NCBI GenBank assembly: GCA_011365025.1
Contig: RDOF01000005.1
Location: 72,882 to 136,881 of the forward strand
Direction: 5' to 3'
Length of the DNA: 64,000 bases
Source: Candidatus Thorarchaeota archaeon
Lineage (GTDB): Archaea; Asgardarchaeota; Thorarchaeia; Thorarchaeales; Thorarchaeaceae
Below the pieces are notes generated by a model that had not been told where the DNA came from, ran no database searches, and saw only the letters and a program-made list of their open reading frames with translations. The first letter of the stretch is position 1; the number at the start of each line of letters is the position of its first letter. Shown here piece by piece: positions 1 through 64,000 of this stretch. The translations under genes and the position numbers were made by a program.

Positions 1-462
1 CTTACAAGCCCTCCCAATGACAATGCCAAGTTCAACTTCCCAATCTAATTTCCTAGTGACCTTGGGTATTGAAATGTCTTGGTCAGGATGCATCACGCTT
101 GAGGGGAACTTCGCGAAGATTACTGGAAACTCTGGAGTCTCTTTGCCGGTCTCTTCAATGTGACCTTTGTAGTTCAGTCCCAAACCGATGATTTTCCTAG
201 GGCGAGCTATGGGCGCCCGAATATGAACACTCGCCTTTGCGTGTGTTCTGGGGCGATCATCTGGGTCCGCTTCTGAAAACCGCTTCACTATTTGAGCAAC
301 AGAAACGACTCCATTTTCCCGGCTGAGAAGACCAATCATTCTTGCAGGCAGTTGAGGTTCCAGATTGAACCAAGAAGAGGCTTCAGGGATATCAAGCAAC
401 GTGTCTTCAATTTGAACAGCGATGGAATCCACGTCATTTCGGGAATAAGAAACCAGCTTCAT
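1..462 (-). CDS. Fumarylacetoacetate hydrolase (FAH) family protein, C-terminus outside window
   Basis: The reverse strand is open from an ATG at 462 down to base 1 (154 codons), and the rest lies outside the window. The N-terminus starts MKLVSY, as is usual for this family. Residues about 90-150 carry the FAH core entry: RPRKIIGLGLNYKGH, then a FPVIFAKFPSSV stretch and KLDWEVELGIVIG, where the family places metal-binding acidic residues (E..E). FAH-fold enzymes hydrolyse or isomerise acylpyruvates and 2-hydroxy-dienedioates; the substrate cannot be told from this fragment. It is divergent from the plus-strand gene run starting near 589. An opposite-strand open frame over 292-588 is antisense to it and is not a gene. 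Confidence 0.9.
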   Translation of the reverse strand, partial: MKLVSYSRNDVDSIAVQIEDTLLDIPEASSWFNLEPQLPARMIGLLSRENGVVSVAQIVKRFSEADPDDRPRTHAKASVHIRAPIARPRKIIGLGLNYKGHIEETGKETPEFPVIFAKFPSSVMHPDQDISIPKVTRKLDWEVELGIVIGRACK

Positions 463-588
463 AGAGAATCCGCGGCCGTTTGTTACATTAATCTTTGCTG
501 GTTGAGAACTAAGAACTGCAGTACCATCCTATTTATCCGTCAGGCTGCGAAAACGATTCAGGGTGGTCTCTTGACGAAAGCCTATGTG

Positions 589-900
589 ATGGATGATCTT
601 CCAGATGAGGTCTTTGTTGCCTTGGGAAGGAGAGGAATGGAAGGAATTCCTCTCAAGGAGTGTACCTATGATTGCGATGGCAAAGAACTCGCTCTCCTGA
701 AAGTCGACAAAAAGCCACAAGAGATAACAGGAGGAGGGCAAGAAACTGCGCTTGAGGACTGGCAAGTGCAGTGCATGAAATGCCAGCGCACGTTCACTAT
801 TCGCTGCAAAATCCGCTATTTTGATGGAAAAAGATTTGATACAATGGTTAGCATTTTGGATGACAAGGGAAATGACCTAGGGTGGCTTGGAAGCTTCTAG
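589..900 (+). CDS. Small Cys-containing hypothetical protein upstream of leuB-type gene
   Basis: About 103 residues beginning MDDLPDEVF. A CMKCQRTF motif near residue 60 resembles half of a zinc ribbon; no second cysteine pair is visible, so metal binding would need a dimer or other ligands. I do not recognise the family. The frame is open much further upstream, but that part is antisense to the FAH-family gene, so a late start was chosen. ATG 589 fits a TATA-like tatttatc at 529-536; a TTG at 571 preceded by gggtggt is an alternative. The stop codon (898-900) abuts the GTG of the next gene with no gap, suggesting translational coupling with the dehydrogenase. Confidence 0.6.
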   Translation: MDDLPDEVFVALGRRGMEGIPLKECTYDCDGKELALLKVDKKPQEITGGGQETALEDWQVQCMKCQRTFTIRCKIRYFDGKRFDTMVSILDDKGNDLGWLGSF

Positions 901-2052
901 GTGAGAGAGTTGAAGAAGAAGTATGAGATAGCAGTACTGCCAGGAGATGGCATAGGTAGAGAGGTTGTGCCTGAAGCTGTCAAGGTATTAGAGGCTGCGA
1001 CAAGAGAGGAGAAAGGCCTAGATATCCAAATCCACCAGTTTGATTGTGGGGGAGAATACTATTTGCAAACCCGCCGCGAATGGTCAGAGGAGGCGGAGGA
1101 CTTTGTGAAGGAGAGAGCGGATGCCATATTGCTTGGCGGAATTGGCGCTAAGGATAGCAACGGAAAGTCCGTGTGCCTTCCAGATGGAAATTTAGCAGGC
1201 TATAGCATCGTTATCGGACTTCGTCAGGCCCTGAATCTATATGCCAATGTAAGACCCATCAAGCTTCTTGACGGGGTGCAATCGCCTCTTTTGGGCAAAG
1301 GGCCCAATGATATAAACATGATAATAGTTCGGGAAAACACCGAGGGTCTATACATTCCAGCAAGAGGGCGAATAGATGTAGACGAGGAAGATATGGCGGT
1401 GGACCTTCGAGTAATTACAGCTACAGGCTCCGAAAGAGTGTCTCGGTATGCTTACAACCTTGCCATGAAAAGAGCAGGGGCGCCACTGGATGGGATTTCA
1501 AGAGTCACCTGTGTGGACAAAAGCAATCTCTTGGCTGGATGCAAGCTCTTCCGGGAGTCGTTTGATAAGGTCGGATTAGAATTCCCAAGCATACAAAGGG
1601 ACTATGCCTACGTGGATGCGTGGGCACAATGGGCGATTCAGAAGCCCGAATACTACGATGTGGTAGTTGCACCGAATGAATTCGGAGACATAATCAGCGA
1701 TCTTGGCGCTGCGATTCAAGGAGGCCTTGGAGTATCTCCTTCGGGGAACATAGGCACAAATCATGCAATGTTTGAGCCTGTGCATGGTTCTGCTCCAGAC
1801 ATTGCTGGCAGGAAACTAGCTAATCCAGTTGCGGCCATATTATCAGCGGCGATGATGCTCGACTGGCTAGGTGGCAAATTCAATGACACGAGAGCTGAAA
1901 GCGCCGCACGACGAATCAGAAGCGGGGTTGAGGATGTCCTTGTGAGTAGTGACGTCCGTACTCCAGACCTCTGTCTTGGCAGATGGTCACAAGTACAGCC
2001 CTCCACAACAGAAGAGGTTGCAAATGAGATTTGCAGAAGGCTGGTAAGGTGA
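901..2052 (+). CDS. leuB: 3-isopropylmalate dehydrogenase-type (beta-decarboxylating) dehydrogenase
   Basis: 383 residues with a GTG start directly after the previous stop. It carries the landmarks of the isocitrate/isopropylmalate dehydrogenase family: PGDGIG at 14-19, the substrate-helix arginines in LRQALNLYANVRPI (107-120), RENTEGLY (144-151), catalytic Lys207 in VDKSNL, metal aspartates in FGDIISDLGA (261-270) and the NAD loop EPVHGSAPDIAG (292-303). The family oxidatively decarboxylates 2-alkyl-3-hydroxy diacids using NAD. The two isomerase subunits follow immediately, so it acts in a leucine-type or homoaconitate-type chain-elongation pathway. No isopropylmalate synthase is nearby, so the exact substrate (isopropylmalate or homoisocitrate) is open. 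Confidence 0.9.
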   Translation: MRELKKKYEIAVLPGDGIGREVVPEAVKVLEAATREEKGLDIQIHQFDCGGEYYLQTRREWSEEAEDFVKERADAILLGGIGAKDSNGKSVCLPDGNLAGYSIVIGLRQALNLYANVRPIKLLDGVQSPLLGKGPNDINMIIVRENTEGLYIPARGRIDVDEEDMAVDLRVITATGSERVSRYAYNLAMKRAGAPLDGISRVTCVDKSNLLAGCKLFRESFDKVGLEFPSIQRDYAYVDAWAQWAIQKPEYYDVVVAPNEFGDIISDLGAAIQGGLGVSPSGNIGTNHAMFEPVHGSAPDIAGRKLANPVAAILSAAMMLDWLGGKFNDTRAESAARRIRSGVEDVLVSSDVRTPDLCLGRWSQVQPSTTEEVANEICRRLVR

Positions 2053-2057
2053 GTCAT

Positions 2058-3323
2058 ATGGGAAAGACCATTGCAGAGAAGATAATGGAGTCGCACTCAA
2101 CGACTGGAAAAGTCATGGCGGGCGAGATAATTGAGGCCTCCGTAGACCTTCTCATGGTTCACGAAGTTCTCGGCTCTCGGATTATACCCATCCTAGAACA
2201 AATGGGTGTTGAAGAAGTCTGGAATCCCGATAGGATTCTGGTTGTCAATGATCATTGGGCACCTGCATCCGATACTCAAAGTGCACAGATACATATCCGC
2301 AATAGGGAGTTTGCTAAGAAACATGGCATTGCTCACTTCTGTGATGTTGATTGTGGGATTAGCCATCAGGTGCTGCCCGAATTGGGGCTTGTGAAGCCAG
2401 GCGATTTCATTATTGGCTCCGATTCTCATTCAACGACCTATGGAGCCTTCAACGCATTCTCAACGGGTCTTGCAGCAACGGATAGCGCTCTAATCCTTGC
2501 AACTGGGCGCTGCTGGTTCAGAGTTCCTGAATCCATCAGATATGATGTAAAAGGATCCTTCCAAGACAGGGTGATGAGCAAAGACCTAATTCTGAAAGTC
2601 ATCGCGGACTTGGGAGCGGACGGGGCAAACTACCAGTCAATAGAGTTTCATGGGCCCACCATTGATGGTATGAGTACTGGATCAAGGATGACCATGTGTA
2701 ACATGGGCGTGGAAGCAGGAGCAAAAAGCACCTTGATGTGCGTGAATAATGCTGTCCGGGAATGGATGGACAAAAAGGCTCCAAAGGCAAGTTGGAACCC
2801 AGTAGCCCCTGACGATGACGCTGAATACGCGGACTGGTACGATGTTGATATTGACAATGAACCACTCGGCCCCATGGTAGCGCCGCCTCATAGTCCATCA
2901 AACGCAAAACCGGTTGAAGAATCGCAGGGTGTAAGAATAGACCAGGCATTCATCGGTTCATGCACAAATGGTAGGCTTGAAGACCTAGCCATAGCAGCAA
3001 AGATACTGAAAGGAAAGAAGATACATCCTGATGTCAGGCTTGTGGTTACTCCTGCCAGCAAAGAAACCTACCTTCAATCGCTTAAGGCGGGACTCATTGA
3101 GATATTCCTGAACGCGGGCGGCATCTTCACCAATTCAACTTGCGGCGCCTGTGTTGGGGGACATTTGGGCGTCTTGGGTGCGGGAGAGGTTTGCATATCG
3201 AGTACAAATAGGAATTTCAGGGGGAGAATGGGGCATCGTGATTCGGAGATATTCTTGGGTTCTCCAGCTACTGTCGCGGCGAGTGCTTTGAAAGGCGAGA
3301 TCACAGATCCAAGGAGTGTGTAG
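2058..3323 (+). CDS. leuC: 3-isopropylmalate dehydratase / homoaconitase large subunit
   Basis: 421 residues. ATG 2058 was chosen because aaggtga lies just upstream at 2046-2052 and the dehydrogenase stop lies in between; an earlier in-frame start would overlap the dehydrogenase. It is an aconitase-superfamily large subunit with the three Fe-S cysteines: Cys302 in IGSCTNGR and Cys362 and Cys365 in NSTCGACVGG. It also has the GSDSHSTTYGAF substrate motif (about 120-131). With the small subunit it isomerises 2- to 3-alkylmalate-type acids through a [4Fe-4S] cluster. The order dehydrogenase, large subunit, small subunit with 3-5 bp gaps indicates one operon. Confidence 0.93.
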   Translation: MGKTIAEKIMESHSTTGKVMAGEIIEASVDLLMVHEVLGSRIIPILEQMGVEEVWNPDRILVVNDHWAPASDTQSAQIHIRNREFAKKHGIAHFCDVDCGISHQVLPELGLVKPGDFIIGSDSHSTTYGAFNAFSTGLAATDSALILATGRCWFRVPESIRYDVKGSFQDRVMSKDLILKVIADLGADGANYQSIEFHGPTIDGMSTGSRMTMCNMGVEAGAKSTLMCVNNAVREWMDKKAPKASWNPVAPDDDAEYADWYDVDIDNEPLGPMVAPPHSPSNAKPVEESQGVRIDQAFIGSCTNGRLEDLAIAAKILKGKKIHPDVRLVVTPASKETYLQSLKAGLIEIFLNAGGIFTNSTCGACVGGHLGVLGAGEVCISSTNRNFRGRMGHRDSEIFLGSPATVAASALKGEITDPRSV

Positions 3324-3326
3324 CCT

Positions 3327-3836
3327 ATGAATAGGTCTTCTGAAAGGATTACGGGTAGAGCATGGAAATTTGGAAACAACATTGACACGGATCAAATTAT
3401 CCAAGGGCGTTACTTGACTCTTTTAGACTACAAGGAAATGGCAAAACACGCGTTTGAGATTCCGCGACCGGAGTTCGCAAGCAGTGTCAAATCGAATGAC
3501 ATTGTCGTTGCCGGAAGAAACTTTGGAACAGGTTCATCTCGAGAAGAGGCGCCGCAAGTATTGCTGGAACTGGGTGTAGGCTGCATACTGGCCGAATCTT
3601 TTGCACGGATATTCTATCGCAATGCTTTCAATGTCGGACTGCCAGCTATGATTATTCCAGATGCTGCAAAAGAGATACCTGACATGTCCACAATTCATGT
3701 AAACCTATTGAAAGGAACGGTGGAAGTAGAAGGAACTGATGCAATTCTAAACGGAAAGTCAATTCCCGAGTTCATGCGAGAGATATTGGATGCCGGAGGT
3801 GCAGTTTCCTGGTATCGAAATAGAATGTTATCATAG
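3327..3836 (+). CDS. leuD: 3-isopropylmalate dehydratase / homoaconitase small subunit
   Basis: 169 residues, a swivelling-domain small subunit. ATG 3327 is preceded by aaggag about 11 nt upstream. Conserved features are NIDTDQII (18-25) and GTGSSREEAP (67-76), which binds the substrate carboxylate and is normally GSGSSREHAP. The loop after GRYL, which in archaeal homologues helps set the substrate, reads YLTL (29-32). From memory the well-studied archaeal versions are YLVY for isopropylmalate/citramalate and YLRT for homoaconitate, so this one fits neither. It is the last gene of the leuBCD-like run; the next gene starts 79 bp later. Confidence 0.92.
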   Translation: MNRSSERITGRAWKFGNNIDTDQIIQGRYLTLLDYKEMAKHAFEIPRPEFASSVKSNDIVVAGRNFGTGSSREEAPQVLLELGVGCILAESFARIFYRNAFNVGLPAMIIPDAAKEIPDMSTIHVNLLKGTVEVEGTDAILNGKSIPEFMREILDAGGAVSWYRNRMLS

Positions 3837-3915
3837 GCGCCAGTTGCCTCTGCAAAGGGCTAAAAGCAGAACTGGAATCCAAAATGTAAAGCAGCAATTT
3901 GCACGAGGACTTTAG

Positions 3916-5715
3916 ATGAATGTCATGGTTTTTCTTGTGATTTCGTTGATTGTTCATTGTCTGCCGATTCCCTTTACACGGGATATGCTTGATCCCGGAA
4001 ACCTACTAAGGTGGATACCACTACGGTTAGTATGGGGAACAGTAGCATGGGCATTCATTACGATACTTCTAATGCAGACATTGCCCTGGGCAATACTTAC
4101 TCTTGTTATGAGCTTTGGATTGCTCTTGATTGTAAACAGCGGAGTCCGGTTTGATAGAATCGAGAATATCGGAGAGGGCCTTCGAGTGCCACTGGTTTGT
4201 ACGGGTCTTCTGATTCTCATTCTAATGCCGGTGTTCTCTTCAGTAATTGCTTGGACATCGGATGTTTCCAATGCTCAGTTCTTTAATGAAAGAATCCAGG
4301 AAACTGATGTCCCGTTGTTCAACTCGTCAATTCCTGACGAAATGGTAAGACTGGTCACTGAGGAGTACGCAGTGTATGTTGCTAGACAGCACATAGGACC
4401 CTTCGGATCCGATGTTGTGGTGTCAGCGGCACATATAACCACCAATTCAACAGGGCATCTGAAGTGGGTGTGTACAATTACGTCAACGAACGTATTGGCT
4501 CAGAACTATGTACTTGGATTCATTGTTGTTGATGCAAGCAATCCACAGGCCGAAGACCCACAAATCATCACGGGTACAACCATACCTGTAGGAGAAGGCC
4601 TCTTCTGGGACAAGGACATTCGCTTTGGCAACTATCTGAACGATATGACCTCCGCTTACGAGTATGCGTATCCTACATGGGACCCAGCTGGCAATATGGT
4701 GTACATCCAAACCAGAACCCCCTTGGGTTTTGATTTTGTAGAACGCGCTACTGGTCCGATAGTATACTCGGAGAACGGATCCATCACCGTATATGACTCC
4801 ATTGAAGACACTCCTTCTTGGATTACTCAGACGTACTCAGAGGAGTGGCTAGAGAGAGAGGTGTCTCGTTGGGGGGGCTATCGACGCGGTGAAACCTTTG
4901 ACCTCTTTTCAGGTGGATTCCTCTGGTTGGTTCCCCCCTCAAATGACCGCTTGGAAATCACAGAGGATACAAGATACATTGTGAATCCGGATACTATGAC
5001 CGTGGAGGCATTTATTGCTGTACATCCAGTGACCAACTCTCGAGCTCTGGCCGGAGTGTTTCGCGCAACTCAAGACACGGTGTACTACCACGACCTGAGT
5101 AGCTATGGATACGTAAGCGGAGATGCAGCGGCGGCTAATGTCGTAAGTCAGCTACCCCCACCCGCAAATGGATTCTACTACGGTGCAATGCCGCTCCTAT
5201 ATCCTGTTAACGTTGGTGGTGGGCAAATCAAGTGGACATGGTATGCGCCCATCTATTGGGCTGACGGCTATTACGACGATGACTATGAGGAATTCTATCT
5301 TTCAGATATGCGTCTTCATGCCCTTGCGATGGTTGATGCCTCAAACATTGACAAGTTCTATATCAGGATGGTCTACGACCAGGGTTCTGGGACGACCATA
5401 ACAGGAGGCGAACTTGTCTATGCTGCACGTGTTGGATTTGTGGAGAGCTTTGGTGGAACCGTTGAGCCAGAGCCTACTGGAACCTTTGAGTTGACTGCGG
5501 ATGTGGTCAATAAGACCTCCTACATCTACGGAGGCGACGAGTACTTCGTTTTCGGAACCAACAACGAAACCTATCCATACATCACAGCCATGTACGAATG
5601 GGTCAATGAAACTGATTGGATGACCATTCTGAACCTTGGTGTGGGACACAACTTCACTGCTACAATCGAACAGGTTGGCGAGCAGTACAGAATCATTGCC
5701 ATTGATAAGAACTAA
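3916..5715 (+). CDS. Membrane protein with large extracytoplasmic domain, unknown function
   Basis: 599 residues; ATG 3916 is preceded by gagg 7-8 nt upstream. About four hydrophobic segments lie in the first 120 residues (near 1-20, 33-75 as a pair, and 88-115). They are followed by a long soluble domain of about 480 residues rich in Tyr, Trp, Asp and N-glycosylation-type NxS/T sites. No catalytic motif is recognised. The soluble part contains aromatic strings such as GFYYGAMPLLYPVNV. It most likely faces outside the cell. It follows the leuBCD-like genes on the same strand but shows no functional link, and a hairpin follows its stop. Confidence 0.7.
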   Translation: MNVMVFLVISLIVHCLPIPFTRDMLDPGNLLRWIPLRLVWGTVAWAFITILLMQTLPWAILTLVMSFGLLLIVNSGVRFDRIENIGEGLRVPLVCTGLLILILMPVFSSVIAWTSDVSNAQFFNERIQETDVPLFNSSIPDEMVRLVTEEYAVYVARQHIGPFGSDVVVSAAHITTNSTGHLKWVCTITSTNVLAQNYVLGFIVVDASNPQAEDPQIITGTTIPVGEGLFWDKDIRFGNYLNDMTSAYEYAYPTWDPAGNMVYIQTRTPLGFDFVERATGPIVYSENGSITVYDSIEDTPSWITQTYSEEWLEREVSRWGGYRRGETFDLFSGGFLWLVPPSNDRLEITEDTRYIVNPDTMTVEAFIAVHPVTNSRALAGVFRATQDTVYYHDLSSYGYVSGDAAAANVVSQLPPPANGFYYGAMPLLYPVNVGGGQIKWTWYAPIYWADGYYDDDYEEFYLSDMRLHALAMVDASNIDKFYIRMVYDQGSGTTITGGELVYAARVGFVESFGGTVEPEPTGTFELTADVVNKTSYIYGGDEYFVFGTNNETYPYITAMYEWVNETDWMTILNLGVGHNFTATIEQVGEQYRIIAIDKN

Positions 5716-5755
5716 TGGCGGCGGGGGATTTCCCCTGCCATCCACTTTTTCTTTG
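5715..5755 (+). terminator. Hairpin plus T-rich tract after membrane-protein gene
   Basis: An imperfect inverted repeat right after the stop pairs atggc (5715-5719) with gccat (5737-5741) and has an inner gggg/cccc pairing. It is followed by a tttttcttt tract. This suits a 3' end signal for the plus-strand transcript. The rest of the stretch to 5989 shows no recognisable gene. Confidence 0.5.
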
Positions 5756-5989
5756 TATCTCAAGATCAGAGAGTCTTCTTTGAGTAGTATGCAAACATAT
5801 GTTCCGAAGCTCTTGGTATCTGCCAATCCGTTGCAGGTCCGGGCTATACTTCGAAATACATAGCTTGGTGATGTTTGCTTTGCTTGGCAATTCATGCACC
5901 TAGCATCGAAACCGTAGTATCATTTATTCCAGGGTTCCTACTGCGCAAAAGATAGTATGAATACGAATTAGTGAAAAACGTCCTGTTTT

Positions 5990-6589
5990 TCATCCACCCG
6001 AACTCATTTTGCTTTTCATCGCTGCATACGTTTCCTTGATTGCAGACCACACCCTCTTCCTTCTGGACAGAACTGCAGTGGTATGGATTGGACACTTATC
6101 TCCCAGCGGACACGCATCTTCAAATCCTCCATATTCGTGCAATACATCCTTGAGCGTGTGATTGAGTAGTTCGTCCCTAAAACCCGTCATAAGATCCTGA
6201 GTTATTATCGTCCAATCTGTGTTCTTGAAACGGGGCTGTGCCATGGTTCCAGAAATCGCATTGAATATTTTCTCCGCCGCCTCTGGGGAATCTTCCGTAA
6301 GACCTACAACAATAGAGTGTCCATCAGGAGTTGTTTTGGCAAAACGCATCTCAGTGTTCCCCATTTTTATCGACTGTAGTGACAAATCCGATTGGAGACT
6401 CATTGGTATTGTTTCTATGGCCGAGAGAAATCCTGATAGAAGCTCTGGATTCTGGAAAGCGGCTTTACAAAAGGTGCCAAAGCACTTGCTATAGATGGGT
6501 AGCCCGGCTTGTGTGTAAATAAGGAGATAGTCCAGTATTGGCAGAAGGTCATCCTCCTCATGATGCTTTATGGATACAGACAGGCGCAC
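5990..6589 (-). CDS. Longin/roadblock-like domain protein
   Basis: 199 residues, apparently with a GTG start. Residues about 17-100 look like a longin/profilin-type fold of the sort that accompanies small GTPases: LLIYTQAGLPIYSK at the first hairpin, then a helix with LLSGFLSAIETI and later strands ending HSIVVGL. The C-terminal half is helical and contains CPLGDKCPIH (about 166-175), a possible metal site. It lacks a signal peptide and is probably cytosolic. It is the last gene of a long minus-strand run containing the Arf-like GTPase and the acyl-CoA genes, so a role as GTPase partner or sensor is inferred. Family assignment is by pattern only. Confidence 0.6.
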   Translation of the reverse strand: MRLSVSIKHHEEDDLLPILDYLLIYTQAGLPIYSKCFGTFCKAAFQNPELLSGFLSAIETIPMSLQSDLSLQSIKMGNTEMRFAKTTPDGHSIVVGLTEDSPEAAEKIFNAISGTMAQPRFKNTDWTIITQDLMTGFRDELLNHTLKDVLHEYGGFEDACPLGDKCPIHTTAVLSRRKRVWSAIKETYAAMKSKMSSGG

Positions 6590-6761
6590 CAGATTTCACT
6601 TGAATATTGCGCTATTGGCGGAAAGAAACATGATTGTGGCCCCAATGATAAGAGAGACCCCAACAATTGAACTGGGTGTATTCATGAAAGCTTCCACATA
6701 TTCCCAACTGAATTATTGGCCAACCGAAAGAAACCCTCATCAGAGCGATATCATTGGGAAC

Positions 6762-7934
6762 TCAAGCCGAATCTTCGAACTCCCTAAACACTTCCCTTTG
6801 AATAAGGAATCGCAAGATTTCCGCGGTTCCGCCTCCAATTGTCATGAGACGTGCATCTCTAAGGAACCTTTCAACTGGATAATCCGTAGTATAGCCTGCG
6901 CCTCCCAATACTTGAAGCGCATCGTTTGTTATTTGAATAGCAGCCTCGGTTGTATAGAGCTTCGCAATTGACGCCTCTTTGGTAATGTTCTGCCCACGGT
7001 CGTACATTCTTGCAGCCGTCAGTGTCAAAGCACGACCAGCTTCAAGTTTCATCGCCATATCTGCGATTTTGAAGCTTACACCCTCAAACGCCTTGATGGG
7101 TCGCCCAAACTGGTGACGCTCTGTTGCATATTTTACGGCAATCTCATAGGGTGTTCGGGCGTAGCCAATTGCCTCTCCGGCAATGGCCGTTCGCTCGGAA
7201 TCCAGCTCATCCATTAGAATATGAAATCCCTGTCCGGGTTCTCCAAGAAGCATATCTTCAGGAACACGCACATCATCCAGCTTGAGCCAGGAAACCCTAG
7301 CCGACTTCATGCCCAGAAGGTCATGGTCCTGAACAACAGTGAATCCCTCACTCTTTGTATCAACTATGAAGGCACTCATCCCCTCCTTGGATTTCACAGT
7401 GGGGTTAGTTATAGCAAATGCACACATGTAATCAGCAACGCTGCCGTTGGTGATGAATCGCTTCTCACCTCTCAGAACCCATTCATCCCCATCCTTCACC
7501 GCTTGGGTCTTCATTCCGGCAGTGTCGGAACCCACATCGGGCTCGGTGATGCCAATGCACCCAATCTTTTCTCCCTTAATGATAGGAGTAAGGTAATTTC
7601 TCTTCTGTTCGGCAGTGCCGAATTTCGTAAGCGGCATTCCGTAAAGCGTCGTAGAAGCCATTCGAGCCATATCCAAGCCGCCATTGACAGCAGAGATTTC
7701 TTCAGCTACTATGATTTCATAGGACAGACCTCTCTGAGAACCTCCTACGGATTTCTCATGGTGTACTCCCATGTAGCCTTTCTCACCCAGTTTGCGAATT
7801 AGTTCTCGGGGATAGGGCCCCTTGTCGATTTCGTCAGCAATGGGTGCAATCTCCTTTTGGCAGAAAGCACGAACTTCCGATCGGAATTTCAACTCGTCAT
7901 CTGTCCATAGTGCAGTGCTTAGGAGGTCCTTCAT
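6762..7934 (-). CDS. Acyl-CoA dehydrogenase
   Basis: 390 residues, full length for the family. It has the FAD/substrate motifs GITEPDVGSD (128-137) and the GEKRFITNGS strand, plus the C-terminal QVLGGAGYT region. It removes two hydrogens from an acyl-CoA at C2-C3, passing electrons to an electron-transfer flavoprotein in the cytosol. The catalytic base common to most members (the Glu of YEGT) is replaced by Gly368 in IGGGTAEI, while Glu247 in LDSERTAIAG aligns with the base of isovaleryl-CoA dehydrogenase. This points to the branched/long-chain geometry. It follows the DUF35 gene on the same strand and is co-directional with the thiolase-like gene, consistent with an acyl-CoA pathway. Confidence 0.95.
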   Translation of the reverse strand: MKDLLSTALWTDDELKFRSEVRAFCQKEIAPIADEIDKGPYPRELIRKLGEKGYMGVHHEKSVGGSQRGLSYEIIVAEEISAVNGGLDMARMASTTLYGMPLTKFGTAEQKRNYLTPIIKGEKIGCIGITEPDVGSDTAGMKTQAVKDGDEWVLRGEKRFITNGSVADYMCAFAITNPTVKSKEGMSAFIVDTKSEGFTVVQDHDLLGMKSARVSWLKLDDVRVPEDMLLGEPGQGFHILMDELDSERTAIAGEAIGYARTPYEIAVKYATERHQFGRPIKAFEGVSFKIADMAMKLEAGRALTLTAARMYDRGQNITKEASIAKLYTTEAAIQITNDALQVLGGAGYTTDYPVERFLRDARLMTIGGGTAEILRFLIQREVFREFEDSA

Positions 7935-8012
7935 CTTGATAACCCTGCATTTTGCATGATGTTCATGCTTAAAATTATAGCTAGATATGTAACGAAGCAG
8001 GACTCAATTGCA

Positions 8013-8330
8013 CTACATCCTGAGCAAGAAACGACCTTCTGAATCTTGCTGAATCTCAACTTCCTTGCCAATCCCAATACTGCTAATATCCTTCTTGTCT
8101 GCAATACCCAAGATTCTTGCGCCCTGATCCAGTTCTACAAGTGCTAGCAAAACTGGGGGCTCAAATCCTGAAGGAGGCATCTCCAATATAGTGTAGCTTA
8201 GAACAACTCCGCGAGCAGCAAGTTTGACAGGACTTGAATCACCTGCACTGATGCCGCAATATGGACAAGTATCGCGAGGCGGAATAACAGTTCGTTCACA
8301 TATCCTACAGCGTGAAGCCTGTATACTCAA
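8013..8330 (-). CDS. DUF35 OB-fold / zinc-ribbon protein (acyl-CoA-associated)
   Basis: 105 residues starting at TTG 8330; tgggat lies just upstream and no in-frame ATG exists near the start. The N-terminus has a rubredoxin-type ribbon with two CxxC pairs (CRIC and CPYC, about residues 8-25) separated by 11 residues. An OB-fold follows (GVVLSYTILEMPP; VLLALVELDQGARILG). DUF35 proteins bridge or channel acyl-CoA substrates in complexes with thiolase-superfamily enzymes. The expected partner is the thiolase-like gene at 11327-12490 on the same strand, with a GTPase cassette between them. This separation is unusual. Confidence 0.9.
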   Translation of the reverse strand: MSIQASRCRICERTVIPPRDTCPYCGISAGDSSPVKLAARGVVLSYTILEMPPSGFEPPVLLALVELDQGARILGIADKKDISSIGIGKEVEIQQDSEGRFLLRM

Positions 8331-8383
8331 TACAATCCCACATGAAGATACGAAATCAAGTCAGTGAAAAGGTTTCTGTCATT

Positions 8384-8725
8384 CTACTTCGGTGTCTTTG
8401 TCTTCAAAGTGCTCAGAACAGGTTTGATGTGCTTCTTGAGGAAAGCTCTGAACTTGGGATCATCTGTGAGGTATATGGTGCTTCTGTTCGTGAGGTTTTC
8501 AATACCCCCGTCAACTTCGATGGCCGCACCCAAATCAACCAAGTCTGTGTGGAAAACTCTGTGGATAGCATGCGGAGAGAAGCCTTCCTTTCTGTAGACT
8601 GGAAGTATCTGTGCTTTGGTTCCACTTCCCCCCAATTTAAGCAGAGACAAAAGCATTAGCCAGTGGTGCCAGGCGATTGTATAGTTCTCAAGAAAGTTCA
8701 TTACTTCTTCTATTGTTTTGACCAA
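8384..8725 (-). CDS. Small winged-helix-like protein in GTPase cassette
   Basis: About 113 residues. The chosen start is TTG 8725 because gggaaggaagg lies directly upstream of it, between it and the stop of the preceding gene (8745). A longer frame from 8875 would overlap that gene by 131 bp. Residues about 20-95 have a winged-helix profile: LMLLSLLKLGGSGTKAQI as helices 1-2, SPHAIHRVFHTDLVDLGAAI as the recognition region, and STIYLTDDPKFRAFL as the wing and last helix. It may bind DNA or act as a protein-interaction module next to the coiled-coil and GTPase genes. No named family is recognised. Confidence 0.65.
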   Translation of the reverse strand: MVKTIEEVMNFLENYTIAWHHWLMLLSLLKLGGSGTKAQILPVYRKEGFSPHAIHRVFHTDLVDLGAAIEVDGGIENLTNRSTIYLTDDPKFRAFLKKHIKPVLSTLKTKTPK

Positions 8726-8744
8726 GCTGCCTTCCTTCCCATTT

Positions 8745-9098
8745 TCAGTGTAGAGCGCCGCGGTAGCCAAGTTCGGAAAGCCTAGCTGCGGTTTCTCTGA
8801 GGCTTTCTGAAACTTTTGCGGCTTCTTGAATTCTTGACATGAGCTCTCTACGGAACTCAGTTGCTTCGATTTCACCCTTCTCCAAGCTCATCGTGAGATT
8901 CTCCCTTTCAACTGAAAGAGACTCTCGTCTTTCTACAAGCTTATTATATTCAGAAAGAAGTTCTTTTATCGACCCAAAATTACTCGGCGTTATTGTGTCA
9001 TCTGCGGACAGCTCTGATGCATATTTCCTTGCGTCCGGTGGCTTTGAAACTACCGTAGGTCTAGGTTTCTTTCGTCGCCAGTTATCAAACAATCCCAT
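8745..9098 (-). CDS. Coiled-coil protein in GTPase cassette
   Basis: 117 residues. A basic, Pro-containing N-terminus (GLFDNWRRKKPRP) is followed by a long predicted coiled coil from about residue 42 to 108, rich in Glu, Lys, Arg and Leu in heptad spacing (IKELLSEYNKLVERRESL onward). No enzyme motif is present. The ATG (9096-9098) lies one base after the stop of the Arf-like GTPase, so the two are almost certainly co-translated. An adaptor or effector for the GTPase is a reasonable inference. It could also tether the GTPase to a membrane or DNA, but nothing in the sequence decides this. Confidence 0.75.
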   Translation of the reverse strand: MGLFDNWRRKKPRPTVVSKPPDARKYASELSADDTITPSNFGSIKELLSEYNKLVERRESLSVERENLTMSLEKGEIEATEFRRELMSRIQEAAKVSESLRETAARLSELGYRGALH

Positions 9099-9099
9099 T

Positions 9100-9984
9100 T
9101 CATTCAGGCTCCCTTATTTCCCCAACAATCTTGAATTCCAGTTCCTCAAAGGCTAACGCTCTGATTAGTTCCAACCAACGTTCCCTGAATTCTAGTTTAT
9201 TGGCTTGCATGCCGTAAGCAGGAACTCCTAGTTTTTCGCCAACTTCCTCAGGAGATAGTGCACCTGGTAAGTCCTGTTTGTTGGCAACTGCTATTGCCCG
9301 AGCATAAGGCAATTCAGTTTTCAGAACTGGATACGCTACACGCTTAGTCCATTCCATGTTTGCCTCTGTGGAATCTGTAACAATCACAACAAGACTGCCT
9401 GACCGGATAATCTTGCCCCACTCCTGGACAAATCGGTCTTGTCCGCCCAAGTCAAAAACACTGAAAACATAGGGATCAAAATCGGCCTTCAGTAATGCCT
9501 TATCCCCGAAAAAAGTCGGTACGTACTCCTGCGGAGGCCCTCGTGAGGGGAGCGTAGCCAATTCTAAGAGCGTGGTCTTGCCAGTACCACCATGTCCCGC
9601 CAAACACAATTTAACAGGAATCGTTCCCACGATCTTTCGAAAACCAATTTCAAATGGAGAAAAGTCTGCAGTGTTCCACTCATCACCTTCAAGTATGTTT
9701 TCAAAGACCATCATGAAGTTAGAAACAAGACTCATCATTGCTTCGTTTACTTTCTGAAGAGACGATTGCCGATCAATCGTCACAATGAATTGGGTATCAT
9801 GGGAATTCATGTAGACAAATCGATAGCGATTAATCTCCATGCTATCGATTTTCCACTCTTGCATCTTCCGCGCTGAGCTAGTAACAAGCGTCATTACTGA
9901 ATCTGTATCAAGGTCTTTGTTCTCTACTATGACGTCCTTGAACAGAGTCTGGCCGTCTTTGAAGATGTGAATCTCTCGAATCAT
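9100..9984 (-). CDS. Longin-like domain fused to Arf-like small GTPase
   Basis: 294 residues from ATG 9984, chosen over an earlier in-frame ATG (10014) that would overlap the upstream gene; tgtggtg precedes the ATG. Residues 1-105 form a longin/profilin-type domain (MIREIHIFKDGQTLF, then a YRFVYMNSHDTQFIVTIDR hairpin and a long helix). Residues about 124-285 are a Ras-superfamily GTPase: P-loop GHGGTGKTT (130-138), switch II DLGGQD (178-183) and base-recognition NKQDL (235-239). DxGGQ and NKQD are Arf/Rag-like rather than Ras-like. There is no C-terminal prenylation cysteine. It probably acts as a cytosolic GTP switch with the adjacent longin/winged-helix and coiled-coil proteins. This fusion is one of the strongest Asgard-type signals here. 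Confidence 0.9.
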   Translation of the reverse strand: MIREIHIFKDGQTLFKDVIVENKDLDTDSVMTLVTSSARKMQEWKIDSMEINRYRFVYMNSHDTQFIVTIDRQSSLQKVNEAMMSLVSNFMMVFENILEGDEWNTADFSPFEIGFRKIVGTIPVKLCLAGHGGTGKTTLLELATLPSRGPPQEYVPTFFGDKALLKADFDPYVFSVFDLGGQDRFVQEWGKIIRSGSLVVIVTDSTEANMEWTKRVAYPVLKTELPYARAIAVANKQDLPGALSPEEVGEKLGVPAYGMQANKLEFRERWLELIRALAFEELEFKIVGEIREPE

Positions 9985-9997
9985 TGCACCACAAATC

Positions 9998-11161
9998 CTA
10001 TTCCAATTCTGCAATGAAGGTCGTCTGGCTCGGATGAGATTGCTTCAGGATTTCCAAGTAGTGCATAGCTTGTTGGCTAGCAATTGATTCAGAGTTGTAA
10101 AGATCCACCGTTTTCCGGATCATCCATTCGGGGTATACTGTGATGACTTCTGGATTGCATTTGAGTAGTACAAGTTCCCGTTTGTCCCCATCCGCAATCC
10201 TTGTGACGATGTTGGCCCTTTCAAGAGCTGATAGTATCTTCTTGGTTTTTGCAGGTGACAAATCAATCATTTCAGGAAGCTGCTTCATCTCAACAGGACC
10301 TCTCCTGAGCACCTGAATCAAATCGTAAGCATCAAAATCGAGCAGGTATTTTCCAATTTCCTTGGCATCGGACCAGACAGTTTTGAACAAGTCAGTATTC
10401 AGTCTTGCCACATATCCACGGTGATATTCCCTCGCCAATTCAAAATAGTCCTCCGTTGCACCTTTTGGCAAGCCGCTCTCTCGGACCGCCTGAACAGTAT
10501 CATGTGAAACGGTACGTAGGACAAACAATGCTCTTGTCAAGTAAATCACTTCAGAGGCGAGTCCCTCAACCCAGCCTGTTGCAATTATGCCCATCTTTAC
10601 TAGTGGGCGGAGGACAATGTCAACATCTATCTTCTTACCAACCGCCTCGAAGATGATCTGCTCAAGGTCAGCAGACTGCACAGTTCCATTCTTCAGCAAT
10701 GCCTGTATGACTGCTCTCCGAACAGGGTCAGTGAGGACCGATGTTTGCTGTTGTTCCGCAGTCATCTGCGTATACCTAGAGATTTGTTTGTAGAGGGGCG
10801 TGACCATTTTCTTGTATGCTTCATCTTCTGCATTGAGGAATATTTGTGTGGCTATCTCAGGCAAGGCATCTTTGTAGACAGCAGGGTCTTCCTCTGGATG
10901 CAGAACAAGGAATACCATTGATGGCAGGCCCTTGAGGTGCATGTTCAGTCCGCCATAATAGACAGCAAGTTTGAAGTCATCAAATGCCAAGGAGCTAAAG
11001 CCTGGCTTCTGCGACTCCTCAGTTTCCCCAAGTGTCGCTATTCCATAGACCCTCATCGAAGTCGTAGGATCCAATCCTATCTTGAGCTTGGCTGGCGTCT
11101 TGGTAGTTACTACTGGCCCAAGCTCATCATCCCACTTTAGCACTGCTAGGCCTTCGGGCAT
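9998..11161 (-). CDS. Longin-like plus winged-helix regulator
   Basis: About 387 residues from ATG 11161 (MPEGLAVLKWDDELGPVV); a longer frame reaches 11254 but its extra residues are not domain-like. Residues 1-110 look like a longin/roadblock domain opening with the LKWDDELGPVV hairpin seen in archaeal regulators. Residues about 130-215 and 290-345 look like winged-helix units, e.g. DPVRRAVIQALLKNGTVQ and LSPAKTKKILSALERANIV. It lies 13 bp upstream of the Arf-like GTPase and in the same operon. A role as GTPase partner with nucleic-acid- or protein-binding winged helices, comparable in layout to Rag/Ragulator or Mgl systems, is inferred. Confidence 0.75.
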   Translation of the reverse strand: MPEGLAVLKWDDELGPVVTTKTPAKLKIGLDPTTSMRVYGIATLGETEESQKPGFSSLAFDDFKLAVYYGGLNMHLKGLPSMVFLVLHPEEDPAVYKDALPEIATQIFLNAEDEAYKKMVTPLYKQISRYTQMTAEQQQTSVLTDPVRRAVIQALLKNGTVQSADLEQIIFEAVGKKIDVDIVLRPLVKMGIIATGWVEGLASEVIYLTRALFVLRTVSHDTVQAVRESGLPKGATEDYFELAREYHRGYVARLNTDLFKTVWSDAKEIGKYLLDFDAYDLIQVLRRGPVEMKQLPEMIDLSPAKTKKILSALERANIVTRIADGDKRELVLLKCNPEVITVYPEWMIRKTVDLYNSESIASQQAMHYLEILKQSHPSQTTFIAELE

Positions 11162-11326
11162 TTCAAGATTTTCTCCGTTCGAGCTCCAGAAACAGGAAAG
11201 ATGGCAGTCTTTTTGGTCCCTTGAAAATGACCTAACCTTGTGATTCCGGTACATCCAGTCTTGAGCCTGTTCCGATGGGTAGAATCTTGGATTTTCTAAT
11301 AAGGCAATCTTGCATGAACAATACGG

Positions 11327-12490
11327 CTAGATTCCAAAGAGTCCAACACAGATATTGTTGCCAAAGCCACCGATATTCTGTGTGAGCGCATATCTTGGGG
11401 AATCAACCTGCAAGTCCTTGGGAGCTTTTCCGATGAGTTGGTTGTATATGTCATGAATCTGGGCCACACCGGAGGCCCCAGTCGGATGACCTCGCGCCTT
11501 CAAACCTCCGGTAGTGTTTACCGGGATGTCGCCAAACAGCTCAGTCCGACCCTCTCTTACAAGTTCAATTGAATTTCCTCTACTCGCAAGACCGATGTCT
11601 TCCATGTTTATCAATTCCAGAATTGAGAAAGCATCATGGAGTTCACAGACATCAATATCCCTTGGTGAGAGATTTGCCATTCGGAAAGCCCTCTCTGCGG
11701 CAGTAACAGTTGCACCGAATGATGTCATGGACAATCTATGCTGAACAGCATGGTAGTCTGTACCATGACCGAAACCGAGAACTCTGACAGCCAGGTCTTT
11801 AGCGCCGAGGTTTCTAACCCATTTTTCTGATGCGAGTACAATGGACGCGGCCCCATCACTGGTTGGACAACAATCGAGCAGTGTCAGTGGTTCAGCTACA
11901 ATTCGGGCCTTGCCCACTTCCTCAATGGTGATTTCCTTTTGGAAGTGAGCTAGAGGATTCTTTGCACCATTTCGATGCGCCTTGACCGGGACCAATGATA
12001 GGTCATCACGAGTCAGACCGTAATCATGCATGTACCTTCGAGCTATCATAGCCGCCAATGCTGTTGGAGTGGCACCATATCGAGTCTCATTCTCATATGA
12101 CATCATTTTTGAGAGTATCTTCGAAGCGGTTCCGCGATTCACCTCTGACATCTTTTCCACTCCAATCACCAGGACGAGATCAGAGTACCCAGAGGCTATC
12201 ATCGTATATGCAACTTCGACCGCACTAGAACCTGAGGAGGGCCCGGTTTCCACACGTGTTGCCCCAGCAGGGACAATTCCCAATCTGTCTGCTAGAAGAG
12301 TAGAAAGATGACCCATGTTTACAAACTCATCAGGATTCTGGGATCCTACGACAAGATGATCGAATCTTTGGTTAAAGCAGTGTGATTGCTGCATAGCCTT
12401 AGAAGACGCTTGTTCAGCCAGTTCTATCAGCGACTTGTCGAGAGTACCAAAAGCGGTCATTCCAGCACCGATGACATACACTGGCCCCAT
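11327..12490 (-). CDS. Thiolase-superfamily protein lacking the nucleophilic cysteine
   Basis: 387 residues from ATG 12490, supported by gaggtg 8 nt upstream; an ATG 15 nt earlier contains that SD. It is a full-length SCP2/archaeal-type thiolase fold: an AGMTAFG start, a GYSDLVLVIGVEKM strand, ELHDAFSI, NTTGGLKARGHPTGASG and a C-terminal NIGGFGNNICVG. At the nucleophile position, where active thiolases have CAS(G/S)G, the sequence is VETGPSSGSSAVE. The Cys is replaced by Pro; the codons (ccc tcc tca) were checked directly. It therefore probably does not do Claisen thiolysis. Cys-less DUF35-partnered homologues such as actinobacterial Ltp2 are retro-aldolases. It is the first gene of the minus-strand run ending at 5990. 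Confidence 0.9.
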   Translation of the reverse strand: MGPVYVIGAGMTAFGTLDKSLIELAEQASSKAMQQSHCFNQRFDHLVVGSQNPDEFVNMGHLSTLLADRLGIVPAGATRVETGPSSGSSAVEVAYTMIASGYSDLVLVIGVEKMSEVNRGTASKILSKMMSYENETRYGATPTALAAMIARRYMHDYGLTRDDLSLVPVKAHRNGAKNPLAHFQKEITIEEVGKARIVAEPLTLLDCCPTSDGAASIVLASEKWVRNLGAKDLAVRVLGFGHGTDYHAVQHRLSMTSFGATVTAAERAFRMANLSPRDIDVCELHDAFSILELINMEDIGLASRGNSIELVREGRTELFGDIPVNTTGGLKARGHPTGASGVAQIHDIYNQLIGKAPKDLQVDSPRYALTQNIGGFGNNICVGLFGI

Positions 12491-12600
12491 AAGCTTACAC
12501 CTCATCCGATGAGAACTAAGAAATCATCCGGAGTCATCATCGAACCGGTCATTATCAGTCAATCTGGAAGTACTCGATATCGTATTTAGTAGTTCTGATG

Positions 12601-15600
12601 TCATTGATACCAATCAGTCAGGTCGTCATCATCTTCAAACTCGGGCGGTTCTTTTTCCGCATCATGATCCTTTGGTTCTTCTTCGATCTTTCTCATTTCT
12701 TTAGCCTTAGGCTCCTCAATTTCAGATTCCTCGATTGTGGAATCTTCTGCATTATCTTCCAAATCAAGTTCGTCCATTTCATCTTCAGCAATGCTATCTT
12801 CATTCTTTTCATCAACCTTGAAATCCTCAGTTTCCTCAACTGATGGTTGCTGCTCTTCATCTACCTCATGGAGGTCTTCCGCTACTTCATCTTCGATTGT
12901 AGCTTCCCCGTGGTCGAGCCATTCCAAGTCCCCTTCAAAGTCGATTTTGTCAATTTCAGGCGCCTCGCGGGTGGGCTCCTCTATCTCATCCTCCAGATCG
13001 AGCGCCCCCACTTCCTCATCGGCACTTCTATCATCTTTTTCATCAACTTCATGGACGTCGATTTCTTTGACTGTCGGTTGCTCCTCTTCTTCTGCCTCAT
13101 CGAGGCCTTCCACTTCTTCATCTTCGAAGGCGGCTTTTCCAAGGTCAAGCCGCTTCAATTCCTCGTCGAAATCAATATTCTTAGCAGCAGTTGCTTCGAG
13201 TGGTGCTTTCGCCTCCTTTGCCGCCGCCAGCGAATCTATGATTGTCTTGAGTTCGGCCTCTGTGAGTTGCGTCAATTCAGTAAGCTCGTCTATGGACAGG
13301 TTCTCAAGCCAGCGCTCTTTGAAGTGATCGATGACGAAAGATGGAAGTATCCGGATTAGTCTCTTCTTCCTAGCAACTTCATCAAGTTCCTCTGCTTCTT
13401 CAATCTCGTCAAACTTCATTTTCAGTGCATTAACAATCTCAACATAGGAATCTTCGACATAAATGGCATCAGTCTTCTGAGCGCCTTCTATTGATTTGAG
13501 AAGATCCTCTACCTCTTCAGGGCTCAATTTGGCCAACTGCTCTATGTCAGGAATGTCCAATTCTCTCAGTTCCTCTTCAAAGAACATCGATTTGACGGAA
13601 GATGGCAGTTTCTCGACCCAGTCGTCCTTGGTGAGAGGTACCTTTACTCCGCTCGTTTCCTTGACTCGTCGAACTTCTTCCAGCATTAGCGCTAGTGCTT
13701 CTTCTGATGCAGCCTCTATGTCTGTGTAGGCCTCTATATCCAACTCCTCGAATTCGCCAGTGCTCTCAGTCTCAGGAATCTCTCTTACAATTACTTCTTC
13801 CTCTTCTTCTTCCGGTTCGGGAAGCTCGAATTCCTCAAGGGCTTCCACCATCTCCATATCGGGTTCAATCACCTGAATCCGCTCCAGATCGGCTTCAGCA
13901 CTGAAAGATAGGATTTCGTCCAAAGTCAGCCCCAATTCAAGAAGTCCTGGTTCGAGTAAATCAAGGAAACTCTGCTCGGCTGTCTTAACATCGATTTCCT
14001 CTATCTTCTCTTCCTTCTCCATCGCATCTAGAATCGCGTTGATTTGCTTGACTTCGGGGGGAACTGCAACATAGTATCTTCTTCGTGCAAGTACCGCAAT
14101 TACCGCAACAATAGCAAAGACTCCACCACTGATTCCAGCTATCATCATGGGAGTGAGCCGAGGCAATGGCGGAGGTACAAATTCCACTGTGATTTGGTTA
14201 CCAGCTAATGATAGCTGCGTGATTCCGAATTGATTTCCAGACACTGCTTCTATGTAGAATGTGTATACGCCTTCCACAACCTTCGTGATGTTCGCAAACC
14301 AGAATCCACCAGTTGCATTATAGGACATGGAAATCTGACTGTCCAAATCCCAGAGAGTAACAACTCCATCTGTTACTGGCGTTCCATCGTATTCGTAGGA
14401 AAGCGTGGCACTTATGATGATGAATTCCTCAACGATAGGAGTGGTAGAGCTTGCAGATGTTGTCAGAACTTGAATTCTGTCCCAGATTATAGTCACATCG
14501 CTTGCGCTAATGATGAAGAAGTCAATACCTCCAAGTGACGCTGACAGTATCGTGAATGTTTCATCACCCACAATATCACTTGAATGAGAAGCTCGCCAGA
14601 AACCGTCCACATAGGTCATTGTAGTAGGCCCTGTAACCAGAGCAGATATTCCTGATGTGATGTCAATGCCCGCGTTTTCTAGTCTCACCGACCACAGTGA
14701 GAATCCAGTTGAGCTTACATCTATTCTCGAATCAGCAGCAGAGGATTGATAGAACTCCAATCGATCCCAGTAAACAGTCCGAGCATGTCCATACATGCTG
14801 AAGCTTGTAATTCCATATGAAGAAGCAAAGCAAGTTGTGAGAGTATTATAGACTACAGTTTGGTATGCAAGTCGTGTGGCATTGGCCTCCCAAAGACCAT
14901 CAGCAACCTGATAGAAATCTGCATATGACAGACTAAAGTTCCCTGATATAATCGGTGCATCATCAAAGTCATAACGTAGGAACATCTGCAAAATCACGTA
15001 TTCACCAGGATCGAGATAAGTTGCATTAGCAAAGATGGAAACAACCTCGACCCGATCCCAGATACACCAGACTATATCGTTGGAAGAAATGACACTGATT
15101 CCATGAATCCCTCCAATCGCAGATGACGCAGTATAATACTGCCTTGTTACTGTTGAATAGTGGAATAGGGTATTGTTGAGAAATATAGTGCCGTCGAAGG
15201 GTGTAGAATCGTAACTGTAGATGGCAGAAACACAGATTCCAGTAGCATTCTCATTTAGATTGATTCGCTGGTCAGTTGGACTAGTGATGCTGACAATGAG
15301 GGAGTCCCAGATTATACTTTGATCAGGGGCATTCAGAACCCATACCGTGATTCCAAAACGCGAATCTGTTGCTCCCGCAATTGTGTAGCCTACTTTCCTT
15401 GAAGAGGCTCGGCTTTCTTGGTAGGACCATCTACTGCTTCCAGCATCCCAGCTTAGCAACTTCGTTCCGTTCAGGAATGCAATCAGGTTGCTTTGAATCT
15501 CAACTCCACCATATTGGTATCTCGCATTCCACCAGACAATTCCATCTGTGTTGATATTGATGCGGGGGTCATCAACTCCGGACAGGTAGAACTCAATTCT

Positions 15601-18600
15601 ATCAGTGATGAATGTGTCAGTACGACTGGTCGTATAGAACAGGTCAGATGCAACTGGACCGGCTCCGGCAATGACAATCTTGAATGTATAGGTATTCAAC
15701 CTGACAGAGGCAGACGAACCAATATTTGCTATTGTGAAATCACCAAGAATGTCGACATCTCCAGTCCATGTTCCAGAGAAGTCGTGTATCACCCAGACAT
15801 CAGTTTCATTGGCAAGAGGTGATACGAGTGAGCCATAATATACTACCGAGCCTGTTGCCTGCAGGTTATTGGTATTCACGTTGCCATGATCGTCAGATAG
15901 AGAGGGTGCGGATGAATAGTCTAGTCGAGTTTCGATATCCCAATTAGATTCAAAGAAGTCGGTATCAGTAACCGCCAGCGAGTCCACAACGTATTGTCGT
16001 GTGTCGACATTCACCATATCAAAGTGGGCCCAATCAATCTTGATGGACCAGGTAACGTTAAGCTGATATCCCAACTCAAAATATGTACTTCCAGCCAGGC
16101 TGATGTACTGGGAACCTACTATGATGGAGAATGTTTGAGTGGCAAGAACGAATCGCACGCGCCAGATCTCAATGGTTCTTGAATTATCCAAAAGCGCGAG
16201 TTCCAAATAGTTAATGTCCGAGGCGCCATCATAATCAACGACGGAGGATCTAATGTAATAGTATCTCAGCCTGGAGAACATCGAGTCGGTATCGTCTGGG
16301 TTGAGCAGAATTGGAGCTCCGTTATTGAATGGCGCGAAGTTCAGGGGGGTTGTCCATGTCACTTCAGCTGTATTGCATGTGAAAGCTGTAATTGCAAATG
16401 CAGTTTCAGTAGATACAGTTTGAACTGTGTACTGATAAGTGAGAGCCGCGTTGTTATCTATGAAGAAGGAAGCATTTAGGTTGCTAAAGGACTTCCAATA
16501 TGTTCCATTCCGGCTCACATCCATGACGTAGGTAGTACAGATTGAGTCGTCGTAGTCAAAGGTAACCGAGAGTGTAAAGCTCACATCAGTGAAGTCAATG
16601 ACTGATGGGGAGTCTGGGGTTATAGTAATGAGAAGCCTGTCCCAAATCACATCCTGAGAAAGGCCCATAGTAGTGACCACTGAAATGCCATAGGTTGATT
16701 CTGCGGCCCCTGACGCATTTACGTAGTAACTCCAAATGCCAACGGATGATTGAGTTGCATCGTAGTAGAACCAGCCGTTTGCACCATCCCAGGTCATTGC
16801 AGAATTATCAAGGAACAGACTATCGCCAAAGCCTAGCTGATGATTATCGTACTCGAGTTCAGCCGTAACCATTATTCGAGCCATATCACCTATGCTAAGT
16901 CTGGAATCGTCGACTGTAGTGGTGAGGACTCTGATTCTGTCCCAGATGATTGTCTGGGATGCGCCATTCTGATTGACTACACTGATACCATGGGTATTCC
17001 CTGACACGACTGCAGAGTCATAGGTTTCATGAGTCACTGAAGTTTGAAAGCGATCAGCGGACCAGACTCCGTCTACGGCAGTGTGGGAAAAGAGAACAGA
17101 GTTGACTATGACCAATCCGTTAGTGACATTCGTATCGTCATACTCGTACTGAAGTGTGATGAGGACTGTTATTGTACTGCCAACGTCATCTCGATCATCT
17201 GAGGCTGTGATGGACCGGACAACAACCCTGTCCCATATCACCAACTGTGACTGACCATTCTGATTCACACTTGTGATTCCATGATTATTTCCTGAACAGG
17301 TCACAGAATTGTAGAGATTGGCTCTGACGGTGGGTTCTGAAACTGTGATTCGCCAGACTCCAGCTCCACGGTACGTGGCACTTGTGCCATTGACCATCAC
17401 TGTACCAGTGGCAACATCGGTGCTATCAAACTCATACTCAATGGTGACATCAATTGCCACTGCAGCATTCACATTCACTCGATTATCCAGGACAGCATAA
17501 GATCTCACTATTATCCGGTCCCAGATTACAGTCTGTGACTGACCATTCTGATCCACACTTGAGATTCCCTCAGCGTTACCAGAGCAAGCAACAGTGTCAA
17601 AGGTGACTCCTTGTACAGAACTTCTGAACTCGGTGATTCTCCAGACTCCGGCACCTTGATGAATTGCAGAAACTTCATTGATGGCCACGACGCCATTAGT
17701 GACCGGTGAGTCATCGTACTCGTATTGCAGAGTCACATCAATATTGACAGAATCATCAACATTCACACGACTGTCTGTAACAGTATAGTATCTAACCGTT
17801 ATCTGGTCCCAGATTACCGTCTGTTGCTGTGAATTCGTATTGACACTTGAAATACCCATCGAGTTTCCTGAGCAGACAATAGTATCATAGGTAATTGACT
17901 GGACTGTGCTTTCTGAAACAGTGATTTGCCAGATGCCTCCTGCGATGTGACTAGCGGAAATTGACTGGATTACTACTACGCCATCATCAAGGTCTGACCC
18001 ATCATACTCATACAACAAAGTGACGTTGATGATTACTAAGTCATTCAAGTTCACCCTTCTGTCAATCACTGTGTATGACTGCACGATGATTTGATCCCAG
18101 ACGACTTCGATTGACTGGCCATTCTGATCGACGCTTGTGATTCCGTTTGCATTTCCTGATGCAGTGACACTGCTGTAATTGACAGATTGAACGCTACTCC
18201 TGGTCTGAGAAATGCGCCAGACACCGCTTCCTTGGTGAGAGGCAGGTATTGTGTTGATACTTGCAATTCCATCGATTACCGGAGAGCCATCATATCCGTA
18301 GTTTAGAAGAACGTCTATCGCAACGTTATCGCCAACATTGACTCTGTCATCTAATACTGAGTAGGAAGCTACTACAATCTCATCCCAGATGACTAACTGC
18401 GATTGACTATTCTGATTAATGGAGGAGATACCATGGGCATTTCCAAAACATTCAACTGTGTCAAAGGTCACTCCTTGTGCCGATCCTCGAGTCTGGGCAA
18501 TTCTCCATACTCCGCCACCTTGATGAGCTGCAGTAACACCATTAATTGTCACGGTTCCACTGGTTACTGAGAAACTATCATACTCGAAGACCAGAGTGAC

Positions 18601-21600
18601 ATCGATGTTAACAGAGGCACCAACATTTACATGGTCGTCAACCACAGCGTAGCTGCTGACCAATACGCGATCCCAAATAACAGTCTGAGTTTGAGCGTTC
18701 TGATTTACTAGTGTTATATTGTGTGCATTTCCACTGCAACTGACAAAGTCGTAGATAACGCTCAACACAGTACTTCGAGATTCACTGATTCGCCAGAGTC
18801 CTGAACCTTGATAGGTCGCTGACAATGAATTGATGAGGACGGATCCACCTACAACATAGGAATCGTCAAACTCAAACTCGAGCAGAACATCGATATCTAC
18901 TGAATCAGTAACGTTGACTCGGTTATCGGCAACTGAGTAGTAGCGGACAACAATGAGATCCCAAATGATGGTTGCATTTGATGCCGTCTGACTCCACCCT
19001 GTCAAACCATAGCCAGACTCTGAAGCGGAGAGGACTGAATATCCAACGCTTGAAACAAACATGACTGATTCTGAGAAATACCATCGACCGTTTGTTGCAT
19101 CCCAGAGGAGGGATTTGGAACCATTCAGTGAACTCGTCAGACCAGTTGTAATCTCAACATTGTCATAATCATAGCGCGCATTCCACCAGACAGTTCCAGT
19201 GTCATTCACATTGATGCGGCCGTCCTCTGCCCCTGATAGGTAGAATTCAATCTGGTCCGTGATGAAAGTATCAGTGGCACTTGCCGTGTAGAAGAGATCA
19301 GACCCTCCTGAGCCAGCTCCATCAACCACTATCTTTACTGTGTAGGTATTCAAACGTACTGAAGCAGATGAAGCAATGCCAGAAATGGAGAACGCACCAA
19401 TCCCATTGACATCACCAGACCAAGTGCTGGACTCATCATGGAGCACCCATATGTCGGTTTCATTTGCCAAAGGATTGAGGAGTGAGCCATAGTAGACTAC
19501 GGTTCCAGTCATTACAAGATCATTTGTATTGATATCACCACGATTATCGGACAAGTAAGGCGAAACTGAGTAGGCGAGGCGGGTTTCCACATCCCAATTG
19601 GATTCGTACCAATTCTCATCTGACTCAGCATCTTCATCGATAACGTACTGTCGGATATCGACGTTGGAGAGGGCAGCGTGGTCCCACTCGATTTTGATTA
19701 CCCATATTATGTCGATATCATTCCCGTTCTTGACATAGGAAGACCAGGCTGCAAGAGTAATATTGTCAGCCCCAAACTGTACCGAGAATGCATTCGTGTC
19801 TTCAGTGAACCGAACCCGCCAAACCTCTATTGAACGAGTATTGTCCCACAAGCTTAGCTCAATGTAAACAATGTTAGCATAGCCCTGAGCATCTGAAACA
19901 TTGGAGGTGATTACATAGTACCTGAGCCTGGCGTACATGAAGTCCGTATTATCAGGATTTGTTAGAGTAGGAGGTGCGTCATTCACAGGTGCCGCAGTTC
20001 CACCCCCCCAAGTCACAGTTTCGGTGTTTGTTGTGAACTCTGTAATTCCATAGGTGGATTCACTGACCACAAGGGATGTTGTGTAATTGTAAGTGACGGC
20101 AATATTGCTCTCAATGAAGGATGTGATGTTTGCATTGGTAAAGGTGTTCCAGTATGTCGCATTTCTTGCTATCCTGATTGTGTAGGTTGCGCATTCGACT
20201 GAATCATATTGAAATGTTACAGTCACGGTGAAGTTTACTTGGACAGAGTTTTCGACACTGTCCATATCAGCAACGATATTGATACTTAGCTGGTCCCATA
20301 TCACAAGTTGGCTCTGACCATTTTGATTGACGTTCGTTATTCCAGGAGTATTTCCTGAGCAAGCAACACTATCGAAGGTTACTCCTTGAACAGAACTCCT
20401 TGACTGGGTGATTCTCCAGACTCCCGAACCAATGTCTGATGCAACTACACCGTTAATCGTCACTGAGCCATCGGTGACCGCTGAGTCATCATATTCGTAT
20501 TCGATCGTTACATCGATGTTCACGCTGTCATCAAGGTTAACGCGGTTGTCAGCAACGCTGTAGCCTCGAACTGCTATCTGATCCCAAATTACACTCACAC
20601 TTTGGGAGTTAAGGTTCAGGGCAGAGATACCATAAGTCGATTCGAGTGAGGAATTGACATAAAACATCCAGATTCCAACTGTTGGCTTCTGTCTGTTTAA
20701 TTCGAACCTTGCGTCAACCGCATCCCAGGTCATTGCAGCTCCATTCAACGTGACGGAATCGCCAGCACCCAACAGGGTACCATCATACTCCAATCGAAGT
20801 GTGACTCGAATCTCACAGAAAGTACCTACATCTATTCGTGTATCGTCTGTTTGTGTCGTTAATACTTGGATTCTATCCCAAACTATGGTCTGTGCCTGAC
20901 TATTCTGATTGACGTCAGTTATTCCATGTTCATTATCTGATACAACTACCGAATTATAGATTTCAGCGCTGACTGAACCACTCACTCTATTCGTGGACCA
21001 CTTCCCAAGAGAACCAGTGTAAGTGAAGGAAACAAAGTTGACTGTAACAAACCCATCTACTACGTCAGAATTATCATATTCATACTCCAACTCCACGGTA
21101 ACTGTAATTGTGTCACCCACATTGTCTCTTGGGTCAGAAACCTCATAGGTTCGTACTGTGATCTGATCCCATATGACAAGCTGGCTCTGACCATTCTGAT
21201 TCACACTTGAAATTCCTTCAGTGTTTCCAGAACAGGCCACCGTGTTGTACGTGACTCCTTGAACAGAGCTTCTGGACTGAGTGATTCTCCAAACTCCTGC
21301 CCCCTGAGGAGTGGCAGGATTTCCATTGATAGTGACAGTTCCATCAACGACGGGTGAGTCATCGTACTCGTATTCTATTGTAACGTTAATGTTCACACTA
21401 TCATCGAGATTCACCCTATTATCAGCAACTGAGTAGGACCGTACGGTTACTTGGTCCCAAATGATATCTTGTGACTGTGCGTTCTGGCTAACTTCACTGA
21501 TTCCGAATGTGTTGCCTGAACACTGAACATTATTGTACGTCACCTTTTGTACAGATGATTTGGTTTGAGAAATTCGCCAGACTCCTGCACCTTGATGGGT

Positions 21601-24600
21601 TGCCGAGATTCCATTGATAGTCACTACACCATTGGTGACTGTAGAATCATCATACTCATACTGTAATGCGACATCGATTGCCACAGCAGTATTAATTCCA
21701 ACTCGTGGATCAGCAACAGAGTATGAACGGACGACTATTTGGTCCCAGATAACCACTGCCGACTTTCCATTCTGATCCACGTTGGATATCAGGTAGGTGT
21801 TTCCAGAACACGCAACAGTGGTGTAAGTCACATTCTGGACACTGGATTTAGTGTCAGTGATACGCCATATTCCACCACCTTGAGGCGTGGCTGGGATTGA
21901 ATTGATAGTAACTGCTCCATTAAGGACTGGCGTGTCATCATATTCGTACTCAAGCAGGACATCGATGTTCACTGCGGCATTGATGTCAACTCGACTATCA
22001 ATAACGGTGTAGGAACGAACTGTGATTCTGTCCCAAACGACCTGAGCAGATTGACCATTCTGATTCACACTTGAAATTCCTTCAGAGTTTCCAGAACAAG
22101 CCACTGTGTTGTATGTGACTAGCTGAACTGCTGGTTTCGAATCTGTTATCCTCCAAACTCCAGCACCCTGAGGAGTTGCCAAGACTCCATTGATACTTAC
22201 TACACCATTAGTGACACGGGTGTCATCGTACTCATACTCGATTGTGACATCAATGTTCACATTATCATTAATGTTTGTACGCCCATCAGAAACTGAATAT
22301 GACCTTACAGTAATCTGATCCCAGATGACCAGTTGAGATTGAGAGTTCTGGTTGACATCAGTAATTCCGTGAGTGTTTCCGGAACAGACAACTGAATTAT
22401 ATATCACTCCTTGGACTGTGCTTCTCGAAGGTGAGATTTGCCAGACGCCATTCCCTTGGTGAGCCGCCAGAACAAGATTGATTGTAACCACGCCGTTAAC
22501 AACAGCGGTATTGTCATACGCATATTCCAGCGTAACATTCACGGTGACAATATCATTGAGGTTGACTCGATTATCTAGGACAGAGTAAGAGAGTACGGTT
22601 ATTTGATCCCAGATAACGGATTGCGATTTTCCATTCTGATTAACAGCAGTGATTCCATAGTTGTTGTCAGTTGTCGCCACGAAGCTGTAAGTCACGCGTT
22701 GAACCGTGGCTTTTGCATCTGTGAACCTCCAAACTCCTGAGCCCTGATGCGTAGCTAGGGTTCCGTTAACCGTAATAGTACCGGCTGTCACGGCAGCACT
22801 GTCATAGGCATAGATTAGAGTCACATCAATAGCAACAGACGTGCCCACGTCAACTCGGTCATCTAGGACAGAGTAGGATACGACCGTAATCTGGTCCCAT
22901 ATCTGATTGAGGCTCTGTCCATTCTGACTTTCTGCAGTAATGCCATGAGTACCCCCACTGTAGACTAGTGTGTTGTAGGTGTTCATCTGTACAAGGGGCT
23001 CAGTATCACTAAAGTCCCAGACCCCATTTAAGCCACTGTACGTGGCAGAAATCCCATTGATTGTGGCTGTCCCATCGACTACAAAGCTGTCATCATAGTC
23101 ATAGTAAAGAGTGACATGCAGATTGGCTGTGGCACCGACGTTGATTCTTGGGTCATCAGTGGAGTAAGACTGGACTTGTACCCTGTCGGAGATGTAATTG
23201 GCAGTTTCACTAGAGCTGAAGAGATTGCTTCCGCCAGCTCCTGAACCTTCCTCAACCGCCTTGAATGTGAAAGCATCCAGTCCCACGACATCATCTGCAT
23301 AGACGGTGGCTGAGAAGGTGCCTCCAACATCTTCGTAGTTTGTCGCCTTCCATGGACCAGAGTGAGTGCCATACTCAGCTGCACTAATCCAGACGTCGAT
23401 TTCGGAGGCGGAGGGATGCAGGGCACTTCCCAAGTAGGTGATGGTTCCTGATGCAGTCATTGAACCATCGAGGTCTCCACGATTGGCAGTTCCTGAGCCA
23501 TCGTCTAGGGTTGGACCCGTACTCATATCAAGACGAGTCTCGACATCCCAATCGACTTCAAAATACTCCTGACTCGAAGAAGGATTGCTATCGAACACCT
23601 CGCACATTGCGTCAGTGTTGCTGGCATCAGGGTGGTTCCAGTTAATGGTGATATAGAAGGTTACATTGAGCTGAGTTCCGCTCTTGGAAAAGGTTGATGA
23701 TGCACCATCCAAGACCATGTAGTCAGAGGGGTCAGACTGCTCATTGAAGACATCAGTGTCCTCGTCGAAACGAACTGTCCAATATTCAGTTAGTCGATTG
23801 TCAGAAGTGAGTGTAAGTTCCAGATAATCGATATCAGCATAGCCATCATCATCCGTGAAATAAACTGTAATCTGGTATTGTTTATACTGTCCATAGAGAT
23901 AGCTAGTGTCATCAATATTTGACACAAAGGGCTGCGCTGCACTTACTGGCACACTGTTGTTCCAAGTATGTAGTAAGGCACAGTCAATTTGCCAGGAAGA
24001 CTGCGTGGCGTCTCCGGTTTCATTGTCACCTCTAAACCGAATTGTAAACGTAGAACCAGTAAGCCACGTTCCCACACTGACATTCGTCCAAGAAGCCTCA
24101 TTGAGATCAAACAGGATATTGGTCCAGCTTGAACCAGCCCATACATCCACTCGGATTCCTTCATCATCCAGAGTACCAGAATAGATGCAAAGTTCCTCGA
24201 AGGAGTCTGCGAATTGCGCGGCCGTCCATTGAACTTCAAGGTCTAGTTCGTAGTTGTAGGTCAAGAGAGTCCAGGTGTGCAACGTGATTAAATCGACATT
24301 CCAAACATCCTGACTGGCATCAACGGATTCAGATGAGCCAAGGAAGCGGAGTGTGTATGTCGGTGAACCAAGTCCTGTTGCAGTGAAGTTCATCCAGCCC
24401 GTTGATGAGATTGTTCCTAGAGGCATCCAGCCGGAATTCCAATAGGATACGGTCAGGTTCTCTGATCCAGTGTGGGATCTTATGTAGATGCAGACTTCCT
24501 CATTGAGCTCGTCGAAGTCTGCTGAACTCCACTGATACTCGAAATTGACCTTATAGGGAGTGTTAACAAGGGAGTACGGCCACTGAATGACATTCCCAGA

Positions 24601-26187
24601 GAATAATCTCTCCTGACCATTGTCACTCTCAGTCAGTGTAATGGTATCTGCCGCAGTAAGGCGATAGTCTATGGAGCCTCTTGGGAATGCAGTCCCAGTT
24701 CCATCCATGGATACATAGAAGAACAGCGATGTCTGATTCATCTGGTCTACTGCAGTAATACTCTGTGTAAAGACTCGTTCCTCTGAACCTGATGTGGTAT
24801 CATCATACCATGAGAGGTGTTCAACCTGCATCTGTCCAATTCCGGACTGTGTGTTCTCAACTATCCAAACAACTTTCCATCGGTTTCCCAATGTGGCACT
24901 GTTTCGAATACGCAATTGCGTGTTACTGATAATCTCAATATTATCCCAGGCGTCATCAATTCCACACGCATCATTGTCTGTTCTATACTGCATAACCAAG
25001 AATGCCTTTGAATAATCGAGAAGATTGCTACCACCCTCACTTGTGATTGTAACATCAGTATAGGCTGTTGCATAGTTTGATATGTCCCATTCAGTAGAAG
25101 ACTCTGTTGTAATCTCGAGTCGCTGAACGGGTCTCCAGTTTGAACCTGTGAACTCAACCACAGCATATGACACACCATCATTGGATGACATTGTCACTCC
25201 CCTTGTGAAACGGGGAGTGTAGGGTCCAGAACCCTGCAGAGAAGCTGTGAAAAGCGCATACTGGATATCGTTTCGACTTGCCGTAGTTGCAAACTGACCA
25301 GTAATGAAGACCACGACATCACTGGAATCAGAGATAGTGGATATTGATACACCATCGCAGTAGGAAGTTGTCCCAGATGTTGTAGCTGTTCCCACATCTC
25401 TGACAACTATCTCGTTTGCTCCACCAGAGGATCCAACATATTGGATAATCTCCCAAGTGACTCGACAGTCTGCACCTGTGGCATCCCGCTCAAAAGTGAT
25501 CGCGGTGGCGATGTTATCAGGATTCTGAATCCTGACAGCCCATCTGTCATGATTCTGGTTTGCGCCTCCCGAGGTTGACCCCATTCCCATATACAGAGTG
25601 TTAGCAATCCGAATGAAACAGGTCGAACTGTCTTGCCCTGACTCAAGGGTGTAGTCGACTCCCTCAGAGATTGTCACTGTTGCCTGACTTAAACCGAATG
25701 TTGTGGTCCCGCTGATTACGACGAAGTCCTGGATTGCAACCGGACCTTCGTTTGCCTCAGTGAGAACCATGTTGTTTGAGTCCAATGTTGTTCCCTGAGC
25801 ATTGCCGAAGGTGGTTTCAGTCCCTATATCACTCACTCCGTCAACATCTGATGTGTTACTGTCGATATCATTCTCAGTGTCAGATGGCGGTTTTGCAGTG
25901 TTCTCCTCTTGGAGGGTATCAAAGCTTGAGTCGGGACTTGCCTGTTGGTTAGTGAAAGCTGAATGAGTTCCCGTATCAGGGGAAGAGTCCACATCGGAGA
26001 GATTGGAATCCACATAGTCTTCAATCCCAAGGGCAGAAGTCATGTATGTATCCAGGGGCGGGTATGCTTCCGGGTCAAAATGGAATTGCTCTATGTTATT
26101 ACTTGCTGTTGATGAAACCATGAATAGCAGAATAAAACTTAGTGCAAGCAGCACGCTTTTTCCCCGAAATGCTGTGTATGTGGACAT
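12601..26187 (-). CDS. Giant repeat-built surface protein with TM anchor and acidic cytoplasmic tail
   Basis: 4,528 residues, over a fifth of the window. ATG 26187 is preceded by gaggcgaaatt, with a TATA-like element further upstream. A signal peptide occupies about 1-29, followed by an acidic Ser/Asp linker to about 100 and a unique beta-rich N-terminal region to about 745. Then come three copies of a roughly 250-residue module A, each followed by a block of about 96-residue beta-sandwich-like repeats B (11, 10 and 5 copies). A Pro-rich PPPLPR leads into a single TM helix near 4010-4035 and RRRYY. The last roughly 490 residues are strongly acidic and helical, and by topology cytoplasmic. Each B unit opens with IWDQI(T/V)V-type residues and ends in NQNGQSQ-type residues. 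A role as envelope stalk or adhesin with inside contacts is inferred. Confidence 0.93.
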   Translation of the reverse strand: MSTYTAFRGKSVLLALSFILLFMVSSTASNNIEQFHFDPEAYPPLDTYMTSALGIEDYVDSNLSDVDSSPDTGTHSAFTNQQASPDSSFDTLQEENTAKPPSDTENDIDSNTSDVDGVSDIGTETTFGNAQGTTLDSNNMVLTEANEGPVAIQDFVVISGTTTFGLSQATVTISEGVDYTLESGQDSSTCFIRIANTLYMGMGSTSGGANQNHDRWAVRIQNPDNIATAITFERDATGADCRVTWEIIQYVGSSGGANEIVVRDVGTATTSGTTSYCDGVSISTISDSSDVVVFITGQFATTASRNDIQYALFTASLQGSGPYTPRFTRGVTMSSNDGVSYAVVEFTGSNWRPVQRLEITTESSTEWDISNYATAYTDVTITSEGGSNLLDYSKAFLVMQYRTDNDACGIDDAWDNIEIISNTQLRIRNSATLGNRWKVVWIVENTQSGIGQMQVEHLSWYDDTTSGSEERVFTQSITAVDQMNQTSLFFYVSMDGTGTAFPRGSIDYRLTAADTITLTESDNGQERLFSGNVIQWPYSLVNTPYKVNFEYQWSSADFDELNEEVCIYIRSHTGSENLTVSYWNSGWMPLGTISSTGWMNFTATGLGSPTYTLRFLGSSESVDASQDVWNVDLITLHTWTLLTYNYELDLEVQWTAAQFADSFEELCIYSGTLDDEGIRVDVWAGSSWTNILFDLNEASWTNVSVGTWLTGSTFTIRFRGDNETGDATQSSWQIDCALLHTWNNSVPVSAAQPFVSNIDDTSYLYGQYKQYQITVYFTDDDGYADIDYLELTLTSDNRLTEYWTVRFDEDTDVFNEQSDPSDYMVLDGASSTFSKSGTQLNVTFYITINWNHPDASNTDAMCEVFDSNPSSSQEYFEVDWDVETRLDMSTGPTLDDGSGTANRGDLDGSMTASGTITYLGSALHPSASEIDVWISAAEYGTHSGPWKATNYEDVGGTFSATVYADDVVGLDAFTFKAVEEGSGAGGSNLFSSSETANYISDRVQVQSYSTDDPRINVGATANLHVTLYYDYDDSFVVDGTATINGISATYSGLNGVWDFSDTEPLVQMNTYNTLVYSGGTHGITAESQNGQSLNQIWDQITVVSYSVLDDRVDVGTSVAIDVTLIYAYDSAAVTAGTITVNGTLATHQGSGVWRFTDAKATVQRVTYSFVATTDNNYGITAVNQNGKSQSVIWDQITVLSYSVLDNRVNLNDIVTVNVTLEYAYDNTAVVNGVVTINLVLAAHQGNGVWQISPSRSTVQGVIYNSVVCSGNTHGITDVNQNSQSQLVIWDQITVRSYSVSDGRTNINDNVNIDVTIEYEYDDTRVTNGVVSINGVLATPQGAGVWRITDSKPAVQLVTYNTVACSGNSEGISSVNQNGQSAQVVWDRITVRSYTVIDSRVDINAAVNIDVLLEYEYDDTPVLNGAVTINSIPATPQGGGIWRITDTKSSVQNVTYTTVACSGNTYLISNVDQNGKSAVVIWDQIVVRSYSVADPRVGINTAVAIDVALQYEYDDSTVTNGVVTINGISATHQGAGVWRISQTKSSVQKVTYNNVQCSGNTFGISEVSQNAQSQDIIWDQVTVRSYSVADNRVNLDDSVNINVTIEYEYDDSPVVDGTVTINGNPATPQGAGVWRITQSRSSVQGVTYNTVACSGNTEGISSVNQNGQSQLVIWDQITVRTYEVSDPRDNVGDTITVTVELEYEYDNSDVVDGFVTVNFVSFTYTGSLGKWSTNRVSGSVSAEIYNSVVVSDNEHGITDVNQNSQAQTIVWDRIQVLTTQTDDTRIDVGTFCEIRVTLRLEYDGTLLGAGDSVTLNGAAMTWDAVDARFELNRQKPTVGIWMFYVNSSLESTYGISALNLNSQSVSVIWDQIAVRGYSVADNRVNLDDSVNIDVTIEYEYDDSAVTDGSVTINGVVASDIGSGVWRITQSRSSVQGVTFDSVACSGNTPGITNVNQNGQSQLVIWDQLSINIVADMDSVENSVQVNFTVTVTFQYDSVECATYTIRIARNATYWNTFTNANITSFIESNIAVTYNYTTSLVVSESTYGITEFTTNTETVTWGGGTAAPVNDAPPTLTNPDNTDFMYARLRYYVITSNVSDAQGYANIVYIELSLWDNTRSIEVWRVRFTEDTNAFSVQFGADNITLAAWSSYVKNGNDIDIIWVIKIEWDHAALSNVDIRQYVIDEDAESDENWYESNWDVETRLAYSVSPYLSDNRGDINTNDLVMTGTVVYYGSLLNPLANETDIWVLHDESSTWSGDVNGIGAFSISGIASSASVRLNTYTVKIVVDGAGSGGSDLFYTASATDTFITDQIEFYLSGAEDGRINVNDTGTVWWNARYDYDNVEITTGLTSSLNGSKSLLWDATNGRWYFSESVMFVSSVGYSVLSASESGYGLTGWSQTASNATIIWDLIVVRYYSVADNRVNVTDSVDIDVLLEFEFDDSYVVGGSVLINSLSATYQGSGLWRISESRSTVLSVIYDFVSCSGNAHNITLVNQNAQTQTVIWDRVLVSSYAVVDDHVNVGASVNIDVTLVFEYDSFSVTSGTVTINGVTAAHQGGGVWRIAQTRGSAQGVTFDTVECFGNAHGISSINQNSQSQLVIWDEIVVASYSVLDDRVNVGDNVAIDVLLNYGYDGSPVIDGIASINTIPASHQGSGVWRISQTRSSVQSVNYSSVTASGNANGITSVDQNGQSIEVVWDQIIVQSYTVIDRRVNLNDLVIINVTLLYEYDGSDLDDGVVVIQSISASHIAGGIWQITVSESTVQSITYDTIVCSGNSMGISSVNTNSQQQTVIWDQITVRYYTVTDSRVNVDDSVNIDVTLQYEYDDSPVTNGVVAINEVSAIHQGAGVWRITEFRSSVQGVTFDTVACSGNAEGISSVDQNGQSQTVIWDRIIVRSYAVLDNRVNVNAAVAIDVTIEYEFDSTDVATGTVMVNGTSATYRGAGVWRITVSEPTVRANLYNSVTCSGNNHGITSVNQNGQSQLVIWDRVVVRSITASDDRDDVGSTITVLITLQYEYDDTNVTNGLVIVNSVLFSHTAVDGVWSADRFQTSVTHETYDSAVVSGNTHGISVVNQNGASQTIIWDRIRVLTTTVDDSRLSIGDMARIMVTAELEYDNHQLGFGDSLFLDNSAMTWDGANGWFYYDATQSSVGIWSYYVNASGAAESTYGISVVTTMGLSQDVIWDRLLITITPDSPSVIDFTDVSFTLSVTFDYDDSICTTYVMDVSRNGTYWKSFSNLNASFFIDNNAALTYQYTVQTVSTETAFAITAFTCNTAEVTWTTPLNFAPFNNGAPILLNPDDTDSMFSRLRYYYIRSSVVDYDGASDINYLELALLDNSRTIEIWRVRFVLATQTFSIIVGSQYISLAGSTYFELGYQLNVTWSIKIDWAHFDMVNVDTRQYVVDSLAVTDTDFFESNWDIETRLDYSSAPSLSDDHGNVNTNNLQATGSVVYYGSLVSPLANETDVWVIHDFSGTWTGDVDILGDFTIANIGSSASVRLNTYTFKIVIAGAGPVASDLFYTTSRTDTFITDRIEFYLSGVDDPRININTDGIVWWNARYQYGGVEIQSNLIAFLNGTKLLSWDAGSSRWSYQESRASSRKVGYTIAGATDSRFGITVWVLNAPDQSIIWDSLIVSITSPTDQRINLNENATGICVSAIYSYDSTPFDGTIFLNNTLFHYSTVTRQYYTASSAIGGIHGISVISSNDIVWCIWDRVEVVSIFANATYLDPGEYVILQMFLRYDFDDAPIISGNFSLSYADFYQVADGLWEANATRLAYQTVVYNTLTTCFASSYGITSFSMYGHARTVYWDRLEFYQSSAADSRIDVSSTGFSLWSVRLENAGIDITSGISALVTGPTTMTYVDGFWRASHSSDIVGDETFTILSASLGGIDFFIISASDVTIIWDRIQVLTTSASSTTPIVEEFIIISATLSYEYDGTPVTDGVVTLWDLDSQISMSYNATGGFWFANITKVVEGVYTFYIEAVSGNQFGITQLSLAGNQITVEFVPPPLPRLTPMMIAGISGGVFAIVAVIAVLARRRYYVAVPPEVKQINAILDAMEKEEKIEEIDVKTAEQSFLDLLEPGLLELGLTLDEILSFSAEADLERIQVIEPDMEMVEALEEFELPEPEEEEEEVIVREIPETESTGEFEELDIEAYTDIEAASEEALALMLEEVRRVKETSGVKVPLTKDDWVEKLPSSVKSMFFEEELRELDIPDIEQLAKLSPEEVEDLLKSIEGAQKTDAIYVEDSYVEIVNALKMKFDEIEEAEELDEVARKKRLIRILPSFVIDHFKERWLENLSIDELTELTQLTEAELKTIIDSLAAAKEAKAPLEATAAKNIDFDEELKRLDLGKAAFEDEEVEGLDEAEEEEQPTVKEIDVHEVDEKDDRSADEEVGALDLEDEIEEPTREAPEIDKIDFEGDLEWLDHGEATIEDEVAEDLHEVDEEQQPSVEETEDFKVDEKNEDSIAEDEMDELDLEDNAEDSTIEESEIEEPKAKEMRKIEEEPKDHDAEKEPPEFEDDDDLTDWYQ
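12715..13175 (-). repeat. Two-copy acidic repeat in cytoplasmic tail of giant protein
   Basis: Two tandem segments of about 75 residues each start IDFDEELKRLDLGKA and IDFEGDLEWLDHGEA. Each continues through a QPTVKE/QPSVEE stretch, a VDEK(D/N) stretch and an LDLED stretch before the next copy. They are Glu/Asp-dominated and predicted cytoplasmic. Confidence 0.75.
14180..15605 (-). repeat. Repeat block B3 (5 units of ~96 aa) in giant surface protein
   Basis: Five units open with ITDRIEF, IWDSLIV, IWDRVEV, YWDRLEF and IWDRIQV, about 285 bp apart. This is the shortest and most divergent block and sits next to the membrane anchor. Confidence 0.8.
15605..16345 (-). repeat. Module A copy 3 in giant surface protein
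   Basis: A roughly 245-residue segment opens near NPDDTDSMFSRLRYYYI and contains NYLELALLDNSRTIEIWRVR, a FFESNWDIETRLDYS stretch and VYYGSLVSPLANETDVWV. It aligns by eye with copies at 19262-20018 and 23198-23955. Confidence 0.8.
16350..19262 (-). repeat. Repeat block B2 (10 units of ~96 aa) in giant surface protein
   Basis: Ten units of about 290 bp. The last three (RDDVGSTI, then VLTTTVDD, then the divergent ITPDSPSV unit) match the last units of block B1 in order. This points to duplication of the whole A-plus-B super-unit. Confidence 0.82.
19262..20018 (-). repeat. Module A copy 2 in giant surface protein
   Basis: A roughly 250-residue segment runs from APPTLTNPDNTDFMYARL through IELSLWDNTRSIEVWRVR and VVYYGSLLNPLANETDIWV to the next block. 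It is closer to copy 3 than to copy 1. Confidence 0.8.
20018..23198 (-). repeat. Repeat block B1 (11 units of ~96 aa) in giant surface protein
   Basis: Eleven units of about 288 bp, most opening IWDQITV(R/L)SYSV and ending NQNGQSQ before the next unit. The unit before the final divergent one (IWDQIAVRGYSVADNR) has no counterpart in block B2, so it was added or lost after the super-unit duplication. Confidence 0.82.
23198..23955 (-). repeat. Module A copy 1 in giant surface protein
   Basis: A roughly 250-residue segment contains GYADIDYLELTLTSDNR, EYFEVDWDVETRLDMS and ITYLGSALHPSASEIDVWI. It is the most divergent of the three A copies. Confidence 0.78.
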
Positions 26188-26249
26188 AATTTCGCCTCGG
26201 CTGGTTCATTCGTAGGCCCGTCGATAGTATTCGGACCTTCATTTGGGAA

Positions 26250-26262
26250 CTTTATATGCATA
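26250..26262 (-). promoter_or_regulatory. TATA-like promoter element for giant surface-protein gene
   Basis: Read on the minus strand, gcatataaag lies about 65 bp upstream of the ATG at 26187. A start of transcription near 26225-26230 would leave a leader of about 40 nt carrying gaggcga as the ribosome site. Confidence 0.5.
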
Positions 26263-26322
26263 TTTTGTAGGAGGTCATCGCTAATGCAGTATGCAAAGCC
26301 ATCAAGTATTTTGGGTGATAAT

Positions 26323-26850
26323 CTAGCCAATTAGAATCAGCAAGGTATCAGGAGTAACATTCGAGCCGGGCTCTATATTGACTTCTTTCACTGTTCCATG
26401 TGAAGGAGCCCTTAGCTCATTGAACATCTTCATAGCTTCGAGAATGCATACTGTTTGACCACTTGTAACCTTATCACCCACCCTAACATGAACCTCGGTG
26501 ATTTTTCCAGGCATTGGAGGATACAATCCACCTGCAACCTTCTTTCCATTGCTTGGTCTAGATGCCGTGGACTTGGGAGTAGCCTCCTTTCTCACACGGG
26601 ACCACTCAACTTCACGCTCTTCATCGTTTATTCTCACGGTAACTCTACTTCCAGCCCGCTTCAGAATCTTGAGAGCATGGTCTGTGTAAGTATCGTTGAC
26701 GCACCAAGTATCATCTTCGCTTTCAGAAACCTTGAGCGTGAAGCTTTCATCTCCAACTCGTACTATGAGAAGACCGCCCTCATCGAGCTTCTTAATTTCG
26801 ACTCTATACACCCTGTCTTCAAACCCGACTTCATACACAGAACTCATCAT
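26323..26850 (-). CDS. Biotin carboxyl carrier protein (biotinyl-domain subunit)
   Basis: 175 residues. The C-terminal roughly 70 residues are a biotinyl domain with PMPGKI (112-117) and the biotinylation motif EAMKM, Lys141 being the acceptor. The N-terminal roughly 90 residues form a beta-rich extension (YEVGFEDRVYRVEIKKL), and a Lys/Ser/Pro linker (88-106) joins the two. It carries carboxybiotin between carboxylase or carboxyltransferase half-sites in the cytosol. Its ATGATG start overlaps the TGA stop of the PycB-like gene (ATGA), so the two are translationally coupled and surely partners. The ligase is probably the BirA at 60396-61178. No biotin carboxylase is present nearby. Confidence 0.93.
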   Translation of the reverse strand: MMSSVYEVGFEDRVYRVEIKKLDEGGLLIVRVGDESFTLKVSESEDDTWCVNDTYTDHALKILKRAGSRVTVRINDEEREVEWSRVRKEATPKSTASRPSNGKKVAGGLYPPMPGKITEVHVRVGDKVTSGQTVCILEAMKMFNELRAPSHGTVKEVNIEPGSNVTPDTLLILIG

Positions 26851-28433
26851 GGTGCCCCCTGACTCCTGCTTCGTATTGCATCTCTACGTCCGGCAGCCGC
26901 CCAAGCAGAACTTGATTGTTCCCACTGACCTTGGGGTGGAGATGCAGAATGGGATGAATGGAGATCTTCAACACCTGCTTGACTCCAAGAGGCCACCTGT
27001 GTCACAGGCATCCTGATGCTACCCACTGTGTGGCCGCTCATATGCAAAACAGATGAGATTATTGCCAATTCAAGCTCAAGTGAAGTTTCGCCCTTTGCTT
27101 TCTTCTGTGCCTTCCTCTTCAAGAAATCAAGAGCATATTGTGGAAATAGTGCATAGGAAACCAAATCGCGCGGATCATGAGGGATGTCCTTCAAAGCTTC
27201 TCTTGCTGAAGGAAGCTCTGGTTCAAGAAGAGCTGCTGGCCGGTCTTTAATGGGTTCTTCATCGCCAATAGCTTTGATTTTAACCTCAGGATTAATTTCA
27301 GCTGGAGGACGCCCATAGTATCCTCGAATATACTGCTTGACCTCATGTGGAATCATCTTGTATCGCTCACCAGTAATCACATTGAGCGTCGCTTGTGTTC
27401 CGACAATTTGGCTTGAGGGGGTGACCAATGGAGGATACCCAAGGTCTGCTCTAACTCTTGGAACCTCCTTGAGAACTTCGTCATACTTGTCAAGGGCACC
27501 TTGCTCTCTTAGCTGGTTATCCAAGTTAGAAAGCATTCCTCCCGGTATTTGAAAAACCAAAACTTGTGGATCGACTCCCTTCAAGCTCCCCTCGAATTGC
27601 GTGTATTTACCGCGTATCTTCCTGAAGTAGTCAGCAATTTCTGATAGCAGCCTAAGGTCAAGTCCAGTATCTCGAGACGTTCCTCTGAGACCTTCAACAA
27701 TCGATTCCACGGCAGGCTGTGAGGTTGCCATTGATAGGGAGGAGATGGCACAATCAACAACATCCACTCCAGCATCGGCGCCTCGCAAGTATGCCATTGA
27801 AGCCATACCGCTAGTATAGTGCGAGTGTAGCTGGATGGGGATGTCGATCTCATCTTTGAGTTTTGATATCAAATCGTATGCATTCTGAGGCGAAATCAAT
27901 CCAGCCATGTCTTTGATGCAAATCGAATCTGCTTCCAGTGCGTACAGCTTCTTGGCATCCTCAACGAACTTCTCATTATTGTGGAAAGGACTCAAAGTAT
28001 AACAGAAACTGGCCTGCACATGGCCACCAGCTCTTTTGACGAATTTCATTGGAGTTTCAAGATTGCGAATGTCGTTTAACGCGTCAAAAATGCGAAAAAT
28101 GTCAATTCCTACTTTCACTGCCTCGTTCACGAAAGCTTCTAGAACATCGTCCGGGTAGATTCGATAACCAACCACGTTACTAGCTCGAAGGAGCATTTGA
28201 AATTTTGTTTTAGGCATTGCTTCGCCAAGTGTTTCAACGCGTTCCCACGGATCTTCATCAAGGAACCGCATCATTGAATCAAAGGTTGCACCGCCAAACA
28301 TCTCAAGCGAATGATAGCCCACTTGGTCAATCTTCTCACATATGGGAAGCATGTGTTCGGTTCGCATTCTTGTTGCGATGAGAGACTGATGAGCGTCCCT
28401 CAGGGTTGTATCAGTGATCAAAAGCTTCGTCAT
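26847..28433 (-). CDS. Pyruvate/oxaloacetate carboxyltransferase subunit (PycB/OadA/5S type)
   Basis: 528 residues. An N-terminal TIM-barrel carboxyltransferase domain has DTTLRDAHQS (8-17), catalytic Lys174 in IKDMAGL and the metal His203/His205 in HSHYTSG. A PycA/OadA C-terminal helical domain follows (about 300-460). The last roughly 60 residues are Ser/Gln/Ala-rich with tryptophans and end WAAAGRRDAIRS. This resembles the short tail of decarboxylase gamma/delta subunits (W..xGRxE.M). A frameshift was considered and not favoured, because the frame ends exactly in the coupled start of the carrier gene. It transfers CO2 between carboxybiotin and pyruvate. Partners are the adjacent carrier and possibly the MmdA-like protein at 40883. 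Confidence 0.93.
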   Translation of the reverse strand: MTKLLITDTTLRDAHQSLIATRMRTEHMLPICEKIDQVGYHSLEMFGGATFDSMMRFLDEDPWERVETLGEAMPKTKFQMLLRASNVVGYRIYPDDVLEAFVNEAVKVGIDIFRIFDALNDIRNLETPMKFVKRAGGHVQASFCYTLSPFHNNEKFVEDAKKLYALEADSICIKDMAGLISPQNAYDLISKLKDEIDIPIQLHSHYTSGMASMAYLRGADAGVDVVDCAISSLSMATSQPAVESIVEGLRGTSRDTGLDLRLLSEIADYFRKIRGKYTQFEGSLKGVDPQVLVFQIPGGMLSNLDNQLREQGALDKYDEVLKEVPRVRADLGYPPLVTPSSQIVGTQATLNVITGERYKMIPHEVKQYIRGYYGRPPAEINPEVKIKAIGDEEPIKDRPAALLEPELPSAREALKDIPHDPRDLVSYALFPQYALDFLKRKAQKKAKGETSLELELAIISSVLHMSGHTVGSIRMPVTQVASWSQAGVEDLHSSHSASPPQGQWEQSSSAWAAAGRRDAIRSRSQGAP

Positions 28434-28553
28434 TGCTGGCCATGAAAGGAATGACTCAGGGTCTTTTTAGGACTTCTGATGATTGCCAAAACAAGGATTG
28501 AATTGCATGCTTCTATGTGACGAATTAGTATGGATAGGAAATGAAAATTCCCG

Positions 28554-29006
28554 CTAGACCTTGTTTTCCGGAAACATCTCTGAAATCAAAATGGATGCCC
28601 TCTCTACAAAACGAGCGCATTTGTTCTCGAAAACCCCATCTTCTCGGGCATTGTCAACGGCTTCCGGATTGCTGAAATCAACACCTATCAGCTCCTTGCA
28701 GAGGATTGTGCCAAACTCCTCCCTGAAGCGCGCAATGAAATCCTCGCTACACTTGTAGGTCTGGTCCTTGTGCCCTTTCACATCAATAGCGAACTGGCTC
28801 ATGAGTGCGCCTATAGCCATGACTCCACCAGTCACAGCTCCGCATACATTTCCTTCATGAGCTATGCCGCCGCCTAGGCCTGCAGCCAAATACGGAAATT
28901 CCTCTTTCAGGAGACCCTTGTACTCAAGAACGGCTTTTAGAACTGATTGCGCACAACTATAGTCCGAGCCAAAATTCGCGAGAGCGCGTTTTCCCACTTC
29001 TGACAT
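28554..29006 (-). CDS. C_GCAxxG_C_C family (putative redox) protein
   Basis: 150 residues. It shows the family's cysteine pattern: YSCAQSVL (about 16-23), GGGIAHEGNVCGAVTGG (about 45-61) and later single cysteines near 85, 102 and 129. These proteins are thought to bind a metal or Fe-S centre and often accompany redox enzymes; no activity is established. ATG 29006 is preceded by ggtgaaatc. The gene stands alone between the PycB-like gene and the M28 peptidase, both on the same strand but with gaps of over 100 bp, so no operon link is clear. Confidence 0.88.
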   Translation of the reverse strand: MSEVGKRALANFGSDYSCAQSVLKAVLEYKGLLKEEFPYLAAGLGGGIAHEGNVCGAVTGGVMAIGALMSQFAIDVKGHKDQTYKCSEDFIARFREEFGTILCKELIGVDFSNPEAVDNAREDGVFENKCARFVERASILISEMFPENKV

Positions 29007-29338
29007 GATTTCACCCTAAGATTCACTTAATGCAAGGGAACGGTATTCATTAACTAAGTACCGGCCAAAACGCATTTTTCATTCTTGCGATAGGGCCGCC
29101 CCATGAATCCTATTGAGTTTCAGATACACACAACAGACTACTGGTAACGAATATTGGAGCCTGATGCACGACAAGAAGCTGATGCAGGGGATTAAAAAAA
29201 GCCAAAGCGCCTTATCCGGAGAAAGTACGGAGCAGAATTGCTCCAGAGTCAGAGAGTGGCCCATTGGGTTTAGCTGATTTTGAAACGTTTAGCTTTGATG
29301 ACAGGCGACTTCTCCTTAAGCCACCCTAGGCTTTGCAC
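29007..29338. other. Intergenic stretch, nothing recognised
   Basis: About 330 bp between the C_GCAxxG_C_C gene and the M28 peptidase gene. I see no tRNA, convincing small gene or strong hairpin here. A short A-tract (29193-29199) is the only compositional feature. Confidence 0.4.
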
Positions 29339-30520
29339 TTACGATGCATTTCGGTCAAGGTGCCGCAAAAGATGCCATACGAATTCGTAGGTACGATGCA
29401 CAGTATTCCAATCAACATTTTCAATTACATCGCTAGGTTGATGCCAGTTTGGTATAACTCCGTCTTTGCGGTAGCCTACGAATGTAAGGCAGCGTAGTCC
29501 TTCTTTGATTCCAATTGCGCCATCCGTGTAAGCTCCTTTCATCTCCGTAGAATAAGCACCCAAATCTGGATGGGCCTTTGAGACCTCTCCAGCAATTCGA
29601 ATTAATTCGGGGTCGCTTTCAAACGGAAAGATGAGGGTTTCCTTTGACAAATAACAGGGACCAGCTTCGGCACCACCCACATTGTCGATTGTTATGAACA
29701 CCGCTGAGTCCAAGTCAGCGCGGTGTGAATCAATCCATGCTGCAGCACCATATGATCCAACCTCCTCGCAGCCAGTGTTTACAGCCCAGACCCTTGTATG
29801 AGATAATGGGTCTTGCAGCAGCCGTTCCGCGAGTCCAATTACAATGGACGCCCCAGTTGCATTGTCATTCGCCCCAGGTGAGTAAGAGGTTCGGTCGGCA
29901 GAAACCGCCATGAGAAACAGAACAAGTACCGGAACGAGGAGTAGCAGACTGACAAATCGTAGCAGAATCATATCAAAGAAGATGCCAATGATAGAAACTA
30001 CCAGTATAAGGATGACACTGAGGAAGGTGATGGTCGTGAGACTCTTGAAGATTGAGAGCCATCGAAGTGAACTATAAGATATTGGCATTCGATGGGTATC
30101 GATATGTCCAACAATAGCGACTGTTTGTCTTACATCTCCACTGGGTTCTATTGCAGCACTAACATTCTGGCTCTCACCTTTCGGTAGAACCCATCTGAAC
30201 GGGTTGGCTCGAAATGAGAGCTCCAGTACTAGAGATACTAGAGCCAGCCCTGTAAGGAGAGAAGCGACAATCGGACCATAGAATGGCACCATTTGAAAGA
30301 GAGCCTCACCAATCAGTACAAGAAGCGTACCCAATGCGAAAGGGCGCCATGCCGATTTTGCACTGGTGAAACGCTCAATAATTGGTTCAAGACCCAGATT
30401 CTTGTATACACCTGCAGCATATTCTGCTGCTTCTTTCTCCTCTGGAGTGGTTGAGCCTCTAGGTCCTATGACCACCGATAGCTGTTGAACATGTTTCCTT
30501 ATGGATTCAATCTCTGCCAA
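29339..30520 (-). CDS. M28 family metallopeptidase with inserted membrane segments
   Basis: 393 residues starting at TTG 30520, with a strong ggaggttc eight bases upstream. Zn ligands of the M28 fold are present: His139/Asp141 in GHIDTH, Asp219 in GANDNATG, the EE pair 252-253, Asp279 and a C-terminal NWHQPSD histidine. Two hydrophobic hairpins interrupt it, one before the HxD motif (about 60-105) and one between HxD and GANDNATG (about 163-205). The protease is thus polytopic rather than simply anchored. An aminopeptidase role is likely; which face of the membrane the active site is on is not resolved. Confidence 0.9.
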   Translation of the reverse strand: MAEIESIRKHVQQLSVVIGPRGSTTPEEKEAAEYAAGVYKNLGLEPIIERFTSAKSAWRPFALGTLLVLIGEALFQMVPFYGPIVASLLTGLALVSLVLELSFRANPFRWVLPKGESQNVSAAIEPSGDVRQTVAIVGHIDTHRMPISYSSLRWLSIFKSLTTITFLSVILILVVSIIGIFFDMILLRFVSLLLLVPVLVLFLMAVSADRTSYSPGANDNATGASIVIGLAERLLQDPLSHTRVWAVNTGCEEVGSYGAAAWIDSHRADLDSAVFITIDNVGGAEAGPCYLSKETLIFPFESDPELIRIAGEVSKAHPDLGAYSTEMKGAYTDGAIGIKEGLRCLTFVGYRKDGVIPNWHQPSDVIENVDWNTVHRTYEFVWHLLRHLDRNAS

Positions 30521-30664
30521 TCAAAGGAACCTCCAGTATGGGTTTCCCAATGCCAATCCACGATATGAATTCATCTGAGTTGAATTGCCTTCATCAAGTC
30601 ATGGAAGCGAGCACTCGGTTATCGAAAACTTCTCTCCGAAAGGCCAGTCTACTCCAATTACTCT

Positions 30665-30674
30665 GATATATACC
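30665..30674 (+). promoter_or_regulatory. TATA-like element upstream of SDR gene
   Basis: gatatatacc lies about 45 bp before the ATG at 30714. Initiation near 30695 would give a short leader containing gaggcga. Confidence 0.4.
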
Positions 30675-30713
30675 AAGTATGTTTCTGCTCTCATCAGTGA
30701 GGCGAAATAGTGA

Positions 30714-32264
30714 ATGAAAGAAAGAGTTCTACTCCTCGGGGCGTCCGGGTCTATGGGAGCTGAAGCATTTCAAGTGCTTTGGAAACGTAGACTTTCTCAG
30801 GGTAGAATCCGATATGAAATAGTCTTGCTCCAGCGACCATCCGAACGCAACAAAGAACTCTTCGCGCCCTATGAGAGGGGATGTGGAATAAAGCCAGTCC
30901 CAAAGGAGGGTGTTGTAGAATCAGGAGGACTGAAAATAGTATGGGGAGATGCAACCAACTATTGTGACATGCTCGAAGCGGTGAGAGATGCAGATTGGGT
31001 TCTTTGTCCAATGGCATTGATTGCTCCGGCTGCAGACCACAATCCAAGTATGTCAGAGGCGGTTAACACAGTTGCAATCAAACATGTAATCAAAGCAATT
31101 TACGAACTCGGCAGCGAGAATCATACAAAATTCGTGTATGTAGGATCTGTGGCAGAAACTGGCGACAGACTGCAGTCCATACACATGGGGCGCGTTGGTG
31201 ATCCTCTCAAACCAAGTGTGTTTGATTTCTATGCAACCTGCAAAATTGCAGGCGAACGTGCTGTAATTGAGTCGGGCCTGAAATATTGGGTTTCTTTGCG
31301 TCAAACCTACATAGCGATTCCAAATGCAATGGATCTTATGGATCCCATTATGTTTCATCAGCCAATTGATACTTGCATTGAACTCAATACGGCGCGAGAC
31401 GCAGGACGTGGTCTTGTGAATTGCTTGGACATTCCTGAAGAATCAGACTTCTGGCGACGCGTTTACAACATGGGAGGAGGACCGGAATGCAGAGCAGTCT
31501 TCCTTGAAATGATTGACAGAATGATGCAGCTATTTGGGCTTGGAGATTATAGGAGAATAATGGAGAGAAAGTGGTTCGCAACGCGCAACTTCCATTGCCA
31601 GTTCTATGAAGATAGCTGGATTCTTAACGAGTACCTTCGTAATTTTGGTGACAGCCTTGAAGACTATTACAGACAGGTTAAGGAGAATCTTCCAATTAGT
31701 GCTAGAGTTGCAGCAATATTGGTCAAAATTCCTGGGATTCGTAATTTGGTTCTCAGCGCGGCTTACCGCCGCATGAAAGCAATGGTATGCGGGAAGGATG
31801 GCACACTTCGTTGGTACGAGAGCCACAATGAACAACGCATCAAGGCCTTCTATGGTTCCTTTGAGGAGTATGAGTCCATTGGTGACTGGGATGATTCAGA
31901 CATGCCAAATCTGAAGCCTGAGTGGAAACGTTTGGAACATGGATATGATGAGTCCAAGTCATCGATTGCCCTTTCAGACCTTCAGGGTGCTGCAGAATTC
32001 AGAGGAGGAAGACTGCTATCAACCAAATGGAACGGAGACATGTATTTGCCATTAGAATGGGAGTGTGCGTTTCAGCATCACTTCACCGGAACGCCATACC
32101 TTGTTCTGAAGACTGGTCATTGGTGTCCTGATTGCGCTCCACCTCCTTGGGACTACGGAAGAATCGCTGAGAAGAATCCCTTCTTTGCTCAAGTTTGGTA
32201 TACAAACCACTCTAAGAATGAGAAAGACCTTTACGATAGCGATTGCTACAAGGATATTCTATGA
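30714..32264 (+). CDS. Extended SDR (NAD-dependent epimerase/dehydratase-like) with C-terminal extension
   Basis: 516 residues. The N-terminal Rossmann motif GASGSMG (9-15) and the active-site YATCK (Tyr173, Lys177) place it in the extended short-chain dehydrogenase/reductase family that acts on sugar nucleotides, sterols or similar. Residues beyond about 300 are not usual for the family and include a region with HWCPDCAPPPWDYG (about 470-483). This carries a CxxC that might bind metal. The protein has no signal peptide, so it is cytosolic. It has its own promoter and overlaps the stop of the convergent membrane-protein gene by 6 bp. The substrate is unknown. Confidence 0.85.
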   Translation: MKERVLLLGASGSMGAEAFQVLWKRRLSQGRIRYEIVLLQRPSERNKELFAPYERGCGIKPVPKEGVVESGGLKIVWGDATNYCDMLEAVRDADWVLCPMALIAPAADHNPSMSEAVNTVAIKHVIKAIYELGSENHTKFVYVGSVAETGDRLQSIHMGRVGDPLKPSVFDFYATCKIAGERAVIESGLKYWVSLRQTYIAIPNAMDLMDPIMFHQPIDTCIELNTARDAGRGLVNCLDIPEESDFWRRVYNMGGGPECRAVFLEMIDRMMQLFGLGDYRRIMERKWFATRNFHCQFYEDSWILNEYLRNFGDSLEDYYRQVKENLPISARVAAILVKIPGIRNLVLSAAYRRMKAMVCGKDGTLRWYESHNEQRIKAFYGSFEEYESIGDWDDSDMPNLKPEWKRLEHGYDESKSSIALSDLQGAAEFRGGRLLSTKWNGDMYLPLEWECAFQHHFTGTPYLVLKTGHWCPDCAPPPWDYGRIAEKNPFFAQVWYTNHSKNEKDLYDSDCYKDIL

Positions 32265-33245
32265 GTCTGATTCTGACGACTTAAATGAGGTCACGGTACT
32301 ATCCGTGGCAGGGTCAACTTCCAAGACTAGAATGTCACTAAGTACATCTTTTGCGCCCATCTTTCGAGCCAATCCACGAATTGTTCTTTTCATACCAGCA
32401 CCAATAATCTCATTCAGCAAGACCACGGGAATGACAAAAGCTACAGCCAGAAAAGGCAATCCAAGGGAGTAGAATGAACCCCTGATAATGACTTGTAGCA
32501 GCATTTCGAATGTAGGATTCGGGGTGTTGTTGAAGAGAATTTGGAGGGGCGTTACAAAGTTCTGGACTATGGATGTAATGGGAACGGCTAACAACGAGAA
32601 CCCACCAAGAAAATTGCTATACCAGCGTCCAAGTCCAATGGTATCAGGACATCTCCGTTGCTTAAGCTGCTCTACTTTCAGGTGGGAAACAACGCCGGCA
32701 TCGTTGAGAACCCACGTTGGCATAAAGTAGATCAATGAAATAGGTAGAACAATGAGAGTGCTGACCATAGACATGAGAGGAAGGTAGAACCTCAGCGCGA
32801 CCTCTGGAAGGGCGCTAACTGGAGGGGCATCGAATAGAATTCCCTGAATAAGCTGAAATACCAACTGACCTATTGCGAGGCTGAAGAGCGCCGGAACGAC
32901 AGCTCGCCGAATCATGAGTGTTGCCCCAAATTCCTCCCCCAGTTCAATTATGCTAAGGTCATATTTCCTGAATCTTAATAGCTTCGCCACCAGAATGAGT
33001 ATGAATGCTCCGGGAATGACCAAAACCAAGAATTCAACAAACATTATTGGAACAATGTAGGTCAAAAGCCAGAGCACATCTGCTCGGATGTTCCCAGGAA
33101 GAGGGCGTATAATGCTGATTGATGTGGCTTCAGGTACAAGAGGAATGACAAGCTCCAGTGTCCAGTTGACTATGAGGATGGCTATGGCCAATCCCATCAC
33201 AGTAAGCAAGATAGGAGGGATGAACCGGATGAAGCGATTATTCAT
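32259..33245 (-). CDS. Polytopic membrane protein, unknown function
   Basis: 328 residues with about six or seven hydrophobic segments (near 8-35, 58-85, 110-135, 150-175, 205-235 and 255-285). A charged tail rich in Ser/Asp/Glu ends the protein. Pro- and Gly-rich loops separate the helices, and no transporter signature is recognisable. It is convergent with the SDR gene and divergent from the small Zn-protein unit at 33417. Nothing in the context fixes a role. Confidence 0.75.
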   Translation of the reverse strand: MNNRFIRFIPPILLTVMGLAIAILIVNWTLELVIPLVPEATSISIIRPLPGNIRADVLWLLTYIVPIMFVEFLVLVIPGAFILILVAKLLRFRKYDLSIIELGEEFGATLMIRRAVVPALFSLAIGQLVFQLIQGILFDAPPVSALPEVALRFYLPLMSMVSTLIVLPISLIYFMPTWVLNDAGVVSHLKVEQLKQRRCPDTIGLGRWYSNFLGGFSLLAVPITSIVQNFVTPLQILFNNTPNPTFEMLLQVIIRGSFYSLGLPFLAVAFVIPVVLLNEIIGAGMKRTIRGLARKMGAKDVLSDILVLEVDPATDSTVTSFKSSESDS

Positions 33246-33318
33246 GATAGGTCAACAAACTTCAGATGACAAACTTGTATCTAAACCTAGTGCGTTCAAA
33301 GGCTGAGTTGGACCAATA

Positions 33319-33326
33319 TTTTATAA
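33319..33326 (+). promoter_or_regulatory. TATA box of small structured transcription unit
   Basis: ttttataa, preceded by the purine-poor gaccaatat. It stands about 60 bp upstream of the paired hairpins and about 95 bp upstream of the coding start, so the transcript would have a leader of about 70 nt. Confidence 0.5.
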
Positions 33327-33381
33327 GTAAAAAAGTTTTATCTGAACTTGTGATTCTTTTGCGCGGGAGAGGCTAACGACC

Positions 33382-33408
33382 AGCCCCAGAGGGGCTCGTC
33401 TAGGACGA
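33382..33408 (+). promoter_or_regulatory. Tandem perfect hairpins in 5' leader
   Basis: Two adjacent stems share one base: agcccc/ggggct (33382-33387 with 33391-33396, loop aga) and tcgtc/gacga (33396-33400 with 33404-33408, loop tag). Both have three-base loops. They lie between the TATA box and the coding region, so they would form in the leader RNA. A protein-binding leader or a small RNA are possibilities; no known riboswitch is recognised. Confidence 0.55.
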
Positions 33409-33416
33409 ACTAAGTT

Positions 33417-33614
33417 TTGCCACATAAGAAAGGCCGCGGTGGCCAGAAGAAAAGCAGAATGAGGGAGTCAAATGGCAAGATCTATCCTCACAGGGTAGAA
33501 CGATGCACCGCTGGTATTGCACCCACTTGCAAGGGTTGGGTCAATGCTAATACGATGCCAACACCAGGCATCTGCATGCGATGCTATCAAGCCATGAACT
33601 CTCACAGGAAATAA
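33417..33614 (+). CDS. Small basic Zn-binding protein
   Basis: 65 residues with a probable TTG start; an ATG at 33459 is an alternative. The N-terminal 20 residues are Lys/Arg/Gly-rich (PHKKGRGGQKKSR), as in RNA-binding tails. Four cysteines (ERCTAG, PTCKG and a C-terminal CMRC) could form one zinc site. The size, charge and independent promoter and terminator resemble ribosomal-protein-like or RNA-chaperone genes. No named family is recognised. The structured leader just upstream suggests feedback control by the protein or another ligand, which is inference. Confidence 0.6.
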   Translation: MPHKKGRGGQKKSRMRESNGKIYPHRVERCTAGIAPTCKGWVNANTMPTPGICMRCYQAMNSHRK

Positions 33615-33619
33615 AACAG

Positions 33620-33655
33620 GAGGAGCTAAAAAGCTCCTCACGCAACTTTTTCGAT
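33620..33655 (+). terminator. Hairpin terminator
   Basis: A perfect 8-bp inverted repeat, gaggagct/agctcctc (33620-33627 with 33632-33639, loop aaaa), six bases after the stop codon and followed by a cttttt tract at about 33647-33652. Confidence 0.65.
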
Positions 33656-33704
33656 TTGACAACTGCAATGATTCAAAGGTACTTACAGAAATGTATTGAA
33701 GTAA

Positions 33705-34934
33705 TCAGGGCCACACCTGTTTGAGGAGCCGAAGCGCATTCTTTCCAATTACCTTAGATATCTCTTCATTGGAATATCCATTCTTGACCATCCATCGTAT
33801 GACATTGGGGATTGCCTCAGTTGGATTCTCTAGTCCCTTGACATAATCCGGCAAGCGACTCTCATCAAGATCGGCTGACTGCCCCGGCCTCGAATAGTGA
33901 CCCAGTCCTGCACTTTCCAAGGTTTCGGCGTAGTATCTATAGAGACCTACGTGGTCGCCATATAGCGTGTCGGGTCCACACCCAACGCTGTCAATCCCCA
34001 TTAAGCCAATACAATGCTCCATATGCTTCATGTAGGTTTCAATCGAGGGAATTTTGCTTTCGTTTGTTGCAGTGTATCCAGGTGCAGCCTCAATTCCAAT
34101 TAGTCCACCTTTTTCTGCCAGTGCTTGGAGGACATCATCGGGAACCATTCGCTTGATGGTATGAACTGTCTTGGAGCCGGCATGAGAGATGATCACTGAA
34201 TTCTTGCTAGATTCGATTGCATCACGAGCTGTCTGGTCACTCACGTGGCTAATGTCAATCAACATTCCGAGCTTATTCATTCTAATTACGCAGTCATAGC
34301 CAAAGTCGGTGAGGCCACCATCTCGCGTTTCGTCAAGTCCAGTTCCCAACCGATTCGACTCGCTATACACAAGCCCCATAGACCGAATGCCAAGTCCAAA
34401 AAGAACGTCAATCCGATCTACTTCATTCTCAATACAGGAGGAGGACTCAAGAACAGCTACCCAAGCGAGCTGCCCCGTTTCGAAGGCTTTGATAATATCC
34501 TCCGCCCTCTTGCAATGAATCACATAGTCTTGATGAGCAATATCGCAGAGACGCTGACCCAAGTCATGAATTGTATCGGTCCATTTCCATCCATGCTTTG
34601 ATGTTATTACAGCAGAGCCATTCATTAGGTTGTCAAAGACCGCATCGATTCCTGAAATGCTTAGAGCTTCGTAGGCCATGAAGTCCCGGCCTTCCTGATT
34701 CACCAAGAGAGCTTCATGCTGGTCCTCAGGGTATAGAACTGGGTGTTCGTGGAGATCAACAATGACACTCTTCTCAACTATCTCTTGCGCACGTTCTTCC
34801 TCATTCTTTGATAAGGGAACGGCATAGGCCCAGTCCTCGCGAATTGCATCTCGCAGTTTGAATGACCTGTAATCCTTTCCAGGTTCTAAGTACTGGTATG
34901 CCCTATATCCTGAGTAGCGTTTATTCGAACCCAC
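33705..34934 (-). CDS. Membrane dipeptidase (M19 / renal dipeptidase family)
   Basis: 409 residues, probable GTG start at 34934. An amidohydrolase-fold dipeptidase, recognised by VDLHEHP (about 58-64, first metal ligands), LESSSCIEN holding the bridging Glu, NRLGTG then GGLTDFG, DISHVSD (metal His), ISHAGS (metal His) and VGCGPD (Asp). The first motif is usually DGHND, so the family member is divergent. It would cleave dipeptides, often with D-residues, using two zinc ions. There is no signal peptide or lipobox, so it is probably cytosolic. It stands alone, convergent with the small Zn-protein unit. Confidence 0.92.
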   Translation of the reverse strand: MGSNKRYSGYRAYQYLEPGKDYRSFKLRDAIREDWAYAVPLSKNEEERAQEIVEKSVIVDLHEHPVLYPEDQHEALLVNQEGRDFMAYEALSISGIDAVFDNLMNGSAVITSKHGWKWTDTIHDLGQRLCDIAHQDYVIHCKRAEDIIKAFETGQLAWVAVLESSSCIENEVDRIDVLFGLGIRSMGLVYSESNRLGTGLDETRDGGLTDFGYDCVIRMNKLGMLIDISHVSDQTARDAIESSKNSVIISHAGSKTVHTIKRMVPDDVLQALAEKGGLIGIEAAPGYTATNESKIPSIETYMKHMEHCIGLMGIDSVGCGPDTLYGDHVGLYRYYAETLESAGLGHYSRPGQSADLDESRLPDYVKGLENPTEAIPNVIRWMVKNGYSNEEISKVIGKNALRLLKQVWP

Positions 34935-35055
34935 CTTATGTCACCAATCCATTTGTCTGCAAATGCCATAGTGTTAGGCACAATAAAGCGATTCCGTTCT
35001 TAGCGAAACAATTCAATCATCTTGGCAATAGTCTATGAAAAGGGGGAATTGTCAA

Positions 35056-35184
35056 ATGGCAAAGCCGCCAACGCTCATCCGGTCAGAGAAGGGACTTCGC
35101 AGTTACCTTAGCAAACTGGCAGTCGATCTATCTGAAACCCTCGAAATCAAAATTAATCTCGACCTGCCCCTTTTGAAGAGGTGA
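35056..35184 (+). CDS. Possible 42-residue protein
   Basis: The frame ATG 35056 to TGA 35184 has aaaaggggg about ten bases upstream. An in-frame ATG at 35035 would add seven residues. The product is amphipathic (AKPPTLIRSEKGLRSYLSKL) with no recognised motif. Support is limited to the ribosome site and plausible composition. Confidence 0.35.
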   Translation: MAKPPTLIRSEKGLRSYLSKLAVDLSETLEIKINLDLPLLKR

Positions 35185-35213
35185 GTCTACGAATGGTGGA
35201 GGTTGAAGACCGG

Positions 35214-35420
35214 TCAGATTCCTGGAGAGGCATGTGTTTCTCCAATGGGTGAAAGAGGAGCTTGGCCACCAACAATATCTGCCGGACAATGTCCTAGGTG
35301 CAGTGCTCCGGTAATCATTGTGGAAGTGGCAATGGGAATAACTGGCCGTCGCTGGGGCTTTCTGGTCCCCTGAATAGCGACCCCTACTGTATCCTTCCTT
35401 CGAAGATACTTGGCGAGCAC
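35214..35420 (-). CDS. Doubtful small protein downstream of RHH gene
   Basis: A 68-residue frame with a GTG start, 20 bp after the ribbon-helix-helix gene on the same strand. It is basic at the N-terminus (AKYLRRKD) and Pro/Ile/Gly-rich afterwards. No ribosome site or motif supports it. If real it would be co-transcribed with the RHH protein. Confidence 0.25.
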   Translation of the reverse strand: MLAKYLRRKDTVGVAIQGTRKPQRRPVIPIATSTMITGALHLGHCPADIVGGQAPLSPIGETHASPGI

Positions 35421-35440
35421 TTCACGGCTATAGACATGGC

Positions 35441-35593
35441 CTATTCCTTGTCAAGAAGTTCGTAGTGCTCTAGATAGGAGCGAATCGCCTCCCTCACGAA
35501 AGAGGGAAATCCCTTCCACGAATTGCGTTTGCTAAGTTTGTCGTACCGGATTCTAAGATCCTTGGGAACTCGAATCATTATGTCTTCAGTCAT
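35441..35593 (-). CDS. Ribbon-helix-helix (CopG/Arc-type) DNA-binding protein
   Basis: 50 residues from ATG 35593. A longer frame from 35788 was rejected because its extra part lies across the promoter region. The layout is typical RHH: strand EDIMIRVPKDL, helix RIRYDKLSKRN, turn and helix SFVREAIRSYLEHYELL. RHH dimers bind short inverted repeats, often their own operator. The intergenic region directly upstream contains such repeats (35627-35664). It is divergent from an AbrB-like gene, the arrangement of small regulator or antitoxin pairs, although no toxin is recognisable. Confidence 0.85.
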   Translation of the reverse strand: MTEDIMIRVPKDLRIRYDKLSKRNSWKGFPSFVREAIRSYLEHYELLDKE

Positions 35594-35626
35594 TTCCGGA
35601 TAAACCCCTTCCGCTATCCAATAGTG

Positions 35627-35664
35627 TATACGTTCATAGACATATTTATATACGTTTTGTATAC
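35627..35664. promoter_or_regulatory. Operator-like repeats between divergent RHH and AbrB-like genes
   Basis: tatacgtt occurs at 35627-35634 and 35649-35656, 22 bp apart (about two helical turns). The second copy begins an inverted repeat tatac-gtttt-gtata (35649-35663), and palindromic gtatac occurs at 35626-35631 and 35659-35664. An AT-rich TATA-like atatttata lies between them. It fits an autoregulatory site for the RHH dimer. Confidence 0.6.
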
Positions 35665-35744
35665 AATTGTATGCAGAGTTATGGGAGTGCTTCCAAGATG
35701 ACTTGATACTGGGAAAGCAACCCCAAACTTCAGTTTTTGGAGTG

Positions 35745-36113
35745 GTGAGATACAGAGTGCCAATCAGATTCCTGACAAGACTGACCAAGGGAGAGGGACA
35801 TTATAATGTCTTTTATGTGCCAAAATATGTTAGAGATTTCTATAATCTCAAGCCGGGCAGCTACATGGGTGGAATCACCCTAGCTAATGGCATATCAGCG
35901 GGTTACCGAATCGATTTCTCGAGATACAGAAGAACGCTTCGAGGACGCGTACCGGAAACTGCCGGACCATCAAAGAATATTGTTGAAGTCTGGATGTATA
36001 CCCACACATGGCGCCCCAAGCCGGAGATATCTGAAAGGACGTTTTCAGCCAGATTCGAGGGTTCACTTGGAGCAACTCCTGTTGAAAAGAGGGAAGCTTA
36101 CAGCATACTGTAG
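35745..36113 (+). CDS. AbrB/SpoVT-like small protein, C-terminal frame doubtful
   Basis: From GTG 35745 the first roughly 50 residues look like an AbrB-type swapped-hairpin DNA-binding domain (VFYVPKYVRDFYNLKPGSY, comparable to VPK.VR..L.LKPGD). After about residue 47 the product loses domain character. Another frame (35887-36150) then reads more like protein and is coupled to the next gene, so a frameshift near 35885 may join the two. It is divergent from the RHH gene and shares the operator-like region. Confidence 0.5.
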   Translation: MRYRVPIRFLTRLTKGEGHYNVFYVPKYVRDFYNLKPGSYMGGITLANGISAGYRIDFSRYRRTLRGRVPETAGPSKNIVEVWMYTHTWRPKPEISERTFSARFEGSLGATPVEKREAYSIL

Positions 36114-36150
36114 AAGCCGGACCGTAATTCTGGATCTGGGTGAGATATAA
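35887..36150 (+). CDS. Small basic protein (or shifted C-terminal part of AbrB-like protein)
   Basis: 87 residues from ATG 35887 in a frame that opens only after a stop at 35881-35883. It is helical and Arg/Lys-rich (DTEERFEDAYRKLPDHQRIL; QLLLKRGKLTAY). Its stop (36148-36150) overlaps the ATG of the CxxC gene as TAATG, which supports this frame being translated. It overlaps the AbrB-like frame by 227 bp, so either the genes overlap, the AbrB-like frame is shorter than drawn, or one indel separates two halves of one protein. Confidence 0.45.
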   Translation: MAYQRVTESISRDTEERFEDAYRKLPDHQRILLKSGCIPTHGAPSRRYLKGRFQPDSRVHLEQLLLKRGKLTAYCRSRTVILDLGEI

Positions 36151-36323
36151 TGGAAGAAAAAGGGTGCATCAATTGCCTTCACAAATTAAGTCGGTTCTAT
36201 AGCTTGCGAAAAAGCCCATGTGATGATTGTATACGCTTCTCTAGGTTTAATTTCGACACAATTAGGAGAAATGGACGCGATAACTGGGAGGGCCCCACAA
36301 GGTACCCGGCGGTGCCTTTCTAA
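36150..36323 (+). CDS. Small double-CxxC zinc protein
   Basis: 57 residues. Cys6/Cys9 and Cys24/Cys27 form a CxxC-x14-CxxC zinc-finger pattern (GCINCLHKL and SPCDDCIRF). gggtgag about seven bases before the ATG is a strong ribosome site, and the start overlaps the previous stop (TAATG). The remaining tail is basic then Pro-containing. It could bind nucleic acid or protein, and no family is recognised. It belongs to the 35.4-36.7 kb patch of very short genes. Confidence 0.65.
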   Translation: MEEKGCINCLHKLSRFYSLRKSPCDDCIRFSRFNFDTIRRNGRDNWEGPTRYPAVPF

Positions 36324-36361
36324 AAGCGTCAATTCAAGCCGAGAATAATGAATTGGAGGAA

Positions 36362-36574
36362 ATGGCAAAATTGAGTGTAGTAGAAACCGTAAGACGGCCA
36401 ATTTCAACCAGAAAGACACGCGACAAGAAGAGATCTAAAAGAGAAACGAAGACGGAAACTCAGAAAGTATCATATTTGACAGCGGAACAGTTTTTTGCAT
36501 ACTATGCCCTCTTTGCCTCATTAGTTTTCACAATGATGTTCATCGTCGTTGCACTTGTACTGGGTGGCGCATGA
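36362..36574 (+). CDS. Small single-TM protein with basic N-terminal arm
   Basis: 70 residues from ATG 36362, right after ggagga. A TTG three codons earlier is possible but would place the ribosome site inside the gene. Residues 10-40 are very basic (RRPISTRKTRDKKRSKRETK) and residues about 47-68 form one hydrophobic helix ending LVLGGA. The shape resembles a tail-anchored, SecE- or SecG-like or membrane-tethering peptide, but no family signature is present. The charge suggests the basic arm is cytoplasmic. Confidence 0.65.
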   Translation: MAKLSVVETVRRPISTRKTRDKKRSKRETKTETQKVSYLTAEQFFAYYALFASLVFTMMFIVVALVLGGA

Positions 36575-36674
36575 ACAGCCGGTCCAGCCACACTTCGGTC
36601 CCAATGAGGAAGTGGCCGAGGACGAGTTGATCCGCACTGGAATGTCAATTATCATCCCACATACTTCGAGCTAA
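36564..36674 (+). CDS. Possible short extension in shifted frame
   Basis: A 36-residue frame beginning GTG 36564 overlaps the end of the single-TM gene. It reads as ordinary protein (HEQPVQPHFGPNEEVAEDEL). It may be a separate tiny gene or the cytoplasmic tail of the TM protein displaced by one indel. There is no good ribosome site of its own. Confidence 0.25.
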   Translation: MAHEQPVQPHFGPNEEVAEDELIRTGMSIIIPHTSS

Positions 36675-36780
36675 TTTATTCGCCTAGACGCTAATAGATT
36701 AGATTGTTATATTAAGTTAGAAAAATTCAATACATTAGACAACCAATGCATCGATATCGCGTGCAGGGAGGCGATATTGA

Positions 36781-39147
36781 TTGAAACTAAAGAGAGAATC
36801 ACGCATGAAAGCGATATCTCTCGGATTCATTCTTCTGATTGCAGCGCCTGGCGGGATTCTATTGCTCAGCGATGGCTCGCCATTTGACTCCTCAGAGTCG
36901 CAGAGTAGGGTCTTCAGAATGTCCGGAGATGTGCCTCATGCCCCAATCTTCATCGATAGTGATGATGATTTTGTTACGCTGGGTTTTCCGGGAGAGGGGT
37001 CCCCTGGGAATCCATATCGCATTGAGAACTACCTGATTGACGGAACCACAGTTGACCATTGTATCCACATTGCTGGAACCACGGTCCATTTTGCAATTAA
37101 GAATTGTACCCTTAGAGGATTCATAGGTTCTGGCAAGTCGGGCATCTATCTAGACCATGTTGGCAATGGTGTTGTAATGAATAACACAGCTTTCAACTGC
37201 TCCACGGGCCTTAGTATGTATTATGCGGACAACAATTCAATAATTGAGAATTCGTTCTATGAAAACGAGTACGGAATCTTTGTGACATGGGGCGAGAATA
37301 ATACAATAGAAAACAACGATTGCTCGAACAATACCGAAGCTGGAATTCAGCTGTCGCGTGCATACCGGAATAGAGTAATCAACAACAGCCTTCTTTTCAA
37401 CTACTGGGACATTAACGGATGGCGATCTGACTACAACAACATCACTGGAAACACTTTGAGAGGCGAGTGGGACAATCAAGGCATCTTTTGGGATGACAGC
37501 GAATACAATAGAATAGAAGACAACCTAGCAGAGAACTGCGTTACTGGTATTCGAATCTACTGGTCAGACAACTTCATTATAGCCAACAACACAGTCAAGG
37601 GATGCAACACGGGGATTTGGCTCCAATCATGGGGAAGCGGTAGTCGGGTCTATGACAACCTGTGCGCGGATAACATCAATGGAATTCTGCTTTCAAATGT
37701 CTATAGCAACTGGGTTTACAACAACAACTGCACAAACGACCAATCCGGGATAGCGATTGTTGAAGCCTCGAGTAACCGAGTCTATCAAAACGAATGTAGA
37801 AACTGTACTCAGGGGATTTCACTCCATTGGTATGCTACCAACAACAACGTTTCACACAACTACTGCATAGAAAATGAATTCGGTATCAGCGTAAATAACG
37901 TTCATCGTAATCATATTGAAGTGAATCAATGCTTGAATAACACGCAAGGTATCAGTCTGGGGGGATTTTCTCACAACAATACGGTAGTGAGCAACTTCTG
38001 TAGTAGTGGCAGTGGTTCTACAGGCGAAGGTATTACTATTGCAGAGGAAGCAGCAGATAACTACATCTTTCAGAATAACTGCACAACCAATAACATTGGA
38101 ATACACTTCAGAGATACCACGTACGAGAACGCAGTAACTGACAACTTCATTCTCCTGTGTGCAGTGGGAGTCTACCTCAACTCGACGGAACATGCAAGAG
38201 CTGAGGTCAACATCATCAAGGATTACGGTGTTGGCATTGAAATAAACGCCAAAGCAAACATGAGCTATGTGAGATGGAATACATTCCTCGGGGACGCTGG
38301 TGCTTGCGCCTGGGATGATGGCACCACAAATATCTTCGACTACAATTTCTGGTGGGACTATGCAGGAGTCGATGGAAACTCGGATGGAATTGGGGACACA
38401 CCCTATCCAATAGGAGGAACCGCCTCGAATGAGGACCCCCATCCAGTCGTATATTATCCAACACGGCCTATGTGGAGCCATCCCGTCGAAGATCAACCAG
38501 GGGAAGCAGGGTATCCCTTCAGATATGACCTGAATGCCACTGCGGCCGCGCCTATTGCCAATTGGGAGATTGATGACACTGTGCATTTCATTATTGATAG
38601 CAATGGTGTCGTTACAAATGCCATGCCGCTCTCCATAGGCGACTACGAAGTGGAGGTATGGGTTGAAACAATATACGGTGTGAACCTGACAGCGATGTTC
38701 ACAATACAGGTTAGAGACACGATCGCACCCACTGTGGACCATCCTGTTGATATAACGTTTCCAGAGCATCCCGAAGACGAAACCCTGGGAGAAATTACCT
38801 GGAACGTATCTGACAAGACGAGTCTCGATTTGAGAGTGTATGCTGATGGCGAAGAGTGGTTTTGGGAAAGCTGGAGCCCAGGCGATGGCCCATTTACAGG
38901 GCGTTTTGATGGCCTCCTCATTGGCACACACAACGTTACTATTCTGTTGACAGATGAGGGCGGGAACACCGCGACCGATACCGTGATTGTTACAGTGACG
39001 TGGCCCACCACAACAACTACCACAACCACTACGACCACTACAACCACAACACAGGACGACACCTTAACCTATATCCTGATTCTCGGCTCAGGGGCAGTAA
39101 TCGTTGTCATCATCATAGTTGTCCTCTCAAAGCGGAGAAGGTCATAG
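36781..39147 (+). CDS. Surface-anchored right-handed beta-helix (NosD/PbH1-type) protein
   Basis: 788 residues starting at TTG 36781, supported by gggaggcgat 7 nt upstream; ATG 36805 is a weaker alternative. A signal peptide is followed from about residue 80 to 500 by parallel beta-helix repeats of about 22-23 residues with Asn ladders (NRVINNSLLFNY, NNTVKGCNTGIWLQS, NSIIENSFYENEYGIF). The fold is seen in NosD and carbohydrate-binding or -cleaving proteins. Residues about 580-735 look like two Ig/cadherin-type domains. A run of about 16 threonines forms a glycosylatable stalk before a single TM helix (about 762-783) and KRRRS. It is probably exposed on the cell surface and binds polysaccharide. 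Confidence 0.9.
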   Translation: MKLKRESRMKAISLGFILLIAAPGGILLLSDGSPFDSSESQSRVFRMSGDVPHAPIFIDSDDDFVTLGFPGEGSPGNPYRIENYLIDGTTVDHCIHIAGTTVHFAIKNCTLRGFIGSGKSGIYLDHVGNGVVMNNTAFNCSTGLSMYYADNNSIIENSFYENEYGIFVTWGENNTIENNDCSNNTEAGIQLSRAYRNRVINNSLLFNYWDINGWRSDYNNITGNTLRGEWDNQGIFWDDSEYNRIEDNLAENCVTGIRIYWSDNFIIANNTVKGCNTGIWLQSWGSGSRVYDNLCADNINGILLSNVYSNWVYNNNCTNDQSGIAIVEASSNRVYQNECRNCTQGISLHWYATNNNVSHNYCIENEFGISVNNVHRNHIEVNQCLNNTQGISLGGFSHNNTVVSNFCSSGSGSTGEGITIAEEAADNYIFQNNCTTNNIGIHFRDTTYENAVTDNFILLCAVGVYLNSTEHARAEVNIIKDYGVGIEINAKANMSYVRWNTFLGDAGACAWDDGTTNIFDYNFWWDYAGVDGNSDGIGDTPYPIGGTASNEDPHPVVYYPTRPMWSHPVEDQPGEAGYPFRYDLNATAAAPIANWEIDDTVHFIIDSNGVVTNAMPLSIGDYEVEVWVETIYGVNLTAMFTIQVRDTIAPTVDHPVDITFPEHPEDETLGEITWNVSDKTSLDLRVYADGEEWFWESWSPGDGPFTGRFDGLLIGTHNVTILLTDEGGNTATDTVIVTVTWPTTTTTTTTTTTTTTTQDDTLTYILILGSGAVIVVIIIVVLSKRRRS

Positions 39148-39154
39148 AATCAGT

Positions 39155-39178
39155 GATGCCCCTAATGGCAGGGGCATC
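39155..39178 (+). terminator. Perfect hairpin after beta-helix gene
   Basis: gatgcccct (39155-39163) pairs exactly with aggggcatc (39170-39178) around a six-base loop, seven bases after the stop codon, followed by a pyrimidine-rich ctcccccttttgg. The stretch up to 39364 holds nothing else recognisable besides the ribosome site of the next gene. Confidence 0.65.
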
Positions 39179-39364
39179 CTCCCCCTTTTGGAGGCTGCTC
39201 TTCATTTTTGCCCGAGAAATGCCGTACTCCCTTATTAGTGAAATCGAATAATTAGGTTTTTAGGGTAATACACCTCGCATTTCCAGTTGACTTTGATGTT
39301 ATGCCCATTTGGCGTGTCGAATAATGGGCCAGTCCACGGATTAAAATGCGAAGGAGTTATTGAC

Positions 39365-40819
39365 ATGAAGAAAGAGGAACGCAAACCCACAACCACTGAC
39401 GCTGGGATTCCTGTTTCCAGCGATGAGTTCTCGCTCACCGTAGGGCCTGATGGCCCAATCCTGCTACAGGACACCTACCTAATCGAACAGATGGCAAACT
39501 TCAATCGTGAGCGAATTCCGGAAAGGCAGCCCCACGCAAAGGGTTCAGGAGCCTTCGGTTACTTCGAGGTGACCAAAGATGTCAGCGCCTACACCAAGGC
39601 GGCGGTCTTTCAGCCGGGCACAAAGACCGATACCCTAGCTCGGTTCTCCACTGTAGCCGGTGAGCGCGGCAGCCCCGATACCTGGCGCGACGTGCGCGGC
39701 TTCGCATTGAAGTTCTACACCAGCGAAGGCAATTATGACATGGTGGGCAATAATACGCCGGTGTTCTTCCTCCGCGATCCCATGAAGTTCCAGCACTTCA
39801 TTCGCTCCCAGAAGCGTCGGGCGGATAGTGGACTGCGTGACAATGATATGCAATGGGATTTCTGGACCCTGTCGCCGGAGTCGGCGCACCAAGTCACGGT
39901 ATTGTTTAGTGATCGTGGGATTCCCAAGTCATGGCGGAATATGAACGGCTATTCAAGCCACACCTACATGTGGGTCAACGCTAGAGATGAGCGCTTCTGG
40001 GTGAAGTATCATTTCAAGACAAACCAAGGCATTGAGTTCCTCACTCAGGAGGAGGCTGACCGAATCGCAGGTGAAGACGCCGACTACCACCGGCGCGACC
40101 TGTTTGAGGCAATCAAGAGGGGTGATTATCCCAGCTGGACAATGAGGGTACAAATCATGCCCTTCAAAGAAGCCGAAACCTACCGGTTCAATCCCTTCGA
40201 CCTTACCAAGGTGTGGCCGCACAGTGACTACCCGCTGCATGAGGTTGGTCGACTGACACTCAATCGTAATCCAACCGACTTCCACACCGAAATCGAGCAG
40301 GCAGCGTTCGGACCTCACAATCTCGTGCCGGGTATTGGCCCCAGTCCTGACAAGATGCTGCTAGCGCGTCTCTTCTCATACGCCGATGCCCATCGCGCAC
40401 GTTTGGGTGTCAACTTCATGCAAATCCCGGTCAACCGCCCGAAATGCCCCGTGCACAGCTACAGCAAGGATGGAGCGATGCGGGTCGAAAACGTGTCCGA
40501 CCCCGTGTACACACCAAACTCGAAGGGAGGCCCTAAGGCTGACGGAGAGCGCTATCCCCAAGTCGAGATATGGAAAGCCAGCGGAGAGTTCGTTCGTGCC
40601 GCCTACACCCTGCGAAAAGACGATGATGATTGGGGGCAGGCCGGCACATTAGTGCGCAAGGTCATGGACGATGCGCAGCGTGACCGTTTGGTATCCAATG
40701 TCGTCGGACATCTCAAAAATGGCGTGTCGGAGCCCGTGCTGCAGCGCGCATTGGAGTACTGGCGCAACATAGACAAAGAAATCGGCAATCGCATCGCCAA
40801 AGCCATGACCGGCGGCTGA
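39365..40819 (+). CDS. Haem catalase (monofunctional, small-subunit type)
   Basis: 484 residues from ATG 39365 with aaggag about nine bases upstream; an earlier in-frame start was rejected. Catalytic His57 ([15 protein letters not shown]), the Asn of GNNTPVFF (129-130) and the proximal haem ligand Tyr339 in [10 protein letters not shown] are all present, so it should dismutate hydrogen peroxide. Length fits small-subunit (clade 3) catalases. The DNA looks clearly GC-richer than its neighbours (many gcg, cgc, gcc codons), and the protein is bacterial-like throughout. Recent transfer from a bacterium is likely. It is flanked by a terminator hairpin and by a convergent carboxyltransferase gene. 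Confidence 0.97.
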
Positions 40820-40882
40820 TCTCGGCAGCGCACAGTGCTTTCTTTGACTTCAGTTGGCCCCTTCGTCAGCTGAGTCCGTTCT

Positions 40883-42430
40883 CTAGAGGGGTATGTTGCC
40901 ATGCTTCTTTGGCGGTCGACTCTGTCTCTTGCTGGATAGCACATCTAGTCCTTTGCATATCAACAGTCGAGTTTCGTGTGGAAAGATGACTTTGTCGATG
41001 TATCCAAGTCCGGCGGCAATGTATGGATTAGCGAATCTATCCCGATACTCCTTCACCAGCTCCGCCCGCTTCTTCTCCTTATCCTTCGCCTTCTTAATCT
41101 CGTCGCGGAAGATAATGTTGATAGCTCCATCAGGACCCATCACAGCAATCTCTGAGCCAGGCCATGCATATACTAGATCCGCTCCGATGTGACGTGAGGA
41201 CATAACGTCGAATGCCCCACCGTACCCCTTCCTCGTGATGATTGTGATCTTTGGGACAGTGGCCTCTGCAAAGGCGTAGAGTATCTTTGCCCCGTGACGA
41301 ATTATGCCACCGTACTCCTGAGCGGTCCCAGGCAGGTAGCCTGGGACATCCATAAATGTAATTACAGGGATGTTAAAAGCATCACAGAACCTAACGAATC
41401 TTGCACATTTGTCGGACGCATTGATGTCCAAGGTGCCGGCAAGATGAGCAGGGTTATTTCCAACAATCCCAACCGAGCGACCATCAAATCTTGCGAAGCC
41501 AGTAATCATATTCCTTGCCCAGTGCTCTTGAACCTCGAAAAACTCGCCATTGTCAGCAATTTTCATGACGACATCGCGCATATCATAGGGCTTGTTGGGG
41601 TCTTCCGGGACAATGTCATCAACTGACTCATCAACCTCATCAGGAGTATGATCAGTGTGTATCCTTGGTGGATCCTCAAGATTGTTACTTGGAATGTAGC
41701 TTAGAAGCCTTCGTATCTGGCTGATACACTCCTCTTCGTCCTCGCTCGCAAAGTGGGCAACACCGCTCACTGAGTTATGCGTCATGGCACCTCCGAGTTC
41801 CTCGTGCGTGACTTCCTCCCCAGTGACAGTCCTAATGACTTCAGGGCCTGTAATGAACATGTACGAGGTATTCTTCACCATGAGAGTGAAATCAGTAACC
41901 GCCGGGCTGTAGACAGCGCCACCCGCACATGGGCCCATAATGGCTGAAATCTGCGGAATCACACCACTAGCCCACGTATTCAAACGAAAGATGTTGCAGT
42001 AACTGACGAGGCTCTTGACGCCTTCTTGAATTCGAGCTCCGCCGCTGTCATTGAGACCAATGACTGGCGCTCCGGCATCCATGGCCATCTCCATGACCTT
42101 CACAATTTTGTTGCCATACATCTCAGCGAGAGACCCGCCCTCAACAGTGAAGTCCTGACTGAAGATGAATACCTTTCTGCCATCAATCGTTCCGTACCCA
42201 GTTATGACTCCGTCACCAAGGATCTGCTTCTCCTCCATCCCGAAGGCGGTTTCCCTATGCACAACAAACTCATCGATTTCAACGAAAGAGTCAGAATCTA
42301 ACAGCTTGTCTATCCGTTCACGAGCCGTGAATTTTCCGCGTTCGTGCTGTCGTTTAATGCGCTCTTCGCCACCAGCAAGCTTAGCTTTCTCACGCATCTC
42401 CTTGAGCTTCTCGAACTTATTGTTGGTCAT
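40883..42430 (-). CDS. Acyl-CoA carboxyltransferase (MmdA / PccB / 12S type)
   Basis: 515 residues from ATG 42430 (ggtggg eight bases upstream). It is a double crotonase-fold carboxyltransferase: N-half with GLNDSGGARIQEG, GPCAGGAVYSPA and FITGPEVI; C-half with GIVGNNPAHLAGTLD, FMDVPGYLPGTAQEYGGIIRHG and GYGGAFDVM. It has the family's typical C-terminus PPKKHGNIPL. It moves CO2 between carboxybiotin and propionyl- or acetyl-CoA. It acts as beta subunit of an acyl-CoA carboxylase, alpha subunit of methylmalonyl-CoA decarboxylase, or 12S subunit of transcarboxylase. The nearest carrier protein is at 26323, with a PycB-like partner. Pairing is inferred from the absence of another carrier in the window. 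Confidence 0.95.
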   Translation of the reverse strand: MTNNKFEKLKEMREKAKLAGGEERIKRQHERGKFTARERIDKLLDSDSFVEIDEFVVHRETAFGMEEKQILGDGVITGYGTIDGRKVFIFSQDFTVEGGSLAEMYGNKIVKVMEMAMDAGAPVIGLNDSGGARIQEGVKSLVSYCNIFRLNTWASGVIPQISAIMGPCAGGAVYSPAVTDFTLMVKNTSYMFITGPEVIRTVTGEEVTHEELGGAMTHNSVSGVAHFASEDEEECISQIRRLLSYIPSNNLEDPPRIHTDHTPDEVDESVDDIVPEDPNKPYDMRDVVMKIADNGEFFEVQEHWARNMITGFARFDGRSVGIVGNNPAHLAGTLDINASDKCARFVRFCDAFNIPVITFMDVPGYLPGTAQEYGGIIRHGAKILYAFAEATVPKITIITRKGYGGAFDVMSSRHIGADLVYAWPGSEIAVMGPDGAINIIFRDEIKKAKDKEKKRAELVKEYRDRFANPYIAAGLGYIDKVIFPHETRLLICKGLDVLSSKRQSRPPKKHGNIPL

Positions 42431-42592
42431 GGCAGTGCCCACCTATGGACCTAGTCTGTCAAAACCAGTGCGCTCAGTTTTGAATGTTATGCTTAATGGA
42501 GGATTATTGGAGACTATCATGCAGCTGCTGCTTTCGCACAGGGAAAAGGCAAGTCGTCTTCAGGCCTTCAGAGAGGCACGACTGAGTGACTT

Positions 42593-43642
42593 CTATTCCA
42601 CATACTCCAATTCGACTTCTTCATCATCCGGAGTAAGAACAACTACCTTGCTTGGTTTCCCTTCGTCTGTAAACTCAAATCTGAGAGCTCTTGCAGCGGA
42701 TTCGCCAATGAACTCCATCTCATTGTAAGGGTCAAGGATTTCTTCGAAGTCCCCAATCCTAACTAAGAGACTGCCTTCCTTGGCAACAAACTCCACCAGA
42801 TTCTTGCGTTTGTACTTCCCTTCCAGCTTCTTCAGACTCTCCGGAGTGACCGCCTTCTTGGAATACTTGAAGAACTCCGTGAGTTTCTTCTCACGCTGAT
42901 ATTTCCCCACAGGAGCCATCAGCACAACAAACTCCTCGTCTGTATTAAGATCGAGGAGCGCATCCATCTTGTTTTGCTCATAGTAGCCAATTGCCACTGT
43001 TCCAAGGTTGATTGCTTCACAAGCCATGTATAGACTCTGGCACACAATTCCCAGATCTATGGCGATGAATTTGTGAGAAAGAATTGTGTAACGCCATTCA
43101 GTACGGTATGGAACAGCGGTCCAGCAGAAAACCACAGCAGACTTTCCCACGAACTTCTGGTCATAAGCGAGTTGCCCCATTCGTTCCTCTGCACTATCTA
43201 TTGCCTTGATGAACAGCAGTTGGTGACTAAAGGAGATATAGCGATAGAGACCGGGTTCAAGCCCTTCCACCCTGTTAATGACTAGATAGGTTTCAAAGGG
43301 GCTCTTTGCACCGGAAGAAGGAACTGTACGAAAAACTCCACGACCTGACTTCGGTACCAATTTCACTCCTTGAGTGCTCCATAGAAGAAAGGATAGCTCT
43401 TCCAAAGTGAGAGCCTCAGAGGTGTACTTCCTTCTGCTCTTTCTGCTATTAATGATGTCAAGAAAAGGAGCCTTACCAATGGTGAATTCACTAGGAGAAA
43501 TCAAACTGATAAAAGGGGCATCATCAGAGAAGGGCTGTTGAAAAAGAGGAGGAGGCATTTTTTTCTGTTCATCAGATTCCGGAACGGCCTTTTCGTACTC
43601 CTCAGAGTCAAAGAAATGTAGGAATTTCCTGCCTTCGCTCAT
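42593..43642 (-). CDS. SagB-type nitroreductase-family protein with C-terminal beta domain
   Basis: 349 residues from ATG 43642. Residues about 55-250 are a flavin (FMN) nitroreductase/SagB-type oxidoreductase: SRKSRRKYTSEALTLEELSFLL, then SGRGVFRTVPSSGAKSPFE, later IAIDLGIVCQSLYMACEAINLGTV and VVLMAPVGK. The remaining 100 residues form a beta-rich domain resembling DUF3471-type tails (KLEGKYKRKN then LVRIGDFEEI). SagB-like proteins dehydrogenate azolines or act on other substrates. No cyclodehydratase or precursor peptide is nearby, so a bacteriocin role is not supported. The gene is on the same strand as the DUF89 gene. Confidence 0.85.
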   Translation of the reverse strand: MSEGRKFLHFFDSEEYEKAVPESDEQKKMPPPLFQQPFSDDAPFISLISPSEFTIGKAPFLDIINSRKSRRKYTSEALTLEELSFLLWSTQGVKLVPKSGRGVFRTVPSSGAKSPFETYLVINRVEGLEPGLYRYISFSHQLLFIKAIDSAEERMGQLAYDQKFVGKSAVVFCWTAVPYRTEWRYTILSHKFIAIDLGIVCQSLYMACEAINLGTVAIGYYEQNKMDALLDLNTDEEFVVLMAPVGKYQREKKLTEFFKYSKKAVTPESLKKLEGKYKRKNLVEFVAKEGSLLVRIGDFEEILDPYNEMEFIGESAARALRFEFTDEGKPSKVVVLTPDDEEVELEYVE

Positions 43643-43752
43643 GGGCAGGAGCTTACTTGGGCGACTAATCAACGTAACCAAGAAAGCAATTCGCTGTCTT
43701 GAAGGCAGAATTCACTGTAGGAAACAACGCAATTCAGAAGCGGCACGTTTCT

Positions 43753-44685
43753 CTACACACGCAGGACGATATTGGTGCCTGTTTCCACGTGCAAGGTTTT
43801 GGCAATATGAGGGCATTTGGCTCTAAGGACATAGAATGTTGGAACATCATATAGCTGTTGAATCTCAGGGAATGTTTCCAGGTTGGCTTGACCCTTGGAT
43901 AAAATCAGATTACTAGTCATAACTTGGTCTAGAAACCTCTCACTCACCTCATCCACTGGGGCTCCAATCGCCCTTGCGCCTGTTGAAACTACATTCGTCA
44001 TATCTTCTATTTCAGTTCCCTCAATATCAGCAAATGTGGCATCATTGACTATCGGACCCGACTTAACACAGTATTCGATGTGCCATTCATGGTTCTCGAA
44101 TAGTCTTAGAAGAGGGATATCGAAAAGCGACTCTCCCGCGTTGTCTGCGAGAAGGAGAACGCTTCCTGGGGATTGAGTCAGTGTATTCCACAGCATGGCA
44201 GAATCGTCGATTGCAAAACCTGCTGCGATTATCTGGTTGAATAGTTTCTCCAGCGATTGCAGGTCCGGGGTATGGCCCGCAGAGTGGAAATCAATCAAAT
44301 TGCCTGTTATCGATGCGGCCAGCGCTCCTCTTAATCTTTGATAACCGCGGTACTTCTGAAGCTTCTTCTCTATTAGTGACATTGCCTCACGAGAATGTTG
44401 AATACTTTTCAGTTTCAATTCAAAATAGGGATCCTCAATACCCGTTAGTGAAGCCATCCTTCTGTTCAAATGATTAACAATAGAGGCGGGCTTGAGTTTC
44501 TCTTTGAACCCCTCGCTCAATACCTGAAAAGCTTCTGAATAAAGCTCAAGTTGCCGTTTCGGGTTCTTTTCTATCATTGAGATTAGGATTCCCAGACCCC
44601 TGGTTAAGCACAATGAGCATTCAGAACTCAATTCTACGTTGAGCGTTCCTCTTGTCAATTCCTTCAATGACTGCGTTTCTGTCAT
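43753..44685 (-). CDS. DUF89 / ARMT1-like metal-dependent damage-control phosphatase
   Basis: 310 residues. Conserved elements are an N-terminal CSLCLTRG cysteine pair (about 23-30), ADNAGESLFD (about 178-187) with the metal Asp/Asn, KSGPIVNDAT (about 210-219), SKGQANLETF (about 275-284) and a C-terminal AKCPHIA. DUF89 proteins are metal-dependent phosphatases proposed to clear reactive phosphorylated metabolites. The archaeal type with N-terminal CxxC is structurally known but its substrate is not. aggggttaatg precedes the ATG. It lies 111 bp upstream of the SagB-type gene on the same strand. Confidence 0.9.
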   Translation of the reverse strand: MTETQSLKELTRGTLNVELSSECSLCLTRGLGILISMIEKNPKRQLELYSEAFQVLSEGFKEKLKPASIVNHLNRRMASLTGIEDPYFELKLKSIQHSREAMSLIEKKLQKYRGYQRLRGALAASITGNLIDFHSAGHTPDLQSLEKLFNQIIAAGFAIDDSAMLWNTLTQSPGSVLLLADNAGESLFDIPLLRLFENHEWHIEYCVKSGPIVNDATFADIEGTEIEDMTNVVSTGARAIGAPVDEVSERFLDQVMTSNLILSKGQANLETFPEIQQLYDVPTFYVLRAKCPHIAKTLHVETGTNIVLRV

Positions 44686-44752
44686 TCATTAACCCCTGGA
44701 TGGTAGCTTGTTGAGTTCAGTCATTTCTTTCACCCTTGGCACGCCCGCCAGG

Positions 44753-45037
44753 CTATATGACTCTGAAGTAGATTCTTCTTTCGGTGCGCCACCGATCCAG
44801 GTCGATTCTTAGCTCCTCAATCCTCTGTCTGTTGGCATAGTACAAAGGCTGTCGCATATCGACGAGATTGTGTTGCCTTTTGCATAGACTATATTCTCGA
44901 AGCTGCTTCAGAGCAAACGTAACTGTTCGCATGGGAAGCTTCGACTTCTCATGTAGCCCATAAGGGGTTAGGGGACCCTCCTTAACGAGTTTATCCAGAA
45001 GCATAATTGCACTTCGAGGAAGAGCTGCAACCTCCAT
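44753..45037 (-). CDS. Winged-helix transcriptional regulator (MarR/ArsR-like)
   Basis: 94 residues; ggaggt lies eight bases upstream of the ATG. The winged-helix core is RSAIMLLDKLVKEGPLT, then GLHEKSKLPMRTVTFALKQL (recognition helix), then a wing with RQHNLVDMRQPLYYAN, ending in a basic Arg-rich helix. It is divergent from the TrmB-type gene across 116 bp that contain two identical palindromes, so one or both regulators probably bind there. It may control the DUF89/SagB genes downstream on its strand. Confidence 0.85.
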   Translation of the reverse strand: MEVAALPRSAIMLLDKLVKEGPLTPYGLHEKSKLPMRTVTFALKQLREYSLCKRQHNLVDMRQPLYYANRQRIEELRIDLDRWRTERRIYFRVI

Positions 45038-45053
45038 CTACTCTACCTCCTTT

Positions 45054-45072
45054 TTACACTATGTTAGTGTAA
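45054..45072. promoter_or_regulatory. Palindromic operator, copy 1
   Basis: TTACAC-N7-GTGTAA: ttacac (45054-45059), seven bases, then gtgtaa (45067-45072). It lies 17 bp from the start of the winged-helix gene, over its likely leader. Confidence 0.75.
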
Positions 45073-45100
45073 CATTATATTCTAATAAATCCTCTGTTTG

Positions 45101-45119
45101 TTACACTTAATTGGTGTAA
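45101..45119. promoter_or_regulatory. Palindromic operator, copy 2
   Basis: A second exact TTACAC-N7-GTGTAA: half-sites 45101-45106 and 45114-45119, 47 bp from copy 1 centre to centre. AT-rich, TATA-like sequence (acattatattctaataaa) lies between the copies. Confidence 0.75.
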
Positions 45120-45153
45120 ATAATCTTAAAAGGAAGCGGGCGATTTAGGAAGT

Positions 45154-45984
45154 ATGACCAAAAGCAGGGACGAAGTGATTGAGGCCCTCGCCGTAGAGAT
45201 GGGGTTGTCACCGTACGAAGCAAAGGCCTATGTGGCGGTCCTCTTCGATGGCCCGTTGTCTCCAAAGGGCGTGAACCAAAAGGCAGGAATACCTCGGCCC
45301 AGAACCTATGATGTCTTGACAAGTCTTGTGGGGAAAGGACTGCTTATGGAGCAGCCAGGAAAGCCTTCAAGATACCTGGCAATCGATCCCCAGACCGGTT
45401 TGAAGAAGCTCATGGAAGAGGAGGAAAAGAGAGTCCTCCGACAAGTCCAGCAGAAGTGGGCAGCTGTAGACACACTTGTTCCAACCCTATCGGAAGCATA
45501 TTCCATATCATTGGATGTTGACGCAAAGGAAGACTCGGTTTGGGTAGCAAGAAAGGACAAAGCGATGACTGCGAAATACATTGAGGCAATACGGAATGTA
45601 GATTCTGAGTTTGCTCTGGCAACTGCTCTTTCGACGCCTGCGAGCAAGGAAATTCTTGACGCCGTGAAGTATGCCCTTAAACGCAGGAAGACATCTAGAG
45701 TAGTGCGACCCATAGAGGCGTCTTGGTTAAAGAAGCAGATTCAGGAATACCTCGAGTTGATTCGTCTAGGTGATCAAATCCGACGACTTGACTATGATGG
45801 TCTTTCATTTGCAGTATTTGATAGAGAGGAGGTCATCCTATGGTTGCCGCCCCACCCTTCAAAGCTGGCGGTATGGATAAGACTTCCCCAGCTGGCTATG
45901 GTCTTGATGGAGCGCTTCGAAAAGCTTTGGGAGATGGCCTCCCCTGCGGGCCCATATCTTGAGGAACTGCTCAAGGTATTGTAG
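45154..45984 (+). CDS. TrmB-family transcriptional regulator
   Basis: 276 residues. N-terminal winged helix of the TrmB type (GLSPYEAKAYVAVLFDGPLS, then GIPRPRTYDVLTSLVGKGLL), a short coiled-coil linker (about 88-110), and a C-terminal domain of about 160 residues with a phospholipase-D-like regulator fold (VVRPIEASWLKKQ; LSFAVFDREEVILWLPP). TrmB proteins sense sugars or other small ligands. The C-terminal part is shorter than sugar-binding members, so the ligand is unknown. taggaag precedes the ATG. It is divergent from the winged-helix gene, sharing the two palindromes. Confidence 0.9.
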   Translation: MTKSRDEVIEALAVEMGLSPYEAKAYVAVLFDGPLSPKGVNQKAGIPRPRTYDVLTSLVGKGLLMEQPGKPSRYLAIDPQTGLKKLMEEEEKRVLRQVQQKWAAVDTLVPTLSEAYSISLDVDAKEDSVWVARKDKAMTAKYIEAIRNVDSEFALATALSTPASKEILDAVKYALKRRKTSRVVRPIEASWLKKQIQEYLELIRLGDQIRRLDYDGLSFAVFDREEVILWLPPHPSKLAVWIRLPQLAMVLMERFEKLWEMASPAGPYLEELLKVL

Positions 45985-46070
45985 AAATCAAAGGAAAACA
46001 ACTGCGTTTTCAATAGAGGTACGAAAGTGGGCGCAGAACTCCTAGTAGAACAATCACCAAAGCCATTCAT

Positions 46071-46859
46071 CTAAATCTGATGAGCATCACTAAGGATTCG
46101 AACAGCTCGAAGGGCGGCTTTCGCCTGAATGCGGCAGGTTTCCAAATACACCGCATCCATATAGGAAGCACTCCAACCCTTTGTCAAGTCAATATAGGGC
46201 TGAAAAAGCACTCCAATTGCTGTACCAGTCACTCTCGCCAAGGAATAGAGAGCTGCAGCCTCCCCATTCTCCATTGACAAGCAACCCCGGTTTCTATAGT
46301 CCATCGCCAATTCTGGCGTGACGCGATATATCGCTTCACAACTGCCTACAGGGCCTTGTTTCCAAGCAGTACTTATTTCATCTAAGACCTGCGCCAAGGC
46401 TTCAAATGCGCGAGACTCATTTTCAATTTCTCCATCCGGACTTCCGTAGTGGATGGAGGTGCCATCAATGCCGAGGGCACTAGTTGGCAAATGTATCTCT
46501 CCTTTGTTCAGGTACTCAGGTCCGAGGCTCCATGATGCGCAAAGAAGAAACAAAGCTCTTGTTCCAAAGTGAATTAACTCATGACACAAAGCTGTCAAGG
46601 GCGACGCGCCCATCGGTGGAACGACCAATGCCACCTCAATATCATCAAGAAACCCAACTAGTGAAACTGACGGAGCGGAGTATGGCGAGAACCGCCAACC
46701 GGCCCATTGCCACTCCTGCATTCCGCACTGATTACGAATCTCATCGAGAATCGCCTTGTTAAAAGTCAGGATTGCCACTCTTGGTGCACCAAGCTGAGAC
46801 TTGGGAACTCCCTGTAGCTCAGCTTCTTTTCGAATTTGCTCAGGACTGATTAAGAACAT
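46071..46859 (-). CDS. Divergent nucleoside-phosphorylase-like protein
   Basis: 262 residues; gaggtaatcc is a good ribosome site. The order of motifs follows the uridine phosphorylase/PNP family: APRVAILTFNKAILDEI, PPMGASPLTALCHELI, then KGEIHLPTSALGIDGTSIHY and SMENGEAAALYSLA in place of the ribose-binding EMEAAAL. The glycine-rich phosphate loop and the ME(M)E motif are altered: the expected GVEMEAA is SMENGEAA, and the GTAGAL element reads CASWSLGPEY. Activity may be lost or shifted. It is 28 bp upstream-to-stop of nothing on its strand and sits beside two methyltransferases and a protease gene. No operon partner is clear. Confidence 0.75.
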   Translation of the reverse strand: MFLISPEQIRKEAELQGVPKSQLGAPRVAILTFNKAILDEIRNQCGMQEWQWAGWRFSPYSAPSVSLVGFLDDIEVALVVPPMGASPLTALCHELIHFGTRALFLLCASWSLGPEYLNKGEIHLPTSALGIDGTSIHYGSPDGEIENESRAFEALAQVLDEISTAWKQGPVGSCEAIYRVTPELAMDYRNRGCLSMENGEAAALYSLARVTGTAIGVLFQPYIDLTKGWSASYMDAVYLETCRIQAKAALRAVRILSDAHQI

Positions 46860-46886
46860 AGGATTACCTCATTGACTACAAGAGCT

Positions 46887-47684
46887 CTATGTGGATGATA
46901 AAAACAAGAGAACCCGAATGTTCGGATAGTACGCCATGCCATGTTGTTTAATTCGAGTCTCAAATCGACTCATTAGCTCCTCAAAGGGGATCGCCTTAAC
47001 ATTGTATTCTTTGAAGATGATTGGTGCTTGTTCACAAGCAAACTGCAGTTCTTCGCTAGCCTGATCATAGGTCATCTTCTTCCTCACTTCGAAGACAGCT
47101 TCGTCTGCCAGATGAAATCCATGCTCTGCAAAGGCATCGATGTAGAATTCCTTTGACAGAAAGATTGCGTTGAGGCCAATATTTCCCCATATATCTTCAG
47201 CCAGCCGCTCCTCAGGGGTATCGCCATACTCCACAACCGAGATTTGTACCAAGCCGGTACGCTTGGCAACCCTAGTCACTTCGGAAATAGTCGAAAGAAG
47301 TCCAGATCTTTCTCTCGTCATCATTACATCTTCTAGGCCAAGGAAATTGACCACTAAGTCAAAATACTCGTCGTCAAACGGAAGCCCTGTGACATCACAC
47401 TCAGTATACTGAATATTATCCCATATACTCAAGGGGTAAAGGTCTGAGGCCTTCAGGGCGAGAAACGAATCCAAATCGTTTTTCAGTCCTGTACAATGAA
47501 TAGCACAACTGGGGCACAGCTTGGCAAATTCGGCACTCAGATACCCATGACCGGCAAGTAGGTCCAGTATTATTTGGTTACCCCTTGATAGTCTTTCGTT
47601 GAGCAACAAGGAAATCTTCTTCCGAACATGCTCAAATTCCTGAAAGACTCTCTGATACTCTTTGTCGCTAAAATATGAGAACAT
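46887..47684 (-). CDS. Class I SAM-dependent methyltransferase
   Basis: 265 residues from ATG 47684, fixed by ggagg seven bases upstream; an earlier in-frame start at 47756 lacks this. The Rossmann fold motif I is ILDLLAGHGYLSAEFA (about 39-54), followed by YTECDVTGLPFDDEYFDLVV (motifs II-IV). Motif I is GHG rather than the usual GxGxG with a second Gly. The acceptor is unknown. It is codirectional with the nucleoside-phosphorylase-like gene (27 bp apart), so a joint role in nucleoside or nucleobase chemistry is conceivable but unproven. Confidence 0.88.
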   Translation of the reverse strand: MFSYFSDKEYQRVFQEFEHVRKKISLLLNERLSRGNQIILDLLAGHGYLSAEFAKLCPSCAIHCTGLKNDLDSFLALKASDLYPLSIWDNIQYTECDVTGLPFDDEYFDLVVNFLGLEDVMMTRERSGLLSTISEVTRVAKRTGLVQISVVEYGDTPEERLAEDIWGNIGLNAIFLSKEFYIDAFAEHGFHLADEAVFEVRKKMTYDQASEELQFACEQAPIIFKEYNVKAIPFEELMSRFETRIKQHGMAYYPNIRVLLFLSST

Positions 47685-47777
47685 CACATTTCCTCCGATT
47701 TCGTCGGAACTAATTTCTGACTTGTTAATTGACGTCAGAGAGCAAATAAGAGCCATTGCGCCTAGGCACAGGCCTTT

Positions 47778-49457
47778 TCAAATATCCACCTCCTTAGCTT
47801 TACCTCTCCTCACCATCACGAAAGCAACAAATGCAATCACAAATATGGGCAGAGAACCGGTTAGTATTTGCCACAGAAGCAAGGCTGCTTGTGCGTTTTG
47901 CTCTATCTGGTGTCGTATATCCACTAGGGACTGGATAGCGACGGTGTAATTCCAATTGTAGAAGCTCTCGATGCTCTGGGCAAAATCAACTAGTATCGAA
48001 TCACTGACGGATTCGGACCTCATGAGAAGAAGTCTGGTGAAATTGAAGTAGGACAGGTAGCTCATTCTGGCTCGTGCATCCCTGCAGTATGAACAGAAGT
48101 CTGAACATACGGCACTCATGGAGCAGAGGGTCTTTGGGAAGGTACTACCTGCAGTGGCATGATGGGAAAGGCTGAGCCAATGGCCTATCTCATGCCTCAG
48201 TAGATTCGTGAGATATATGGGTCCAACTTCATCCATGTTGTAAACAACGCTTCTATGAACTCCCATGATAACAATACCATGACTGAACCAGCATACGCCT
48301 GCACCTATGCCCGGAGTGCCGCCGAACGATGTGTTCTCTGGCAAGATAAGCATGGCAACCTGTATCTTCGACATGTCGTCCAAGTTGGCCCCAGGAAAGT
48401 AATCTTCTAACTTCCCGAATAGGTACTCATTGATCGGGTCATTCTCAGTCCAATCCCACACCACATTAGAATCACAAATGATGCTCTCATGTGTGCCATT
48501 CGGGAAGCGCCAAGTGTAATTCAGTGGCCCATAGGGGCTCAGTGTTCTGCTCGAGATCAGATTGCTAAGCTGAGCGTCCACATCCTGGTACCTTATTGAC
48601 AAGTTCCACGTGGTCCACGGCATTAGTCTCACAAAGGATTGTGTCAGTCCTTCAAAACGAAGACTGCAGTCCGATTCAGCAAGAATTAGAGCATCAATGA
48701 AGTAGTTCTCATACATTTGACGGTCGGCCTCAATCATTTCTGACTCCTCCGCACCAAGAAGGTCAGGAAACATCCCAGGAATAGAGGCTTTTAGAGAATC
48801 GATAACGGTGCTGGTCAGTGCAGATTTCGTTATCCCGCCATACACAATAGAGGATATGTCAAAGAACACTGCCCGACTTAGCCCACCAAATTTCGATGTA
48901 CACTCCCATATCTTTGTGATTGTATTTCCAAAGAAGTCGATCCTACCCAGCAGCGAGTCGGGCTTTTGATCCACATAGAACCAGGAATGGTTGTTTAGGA
49001 ATGAAGGGAGACACATGAACGAAAGAAGATAGCCGCCTGCGGGTATTTCCGAAAGACTACTCATGTGTTCATCCAGAAGCGTTGAATTAAGGTAGAGCAT
49101 TCCATCAATCTCATAGGAGTTTGATGACAAATCATGCGCAATCTCGCTTGGAAAGTTCATGAACGAGAGAGAATAGTCTAGGCTCCAGTTGATAGATGAC
49201 TCGCTGTGAAACTGACTGCAGCATCTAGGCAACGCCGCCCTAATCACAAATTCATCAACCGAAGTTTCATTAATTCCCTGGAAAAGTATCCTAATCTCAG
49301 CCGTCTGATTCATATCCAAGAGAGGCAAATCTACGAAGTTAGAGTCGGAGCCGGGCAAAATGGAAGGGTCAGCCAGTCCCACAGGATAGGTGGGTTCAAG
49401 AAGGAGCAACGTGATTAGAACCAAGAATGCAAAAGGGGTTTGCAATTCGCGAAGCAT
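47778..49457 (-). CDS. Membrane-anchored metzincin-like zinc protease
   Basis: 559 residues. A signal peptide or anchor (about 5-28) precedes an extracytoplasmic region of about 480 residues rich in NxS/T sites. The zinc motif LLRHEIGHWLSLSHH (near residue 425-436) is HExGHxxxxxH, the metzincin consensus. A CSMSAV Met-turn follows about 15 residues later, then a cysteine-rich CSDFCSYC segment. A C-terminal TM helix (near 528-550) and RRGKAKEVDI end the protein. It should be a surface zinc endopeptidase; the substrate may be surface proteins such as those encoded elsewhere in this window. No pro-peptide Cys switch is obvious. Confidence 0.88.
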   Translation of the reverse strand: MLRELQTPFAFLVLITLLLLEPTYPVGLADPSILPGSDSNFVDLPLLDMNQTAEIRILFQGINETSVDEFVIRAALPRCCSQFHSESSINWSLDYSLSFMNFPSEIAHDLSSNSYEIDGMLYLNSTLLDEHMSSLSEIPAGGYLLSFMCLPSFLNNHSWFYVDQKPDSLLGRIDFFGNTITKIWECTSKFGGLSRAVFFDISSIVYGGITKSALTSTVIDSLKASIPGMFPDLLGAEESEMIEADRQMYENYFIDALILAESDCSLRFEGLTQSFVRLMPWTTWNLSIRYQDVDAQLSNLISSRTLSPYGPLNYTWRFPNGTHESIICDSNVVWDWTENDPINEYLFGKLEDYFPGANLDDMSKIQVAMLILPENTSFGGTPGIGAGVCWFSHGIVIMGVHRSVVYNMDEVGPIYLTNLLRHEIGHWLSLSHHATAGSTFPKTLCSMSAVCSDFCSYCRDARARMSYLSYFNFTRLLLMRSESVSDSILVDFAQSIESFYNWNYTVAIQSLVDIRHQIEQNAQAALLLWQILTGSLPIFVIAFVAFVMVRRGKAKEVDI

Positions 49458-49524
49458 TTTTCCAATTCAACTCACGGCCAAATGAAATGTTTCTCTTACC
49501 CACGCAAGTACTAGTTAACTTCAA

Positions 49525-49716
49525 TTGAGAGGTCGGCGGCTTTATGACTCAATTGGAACCTTGCAGCCTGTGATTAGGAGAGCTAGACTTCTAGAAAAGG
49601 AGCAAGTTTACAGCAAAATCCGGACCGTAAAACGATGTGAACGTTTGAAAATGGATAAGCGCTATTCAAGAGGTATGGCGGAATCTTGGAGCCTATTTGC
49701 TGTGAGTAAGTACTAG
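49525..49716 (+). other. Doubtful short frame, possible gene remnant
   Basis: A 63-residue frame with no ribosome site. It is basic (RRARLLEKEQ; KRCERLKMDKRYSRG) and its 3' end overlaps the methyltransferase gene. Part of it resembles the end of the small gene at 36.0-36.1 kb in DNA (ttacagca..ccggaccgtaa) and in the same reading frame (LL.K...RTV). It may be a decayed relative of that gene, or chance. Confidence 0.25.
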
Positions 49717-50475
49717 TATTCTCCGACGTGATTCATTGGAATAGGGACTATATTGAAAGCTTCCAAACTCCTCGTCCACCTGGAAGCCAGCCATTTTGAC
49801 TAGCAGATTGGCTTCTCTATCAAAGATGATTGCAACTTCCGAATGTACCTGAGTCAATTTTGGTTTCTCTGCTTTTTCTGACCTAACCTCGAATGATAGC
49901 CCTACATCGAGAATCTGCTCCTGAATATGAGGGGTCGAAACTCCACGGCGAATGACAGTTCTGCCATCGGACAGCGTTACTGGAGAATCTTCGAAATTTG
50001 CTGGCATCAGATTCAAAGAGCCAGGAAACAAGTCTAGAATGAATATCCCATCAGGACTCAGATGACTCTTGATGCAACGCAACGTAGATAGTTGGTCCTC
50101 CGTGGCTACGGCATGACCAAAAGATGAAGGAATGATAATCAAGTCGAATTCCTTTCCAATTCCAAAATTAGTCATGGACCCTTCGAAGATGCTTATCCGT
50201 TCCGCGATTTCAGTAGGTTGCGTTTGAAGCTTCTTCCGCATAACTGAGAGCATAGATGGAGAGTTCTCAAGGGCAACAACTTCCGAACCATTACGAGCCA
50301 ACTCTATCGCAACTCGTCCGGTACCCGAAGCAATGTCTAGCACTGCTCCTCCTGCCTTGCGTGCATAGTCAAGGTAGAATGGGATATCTGAGTTGTCAAC
50401 GAAGAAATCATAGAACTCAGCTACACCCTCGTAGCCCGAATTGTAATAGCCATTCTTGTTTTTGGAATCTGGCAC
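49693..50475 (-). CDS. Class I SAM-dependent methyltransferase
   Basis: 260 residues from GTG 50475, preceded by ggtgaattcc. Motif I VLDIASGTGRVAIELA (about 45-60) with acidic residue at the end of strand 2 (VVALENSPSML), and motif IV DLIIIPSSFGHA. The C-terminal half is beta-rich (DVGLSFEVRSEKA; VHSEVAIIFDREANLL), as in small-molecule methyltransferases. It is the second such enzyme within 3 kb. It is divergent from the CDF transporter gene. The substrate is unknown. Confidence 0.9.
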   Translation of the reverse strand: MPDSKNKNGYYNSGYEGVAEFYDFFVDNSDIPFYLDYARKAGGAVLDIASGTGRVAIELARNGSEVVALENSPSMLSVMRKKLQTQPTEIAERISIFEGSMTNFGIGKEFDLIIIPSSFGHAVATEDQLSTLRCIKSHLSPDGIFILDLFPGSLNLMPANFEDSPVTLSDGRTVIRRGVSTPHIQEQILDVGLSFEVRSEKAEKPKLTQVHSEVAIIFDREANLLVKMAGFQVDEEFGSFQYSPYSNESRRRILVLTHSK

Positions 50476-50696
50476 TGCTGGAATTCACCTCTGCGAAGCA
50501 GGTTCTCCATTACAAAAGAGGCTGATAAGAACAGCTAAAACCTTGAGATGGCTAATTATCTAAAGAGGGCACGTTCTCTCTTGCCTCACCTGCAACACCA
50601 TCCCAACATGATATGGGTCGCCCATATTTGATTAACATTCTCTTGGCAGAGAGCAGAGGCGAACTCTTAAAGGACGAAGCAAAGCACCTCAGATGC

Positions 50697-52091
50697 ATGG
50701 ACAACTCCGTTGAGCGCAGCAGAGAAGTAAATAGAGCTGCACTTCTGTCTTTAATTGCAGCTCTTGGACTCACAATCATCAAGGTTGTAGTAGGTGTCAT
50801 CAGTGGCTCATTGGGAGTTATCTCAGAGGCTTTACACAGCGCACTTGACCTGGCAGCCGCAGGAATTACATTTGTTTCTGTGAGAAGGGCTGCGAGAATC
50901 CCTGATGAAGAACATCACTACGGGCATGGAAAGATCGAGAACTTCTCGGCCTTCATTCAGACAATTCTGTTATGGATAACTGCTGCATGGATTCTTTTCG
51001 AAGCCGTACGTGTGATTAGTCTTCAAGAATTTCCCGATCCCACACTCGCAGGCGTCATTGTCATGATTGTAAGTATAATCGTAAACGTGGAGCGAAGCCG
51101 CGTGCTCTATGCGACCGCAGAGAAGCATGGAAGCCAAGCGCTTGAAGCAGATGGACTCCATTTTGTCACTGACGCTATGAGCTCTATTGTTGTCTTGGTA
51201 GGTCTTTTGTTTGTGTTCCTCGATTTTCCAATTGCAGACCCGCTCTCAGCAATCGGTGTGGCTATTGTGATCCTCTTTGTTTCGGCGAAGCTGTCAAAAC
51301 GTGCAGCTGACGCGTTGCTTGATCGAGCACCGCGGGGAATTGACGAGGAAGTAAAAAGAATATGTCTGAGTACGCCTGGCGTACTGGAATGTCGTCGAAC
51401 CCGTGTAAGAGAATCAGGTCACCAAATGTTCCTTGATGTCGTGATAGCAGTGGAGAAAGGAACATCGGTGGATGAGGCACATCATATTGCTGATGCTTTG
51501 GAGCAGGCACTTCGTAGACTAAATCATAATGTAGATTGTGTCGTCCATGTTGAGCCAATTTCGATTGATGACGCTATTCAGGAGGAGGTTGATGTTTACG
51601 CGCTTCTTCATATGCTTGCCAGAAAAGAGCCGAGAATTCTCGGCGTGCATAAAGTGCGCATAACAATGACTGAGAGCCATACCTACATTGCGGCAGACTT
51701 AGAGATGCCCTCGGATATGACAGTTGAACAGGCTCATGAAATCACAGATCAAATGGAAGAACGTCTTAGTGAAGCAATTCCAAATCTACAGAGAGTAACA
51801 CTCCATATTGATGTTGAACGAAGGGAGCACGGCGCGAGTTATGCAATGACCAACCGGAAAGAGATGATATCCGAGATTAAGGAGATTGTCGAAAGAGTTA
51901 GCGACGCTCACGATTGTCATGGGGTTGTCGTAACTGAGGGCTCATCAGGTCTAATAGTATCCTTGGACTGCTATGTAAGCGCCACCATGAGCCTGGGAGA
52001 AAGTCACGACATCGCGGAATCCGTGGAGAACCTTGTAAAGCAGAGATTTCCAGAAGTGGAGCTAGTCTATGTTCACGCCGAACCGAAGTAG
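50697..52091 (+). CDS. Cation diffusion facilitator transporter with three C-terminal modules
   Basis: 464 residues from ATG 50697; an earlier ATG at 50613 is possible but adds a non-membrane extension. Six TM helices carry the two metal HxxxD motifs: His47/Asp51 in SEALHSALD and His155/Asp159 in DGLHFVTD, typical of zinc/iron/manganese exporters. The cytoplasmic dimerisation domain, normally single, appears three times (about 225-300, 312-385, 400-464). Each has a SVDEAHHIAD, TVEQAHEITD or SLGESHDIAE helix and a final VHVEP, LHIDV or VHAEP strand. The tripled domain may give extra metal sensing sites. Confidence 0.93.
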   Translation: MDNSVERSREVNRAALLSLIAALGLTIIKVVVGVISGSLGVISEALHSALDLAAAGITFVSVRRAARIPDEEHHYGHGKIENFSAFIQTILLWITAAWILFEAVRVISLQEFPDPTLAGVIVMIVSIIVNVERSRVLYATAEKHGSQALEADGLHFVTDAMSSIVVLVGLLFVFLDFPIADPLSAIGVAIVILFVSAKLSKRAADALLDRAPRGIDEEVKRICLSTPGVLECRRTRVRESGHQMFLDVVIAVEKGTSVDEAHHIADALEQALRRLNHNVDCVVHVEPISIDDAIQEEVDVYALLHMLARKEPRILGVHKVRITMTESHTYIAADLEMPSDMTVEQAHEITDQMEERLSEAIPNLQRVTLHIDVERREHGASYAMTNRKEMISEIKEIVERVSDAHDCHGVVVTEGSSGLIVSLDCYVSATMSLGESHDIAESVENLVKQRFPEVELVYVHAEPK

Positions 52092-52155
52092 GAAGAGGGC
52101 GTATCGGCAAGTTGTTATTACAGATTGGGATATTTATTCTCTGGATGGAGCCTCC

Positions 52156-52857
52156 ATGACACAATGTGAAGAGTGCTTGAAGAAAGGACATTTGTCAAGT
52201 ACACGCCGGACATATCCATGTGCTCTGTGTGGCCAATATCGGTGCGACATTCATTCGGTATGGGTCCCGGCTTATTTTCTGCAAAGACCTGCCAAATCGA
52301 CTGAAGCAGTCCTCAAGATTCTAAGGGGTCAGCCAGAAGAGGGATGGTATTCGTTCTGTGGGCGGCCATCGCACATTCCACGCGGAGTGCCAATTTGGTA
52401 TGGAAAAGAAAGGAAAGGCGGAAAGATCGTCGAAGCAATCCCCAACTATGAGAAGAAGGAGGGTTTTGAGGAGTTTGAGATGTGGGAGGTGGGAATTGTT
52501 GAAGATGGCTTTGAGGGACGCTGGGAGAAGGCTCACTATGAATTGTCATGCGAGCTTGCTCCAGTAATGTCCTTGGCACTCCAGCTTCATCGAAAACAGA
52601 GCAATGATGAGTCCTTCATAGATAGCCTTCACTCAATGGTATTTCAAACACTAGCGGCCAAAAAATCCACTCTGTTTTCTGCATCCAAGAAGGACCTGAT
52701 GATAGGTCTGGGAAGACCTCCCTCCTTGAGCGAGCTTTTTGGATTTATCTGCTCCCGTTGTGGTGTGGTGGCATGTGTCAACAGGTTAAAGCCTTTCTAT
52801 GACAAGAAAACCTTCGGCAACCTGATTGCAAAGCCAGAATCGGTAATACCAATGTGA
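52156..52857 (+). CDS. AN1-type zinc-finger-like protein
   Basis: 233 residues from ATG 52156, preceded by ggatggag; a longer frame overlapping the transporter gene was rejected. The N-terminus is CEECLKKGHLS, then YPCALCGQYRCDIHS: CxxC-x12-16-CxxC-x4-CxxH, the spacing of an AN1 finger. The C-terminal part carries another ICSRCGVVAC pair. Between them is a mixed Trp- and Glu-rich region without known motif. AN1 proteins are common in eukaryotes, linked to ubiquitin and stress, and occur as small proteins in archaea. It is 64 bp after the CDF gene and may be co-transcribed. Confidence 0.7.
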   Translation: MTQCEECLKKGHLSSTRRTYPCALCGQYRCDIHSVWVPAYFLQRPAKSTEAVLKILRGQPEEGWYSFCGRPSHIPRGVPIWYGKERKGGKIVEAIPNYEKKEGFEEFEMWEVGIVEDGFEGRWEKAHYELSCELAPVMSLALQLHRKQSNDESFIDSLHSMVFQTLAAKKSTLFSASKKDLMIGLGRPPSLSELFGFICSRCGVVACVNRLKPFYDKKTFGNLIAKPESVIPM

Positions 52858-53073
52858 GTGTTCAAGGCAGAGAGGGTGGCGGCGCATGACCGGATCAGAT
52901 GCCCTCTGGCGAACAAATATGTTCACGCCCCCAAGATCTGATTGACCCGGCTGGCAAATACTAGTCCACGACTGGCAATTATAAACACCCCCGAGAAAAG
53001 GTCCTATGGAGATGGAAAGCTGTATTAGAAAGCTATGGAATCCAGGGAGAGAGAGTATCATTGAGGGTTCAGC

Positions 53074-54345
53074 ATGAGAGTTGGAAGGAATTGGCCAAGG
53101 CGATCGCTGGATCGGATGATAGCGAAGATATCAGAAGGTCCAACCACAACAAAAGTCCCCCTTGGGAGAGGGATTCAGGATATAACACTTGACCCAGGTC
53201 TAGACGAGCAATTCATTGAGTATGCTCCGATAATCAAACTGATTGGACAGGAAAGAGTGACCGAAACTCGAAGCCGCATGTGGGGAGGAGTTCTAGTTCG
53301 AGCTCTCCAAAAGGAGGGGGGCGATTCTAGCAGCAGATGCCTTCAGTATATTTACACTTATACAGTTCAGCGCGGTGGTGTTAGTCTCTTCTACAATGTT
53401 ATAGTTCCGATACTTCTTGCCATTTTGGCTTTAGTTTCTCCGTTGCTGTTTGGGTCATGGGGCTATCCTTCGATTTCGCCTCCAATCAGTCCTTTCGAGT
53501 TGGCAATTCTTACAGAGGTTGTAGCAAGTCCTTTATTCGCCGTTGCGTTGGGGGCACATCTATCAGATTTTGTTGACAAGGACAAGAAGCAGTTTCACAT
53601 TCGTGGAACAACCTGGCTCCTCCTATTCGGGTCGCTCCCTCCTGCGCTGGTTTTGTATCTTCATGCAGATTTGAGTGGGAGCCTACTAACTATTGTGACT
53701 CTGTTTTGGTGGGCGTATTGGGGACTTCTTGTAGTGTTTTTCGCCGGTTGGTGCTTAAGCATCTTCGGGATAGGGCCAGCTTGCCACAAAATGGATTATG
53801 CTCCAGTTTTTGTATACTTGAAGAAGACTGAGTGGAATAAATGGGAATTTGATTCAGCCTGCTGGGACTATTATCACTACCAAGCTGTTTGCAAGACTGA
53901 GGAAACCGAAGGTCTACTCAGAAAAGGGACAAGAGCGCGGCTTGTGATGACAGATCCCTGGCATGCTCTGTCACGGGGGTCGCGCATAAACACACGGGGA
54001 GCCACAGGAGTGGGAGTGCTTTTCCTGCTGGTAGCACTGATTCTGCCTGTGGTCACAGCTCCTGAAAACTGGTTCCAGCCATGGACTACAATGTTCACGC
54101 TGTTATTCTTTGTTGTGGGTGGCGTAATTGTAGCACAGATGCCCTTGGGGGGAGGAGCCCTCTCGAATCTCAGAGTGCTTAGAGATGGAGCATATCTTCG
54201 AGAGAAGGCATACCTAAGTAATGAGAAAATCCTTACACTCTGGAATCTTTCTGACAAGGACGCGCAATTAATCATCAGAACGAAGTTGCAGGACCCATTT
54301 GAGAACTACCCAGGAAACACAGGGACATTCAAGGATACGAGTTAG
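53074..54345 (+). CDS. Polytopic membrane protein, unknown function
   Basis: 423 residues; ATG 53074 follows gagggttcagc. A soluble N-terminus of about 100 residues is followed by about six hydrophobic segments (near 107-128, 145-165, 180-205, 208-232, 315-333, 337-360). A soluble tail contains NLRVLRDGAYLREKAYLS. A large polar loop between helices (about 240-310) has aromatic and charged residues (WDYYHYQAVC). No transporter or enzyme signature is seen. It is followed by a short hairpin before the histidine kinase gene. Confidence 0.75.
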   Translation: MRVGRNWPRRSLDRMIAKISEGPTTTKVPLGRGIQDITLDPGLDEQFIEYAPIIKLIGQERVTETRSRMWGGVLVRALQKEGGDSSSRCLQYIYTYTVQRGGVSLFYNVIVPILLAILALVSPLLFGSWGYPSISPPISPFELAILTEVVASPLFAVALGAHLSDFVDKDKKQFHIRGTTWLLLFGSLPPALVLYLHADLSGSLLTIVTLFWWAYWGLLVVFFAGWCLSIFGIGPACHKMDYAPVFVYLKKTEWNKWEFDSACWDYYHYQAVCKTEETEGLLRKGTRARLVMTDPWHALSRGSRINTRGATGVGVLFLLVALILPVVTAPENWFQPWTTMFTLLFFVVGGVIVAQMPLGGGALSNLRVLRDGAYLREKAYLSNEKILTLWNLSDKDAQLIIRTKLQDPFENYPGNTGTFKDTS

Positions 54346-54406
54346 GTCCATAGCAGGAAGCTCAAAAAGGAATTTTGCAAAACACTCAGATACTGGGACC
54401 AGAGGT

Positions 54407-54429
54407 AACCCCCACCATTAAGCGGGGTT
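54407..54429 (+). promoter_or_regulatory. Short inverted repeat upstream of histidine kinase
   Basis: aacccc (54407-54412) pairs with ggggtt (54424-54429) around an 11-base loop. It ends 28 bp before the kinase start. It could end the upstream transcript or sit in the kinase leader. Confidence 0.35.
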
Positions 54430-54456
54430 TCAGAGCTGGAACACAAGCCGGGGATT

Positions 54457-57400
54457 TTGGCCACCTATCCTCGGGACGGGGTGCACAAACTGCAGAAGGA
54501 TGACTGGTGCGGCAGAGTACAGAGCAGTATACTTGCTGAAATGATGACAGATGGCGTTCTAGTTCTAAATGAGAAGCAGCTCATCACCTGTGCAAATCCG
54601 AACTTCGCCGCGATGATTGGCAGGTCATTTGACCAGATTGTGGGAAAAAGAGCTGATGAGTTCATAAAGGCCGGAATGGAGGAACCTCTCGCATCACTAA
54701 TCCTTTCGTCATCCGAAAGGAAATCTCCAGGCGAAATCCTAACTTGGATTCGGCCAGATGGTGAACCAGTGCAGACAACTGCTAAATCAGTCTTGATTAG
54801 TCGGCACGGCAGAAGCGAATCGTCAGTCCTTCTAGTGATAACAGAAGTTACTGAGCCAGATGAGAAAAGGTACCTGGAGATTGATGACTTTTACATGCGA
54901 GTGATGGATATGTCACCCGACATGATTCTGACTCTGGACACAAGAGGAACCATAACATACTGCAATACCTCCGCAATTCAACAGACAGGATACTCAAGAG
55001 AGGAAATTGTAGGAAAGAGATTCACACTATTAGGTTCCTTGAAAGCTGGTGATATCCCCAATTACCTGAGAATGTTCACCGAAGTACTTAGAGGGCAGAT
55101 TCCAGAACCTTTTGAAATCCAATGGGAGAGGAAGGACGGTGGCATCTTTGACTCTGAAGTCATTGTTTCGCCTCTTAGGAATGATGACCGAATAACTGGA
55201 ATCATTGCAATTGCCAGAAACATCACTGAAAGAAAGCAAGTGGAGTCTGCACTGGCTGGAAGTGAAGAACGCTATCGACTACTCTACGAGAATCTATCAG
55301 ATGGTGTCTTTCGCACTGACTCTAAAGGCATCATAACTATGTGCAGCCCGAAGGCAGCAGACATCTTCGGGTGCACCTGCGATGAACTACTTGGAACGAA
55401 CTTCATACAGCTTGTCCATCCTGAAGACCGAGAATACATTATGCTGACGTACAATGAGAGTATTGAGAGAGAAGACACCATACCAGGAGGAATTGAGGCC
55501 AGGGGATTGAGAAAGGATGGTTCAATGAACTACTTTCACATAACAAATACTCTTTTGATGGACGAGGGGCATCCTGCTGGATATCAATCGCTCATTAGGG
55601 ATGTCACTGATCGTCGCAATGCCGAGGAAGCAATTCGCGTAAGCGAACAGAAGTATAGAGACCTTTTCACCCATTCTCCAGTATCAATTTGGGAGCAGGA
55701 TTTCACCGAGATAGGTGCTTGGCTGGAGGAACTCAAGAGTAGTGGTATCCAGGATTTGGATCAATACTTGGATGAAAATCCAGAGGAAGTTCGAAAGGCG
55801 CTTTCAATGCTGAAGATCGACAACATGAATGATGCCGCTCTTGATATGTACAGGGCAAACAGCAAGGAGCAACTCATCGATAACTTGGACAAGGTATTCT
55901 TGGAAGAAACGTATGAAGGGCTCAAGCAGGAACTCATTGCGATTTGGAATGGTCGCCCTGACAGTCTTGTATTTGAGAGCTCAGGATTGGACTTGGAGGG
56001 CAATCGGCTATCTACTCAAATAATTTGGAAAGTACCGATGGTGCATGGTACGATGGACCTTTCAAGCGCGATGGTTGTAATTGCAGATATAACGGACAGA
56101 GTGCGCGCTGAGGATGACCTTAGAAAATCAGAAGAGCGATACAGGACAATTGTCCAGTCGCTAGAGGACATTGTATTTGTTTACGATTCCCAGAACAAGC
56201 ACGCCCAAGTTTATGTTTCTGAGCAGGGCCTTATTCTAAAACCTCGTGAAGATCTTCTTGGAAAGTCGATAGAGGAAATCCTACCTGCTGATGCAGCAAA
56301 GATACAAACAGACGCCTTTGCGCGGGTTCGGAAAACAGGTGCGGGAGAGCACATAGAGTATCCACTTCGGCTAGGCGAAAAGCTCCATTGGTTTTCAGCT
56401 ACCTTGAACCTGCACGAAGATGGAGAGAGCATCATCTCGCTTGTCAGAGACATAACTGCTAGAAAGGAAACAGAACAGGAGCTCCTAGAGAATGAAGAAC
56501 GATTTGCCTTGTTTGCGGACAACATTCCAGGGCCAGTATTCATCAAGGACGAGAAGTCAAACATGCTCTATGTCAACAGATACATGAAAGAGATGTTTGG
56601 AATAGAGGAGGGGATAGGGAAAAACACCGCAGAGGTCTTTCCTCCTGAGGTTGCCAAAGGAATGATTGATGACGACAGACGGGCCATGCGTGAAGGTCCG
56701 ATTCACATAACGCAATTCATTCCTGACCGGAATGGCAATGCACACGTCTATCAAACTTCAAAGTTTCCAATAAGGAGAGAGAATAAGGCAGATCTTCTAG
56801 GAGGGCTAGCTCTTGACATTACCGAAAGAACAATGGCAGAGCAAGCAATAAAGGAGTCAGAGAAGAAATATCGCCTACTGTATCAGAGCATGGAAGATGG
56901 ATTCGTAAGTGCAGACAATGATGGCAACTACATCGAATTCAATCGTGCCTATGTGGATCTCTCTGGGTATGAAGAAGAGGAACTGCGAAAGCTAAGCTTT
57001 TGGAATCTGACTCCTCCTCAGTGGCACGAAATGGAAAAGAGAATCAACAGAGACCAGATTTTGGTTCGCGGGTACTCAGACCTCTATGAGAAGGAACTCC
57101 AACGAAAGGATGGAACAGTGGTCCCAATCGAGATACGAGTGTATCTTCTGAGAGATGAGAGTGCCAGACCGATTGGCACTTGGGCAATTGTGCGCGACAT
57201 TTCATTAAGAAAACGTGCTGAGGAAGAGCTTCGGGAAGAGCGAGATACCGCTCAGAGGTACCTCGACATTGCTGGAGCTGCAATCATAGTGATTGATGTG
57301 GATGGACGAGTCCACCTTATCAATAGAAGGGGCCTTGAGATTATAGGATATGAAAATGGAGAGGTGTTGGGAAGAAACTGGATTGATTTGGTTGTTCCTG

Positions 57401-59448
57401 AGAATGATAGAAGCAAAGCGAGAGAGCGCTTTGTTGAGATTTTGCGAGATGAAACGTCCAATGAAGGAGGATTCAAGCTCACTATTCTTACAAAGAGCAA
57501 TGAAGAACGTATCATTTCGTGGAGATATCGTGTGCTTCAAAACGATTTTGGAAATGCAATCGGCCTACTAGCCTCGGGTGAGGACATAACTCAGGCTGCA
57601 GTTGCCGAAGCGGCCTTACGAAACTCAGAAGCAAAGTACAAGCAACTTGTTGAGCAATACACCCAAGGAGTGGCAATAATCAAGGATCCTCTGAAGATAG
57701 TCTTTGCAAACAAAGCCCTTGGTGAAATCCTAGGTCGGACTTCTGAAGACTTGTTGAACCTGACTCCAGAAGAAGTAAGGGGACTCCTGCACCCCGAGGA
57801 TTTTGCTGTCCTAATTAGTCGATTCGAAGATTTAATGGCGGGCGGGTTTCCGAGAGAAGATCCAATGGTAATCAGGGCAATTCGTCCAAACGGCGAAATT
57901 AGGTGGCTGGAAATTCTTGGACGCCGTGTTGAATTTGAAGGCAAGTATGCAATTCAGATTGCAATGACTGATTCAACAGAAAGAATTAGAGCCAATGAGA
58001 AATTGCGCGACTCAGAGGAAAGATACAGGAGGCTCTCGGACGAGTCGATTCAGGCTCTGGCTATTCTCCAGGATGGAAGGTATGTTTATGCCAATCCGGC
58101 ATTTGCCTCCATAGTGGGACATTCCCTTGAGCGAATTCTTAGTTTCACTGCGGAGGAGGTATGGAGCCTGGTATACCCTGAGGACAGGGAAGAGCTCAAC
58201 AGAAGGAATGAGGAGATGCAGAAAGGAGGGGCCGTGGCCCCAAGGCACAGATTCCGATATGTTAGAAGCGATGGCGCTGTGAGATGGGTTGAGTCCTTCG
58301 TGAAATCGATTGAATATGAAGGAAGACCAGCGGTGCAAGTTCTTGAAATTGATATAACTGCCCGAATGGATTCTGAAAAGGCTCTACGCGACAGCGAGGC
58401 AAAATACAGAAAGCTTGTTGAGCATGCCACTCTTGGAATAATGATTGCGAGAGCAGCCCCAATTGAAATTGCCTTTGCAAATGATGCCCTTTTGAAAATA
58501 ACAGGCCTTTCTGGCGATGAGCTTCTATCACTCTCTGGAGAGCAAATCGAGAACCTAATACATCCAGATGACTTTGAGAAGTTGGTAACTCTGATGGCAG
58601 ATATTCTAGAGGATGTAACTCCGATGGATACTCCGCTCATTCTAAGAGTGATTCGAAATGATGGAAAGATGCGTTGGGTTGAGGTCAGAGGAAGCAAGGT
58701 CGAATACGAAGAGGGACCTGCCATTCAAGCAACAGTGGTAGATATTACCGAACGTAGAACCGCCGAGAGAGAACGACAGAAAGCGGAGGACGATTTGAAA
58801 ACCGCAGCAGACACTGCCATGCTATACCTAGACCTTCTTGGTCATGACATGAGAAACAGGCTTCAGGCAATACAGATCGCCACGGAACTTCTCCAGTTCG
58901 ATGAAACACGCCCAGAGGCCCTTCGAACGATTGACCGAGTTATTGACTTAGTGCAATCATCGGAGGCACTAATTGAAAAGGCACATGCCACCAGAGGCCT
59001 TATTTCGGCACCTCTAGGGAATGTATCTTTAATTCAGACATTGAGGAATATCGTGAAAGATGTTGAGATTCGATTTGATGACCTTGCCATTGAAACGGAA
59101 TACAAGGTTGACCAGGCACAAATCATGGCTGATGAGTATCTCAGCCATCTTCTAATCAATGTGCTAGAGAATGCAGTAATTCACAACCAGACCTCGGAAA
59201 GAAAGATGTGGGTCACTCTTGCAGAAAAGAGGGGCGGATTCGAGCTTTCGGTCGCCGACAATGGGGAGGGAATTGACGATTCGTTGAAGAGCATCCTTTT
59301 TGACCAAGACCGTAGATTTGGTGGGTTAGGACTTCATCAATCCCAAAGAATCATATCAAAATACGGCGGGTCAATCGAGGTAGGAGATCGGGTGCCTGGA
59401 AACCCGACCAAAGGAGCGAAAATAACCCTATGGTTTCCTAAGGCATAG
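54457..59448 (+). CDS. Soluble histidine kinase with eleven PAS domains
   Basis: 1,663 residues with a probable TTG start (a later GTG at 54481 or ATG are alternatives). No TM helix or signal peptide was seen. Eleven PAS/PAC sensor units of about 120-130 residues follow one another, each opening near RYR.L(Y/V) and closing with DITER or DITAR. At the C-terminus the phosphoacceptor His1463 lies in GHDMRNRLQAI. The ATP domain has NVLENAVIHN, DNGEGI (1601-1606) and FGGLGLHQSQ. No receiver domain is attached and no response regulator is nearby, so the downstream partner is unknown. The size suggests integration of several cytosolic signals such as redox or ligands. Confidence 0.95.
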   Translation: MATYPRDGVHKLQKDDWCGRVQSSILAEMMTDGVLVLNEKQLITCANPNFAAMIGRSFDQIVGKRADEFIKAGMEEPLASLILSSSERKSPGEILTWIRPDGEPVQTTAKSVLISRHGRSESSVLLVITEVTEPDEKRYLEIDDFYMRVMDMSPDMILTLDTRGTITYCNTSAIQQTGYSREEIVGKRFTLLGSLKAGDIPNYLRMFTEVLRGQIPEPFEIQWERKDGGIFDSEVIVSPLRNDDRITGIIAIARNITERKQVESALAGSEERYRLLYENLSDGVFRTDSKGIITMCSPKAADIFGCTCDELLGTNFIQLVHPEDREYIMLTYNESIEREDTIPGGIEARGLRKDGSMNYFHITNTLLMDEGHPAGYQSLIRDVTDRRNAEEAIRVSEQKYRDLFTHSPVSIWEQDFTEIGAWLEELKSSGIQDLDQYLDENPEEVRKALSMLKIDNMNDAALDMYRANSKEQLIDNLDKVFLEETYEGLKQELIAIWNGRPDSLVFESSGLDLEGNRLSTQIIWKVPMVHGTMDLSSAMVVIADITDRVRAEDDLRKSEERYRTIVQSLEDIVFVYDSQNKHAQVYVSEQGLILKPREDLLGKSIEEILPADAAKIQTDAFARVRKTGAGEHIEYPLRLGEKLHWFSATLNLHEDGESIISLVRDITARKETEQELLENEERFALFADNIPGPVFIKDEKSNMLYVNRYMKEMFGIEEGIGKNTAEVFPPEVAKGMIDDDRRAMREGPIHITQFIPDRNGNAHVYQTSKFPIRRENKADLLGGLALDITERTMAEQAIKESEKKYRLLYQSMEDGFVSADNDGNYIEFNRAYVDLSGYEEEELRKLSFWNLTPPQWHEMEKRINRDQILVRGYSDLYEKELQRKDGTVVPIEIRVYLLRDESARPIGTWAIVRDISLRKRAEEELREERDTAQRYLDIAGAAIIVIDVDGRVHLINRRGLEIIGYENGEVLGRNWIDLVVPENDRSKARERFVEILRDETSNEGGFKLTILTKSNEERIISWRYRVLQNDFGNAIGLLASGEDITQAAVAEAALRNSEAKYKQLVEQYTQGVAIIKDPLKIVFANKALGEILGRTSEDLLNLTPEEVRGLLHPEDFAVLISRFEDLMAGGFPREDPMVIRAIRPNGEIRWLEILGRRVEFEGKYAIQIAMTDSTERIRANEKLRDSEERYRRLSDESIQALAILQDGRYVYANPAFASIVGHSLERILSFTAEEVWSLVYPEDREELNRRNEEMQKGGAVAPRHRFRYVRSDGAVRWVESFVKSIEYEGRPAVQVLEIDITARMDSEKALRDSEAKYRKLVEHATLGIMIARAAPIEIAFANDALLKITGLSGDELLSLSGEQIENLIHPDDFEKLVTLMADILEDVTPMDTPLILRVIRNDGKMRWVEVRGSKVEYEEGPAIQATVVDITERRTAERERQKAEDDLKTAADTAMLYLDLLGHDMRNRLQAIQIATELLQFDETRPEALRTIDRVIDLVQSSEALIEKAHATRGLISAPLGNVSLIQTLRNIVKDVEIRFDDLAIETEYKVDQAQIMADEYLSHLLINVLENAVIHNQTSERKMWVTLAEKRGGFELSVADNGEGIDDSLKSILFDQDRRFGGLGLHQSQRIISKYGGSIEVGDRVPGNPTKGAKITLWFPKA

Positions 59449-59524
59449 TCCTTGAAAGCAGGATACTTGCCAGACATTACTCGTAGGATAACTAATCCTA
59501 GAAAGTGCTCTTCTGAACTTCGCC

Positions 59525-60379
59525 CTAGTCTGATTGTCCCTTGAGATAAGAAACCTTTGCGAACTGAAAGCGGTCCGCCCTCTTTGCAGCAGAGGATGAA
59601 CTGAGTTTGCGCAAATCAACGCCAAACTCCCGAGATTGCCTGTCAATCCATGTTTCTCTAGCATTCCGAGCAACGATGCTGGCAGCAGCGACAGCGACAA
59701 TCTCTTCAGCACGCGGCTTCTGAATCAGGTCAATGCATTTCGTGTCTAGCACTCTTTCAAGACGGAGTTTCGTCTTAAGCTTTGAAAACTCATCAATGAC
59801 AACCCGGACTTTGTCATTCTTGGTGGCCTTGTAGCACTCTGATACCGCCTTCGCATGCCCCCATGCCAGTAAATCATTGAGATTCTTGCCTTCATCCTTC
59901 AATTCATCGAGCCGCTGGTTGAAGGCCTTAGGAGAAAGAGTCACCTCTCTAACGGAAAGGCAATTCCGCTTCACATCATGTGCCAGGTCAGCAATACCCT
60001 CTACCTTCAGCTCCTTGCTGTCCATTACGCCAAGGGAACGAAGCATGGCAGATTGCGATGAGTTTAGGGCAACAGCTGCAATCACCAAAGGCCCAAGCCA
60101 TTCTCCCTTTCCAGCCTCGTCAGACCCAATTGTAATTAGGCTATCAGCCGTGTCCGTATAGATCTTACGAACTGAATTCTGAAGCAGTGCTCCGGTATAG
60201 CTACCGGATGCAACAACCTTTCCGCTGCTATACGCGATAATCGACTCCCCCCGAAATGACAGCCTAAAGGCTTCATACCTGCTCTTTGTCCCTACTTCGT
60301 GAGCCTCCGAATTCTTGAGAAGATCACGCTTCAGAACATCAGTTCTCTCAGATTCAATCTTAACCACGTGAAAGCCCAT
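59525..60379 (-). CDS. rnhC: Ribonuclease HIII-like protein
   Basis: 284 residues from ATG 60379, with ggagg ten bases upstream and 16 bp after the BirA stop. The N-terminal roughly 80 residues match the TBP-like substrate-binding domain of RNase HIII (YEAFRLSFRGESIIAYSSGKV). The catalytic domain follows: GSDEAGKGEWLGPLV (Asp, Glu), VMDSKEL (Asp) and RAEEIVAVAAASIVAR. In the last motif HIII has Glu where HII has Asp, completing a DEDE set. It cleaves RNA of RNA-DNA hybrids. HIII is mostly bacterial, so its presence in an archaeon is notable. Archaeal RNase HII is the main alternative, but the N-terminal domain argues against it. Confidence 0.85.
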   Translation of the reverse strand: MGFHVVKIESERTDVLKRDLLKNSEAHEVGTKSRYEAFRLSFRGESIIAYSSGKVVASGSYTGALLQNSVRKIYTDTADSLITIGSDEAGKGEWLGPLVIAAVALNSSQSAMLRSLGVMDSKELKVEGIADLAHDVKRNCLSVREVTLSPKAFNQRLDELKDEGKNLNDLLAWGHAKAVSECYKATKNDKVRVVIDEFSKLKTKLRLERVLDTKCIDLIQKPRAEEIVAVAAASIVARNARETWIDRQSREFGVDLRKLSSSSAAKRADRFQFAKVSYLKGQSD

Positions 60380-60395
60380 GTTTCTTTTTCCTCCG

Positions 60396-61178
60396 TTACC
60401 TAAGATGAATGACATCTCCTGCAGAAACCAGGTGCTGCCCATCTCCATTCTCGACAACCAGCATCCCATTGTTATCTATATCAACCGCAATCCCATTAAG
60501 CGTTCCAGCGGGCAGCTCGACCAAAACGGCCCTCCCGAGGGTTGTGCAGTTCTTTCTGTATTCTTTGAGAATAAAATCAAGAGCCTGTCTTTCACGGACT
60601 TCTCTTAGTTGCTGGTCAATATTGTTGATAATTTGAGATGCAAGATCTTCTTGAGTAGGTACAATCTTTGATTCCTTTGCGATTGTTGTTGCGCTTATGC
60701 GAAGTGCCTCGGGCAAGTCTGAATCGTTGAATGAAGTATTAATACCAATTCCAAGGATTGCAAGAGCATCGCCACCTTCTGAAACGACAAGTTCTCCAAG
60801 AATCCCACCGATTTTTCTCTCATTCACCAGCAGGTCATTTGGCCATTTCAGGTGGGCTTTAATCATTGATGATTCTTCTAGTGCACGTAAAGCAGCGTTT
60901 GCCAACATGATTCCCAGGAAAGGACTTGATGAATCGCCTAGAGGCGGTTTCAATACGATACTGAGGTATAAACCGCCAGATGGCGAATACCATCTGCGAC
61001 CATGTCGCCCTCTGCCCCCAACTTGTCTATCCGCAATAACGACAATTCCTTCTCCACCTCCATCTCGGACCATATCCTTTGCCATGAGATTCGTGGAGTG
61101 AACTTCCTCAAGATACGTAATTCGCGGAGAAATGATGTGTGTGTTGAGGGCACTCAATAGCGCCTCGGAATCGACCAT
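60396..61178 (-). CDS. birA: Biotin-protein ligase (BirA)
   Basis: 260 residues. The biotin/AMP loop GRGRHGRRW (about 55-63) and KWPNDLLV (about 108-115) are present, followed by KIGGILGE and GIGINTSF. The short C-terminal SH3-like domain is kept (TTLGRAVLVELPAG). There is no N-terminal DNA-binding domain, so it is a ligase only. It biotinylates carrier proteins such as the EAMKM protein at 26323-26850. The RNase HIII gene follows on the same strand, 16 bp away, without an obvious functional link. Confidence 0.96.
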   Translation of the reverse strand: MVDSEALLSALNTHIISPRITYLEEVHSTNLMAKDMVRDGGGEGIVVIADRQVGGRGRHGRRWYSPSGGLYLSIVLKPPLGDSSSPFLGIMLANAALRALEESSMIKAHLKWPNDLLVNERKIGGILGELVVSEGGDALAILGIGINTSFNDSDLPEALRISATTIAKESKIVPTQEDLASQIINNIDQQLREVRERQALDFILKEYRKNCTTLGRAVLVELPAGTLNGIAVDIDNNGMLVVENGDGQHLVSAGDVIHLR

Positions 61179-61248
61179 AGTTCATCCATCATAAATTGAT
61201 ATTGCAGTTTGTTACAGTTTTCGTACCGCGGATTCCATTCAGTGAGCA

Positions 61249-61288
61249 CTTATATTATGTATGGAATTTGCGAGGCACAGTCAGGTGA
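61249..61288 (+). promoter_or_regulatory. TATA box and ribosome site fixing the start of the Ntn-hydrolase-like gene
   Basis: acttatattatg is centred about 25-30 bp before a likely initiation near 61278, and aggtga (61283-61288) lies six bases before ATG 61294. An ATG at 61261 would sit almost on the TATA element, so the later start is preferred. Confidence 0.55.
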
Positions 61289-61293
61289 ATGAG

Positions 61294-62124
61294 ATGCCTA
61301 GCTTCGCAGGTGCTGTGATCCTACCCGAGGAGAAGAAAACTCTTCTATTCAAGAACAGAGATATGACCAAGAGGGACCACAAGGACGAGCTGTTCTACGA
61401 TGTAGACTGCTTTGGAATCAGAGGAGTTGATAATGTAACAGGAGAGCTTGGGGGGCTAGCCATTGGTGTAAATCACCACGGGCTTGCAGTTGCAAATACC
61501 CACGTAAGAAACACTGATGACCCCTCATACTATCTGCTGACTGAGCAAATCCTAATGTTCGCGAGGGACGCTGAAGATGGACTTGGAATGGTCCGCGATC
61601 ACCTGAAGTCCGGGCGCAAGTATCAGTGGGGCAATCTTGTACTCGCAGATCATGACTCAATGCTGGTGATTGAGCTTGCAGGTGACGAGCACTCCATTGA
61701 GTGGTCAGAACGAAAAGTACTCCGAACAGCGCATCATATCATGCTTGATACCGAAGAGGTCCTGAGGTCTAGCCAAGCAGAAGAAGAGGAGTACCAGAAT
61801 TCTGTGAAGAGGGTGGAACGAGGCTATGATCTAATTCGACAGGTATCAAGTGTGAGCGACGTCTTCAATATTTTGAAGGACCACGGCGATGGACCTGGAC
61901 AGAACAGCCTTTGTAAGCATGCAATAGCTGATGGTGAACATGCCACAATCATGAGCTATGTTGTGGAAGTCGACTATGCAACAGATTTGGCAAAGCCAAA
62001 GATTGTGTTTCATGTGGCAAAGGGAAATCCCTGCCAATCAACGTTTGCGTCAATACCCATAGTCTTTCCTGCAGACGAGGAGATAATGAGGCGGGCAGTC
62101 CAGTTTTATCATGGTGACATGTAG
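61294..62124 (+). CDS. Ntn-hydrolase-like protein (C45 / NRDE type)
   Basis: 276 residues from ATG 61294. The pattern FAGAVIL, LLFKNRDMTKR, LGGLAIGVNHHGLAVANTHV and a middle GNLVLADHDSMLVIEL resembles penicillin-V-acylase/C45 and NRDE (TANGO2) proteins, which share the Ntn-hydrolase fold. In that superfamily an N-terminal Cys is the nucleophile. Here the corresponding region has no cysteine near the mature start, so either it is inactive, uses another residue such as Ser3, or the family is different. It has its own promoter and no linked partner. A small-molecule amidohydrolase or haem-related role cannot be distinguished. Confidence 0.65.
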   Translation: MPSFAGAVILPEEKKTLLFKNRDMTKRDHKDELFYDVDCFGIRGVDNVTGELGGLAIGVNHHGLAVANTHVRNTDDPSYYLLTEQILMFARDAEDGLGMVRDHLKSGRKYQWGNLVLADHDSMLVIELAGDEHSIEWSERKVLRTAHHIMLDTEEVLRSSQAEEEEYQNSVKRVERGYDLIRQVSSVSDVFNILKDHGDGPGQNSLCKHAIADGEHATIMSYVVEVDYATDLAKPKIVFHVAKGNPCQSTFASIPIVFPADEEIMRRAVQFYHGDM

Positions 62125-62434
62125 AATCGCAGGTGATTCGACCGTTACTTGGCGAGACCAAATCTCACAAGATTGCCATCTCCGAAGAGATTGGAGCACG
62201 TCGATTTTTGCAGTTGACACCTTAAATGCATACGGAATCCCGAGTTGATAATTGCGACATTTGCAGTCCGGAAGACGCATTCACAGTGGAAGCGGAGCCT
62301 TTGTATAAAAGAAAATCGAATCATTGGGCCTTTGAATAGGTTTATAGTTCTTTAGCTTATTGTATAGATATTGCGCGTGTCTATGAGAAGCGATGATAAT
62401 TGCGTCTCGCGTAAAGTTTAGGGGAGAGGTCTTC
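62125..62434 (+). other. Intergenic region with promoter elements for surface-protein gene
   Basis: About 310 bp without a recognisable gene. Two TATA-like elements are visible: ttgtataaaa (62301-62310) and ggtttatagt (62339-62348). A ribosome site, ggggagaggt, lies just before ATG 62435. Confidence 0.45.
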
Positions 62435-64000
62435 ATGAAGAAGAGGCCTTATTGGTTTATGATTGTGTTTTCATTAGTGTTTATTCTGGGAAATGTCGCG
62501 TGTACGCTCCCTGCTACACCGATAGACCCTGCAACCACTTCCCAGTCCCTGTTTGGGGAACCTAACGCGCCCGAAACAGGTGGACCAGATGGGACAGGGG
62601 AAGATAATGCGTTGGGCATTCCTGAGTCTAAGGAGACTGAGAATGTCCGAAGAGATGACAGAGCTTTCGAACAATGTGAGATAGATCCAACGATTGGCGA
62701 TTTTCTTTACACAAAATCCGAAATTGGATATAATTGGGTAGATGCCACGGGAGGCACCTGGAATGACTTAAGTATGAACTCCTACCTCCCTTTAGACCTC
62801 CCATTCAACTTCCCATTCTATGGTGAAACCTTCTCGACTATATATGTATCAATACATGGTTGGATGTCGTTTTACAATACGGAACCAACTTCGCCGTGGG
62901 TGGGAATGGGTTCTAGTTCAGAAGACTCCTGGTATGCCGTTGCACCTTATGCAACCCCCATCTCATGGAACAGCGGAAACCCAGGATTCTACAATCTTAC
63001 TCTAACTTCGCCGAATCGTTTTGTTGTTGAGTACAACAATGTATATTCTCAATTCATGCCGGATTTACCCATCGGCACCTATCAAGCCATTTTCTATGAG
63101 AATGGCACCATCGATTTCAACTATGACTTGGTTGAGAATGAGTATGGGCTGCCGTATTCCACAGGTATCAATCACGGTGCCATCTACAGCAACTATGTGG
63201 ACCACACGTTTGGCTCCTTTCCGGTCGACGATGTGACCCTCCGGTTTGTACCTCCAGAGAGATGGGTCTTCATTACATCAGCCGAGATGACTGCCTCAAC
63301 TGATTACACACTTACATGGGTTGGTCACTCCAATGTCACAATTGATGAGTACCATGTATTTGTTGACTACTCCTACCATGCTAGCACAACTTCAGAGTAC
63401 ATGGACTTGGCTGTGCTCAGCACTGGCTGGAACTACATCGAGGTCTATATGGAAACAGGAGGGCACAACTACACCGTTGGAATGCAGCTCCTTGTAGATA
63501 TTGATACACCCATCATATCCATAGACTATCCGCCAGATTCTGGCAATCTGTATGATGCAAAGGTTAATTGGACTGCATACGACCCAACCTCATACATATC
63601 TTACTTTGACATATTGATCGATGGATTCTATCTGAAGACCGTCGATGGGTGGACATCAGAAACATACGTCATCATTCCAAACGAGATGTATCACAATATA
63701 ACCGTAGTTGCATACGATGTCGTTGGCAACTTCGATTGGGATTTCTCTATAGTTTGGTATAACAGAACCACCGCGGCAGCAGGGTTCGTTGTTGCCCACG
63801 ACGAGTATACTCTCTGGGATGTACGAGATCTATATGAAGGATTGGGCTATCTTGTCGATCAGATCTCTGGGACCCTCAGCCTGAGTGCTCTCAATTCCTA
63901 TGATGCCATTTTCATAGGAGGAGGAGGAATGATGTGGCCCGAGGCAGACTTGAATGTACTTACGGATTTCATAGACGGAGGTGGCAAGCTGGTTGTCTCC
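62435..64000 (+). CDS. Large secreted/surface protein, C-terminus outside window
   Basis: The frame from ATG 62435 is open for 522 codons to the end of the window with no stop. A signal peptide (KKRPYWFMIVFSLVFILGN) is followed by a low-complexity Pro/Gly/Thr linker to about 95. Next is a beta-rich domain of about 200 residues with FNFPFYGETFSTIYVSIHGW, as in nidogen-like or surface-layer domains. One or two Ig-like beta domains then follow (about 280-440). From about 450 a new domain begins with GFVVAHDEYTLWDV and DAIFIGGGGMMW, resembling a ThuA/class I glutamine-amidotransferase-like Rossmann fold. It is the third exported giant of the window. Confidence 0.88.
   Translation, partial: MKKRPYWFMIVFSLVFILGNVACTLPATPIDPATTSQSLFGEPNAPETGGPDGTGEDNALGIPESKETENVRRDDRAFEQCEIDPTIGDFLYTKSEIGYNWVDATGGTWNDLSMNSYLPLDLPFNFPFYGETFSTIYVSIHGWMSFYNTEPTSPWVGMGSSSEDSWYAVAPYATPISWNSGNPGFYNLTLTSPNRFVVEYNNVYSQFMPDLPIGTYQAIFYENGTIDFNYDLVENEYGLPYSTGINHGAIYSNYVDHTFGSFPVDDVTLRFVPPERWVFITSAEMTASTDYTLTWVGHSNVTIDEYHVFVDYSYHASTTSEYMDLAVLSTGWNYIEVYMETGGHNYTVGMQLLVDIDTPIISIDYPPDSGNLYDAKVNWTAYDPTSYISYFDILIDGFYLKTVDGWTSETYVIIPNEMYHNITVVAYDVVGNFDWDFSIVWYNRTTAAAGFVVAHDEYTLWDVRDLYEGLGYLVDQISGTLSLSALNSYDAIFIGGGGMMWPEADLNVLTDFIDGGGKLVVS

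Follow-up and report, generated by a model that had tools for sequence, protein, structure and literature searches.

A candidate surface-coupled longin/Arf-type GTPase module in Asgard archaea

Introduction

Among the closest known systems to the longin/winged-helix protein described here (LwH) are NPRL2/NPRL3 of GATOR1/SEACIT and the Asgard asCOG class 'NPRL2-like longin domain'. Another is C9orf72-SMCR8, an ARF GAP complex (PMC8213707). This complex is longin-based, and a longin-type regulator that acts on an Arf GTPase is its likeness to the LwH system; Pfam showed no DENN domain in LwH. In the way that the module might work, the nearest system would be the conservons of Streptomyces (CvnA-D), which PMC13343842 describes as operons that combine a membrane protein and a roadblock-type protein with a Ras-like GTPase. 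The cassette analysed here shares this theme, with a Ras-superfamily GTPase inside its operon. The conservon, however, has a sensor kinase, whereas the Asgard module has an Arf-type GTPase and a giant surface protein instead; Pfam matched no kinase, roadblock or DUF742 family to any of the four proteins of the cassette or of the four giants scanned.

Asgard genomes encode many eukaryote-like small GTPases, as well as longin and roadblock proteins without assigned partners. According to passages of PMC10933270, genome layout makes it difficult to match Asgard GTPases to partners, and sharing an operon with roadblock or longin genes is not the general rule for the GTPase genes of MK-D1; in contrast, a conserved operon identifies the partner in the LwH-GTPase case. 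The same passages already describe Asgard longin-GTPase fusions with the architecture of the GTPase reported here, and Asgard roadblock-GTPase fusions and GerdArfR1 are related known architectures. The ESP classes enriched in Lokiarchaeum ossiferum include, according to a figure legend in PMC9834061, 'NPRL2-like longin domain', 'Arf-like GTPase' and 'Gtr1/RagA GTPase', and since the first of these is named there, a catalogue entry for the LwH family may already exist as the Asgard 'NPRL2-like longin' class (asCOG). Neither 'longin' nor 'NPRL2' occurs in the main text of PMC10307638, and our literature search turned up no publication about the LwH-GTPase operon, about the giants, or about linkage or fusion of longin proteins to surface proteins in Asgard archaea.

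Results

A conserved GTPase cassette in Thorarchaeota

The window, by which we mean the whole 64,000-nucleotide stretch of Candidatus Thorarchaeota DNA that was analysed, contains four minus-strand genes separated by 13, 1 and 19 bp, as reported in the first-pass annotation. The first encodes LwH (9998..11161, 387 aa), assigned from a structural model and from relatives, with a longin domain at about residues 1-133 followed by winged helices; its ORF opens at 11254, but the start was set at 11161 because the relatives begin with MPEGLAV. The second encodes a 294-aa longin-Arf GTPase (9100..9984; Pfam Arf, 1.6e-12, 47.7 bits versus a cut-off of 22.3) with intact motifs for GTP binding and hydrolysis. 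These are followed by a 117-aa coiled-coil protein, CC (8745..9098), for which the Pfam scan gave no reliable match, and by a 113-aa protein, wHs (8384..8725, presumably with a TTG start), which has no Pfam or NCBIfam match and takes its winged-helix label from the first-pass annotation. On the same strand, genes for a thiolase-domain protein (11327..12505), a DUF35/OB-fold partner of the thiolase (8013..8330) and an acyl-CoA dehydrogenase (6762..7934), all above the Pfam cut-offs, are Thorarchaeota-specific neighbours, and a second longin-like protein (5990..6589) matches Fuz_longin_1 at 1.2e-4, below the cut-off.

A contig scan with the GTPase alignment yielded 22 loci: 17 from Thorarchaeota, two from Lokiarchaeota, two labelled 'archaeon' and one bacterial. 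The bacterial locus (L022), a weak match, was left out, and 21 related loci, mostly Thorarchaeota by source label, were analysed. The order thiolase–LwH–GTPase–CC–wHs–DUF35–acyl-CoA dehydrogenase is kept at these 21 loci as far as the contigs extend, apart from one locus without DUF35 and dehydrogenase and giant-gene insertions in eight, indicating that the association is more than chance. Downstream of the GTPase come CC and wHs in 20 of the 21, the other (L006) stopping at the GTPase; the thiolase precedes LwH in all 13 loci with a full LwH; and DUF35 and acyl-CoA dehydrogenase follow wHs in 17 of the 18 loci that extend 300 bp beyond it. The exception is L003, where both are replaced by what seems to be the beginning of a further giant ORF (L003:13809-15578), immediately after wHs. 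The gene for the second longin-like protein varies more, occurring in 10 of the 16 related loci that have room for it. A gene for a 599-aa protein without a Pfam match (window 3916-5715, plus strand) runs divergently from the cassette in 13 of the 21 loci, and aconitase-family, leuC/leuD-like genes lie beyond it.

Where both LwH and GTPase are present, they are 2 to 210 bp apart in six loci and 2.8 to 7.4 kb apart in eight, and the longer interval is occupied by a giant gene. The expanded loci that extend further also carry coiled-coil genes of 186-aa and 465-aa kinds, exemplified by L017:10883-11443 and L017:11838-13235; both kinds are missing from the window locus. In one genome (G183), LwH and the giant are duplicated as a unit, giving LwH-giant-LwH-giant-GTPase. 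In a tree of LwH and GTPase, the root of which is uncertain owing to a distant outgroup, the compact loci are scattered among the expanded ones, and the window joins L001, then L002, then L003 (local supports 1.0, 0.999 and 0.981). This pattern suggests, within the uncertainty of the root, that the giant between LwH and GTPase was lost or relocated in the window lineage. The window does have a giant gene, which sits beyond the thiolase and does not adjoin LwH.

Predicted folds and motifs of the cassette proteins

The AlphaFold model of LwH shows a longin domain and winged helices; the Pfam winged-helix matches were all below the cut-off. In a Foldseek search with LwH, the first seven PDB rows were GATOR1/SEAC chains, and LwH appears to share the longin N-lobe of NPRL2/NPRL3. 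The alignment was near full-length, yet the TM values were 0.2-0.27 and the rmsd 18-22. HMMER gave no sign of a sequence-level link to NPRL2/3: the 47 PDB matches at E <= 10 included no GATOR1 chain, and no NPRL family was present among the 25 listed of 101 Pfam families. Conservation did not support the idea that LwH is an arginine-finger GAP: in an alignment of 56 rows, no column of residues 1-133 that is invariant or kept at 90% holds Arg, and position R37 varies between R, K and Q among the rows listed. The catalytic arginine of the NPRL2/NPRL3 longin lobe is given as Arg78 in PMC9646525.

In the alignment of 43 GTPase rows, K135, G180, N234, Q236 and D237 are invariant and D177, Q181 and K235 are kept in 90% or more (numbering of the 293-residue row), so that the P-loop, DxxGQ and NKQD motifs of an Arf-type G domain are all present. 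The layout typical of Arf proteins, in which the G domain is the only domain and is immediately preceded by an amphipathic helix at the N-terminus, was not found. Since the model places a longin-type order of strands and helices ahead of the G domain, we class the protein as a predicted longin-Arf fusion only; the longin folds of both LwH and the GTPase N-terminus rest on models. The first Foldseek rows for the GTPase were GerdArfR1 (8oum). The N-terminus of CC, MGLFDNWRRKK, is only a hint of possible membrane contact, drawn from hydrophobic moments without a null control. An ESCRT-III-like identity was considered as a possible reading of CC and dropped.

The LwH-GTPase pair persists outside Thorarchaeota

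Our survey covered 227 genomes of the phylum and detected LwH in 133 (E <= 1e-5), whereas the GTPase profile matched 168 (E <= 1e-12, paralogs included, with up to 10 candidates scored per genome). The two genes adjoin on one strand, with gaps of -4 to 261 bp, at L060-L070, L100 and L101; CC was matched in seven of these in one scan and in L067 in another. L060 and L061 also have weak matches to the 465-aa coiled-coil protein. Thus, in agreement with the first-pass annotation, which had grouped a longin-Arf GTPase with a longin/winged-helix protein and a coiled-coil protein, the pairing is conserved: the full order holds in Thorarchaeota, and LwH-GTPase, often with CC, is kept far outside. The lack of a conserved gene order, which the annotation had named among the refuting outcomes, is therefore not what the relatives show.

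For further analysis, the best LwH locus was taken from each of 76 non-Thorarchaeota genomes, namely those listed with a best LwH place. Within 1 kb of LwH, 25 GTPase genes were detected by the profile in 172.9 kb, versus two in the other 738.4 kb, and a GTPase lies within 6 kb of LwH in only 26 of the 76 genomes. Three genomes (G002, G187 and G193) have a second, paralogous LwH-GTPase pair (L026:997-2954, L098:6781-8741 and L099:5833-7886), which may be a parallel cassette; in G187 and G193 the next gene encodes a protein of 187-189 aa. In G071-G073, a further LwH-like gene of about 430 aa stands beside a longin-type GTPase gene (L092:1934-4255, L093:3980-6265 and L094:5927-8259), with a second GTPase gene nearby.

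The first-pass annotation had suggested a GTP-switch system that perhaps connects acyl-CoA metabolism with transcription or membranes; in the metabolic form of this reading, the cassette would sense or control acyl-CoA metabolism. The constancy of the thiolase before LwH, and of DUF35 and acyl-CoA dehydrogenase after wHs, favors such a function, but the thiolase, DUF35 and acyl-CoA dehydrogenase profiles had no match among the non-Thorarchaeota loci listed, where LwH-GTPase is still present. The acyl-CoA link is therefore unsupported as a general function, which we regard as improbable, and the enzymes, unmatched even in the far loci listed, were dropped as the core of the system. Their presence in Thorarchaeota may reflect co-expression or a lineage-specific input.

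LwH adjoins or is fused to giant single-span proteins

A complete giant was defined, by hydropathy only, as a protein of 600 aa or more with hydrophobic segments at the N-terminus and in the C-terminal half, encoded on the same strand within 1 kb of LwH. In five of the 76 non-Thorarchaeota genomes (L080, L081, L082, L088 and L142), LwH is fused to the giant, as the C-terminal part on the cytoplasmic side of a single-span protein, after the membrane span; in one example, the span is near residue 2170 and LwH occupies 2282-2637. Tandem fused genes of 2648 and 2669 aa occur at L080:2689-19096 in G110, a genome with four fused giant-LwH places about 8 kb apart. Unfused LwH genes have a complete giant within 1 kb in 38 of the 76 genomes and a giant (600 aa or more) cut by the contig end in eight, while for seven the neighbor within 1 kb is a short fragment at a contig end that includes a hydrophobic segment. 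No giant was found at the other 18 loci. Eleven of these belong to the LwH-GTPase lineages (L061-L069, L100 and L101), and four of the remaining seven (G111, G127, G140 and G152) have a match to the giants' juxtamembrane (JM) segment directly upstream of LwH.

We compared LwH with 206 other genes for proteins of 300-450 aa in the same loci, counting complete and cut giants. A giant adjoins 46 of the 76 LwH genes versus only five of the 206 controls, or one when giants beside LwH are excluded; the seven contig-end fragments were set aside here, as their criterion is absent from the control, leaving 46 of the 53 neighbors. Of 70 giant-LwH pairs (69 loci), 57 have the giant gene upstream and 13 have it downstream, and in 46 of the 57 upstream cases only -4 to +3 nt separate the two frames. 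Since LwH adjoins or is fused to giants in other lineages, the GTP switch would be tied to the cell surface and not to fat metabolism.

The tight coupling with the giant gene first, together with the Arf type of the G domain, is also compatible with a role in biogenesis, the strongest rival reading, in which LwH and the longin-Arf GTPase target, insert or fold the giants, and the giant is a cargo and not a receptor. At the eukaryotic translocon, the Arf-like GTPase SR-beta acts with SR-alpha, which has a longin-type domain, providing a model for such a role. However, the fusion of LwH to the mature cytoplasmic side in five genomes fits a lasting partner better, and the Pfam SRPRB match was only 0.047, below the cut-off; we consider a biogenesis function unlikely.

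The fusions also bear on transcription, in which LwH would be a membrane-tethered or released winged-helix transcription factor under GTPase control. LwH was compared in fold and charge with the ArsR/MarR class of such factors. Winged helices often bind proteins, LwH is tethered to giants, and its first recognition helix has a median charge of 0 in Thorarchaeota and -1 elsewhere, the second being mildly basic in Thorarchaeota and only +1 outside. We judge a transcriptional role to be improbable. The first-pass annotation had suggested a link to 'transcription or membranes', and the data favor its membrane half over its transcriptional half.

A shared juxtamembrane family connects the window giant to the system

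The window giant (12601..26187, minus strand, 4528 aa) has an N-terminal hydrophobic segment, a repeat ectodomain, a C-terminal membrane span and an acidic cytoplasmic tail. We built a JM profile from the span and about 80 following residues of 61 giants, with Thorarchaeota left out; it contains a motif like RIPxFVKK. Among 341 ORFs of the window and the Thorarchaeota loci, 20 matched at E <= 6e-5, the next best being 0.03, and all 20 are large with the span near the C-terminal end. The 4528-aa ORF matched at 9.6e-8, and its span and JM segment, the family-defining stretch, lie at 13861..14163 on the minus strand. Judged by this profile, the ORF, which the first-pass annotation had missed, appears to belong to the LwH/GTPase system. 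The compact Thorarchaeota loci L010, L013, L015 and L018 have no giant within the locus, although five JM matches occur in the genome that carries L018.

Genome-wide, the JM profile matches 145 of the 227 genomes. LwH and JM occur together in 124, LwH alone in nine, JM alone in 21 and neither in 73 (Fisher p about 8e-30, with kinship ignored). In Pfam scans of four giants, Laminin_G_3 was above the cut-off in one and DUF7738 just above it in the window giant; the other matches, including CarboxypepD_reg and Big_1, were below. These matches are consistent with putative surface adhesins, although they are no proof.

Discussion

We narrowly favor the interpretation that, in Asgard archaea, the system is a longin/Arf GTPase module coupled to the cell surface. 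Its giant, a single-span protein, would expose a long repeat ectodomain, and the conserved JM segment would hold LwH at the inner face of the membrane, the two forming one polypeptide in some lineages. The LwH longin domain may engage the longin-Arf GTPase, probably through a longin-longin platform, and set or read its nucleotide state as a GEF, GAP or effector. CC might help to keep the assembly at the membrane, and the winged helices would mediate interactions between proteins. A load on the surface protein, or contact with it, could change the state of the GTPase, or the GTPase could change the anchoring of the surface protein. This reading builds on the gene linkage, the fusions, the shared JM family, the predicted folds and the intact GTPase motifs, from which the contact of LwH with the GTPase, the direction of control, the membrane role of CC and the output are inferred. 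Counting against it are the 11 genomes in which LwH adjoins the GTPase and no giant is present at that place, the compact Thorarchaeota loci lacking a giant, the small share of LwH genes (26 of 76) with a GTPase within 6 kb, the 21 genomes with JM alone, and the position of the window giant beyond the thiolase.

A bolder version, which we consider doubtful, is an outside-in Asgard receptor without a described prokaryotic counterpart, in which giant adhesin-like proteins would signal through an attached NPRL2-like longin/winged-helix adaptor to longin-Arf GTPases, several copies per genome. In this version, the membrane-bound longin-GTPase pairing would belong to the archaeal stock behind later eukaryotic longin regulators such as GATOR1.

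Gene layout and natural fusions identify the partners within a GTPase system and connect them to giant surface proteins, so that the role of Asgard GTPases before eukaryotic membrane traffic becomes testable on a small set of named proteins. The giants are also plausible candidates for the densities seen on the surface of cultured Lokiarchaea, and for the contacts between cells, that PMC9834061 describes.

Other genes of the window

Three further plus-strand genes of the window were recorded. One encodes a full-length catalase on this archaeal contig (39287-40819; Pfam 3.2e-189), and another a 1663-aa protein that resembles histidine kinases and contains many PAS domains (54457-59448). The third encodes a 788-aa NosD/beta-helix protein (36781-39147), in which a threonine run precedes a C-terminal hydrophobic segment.
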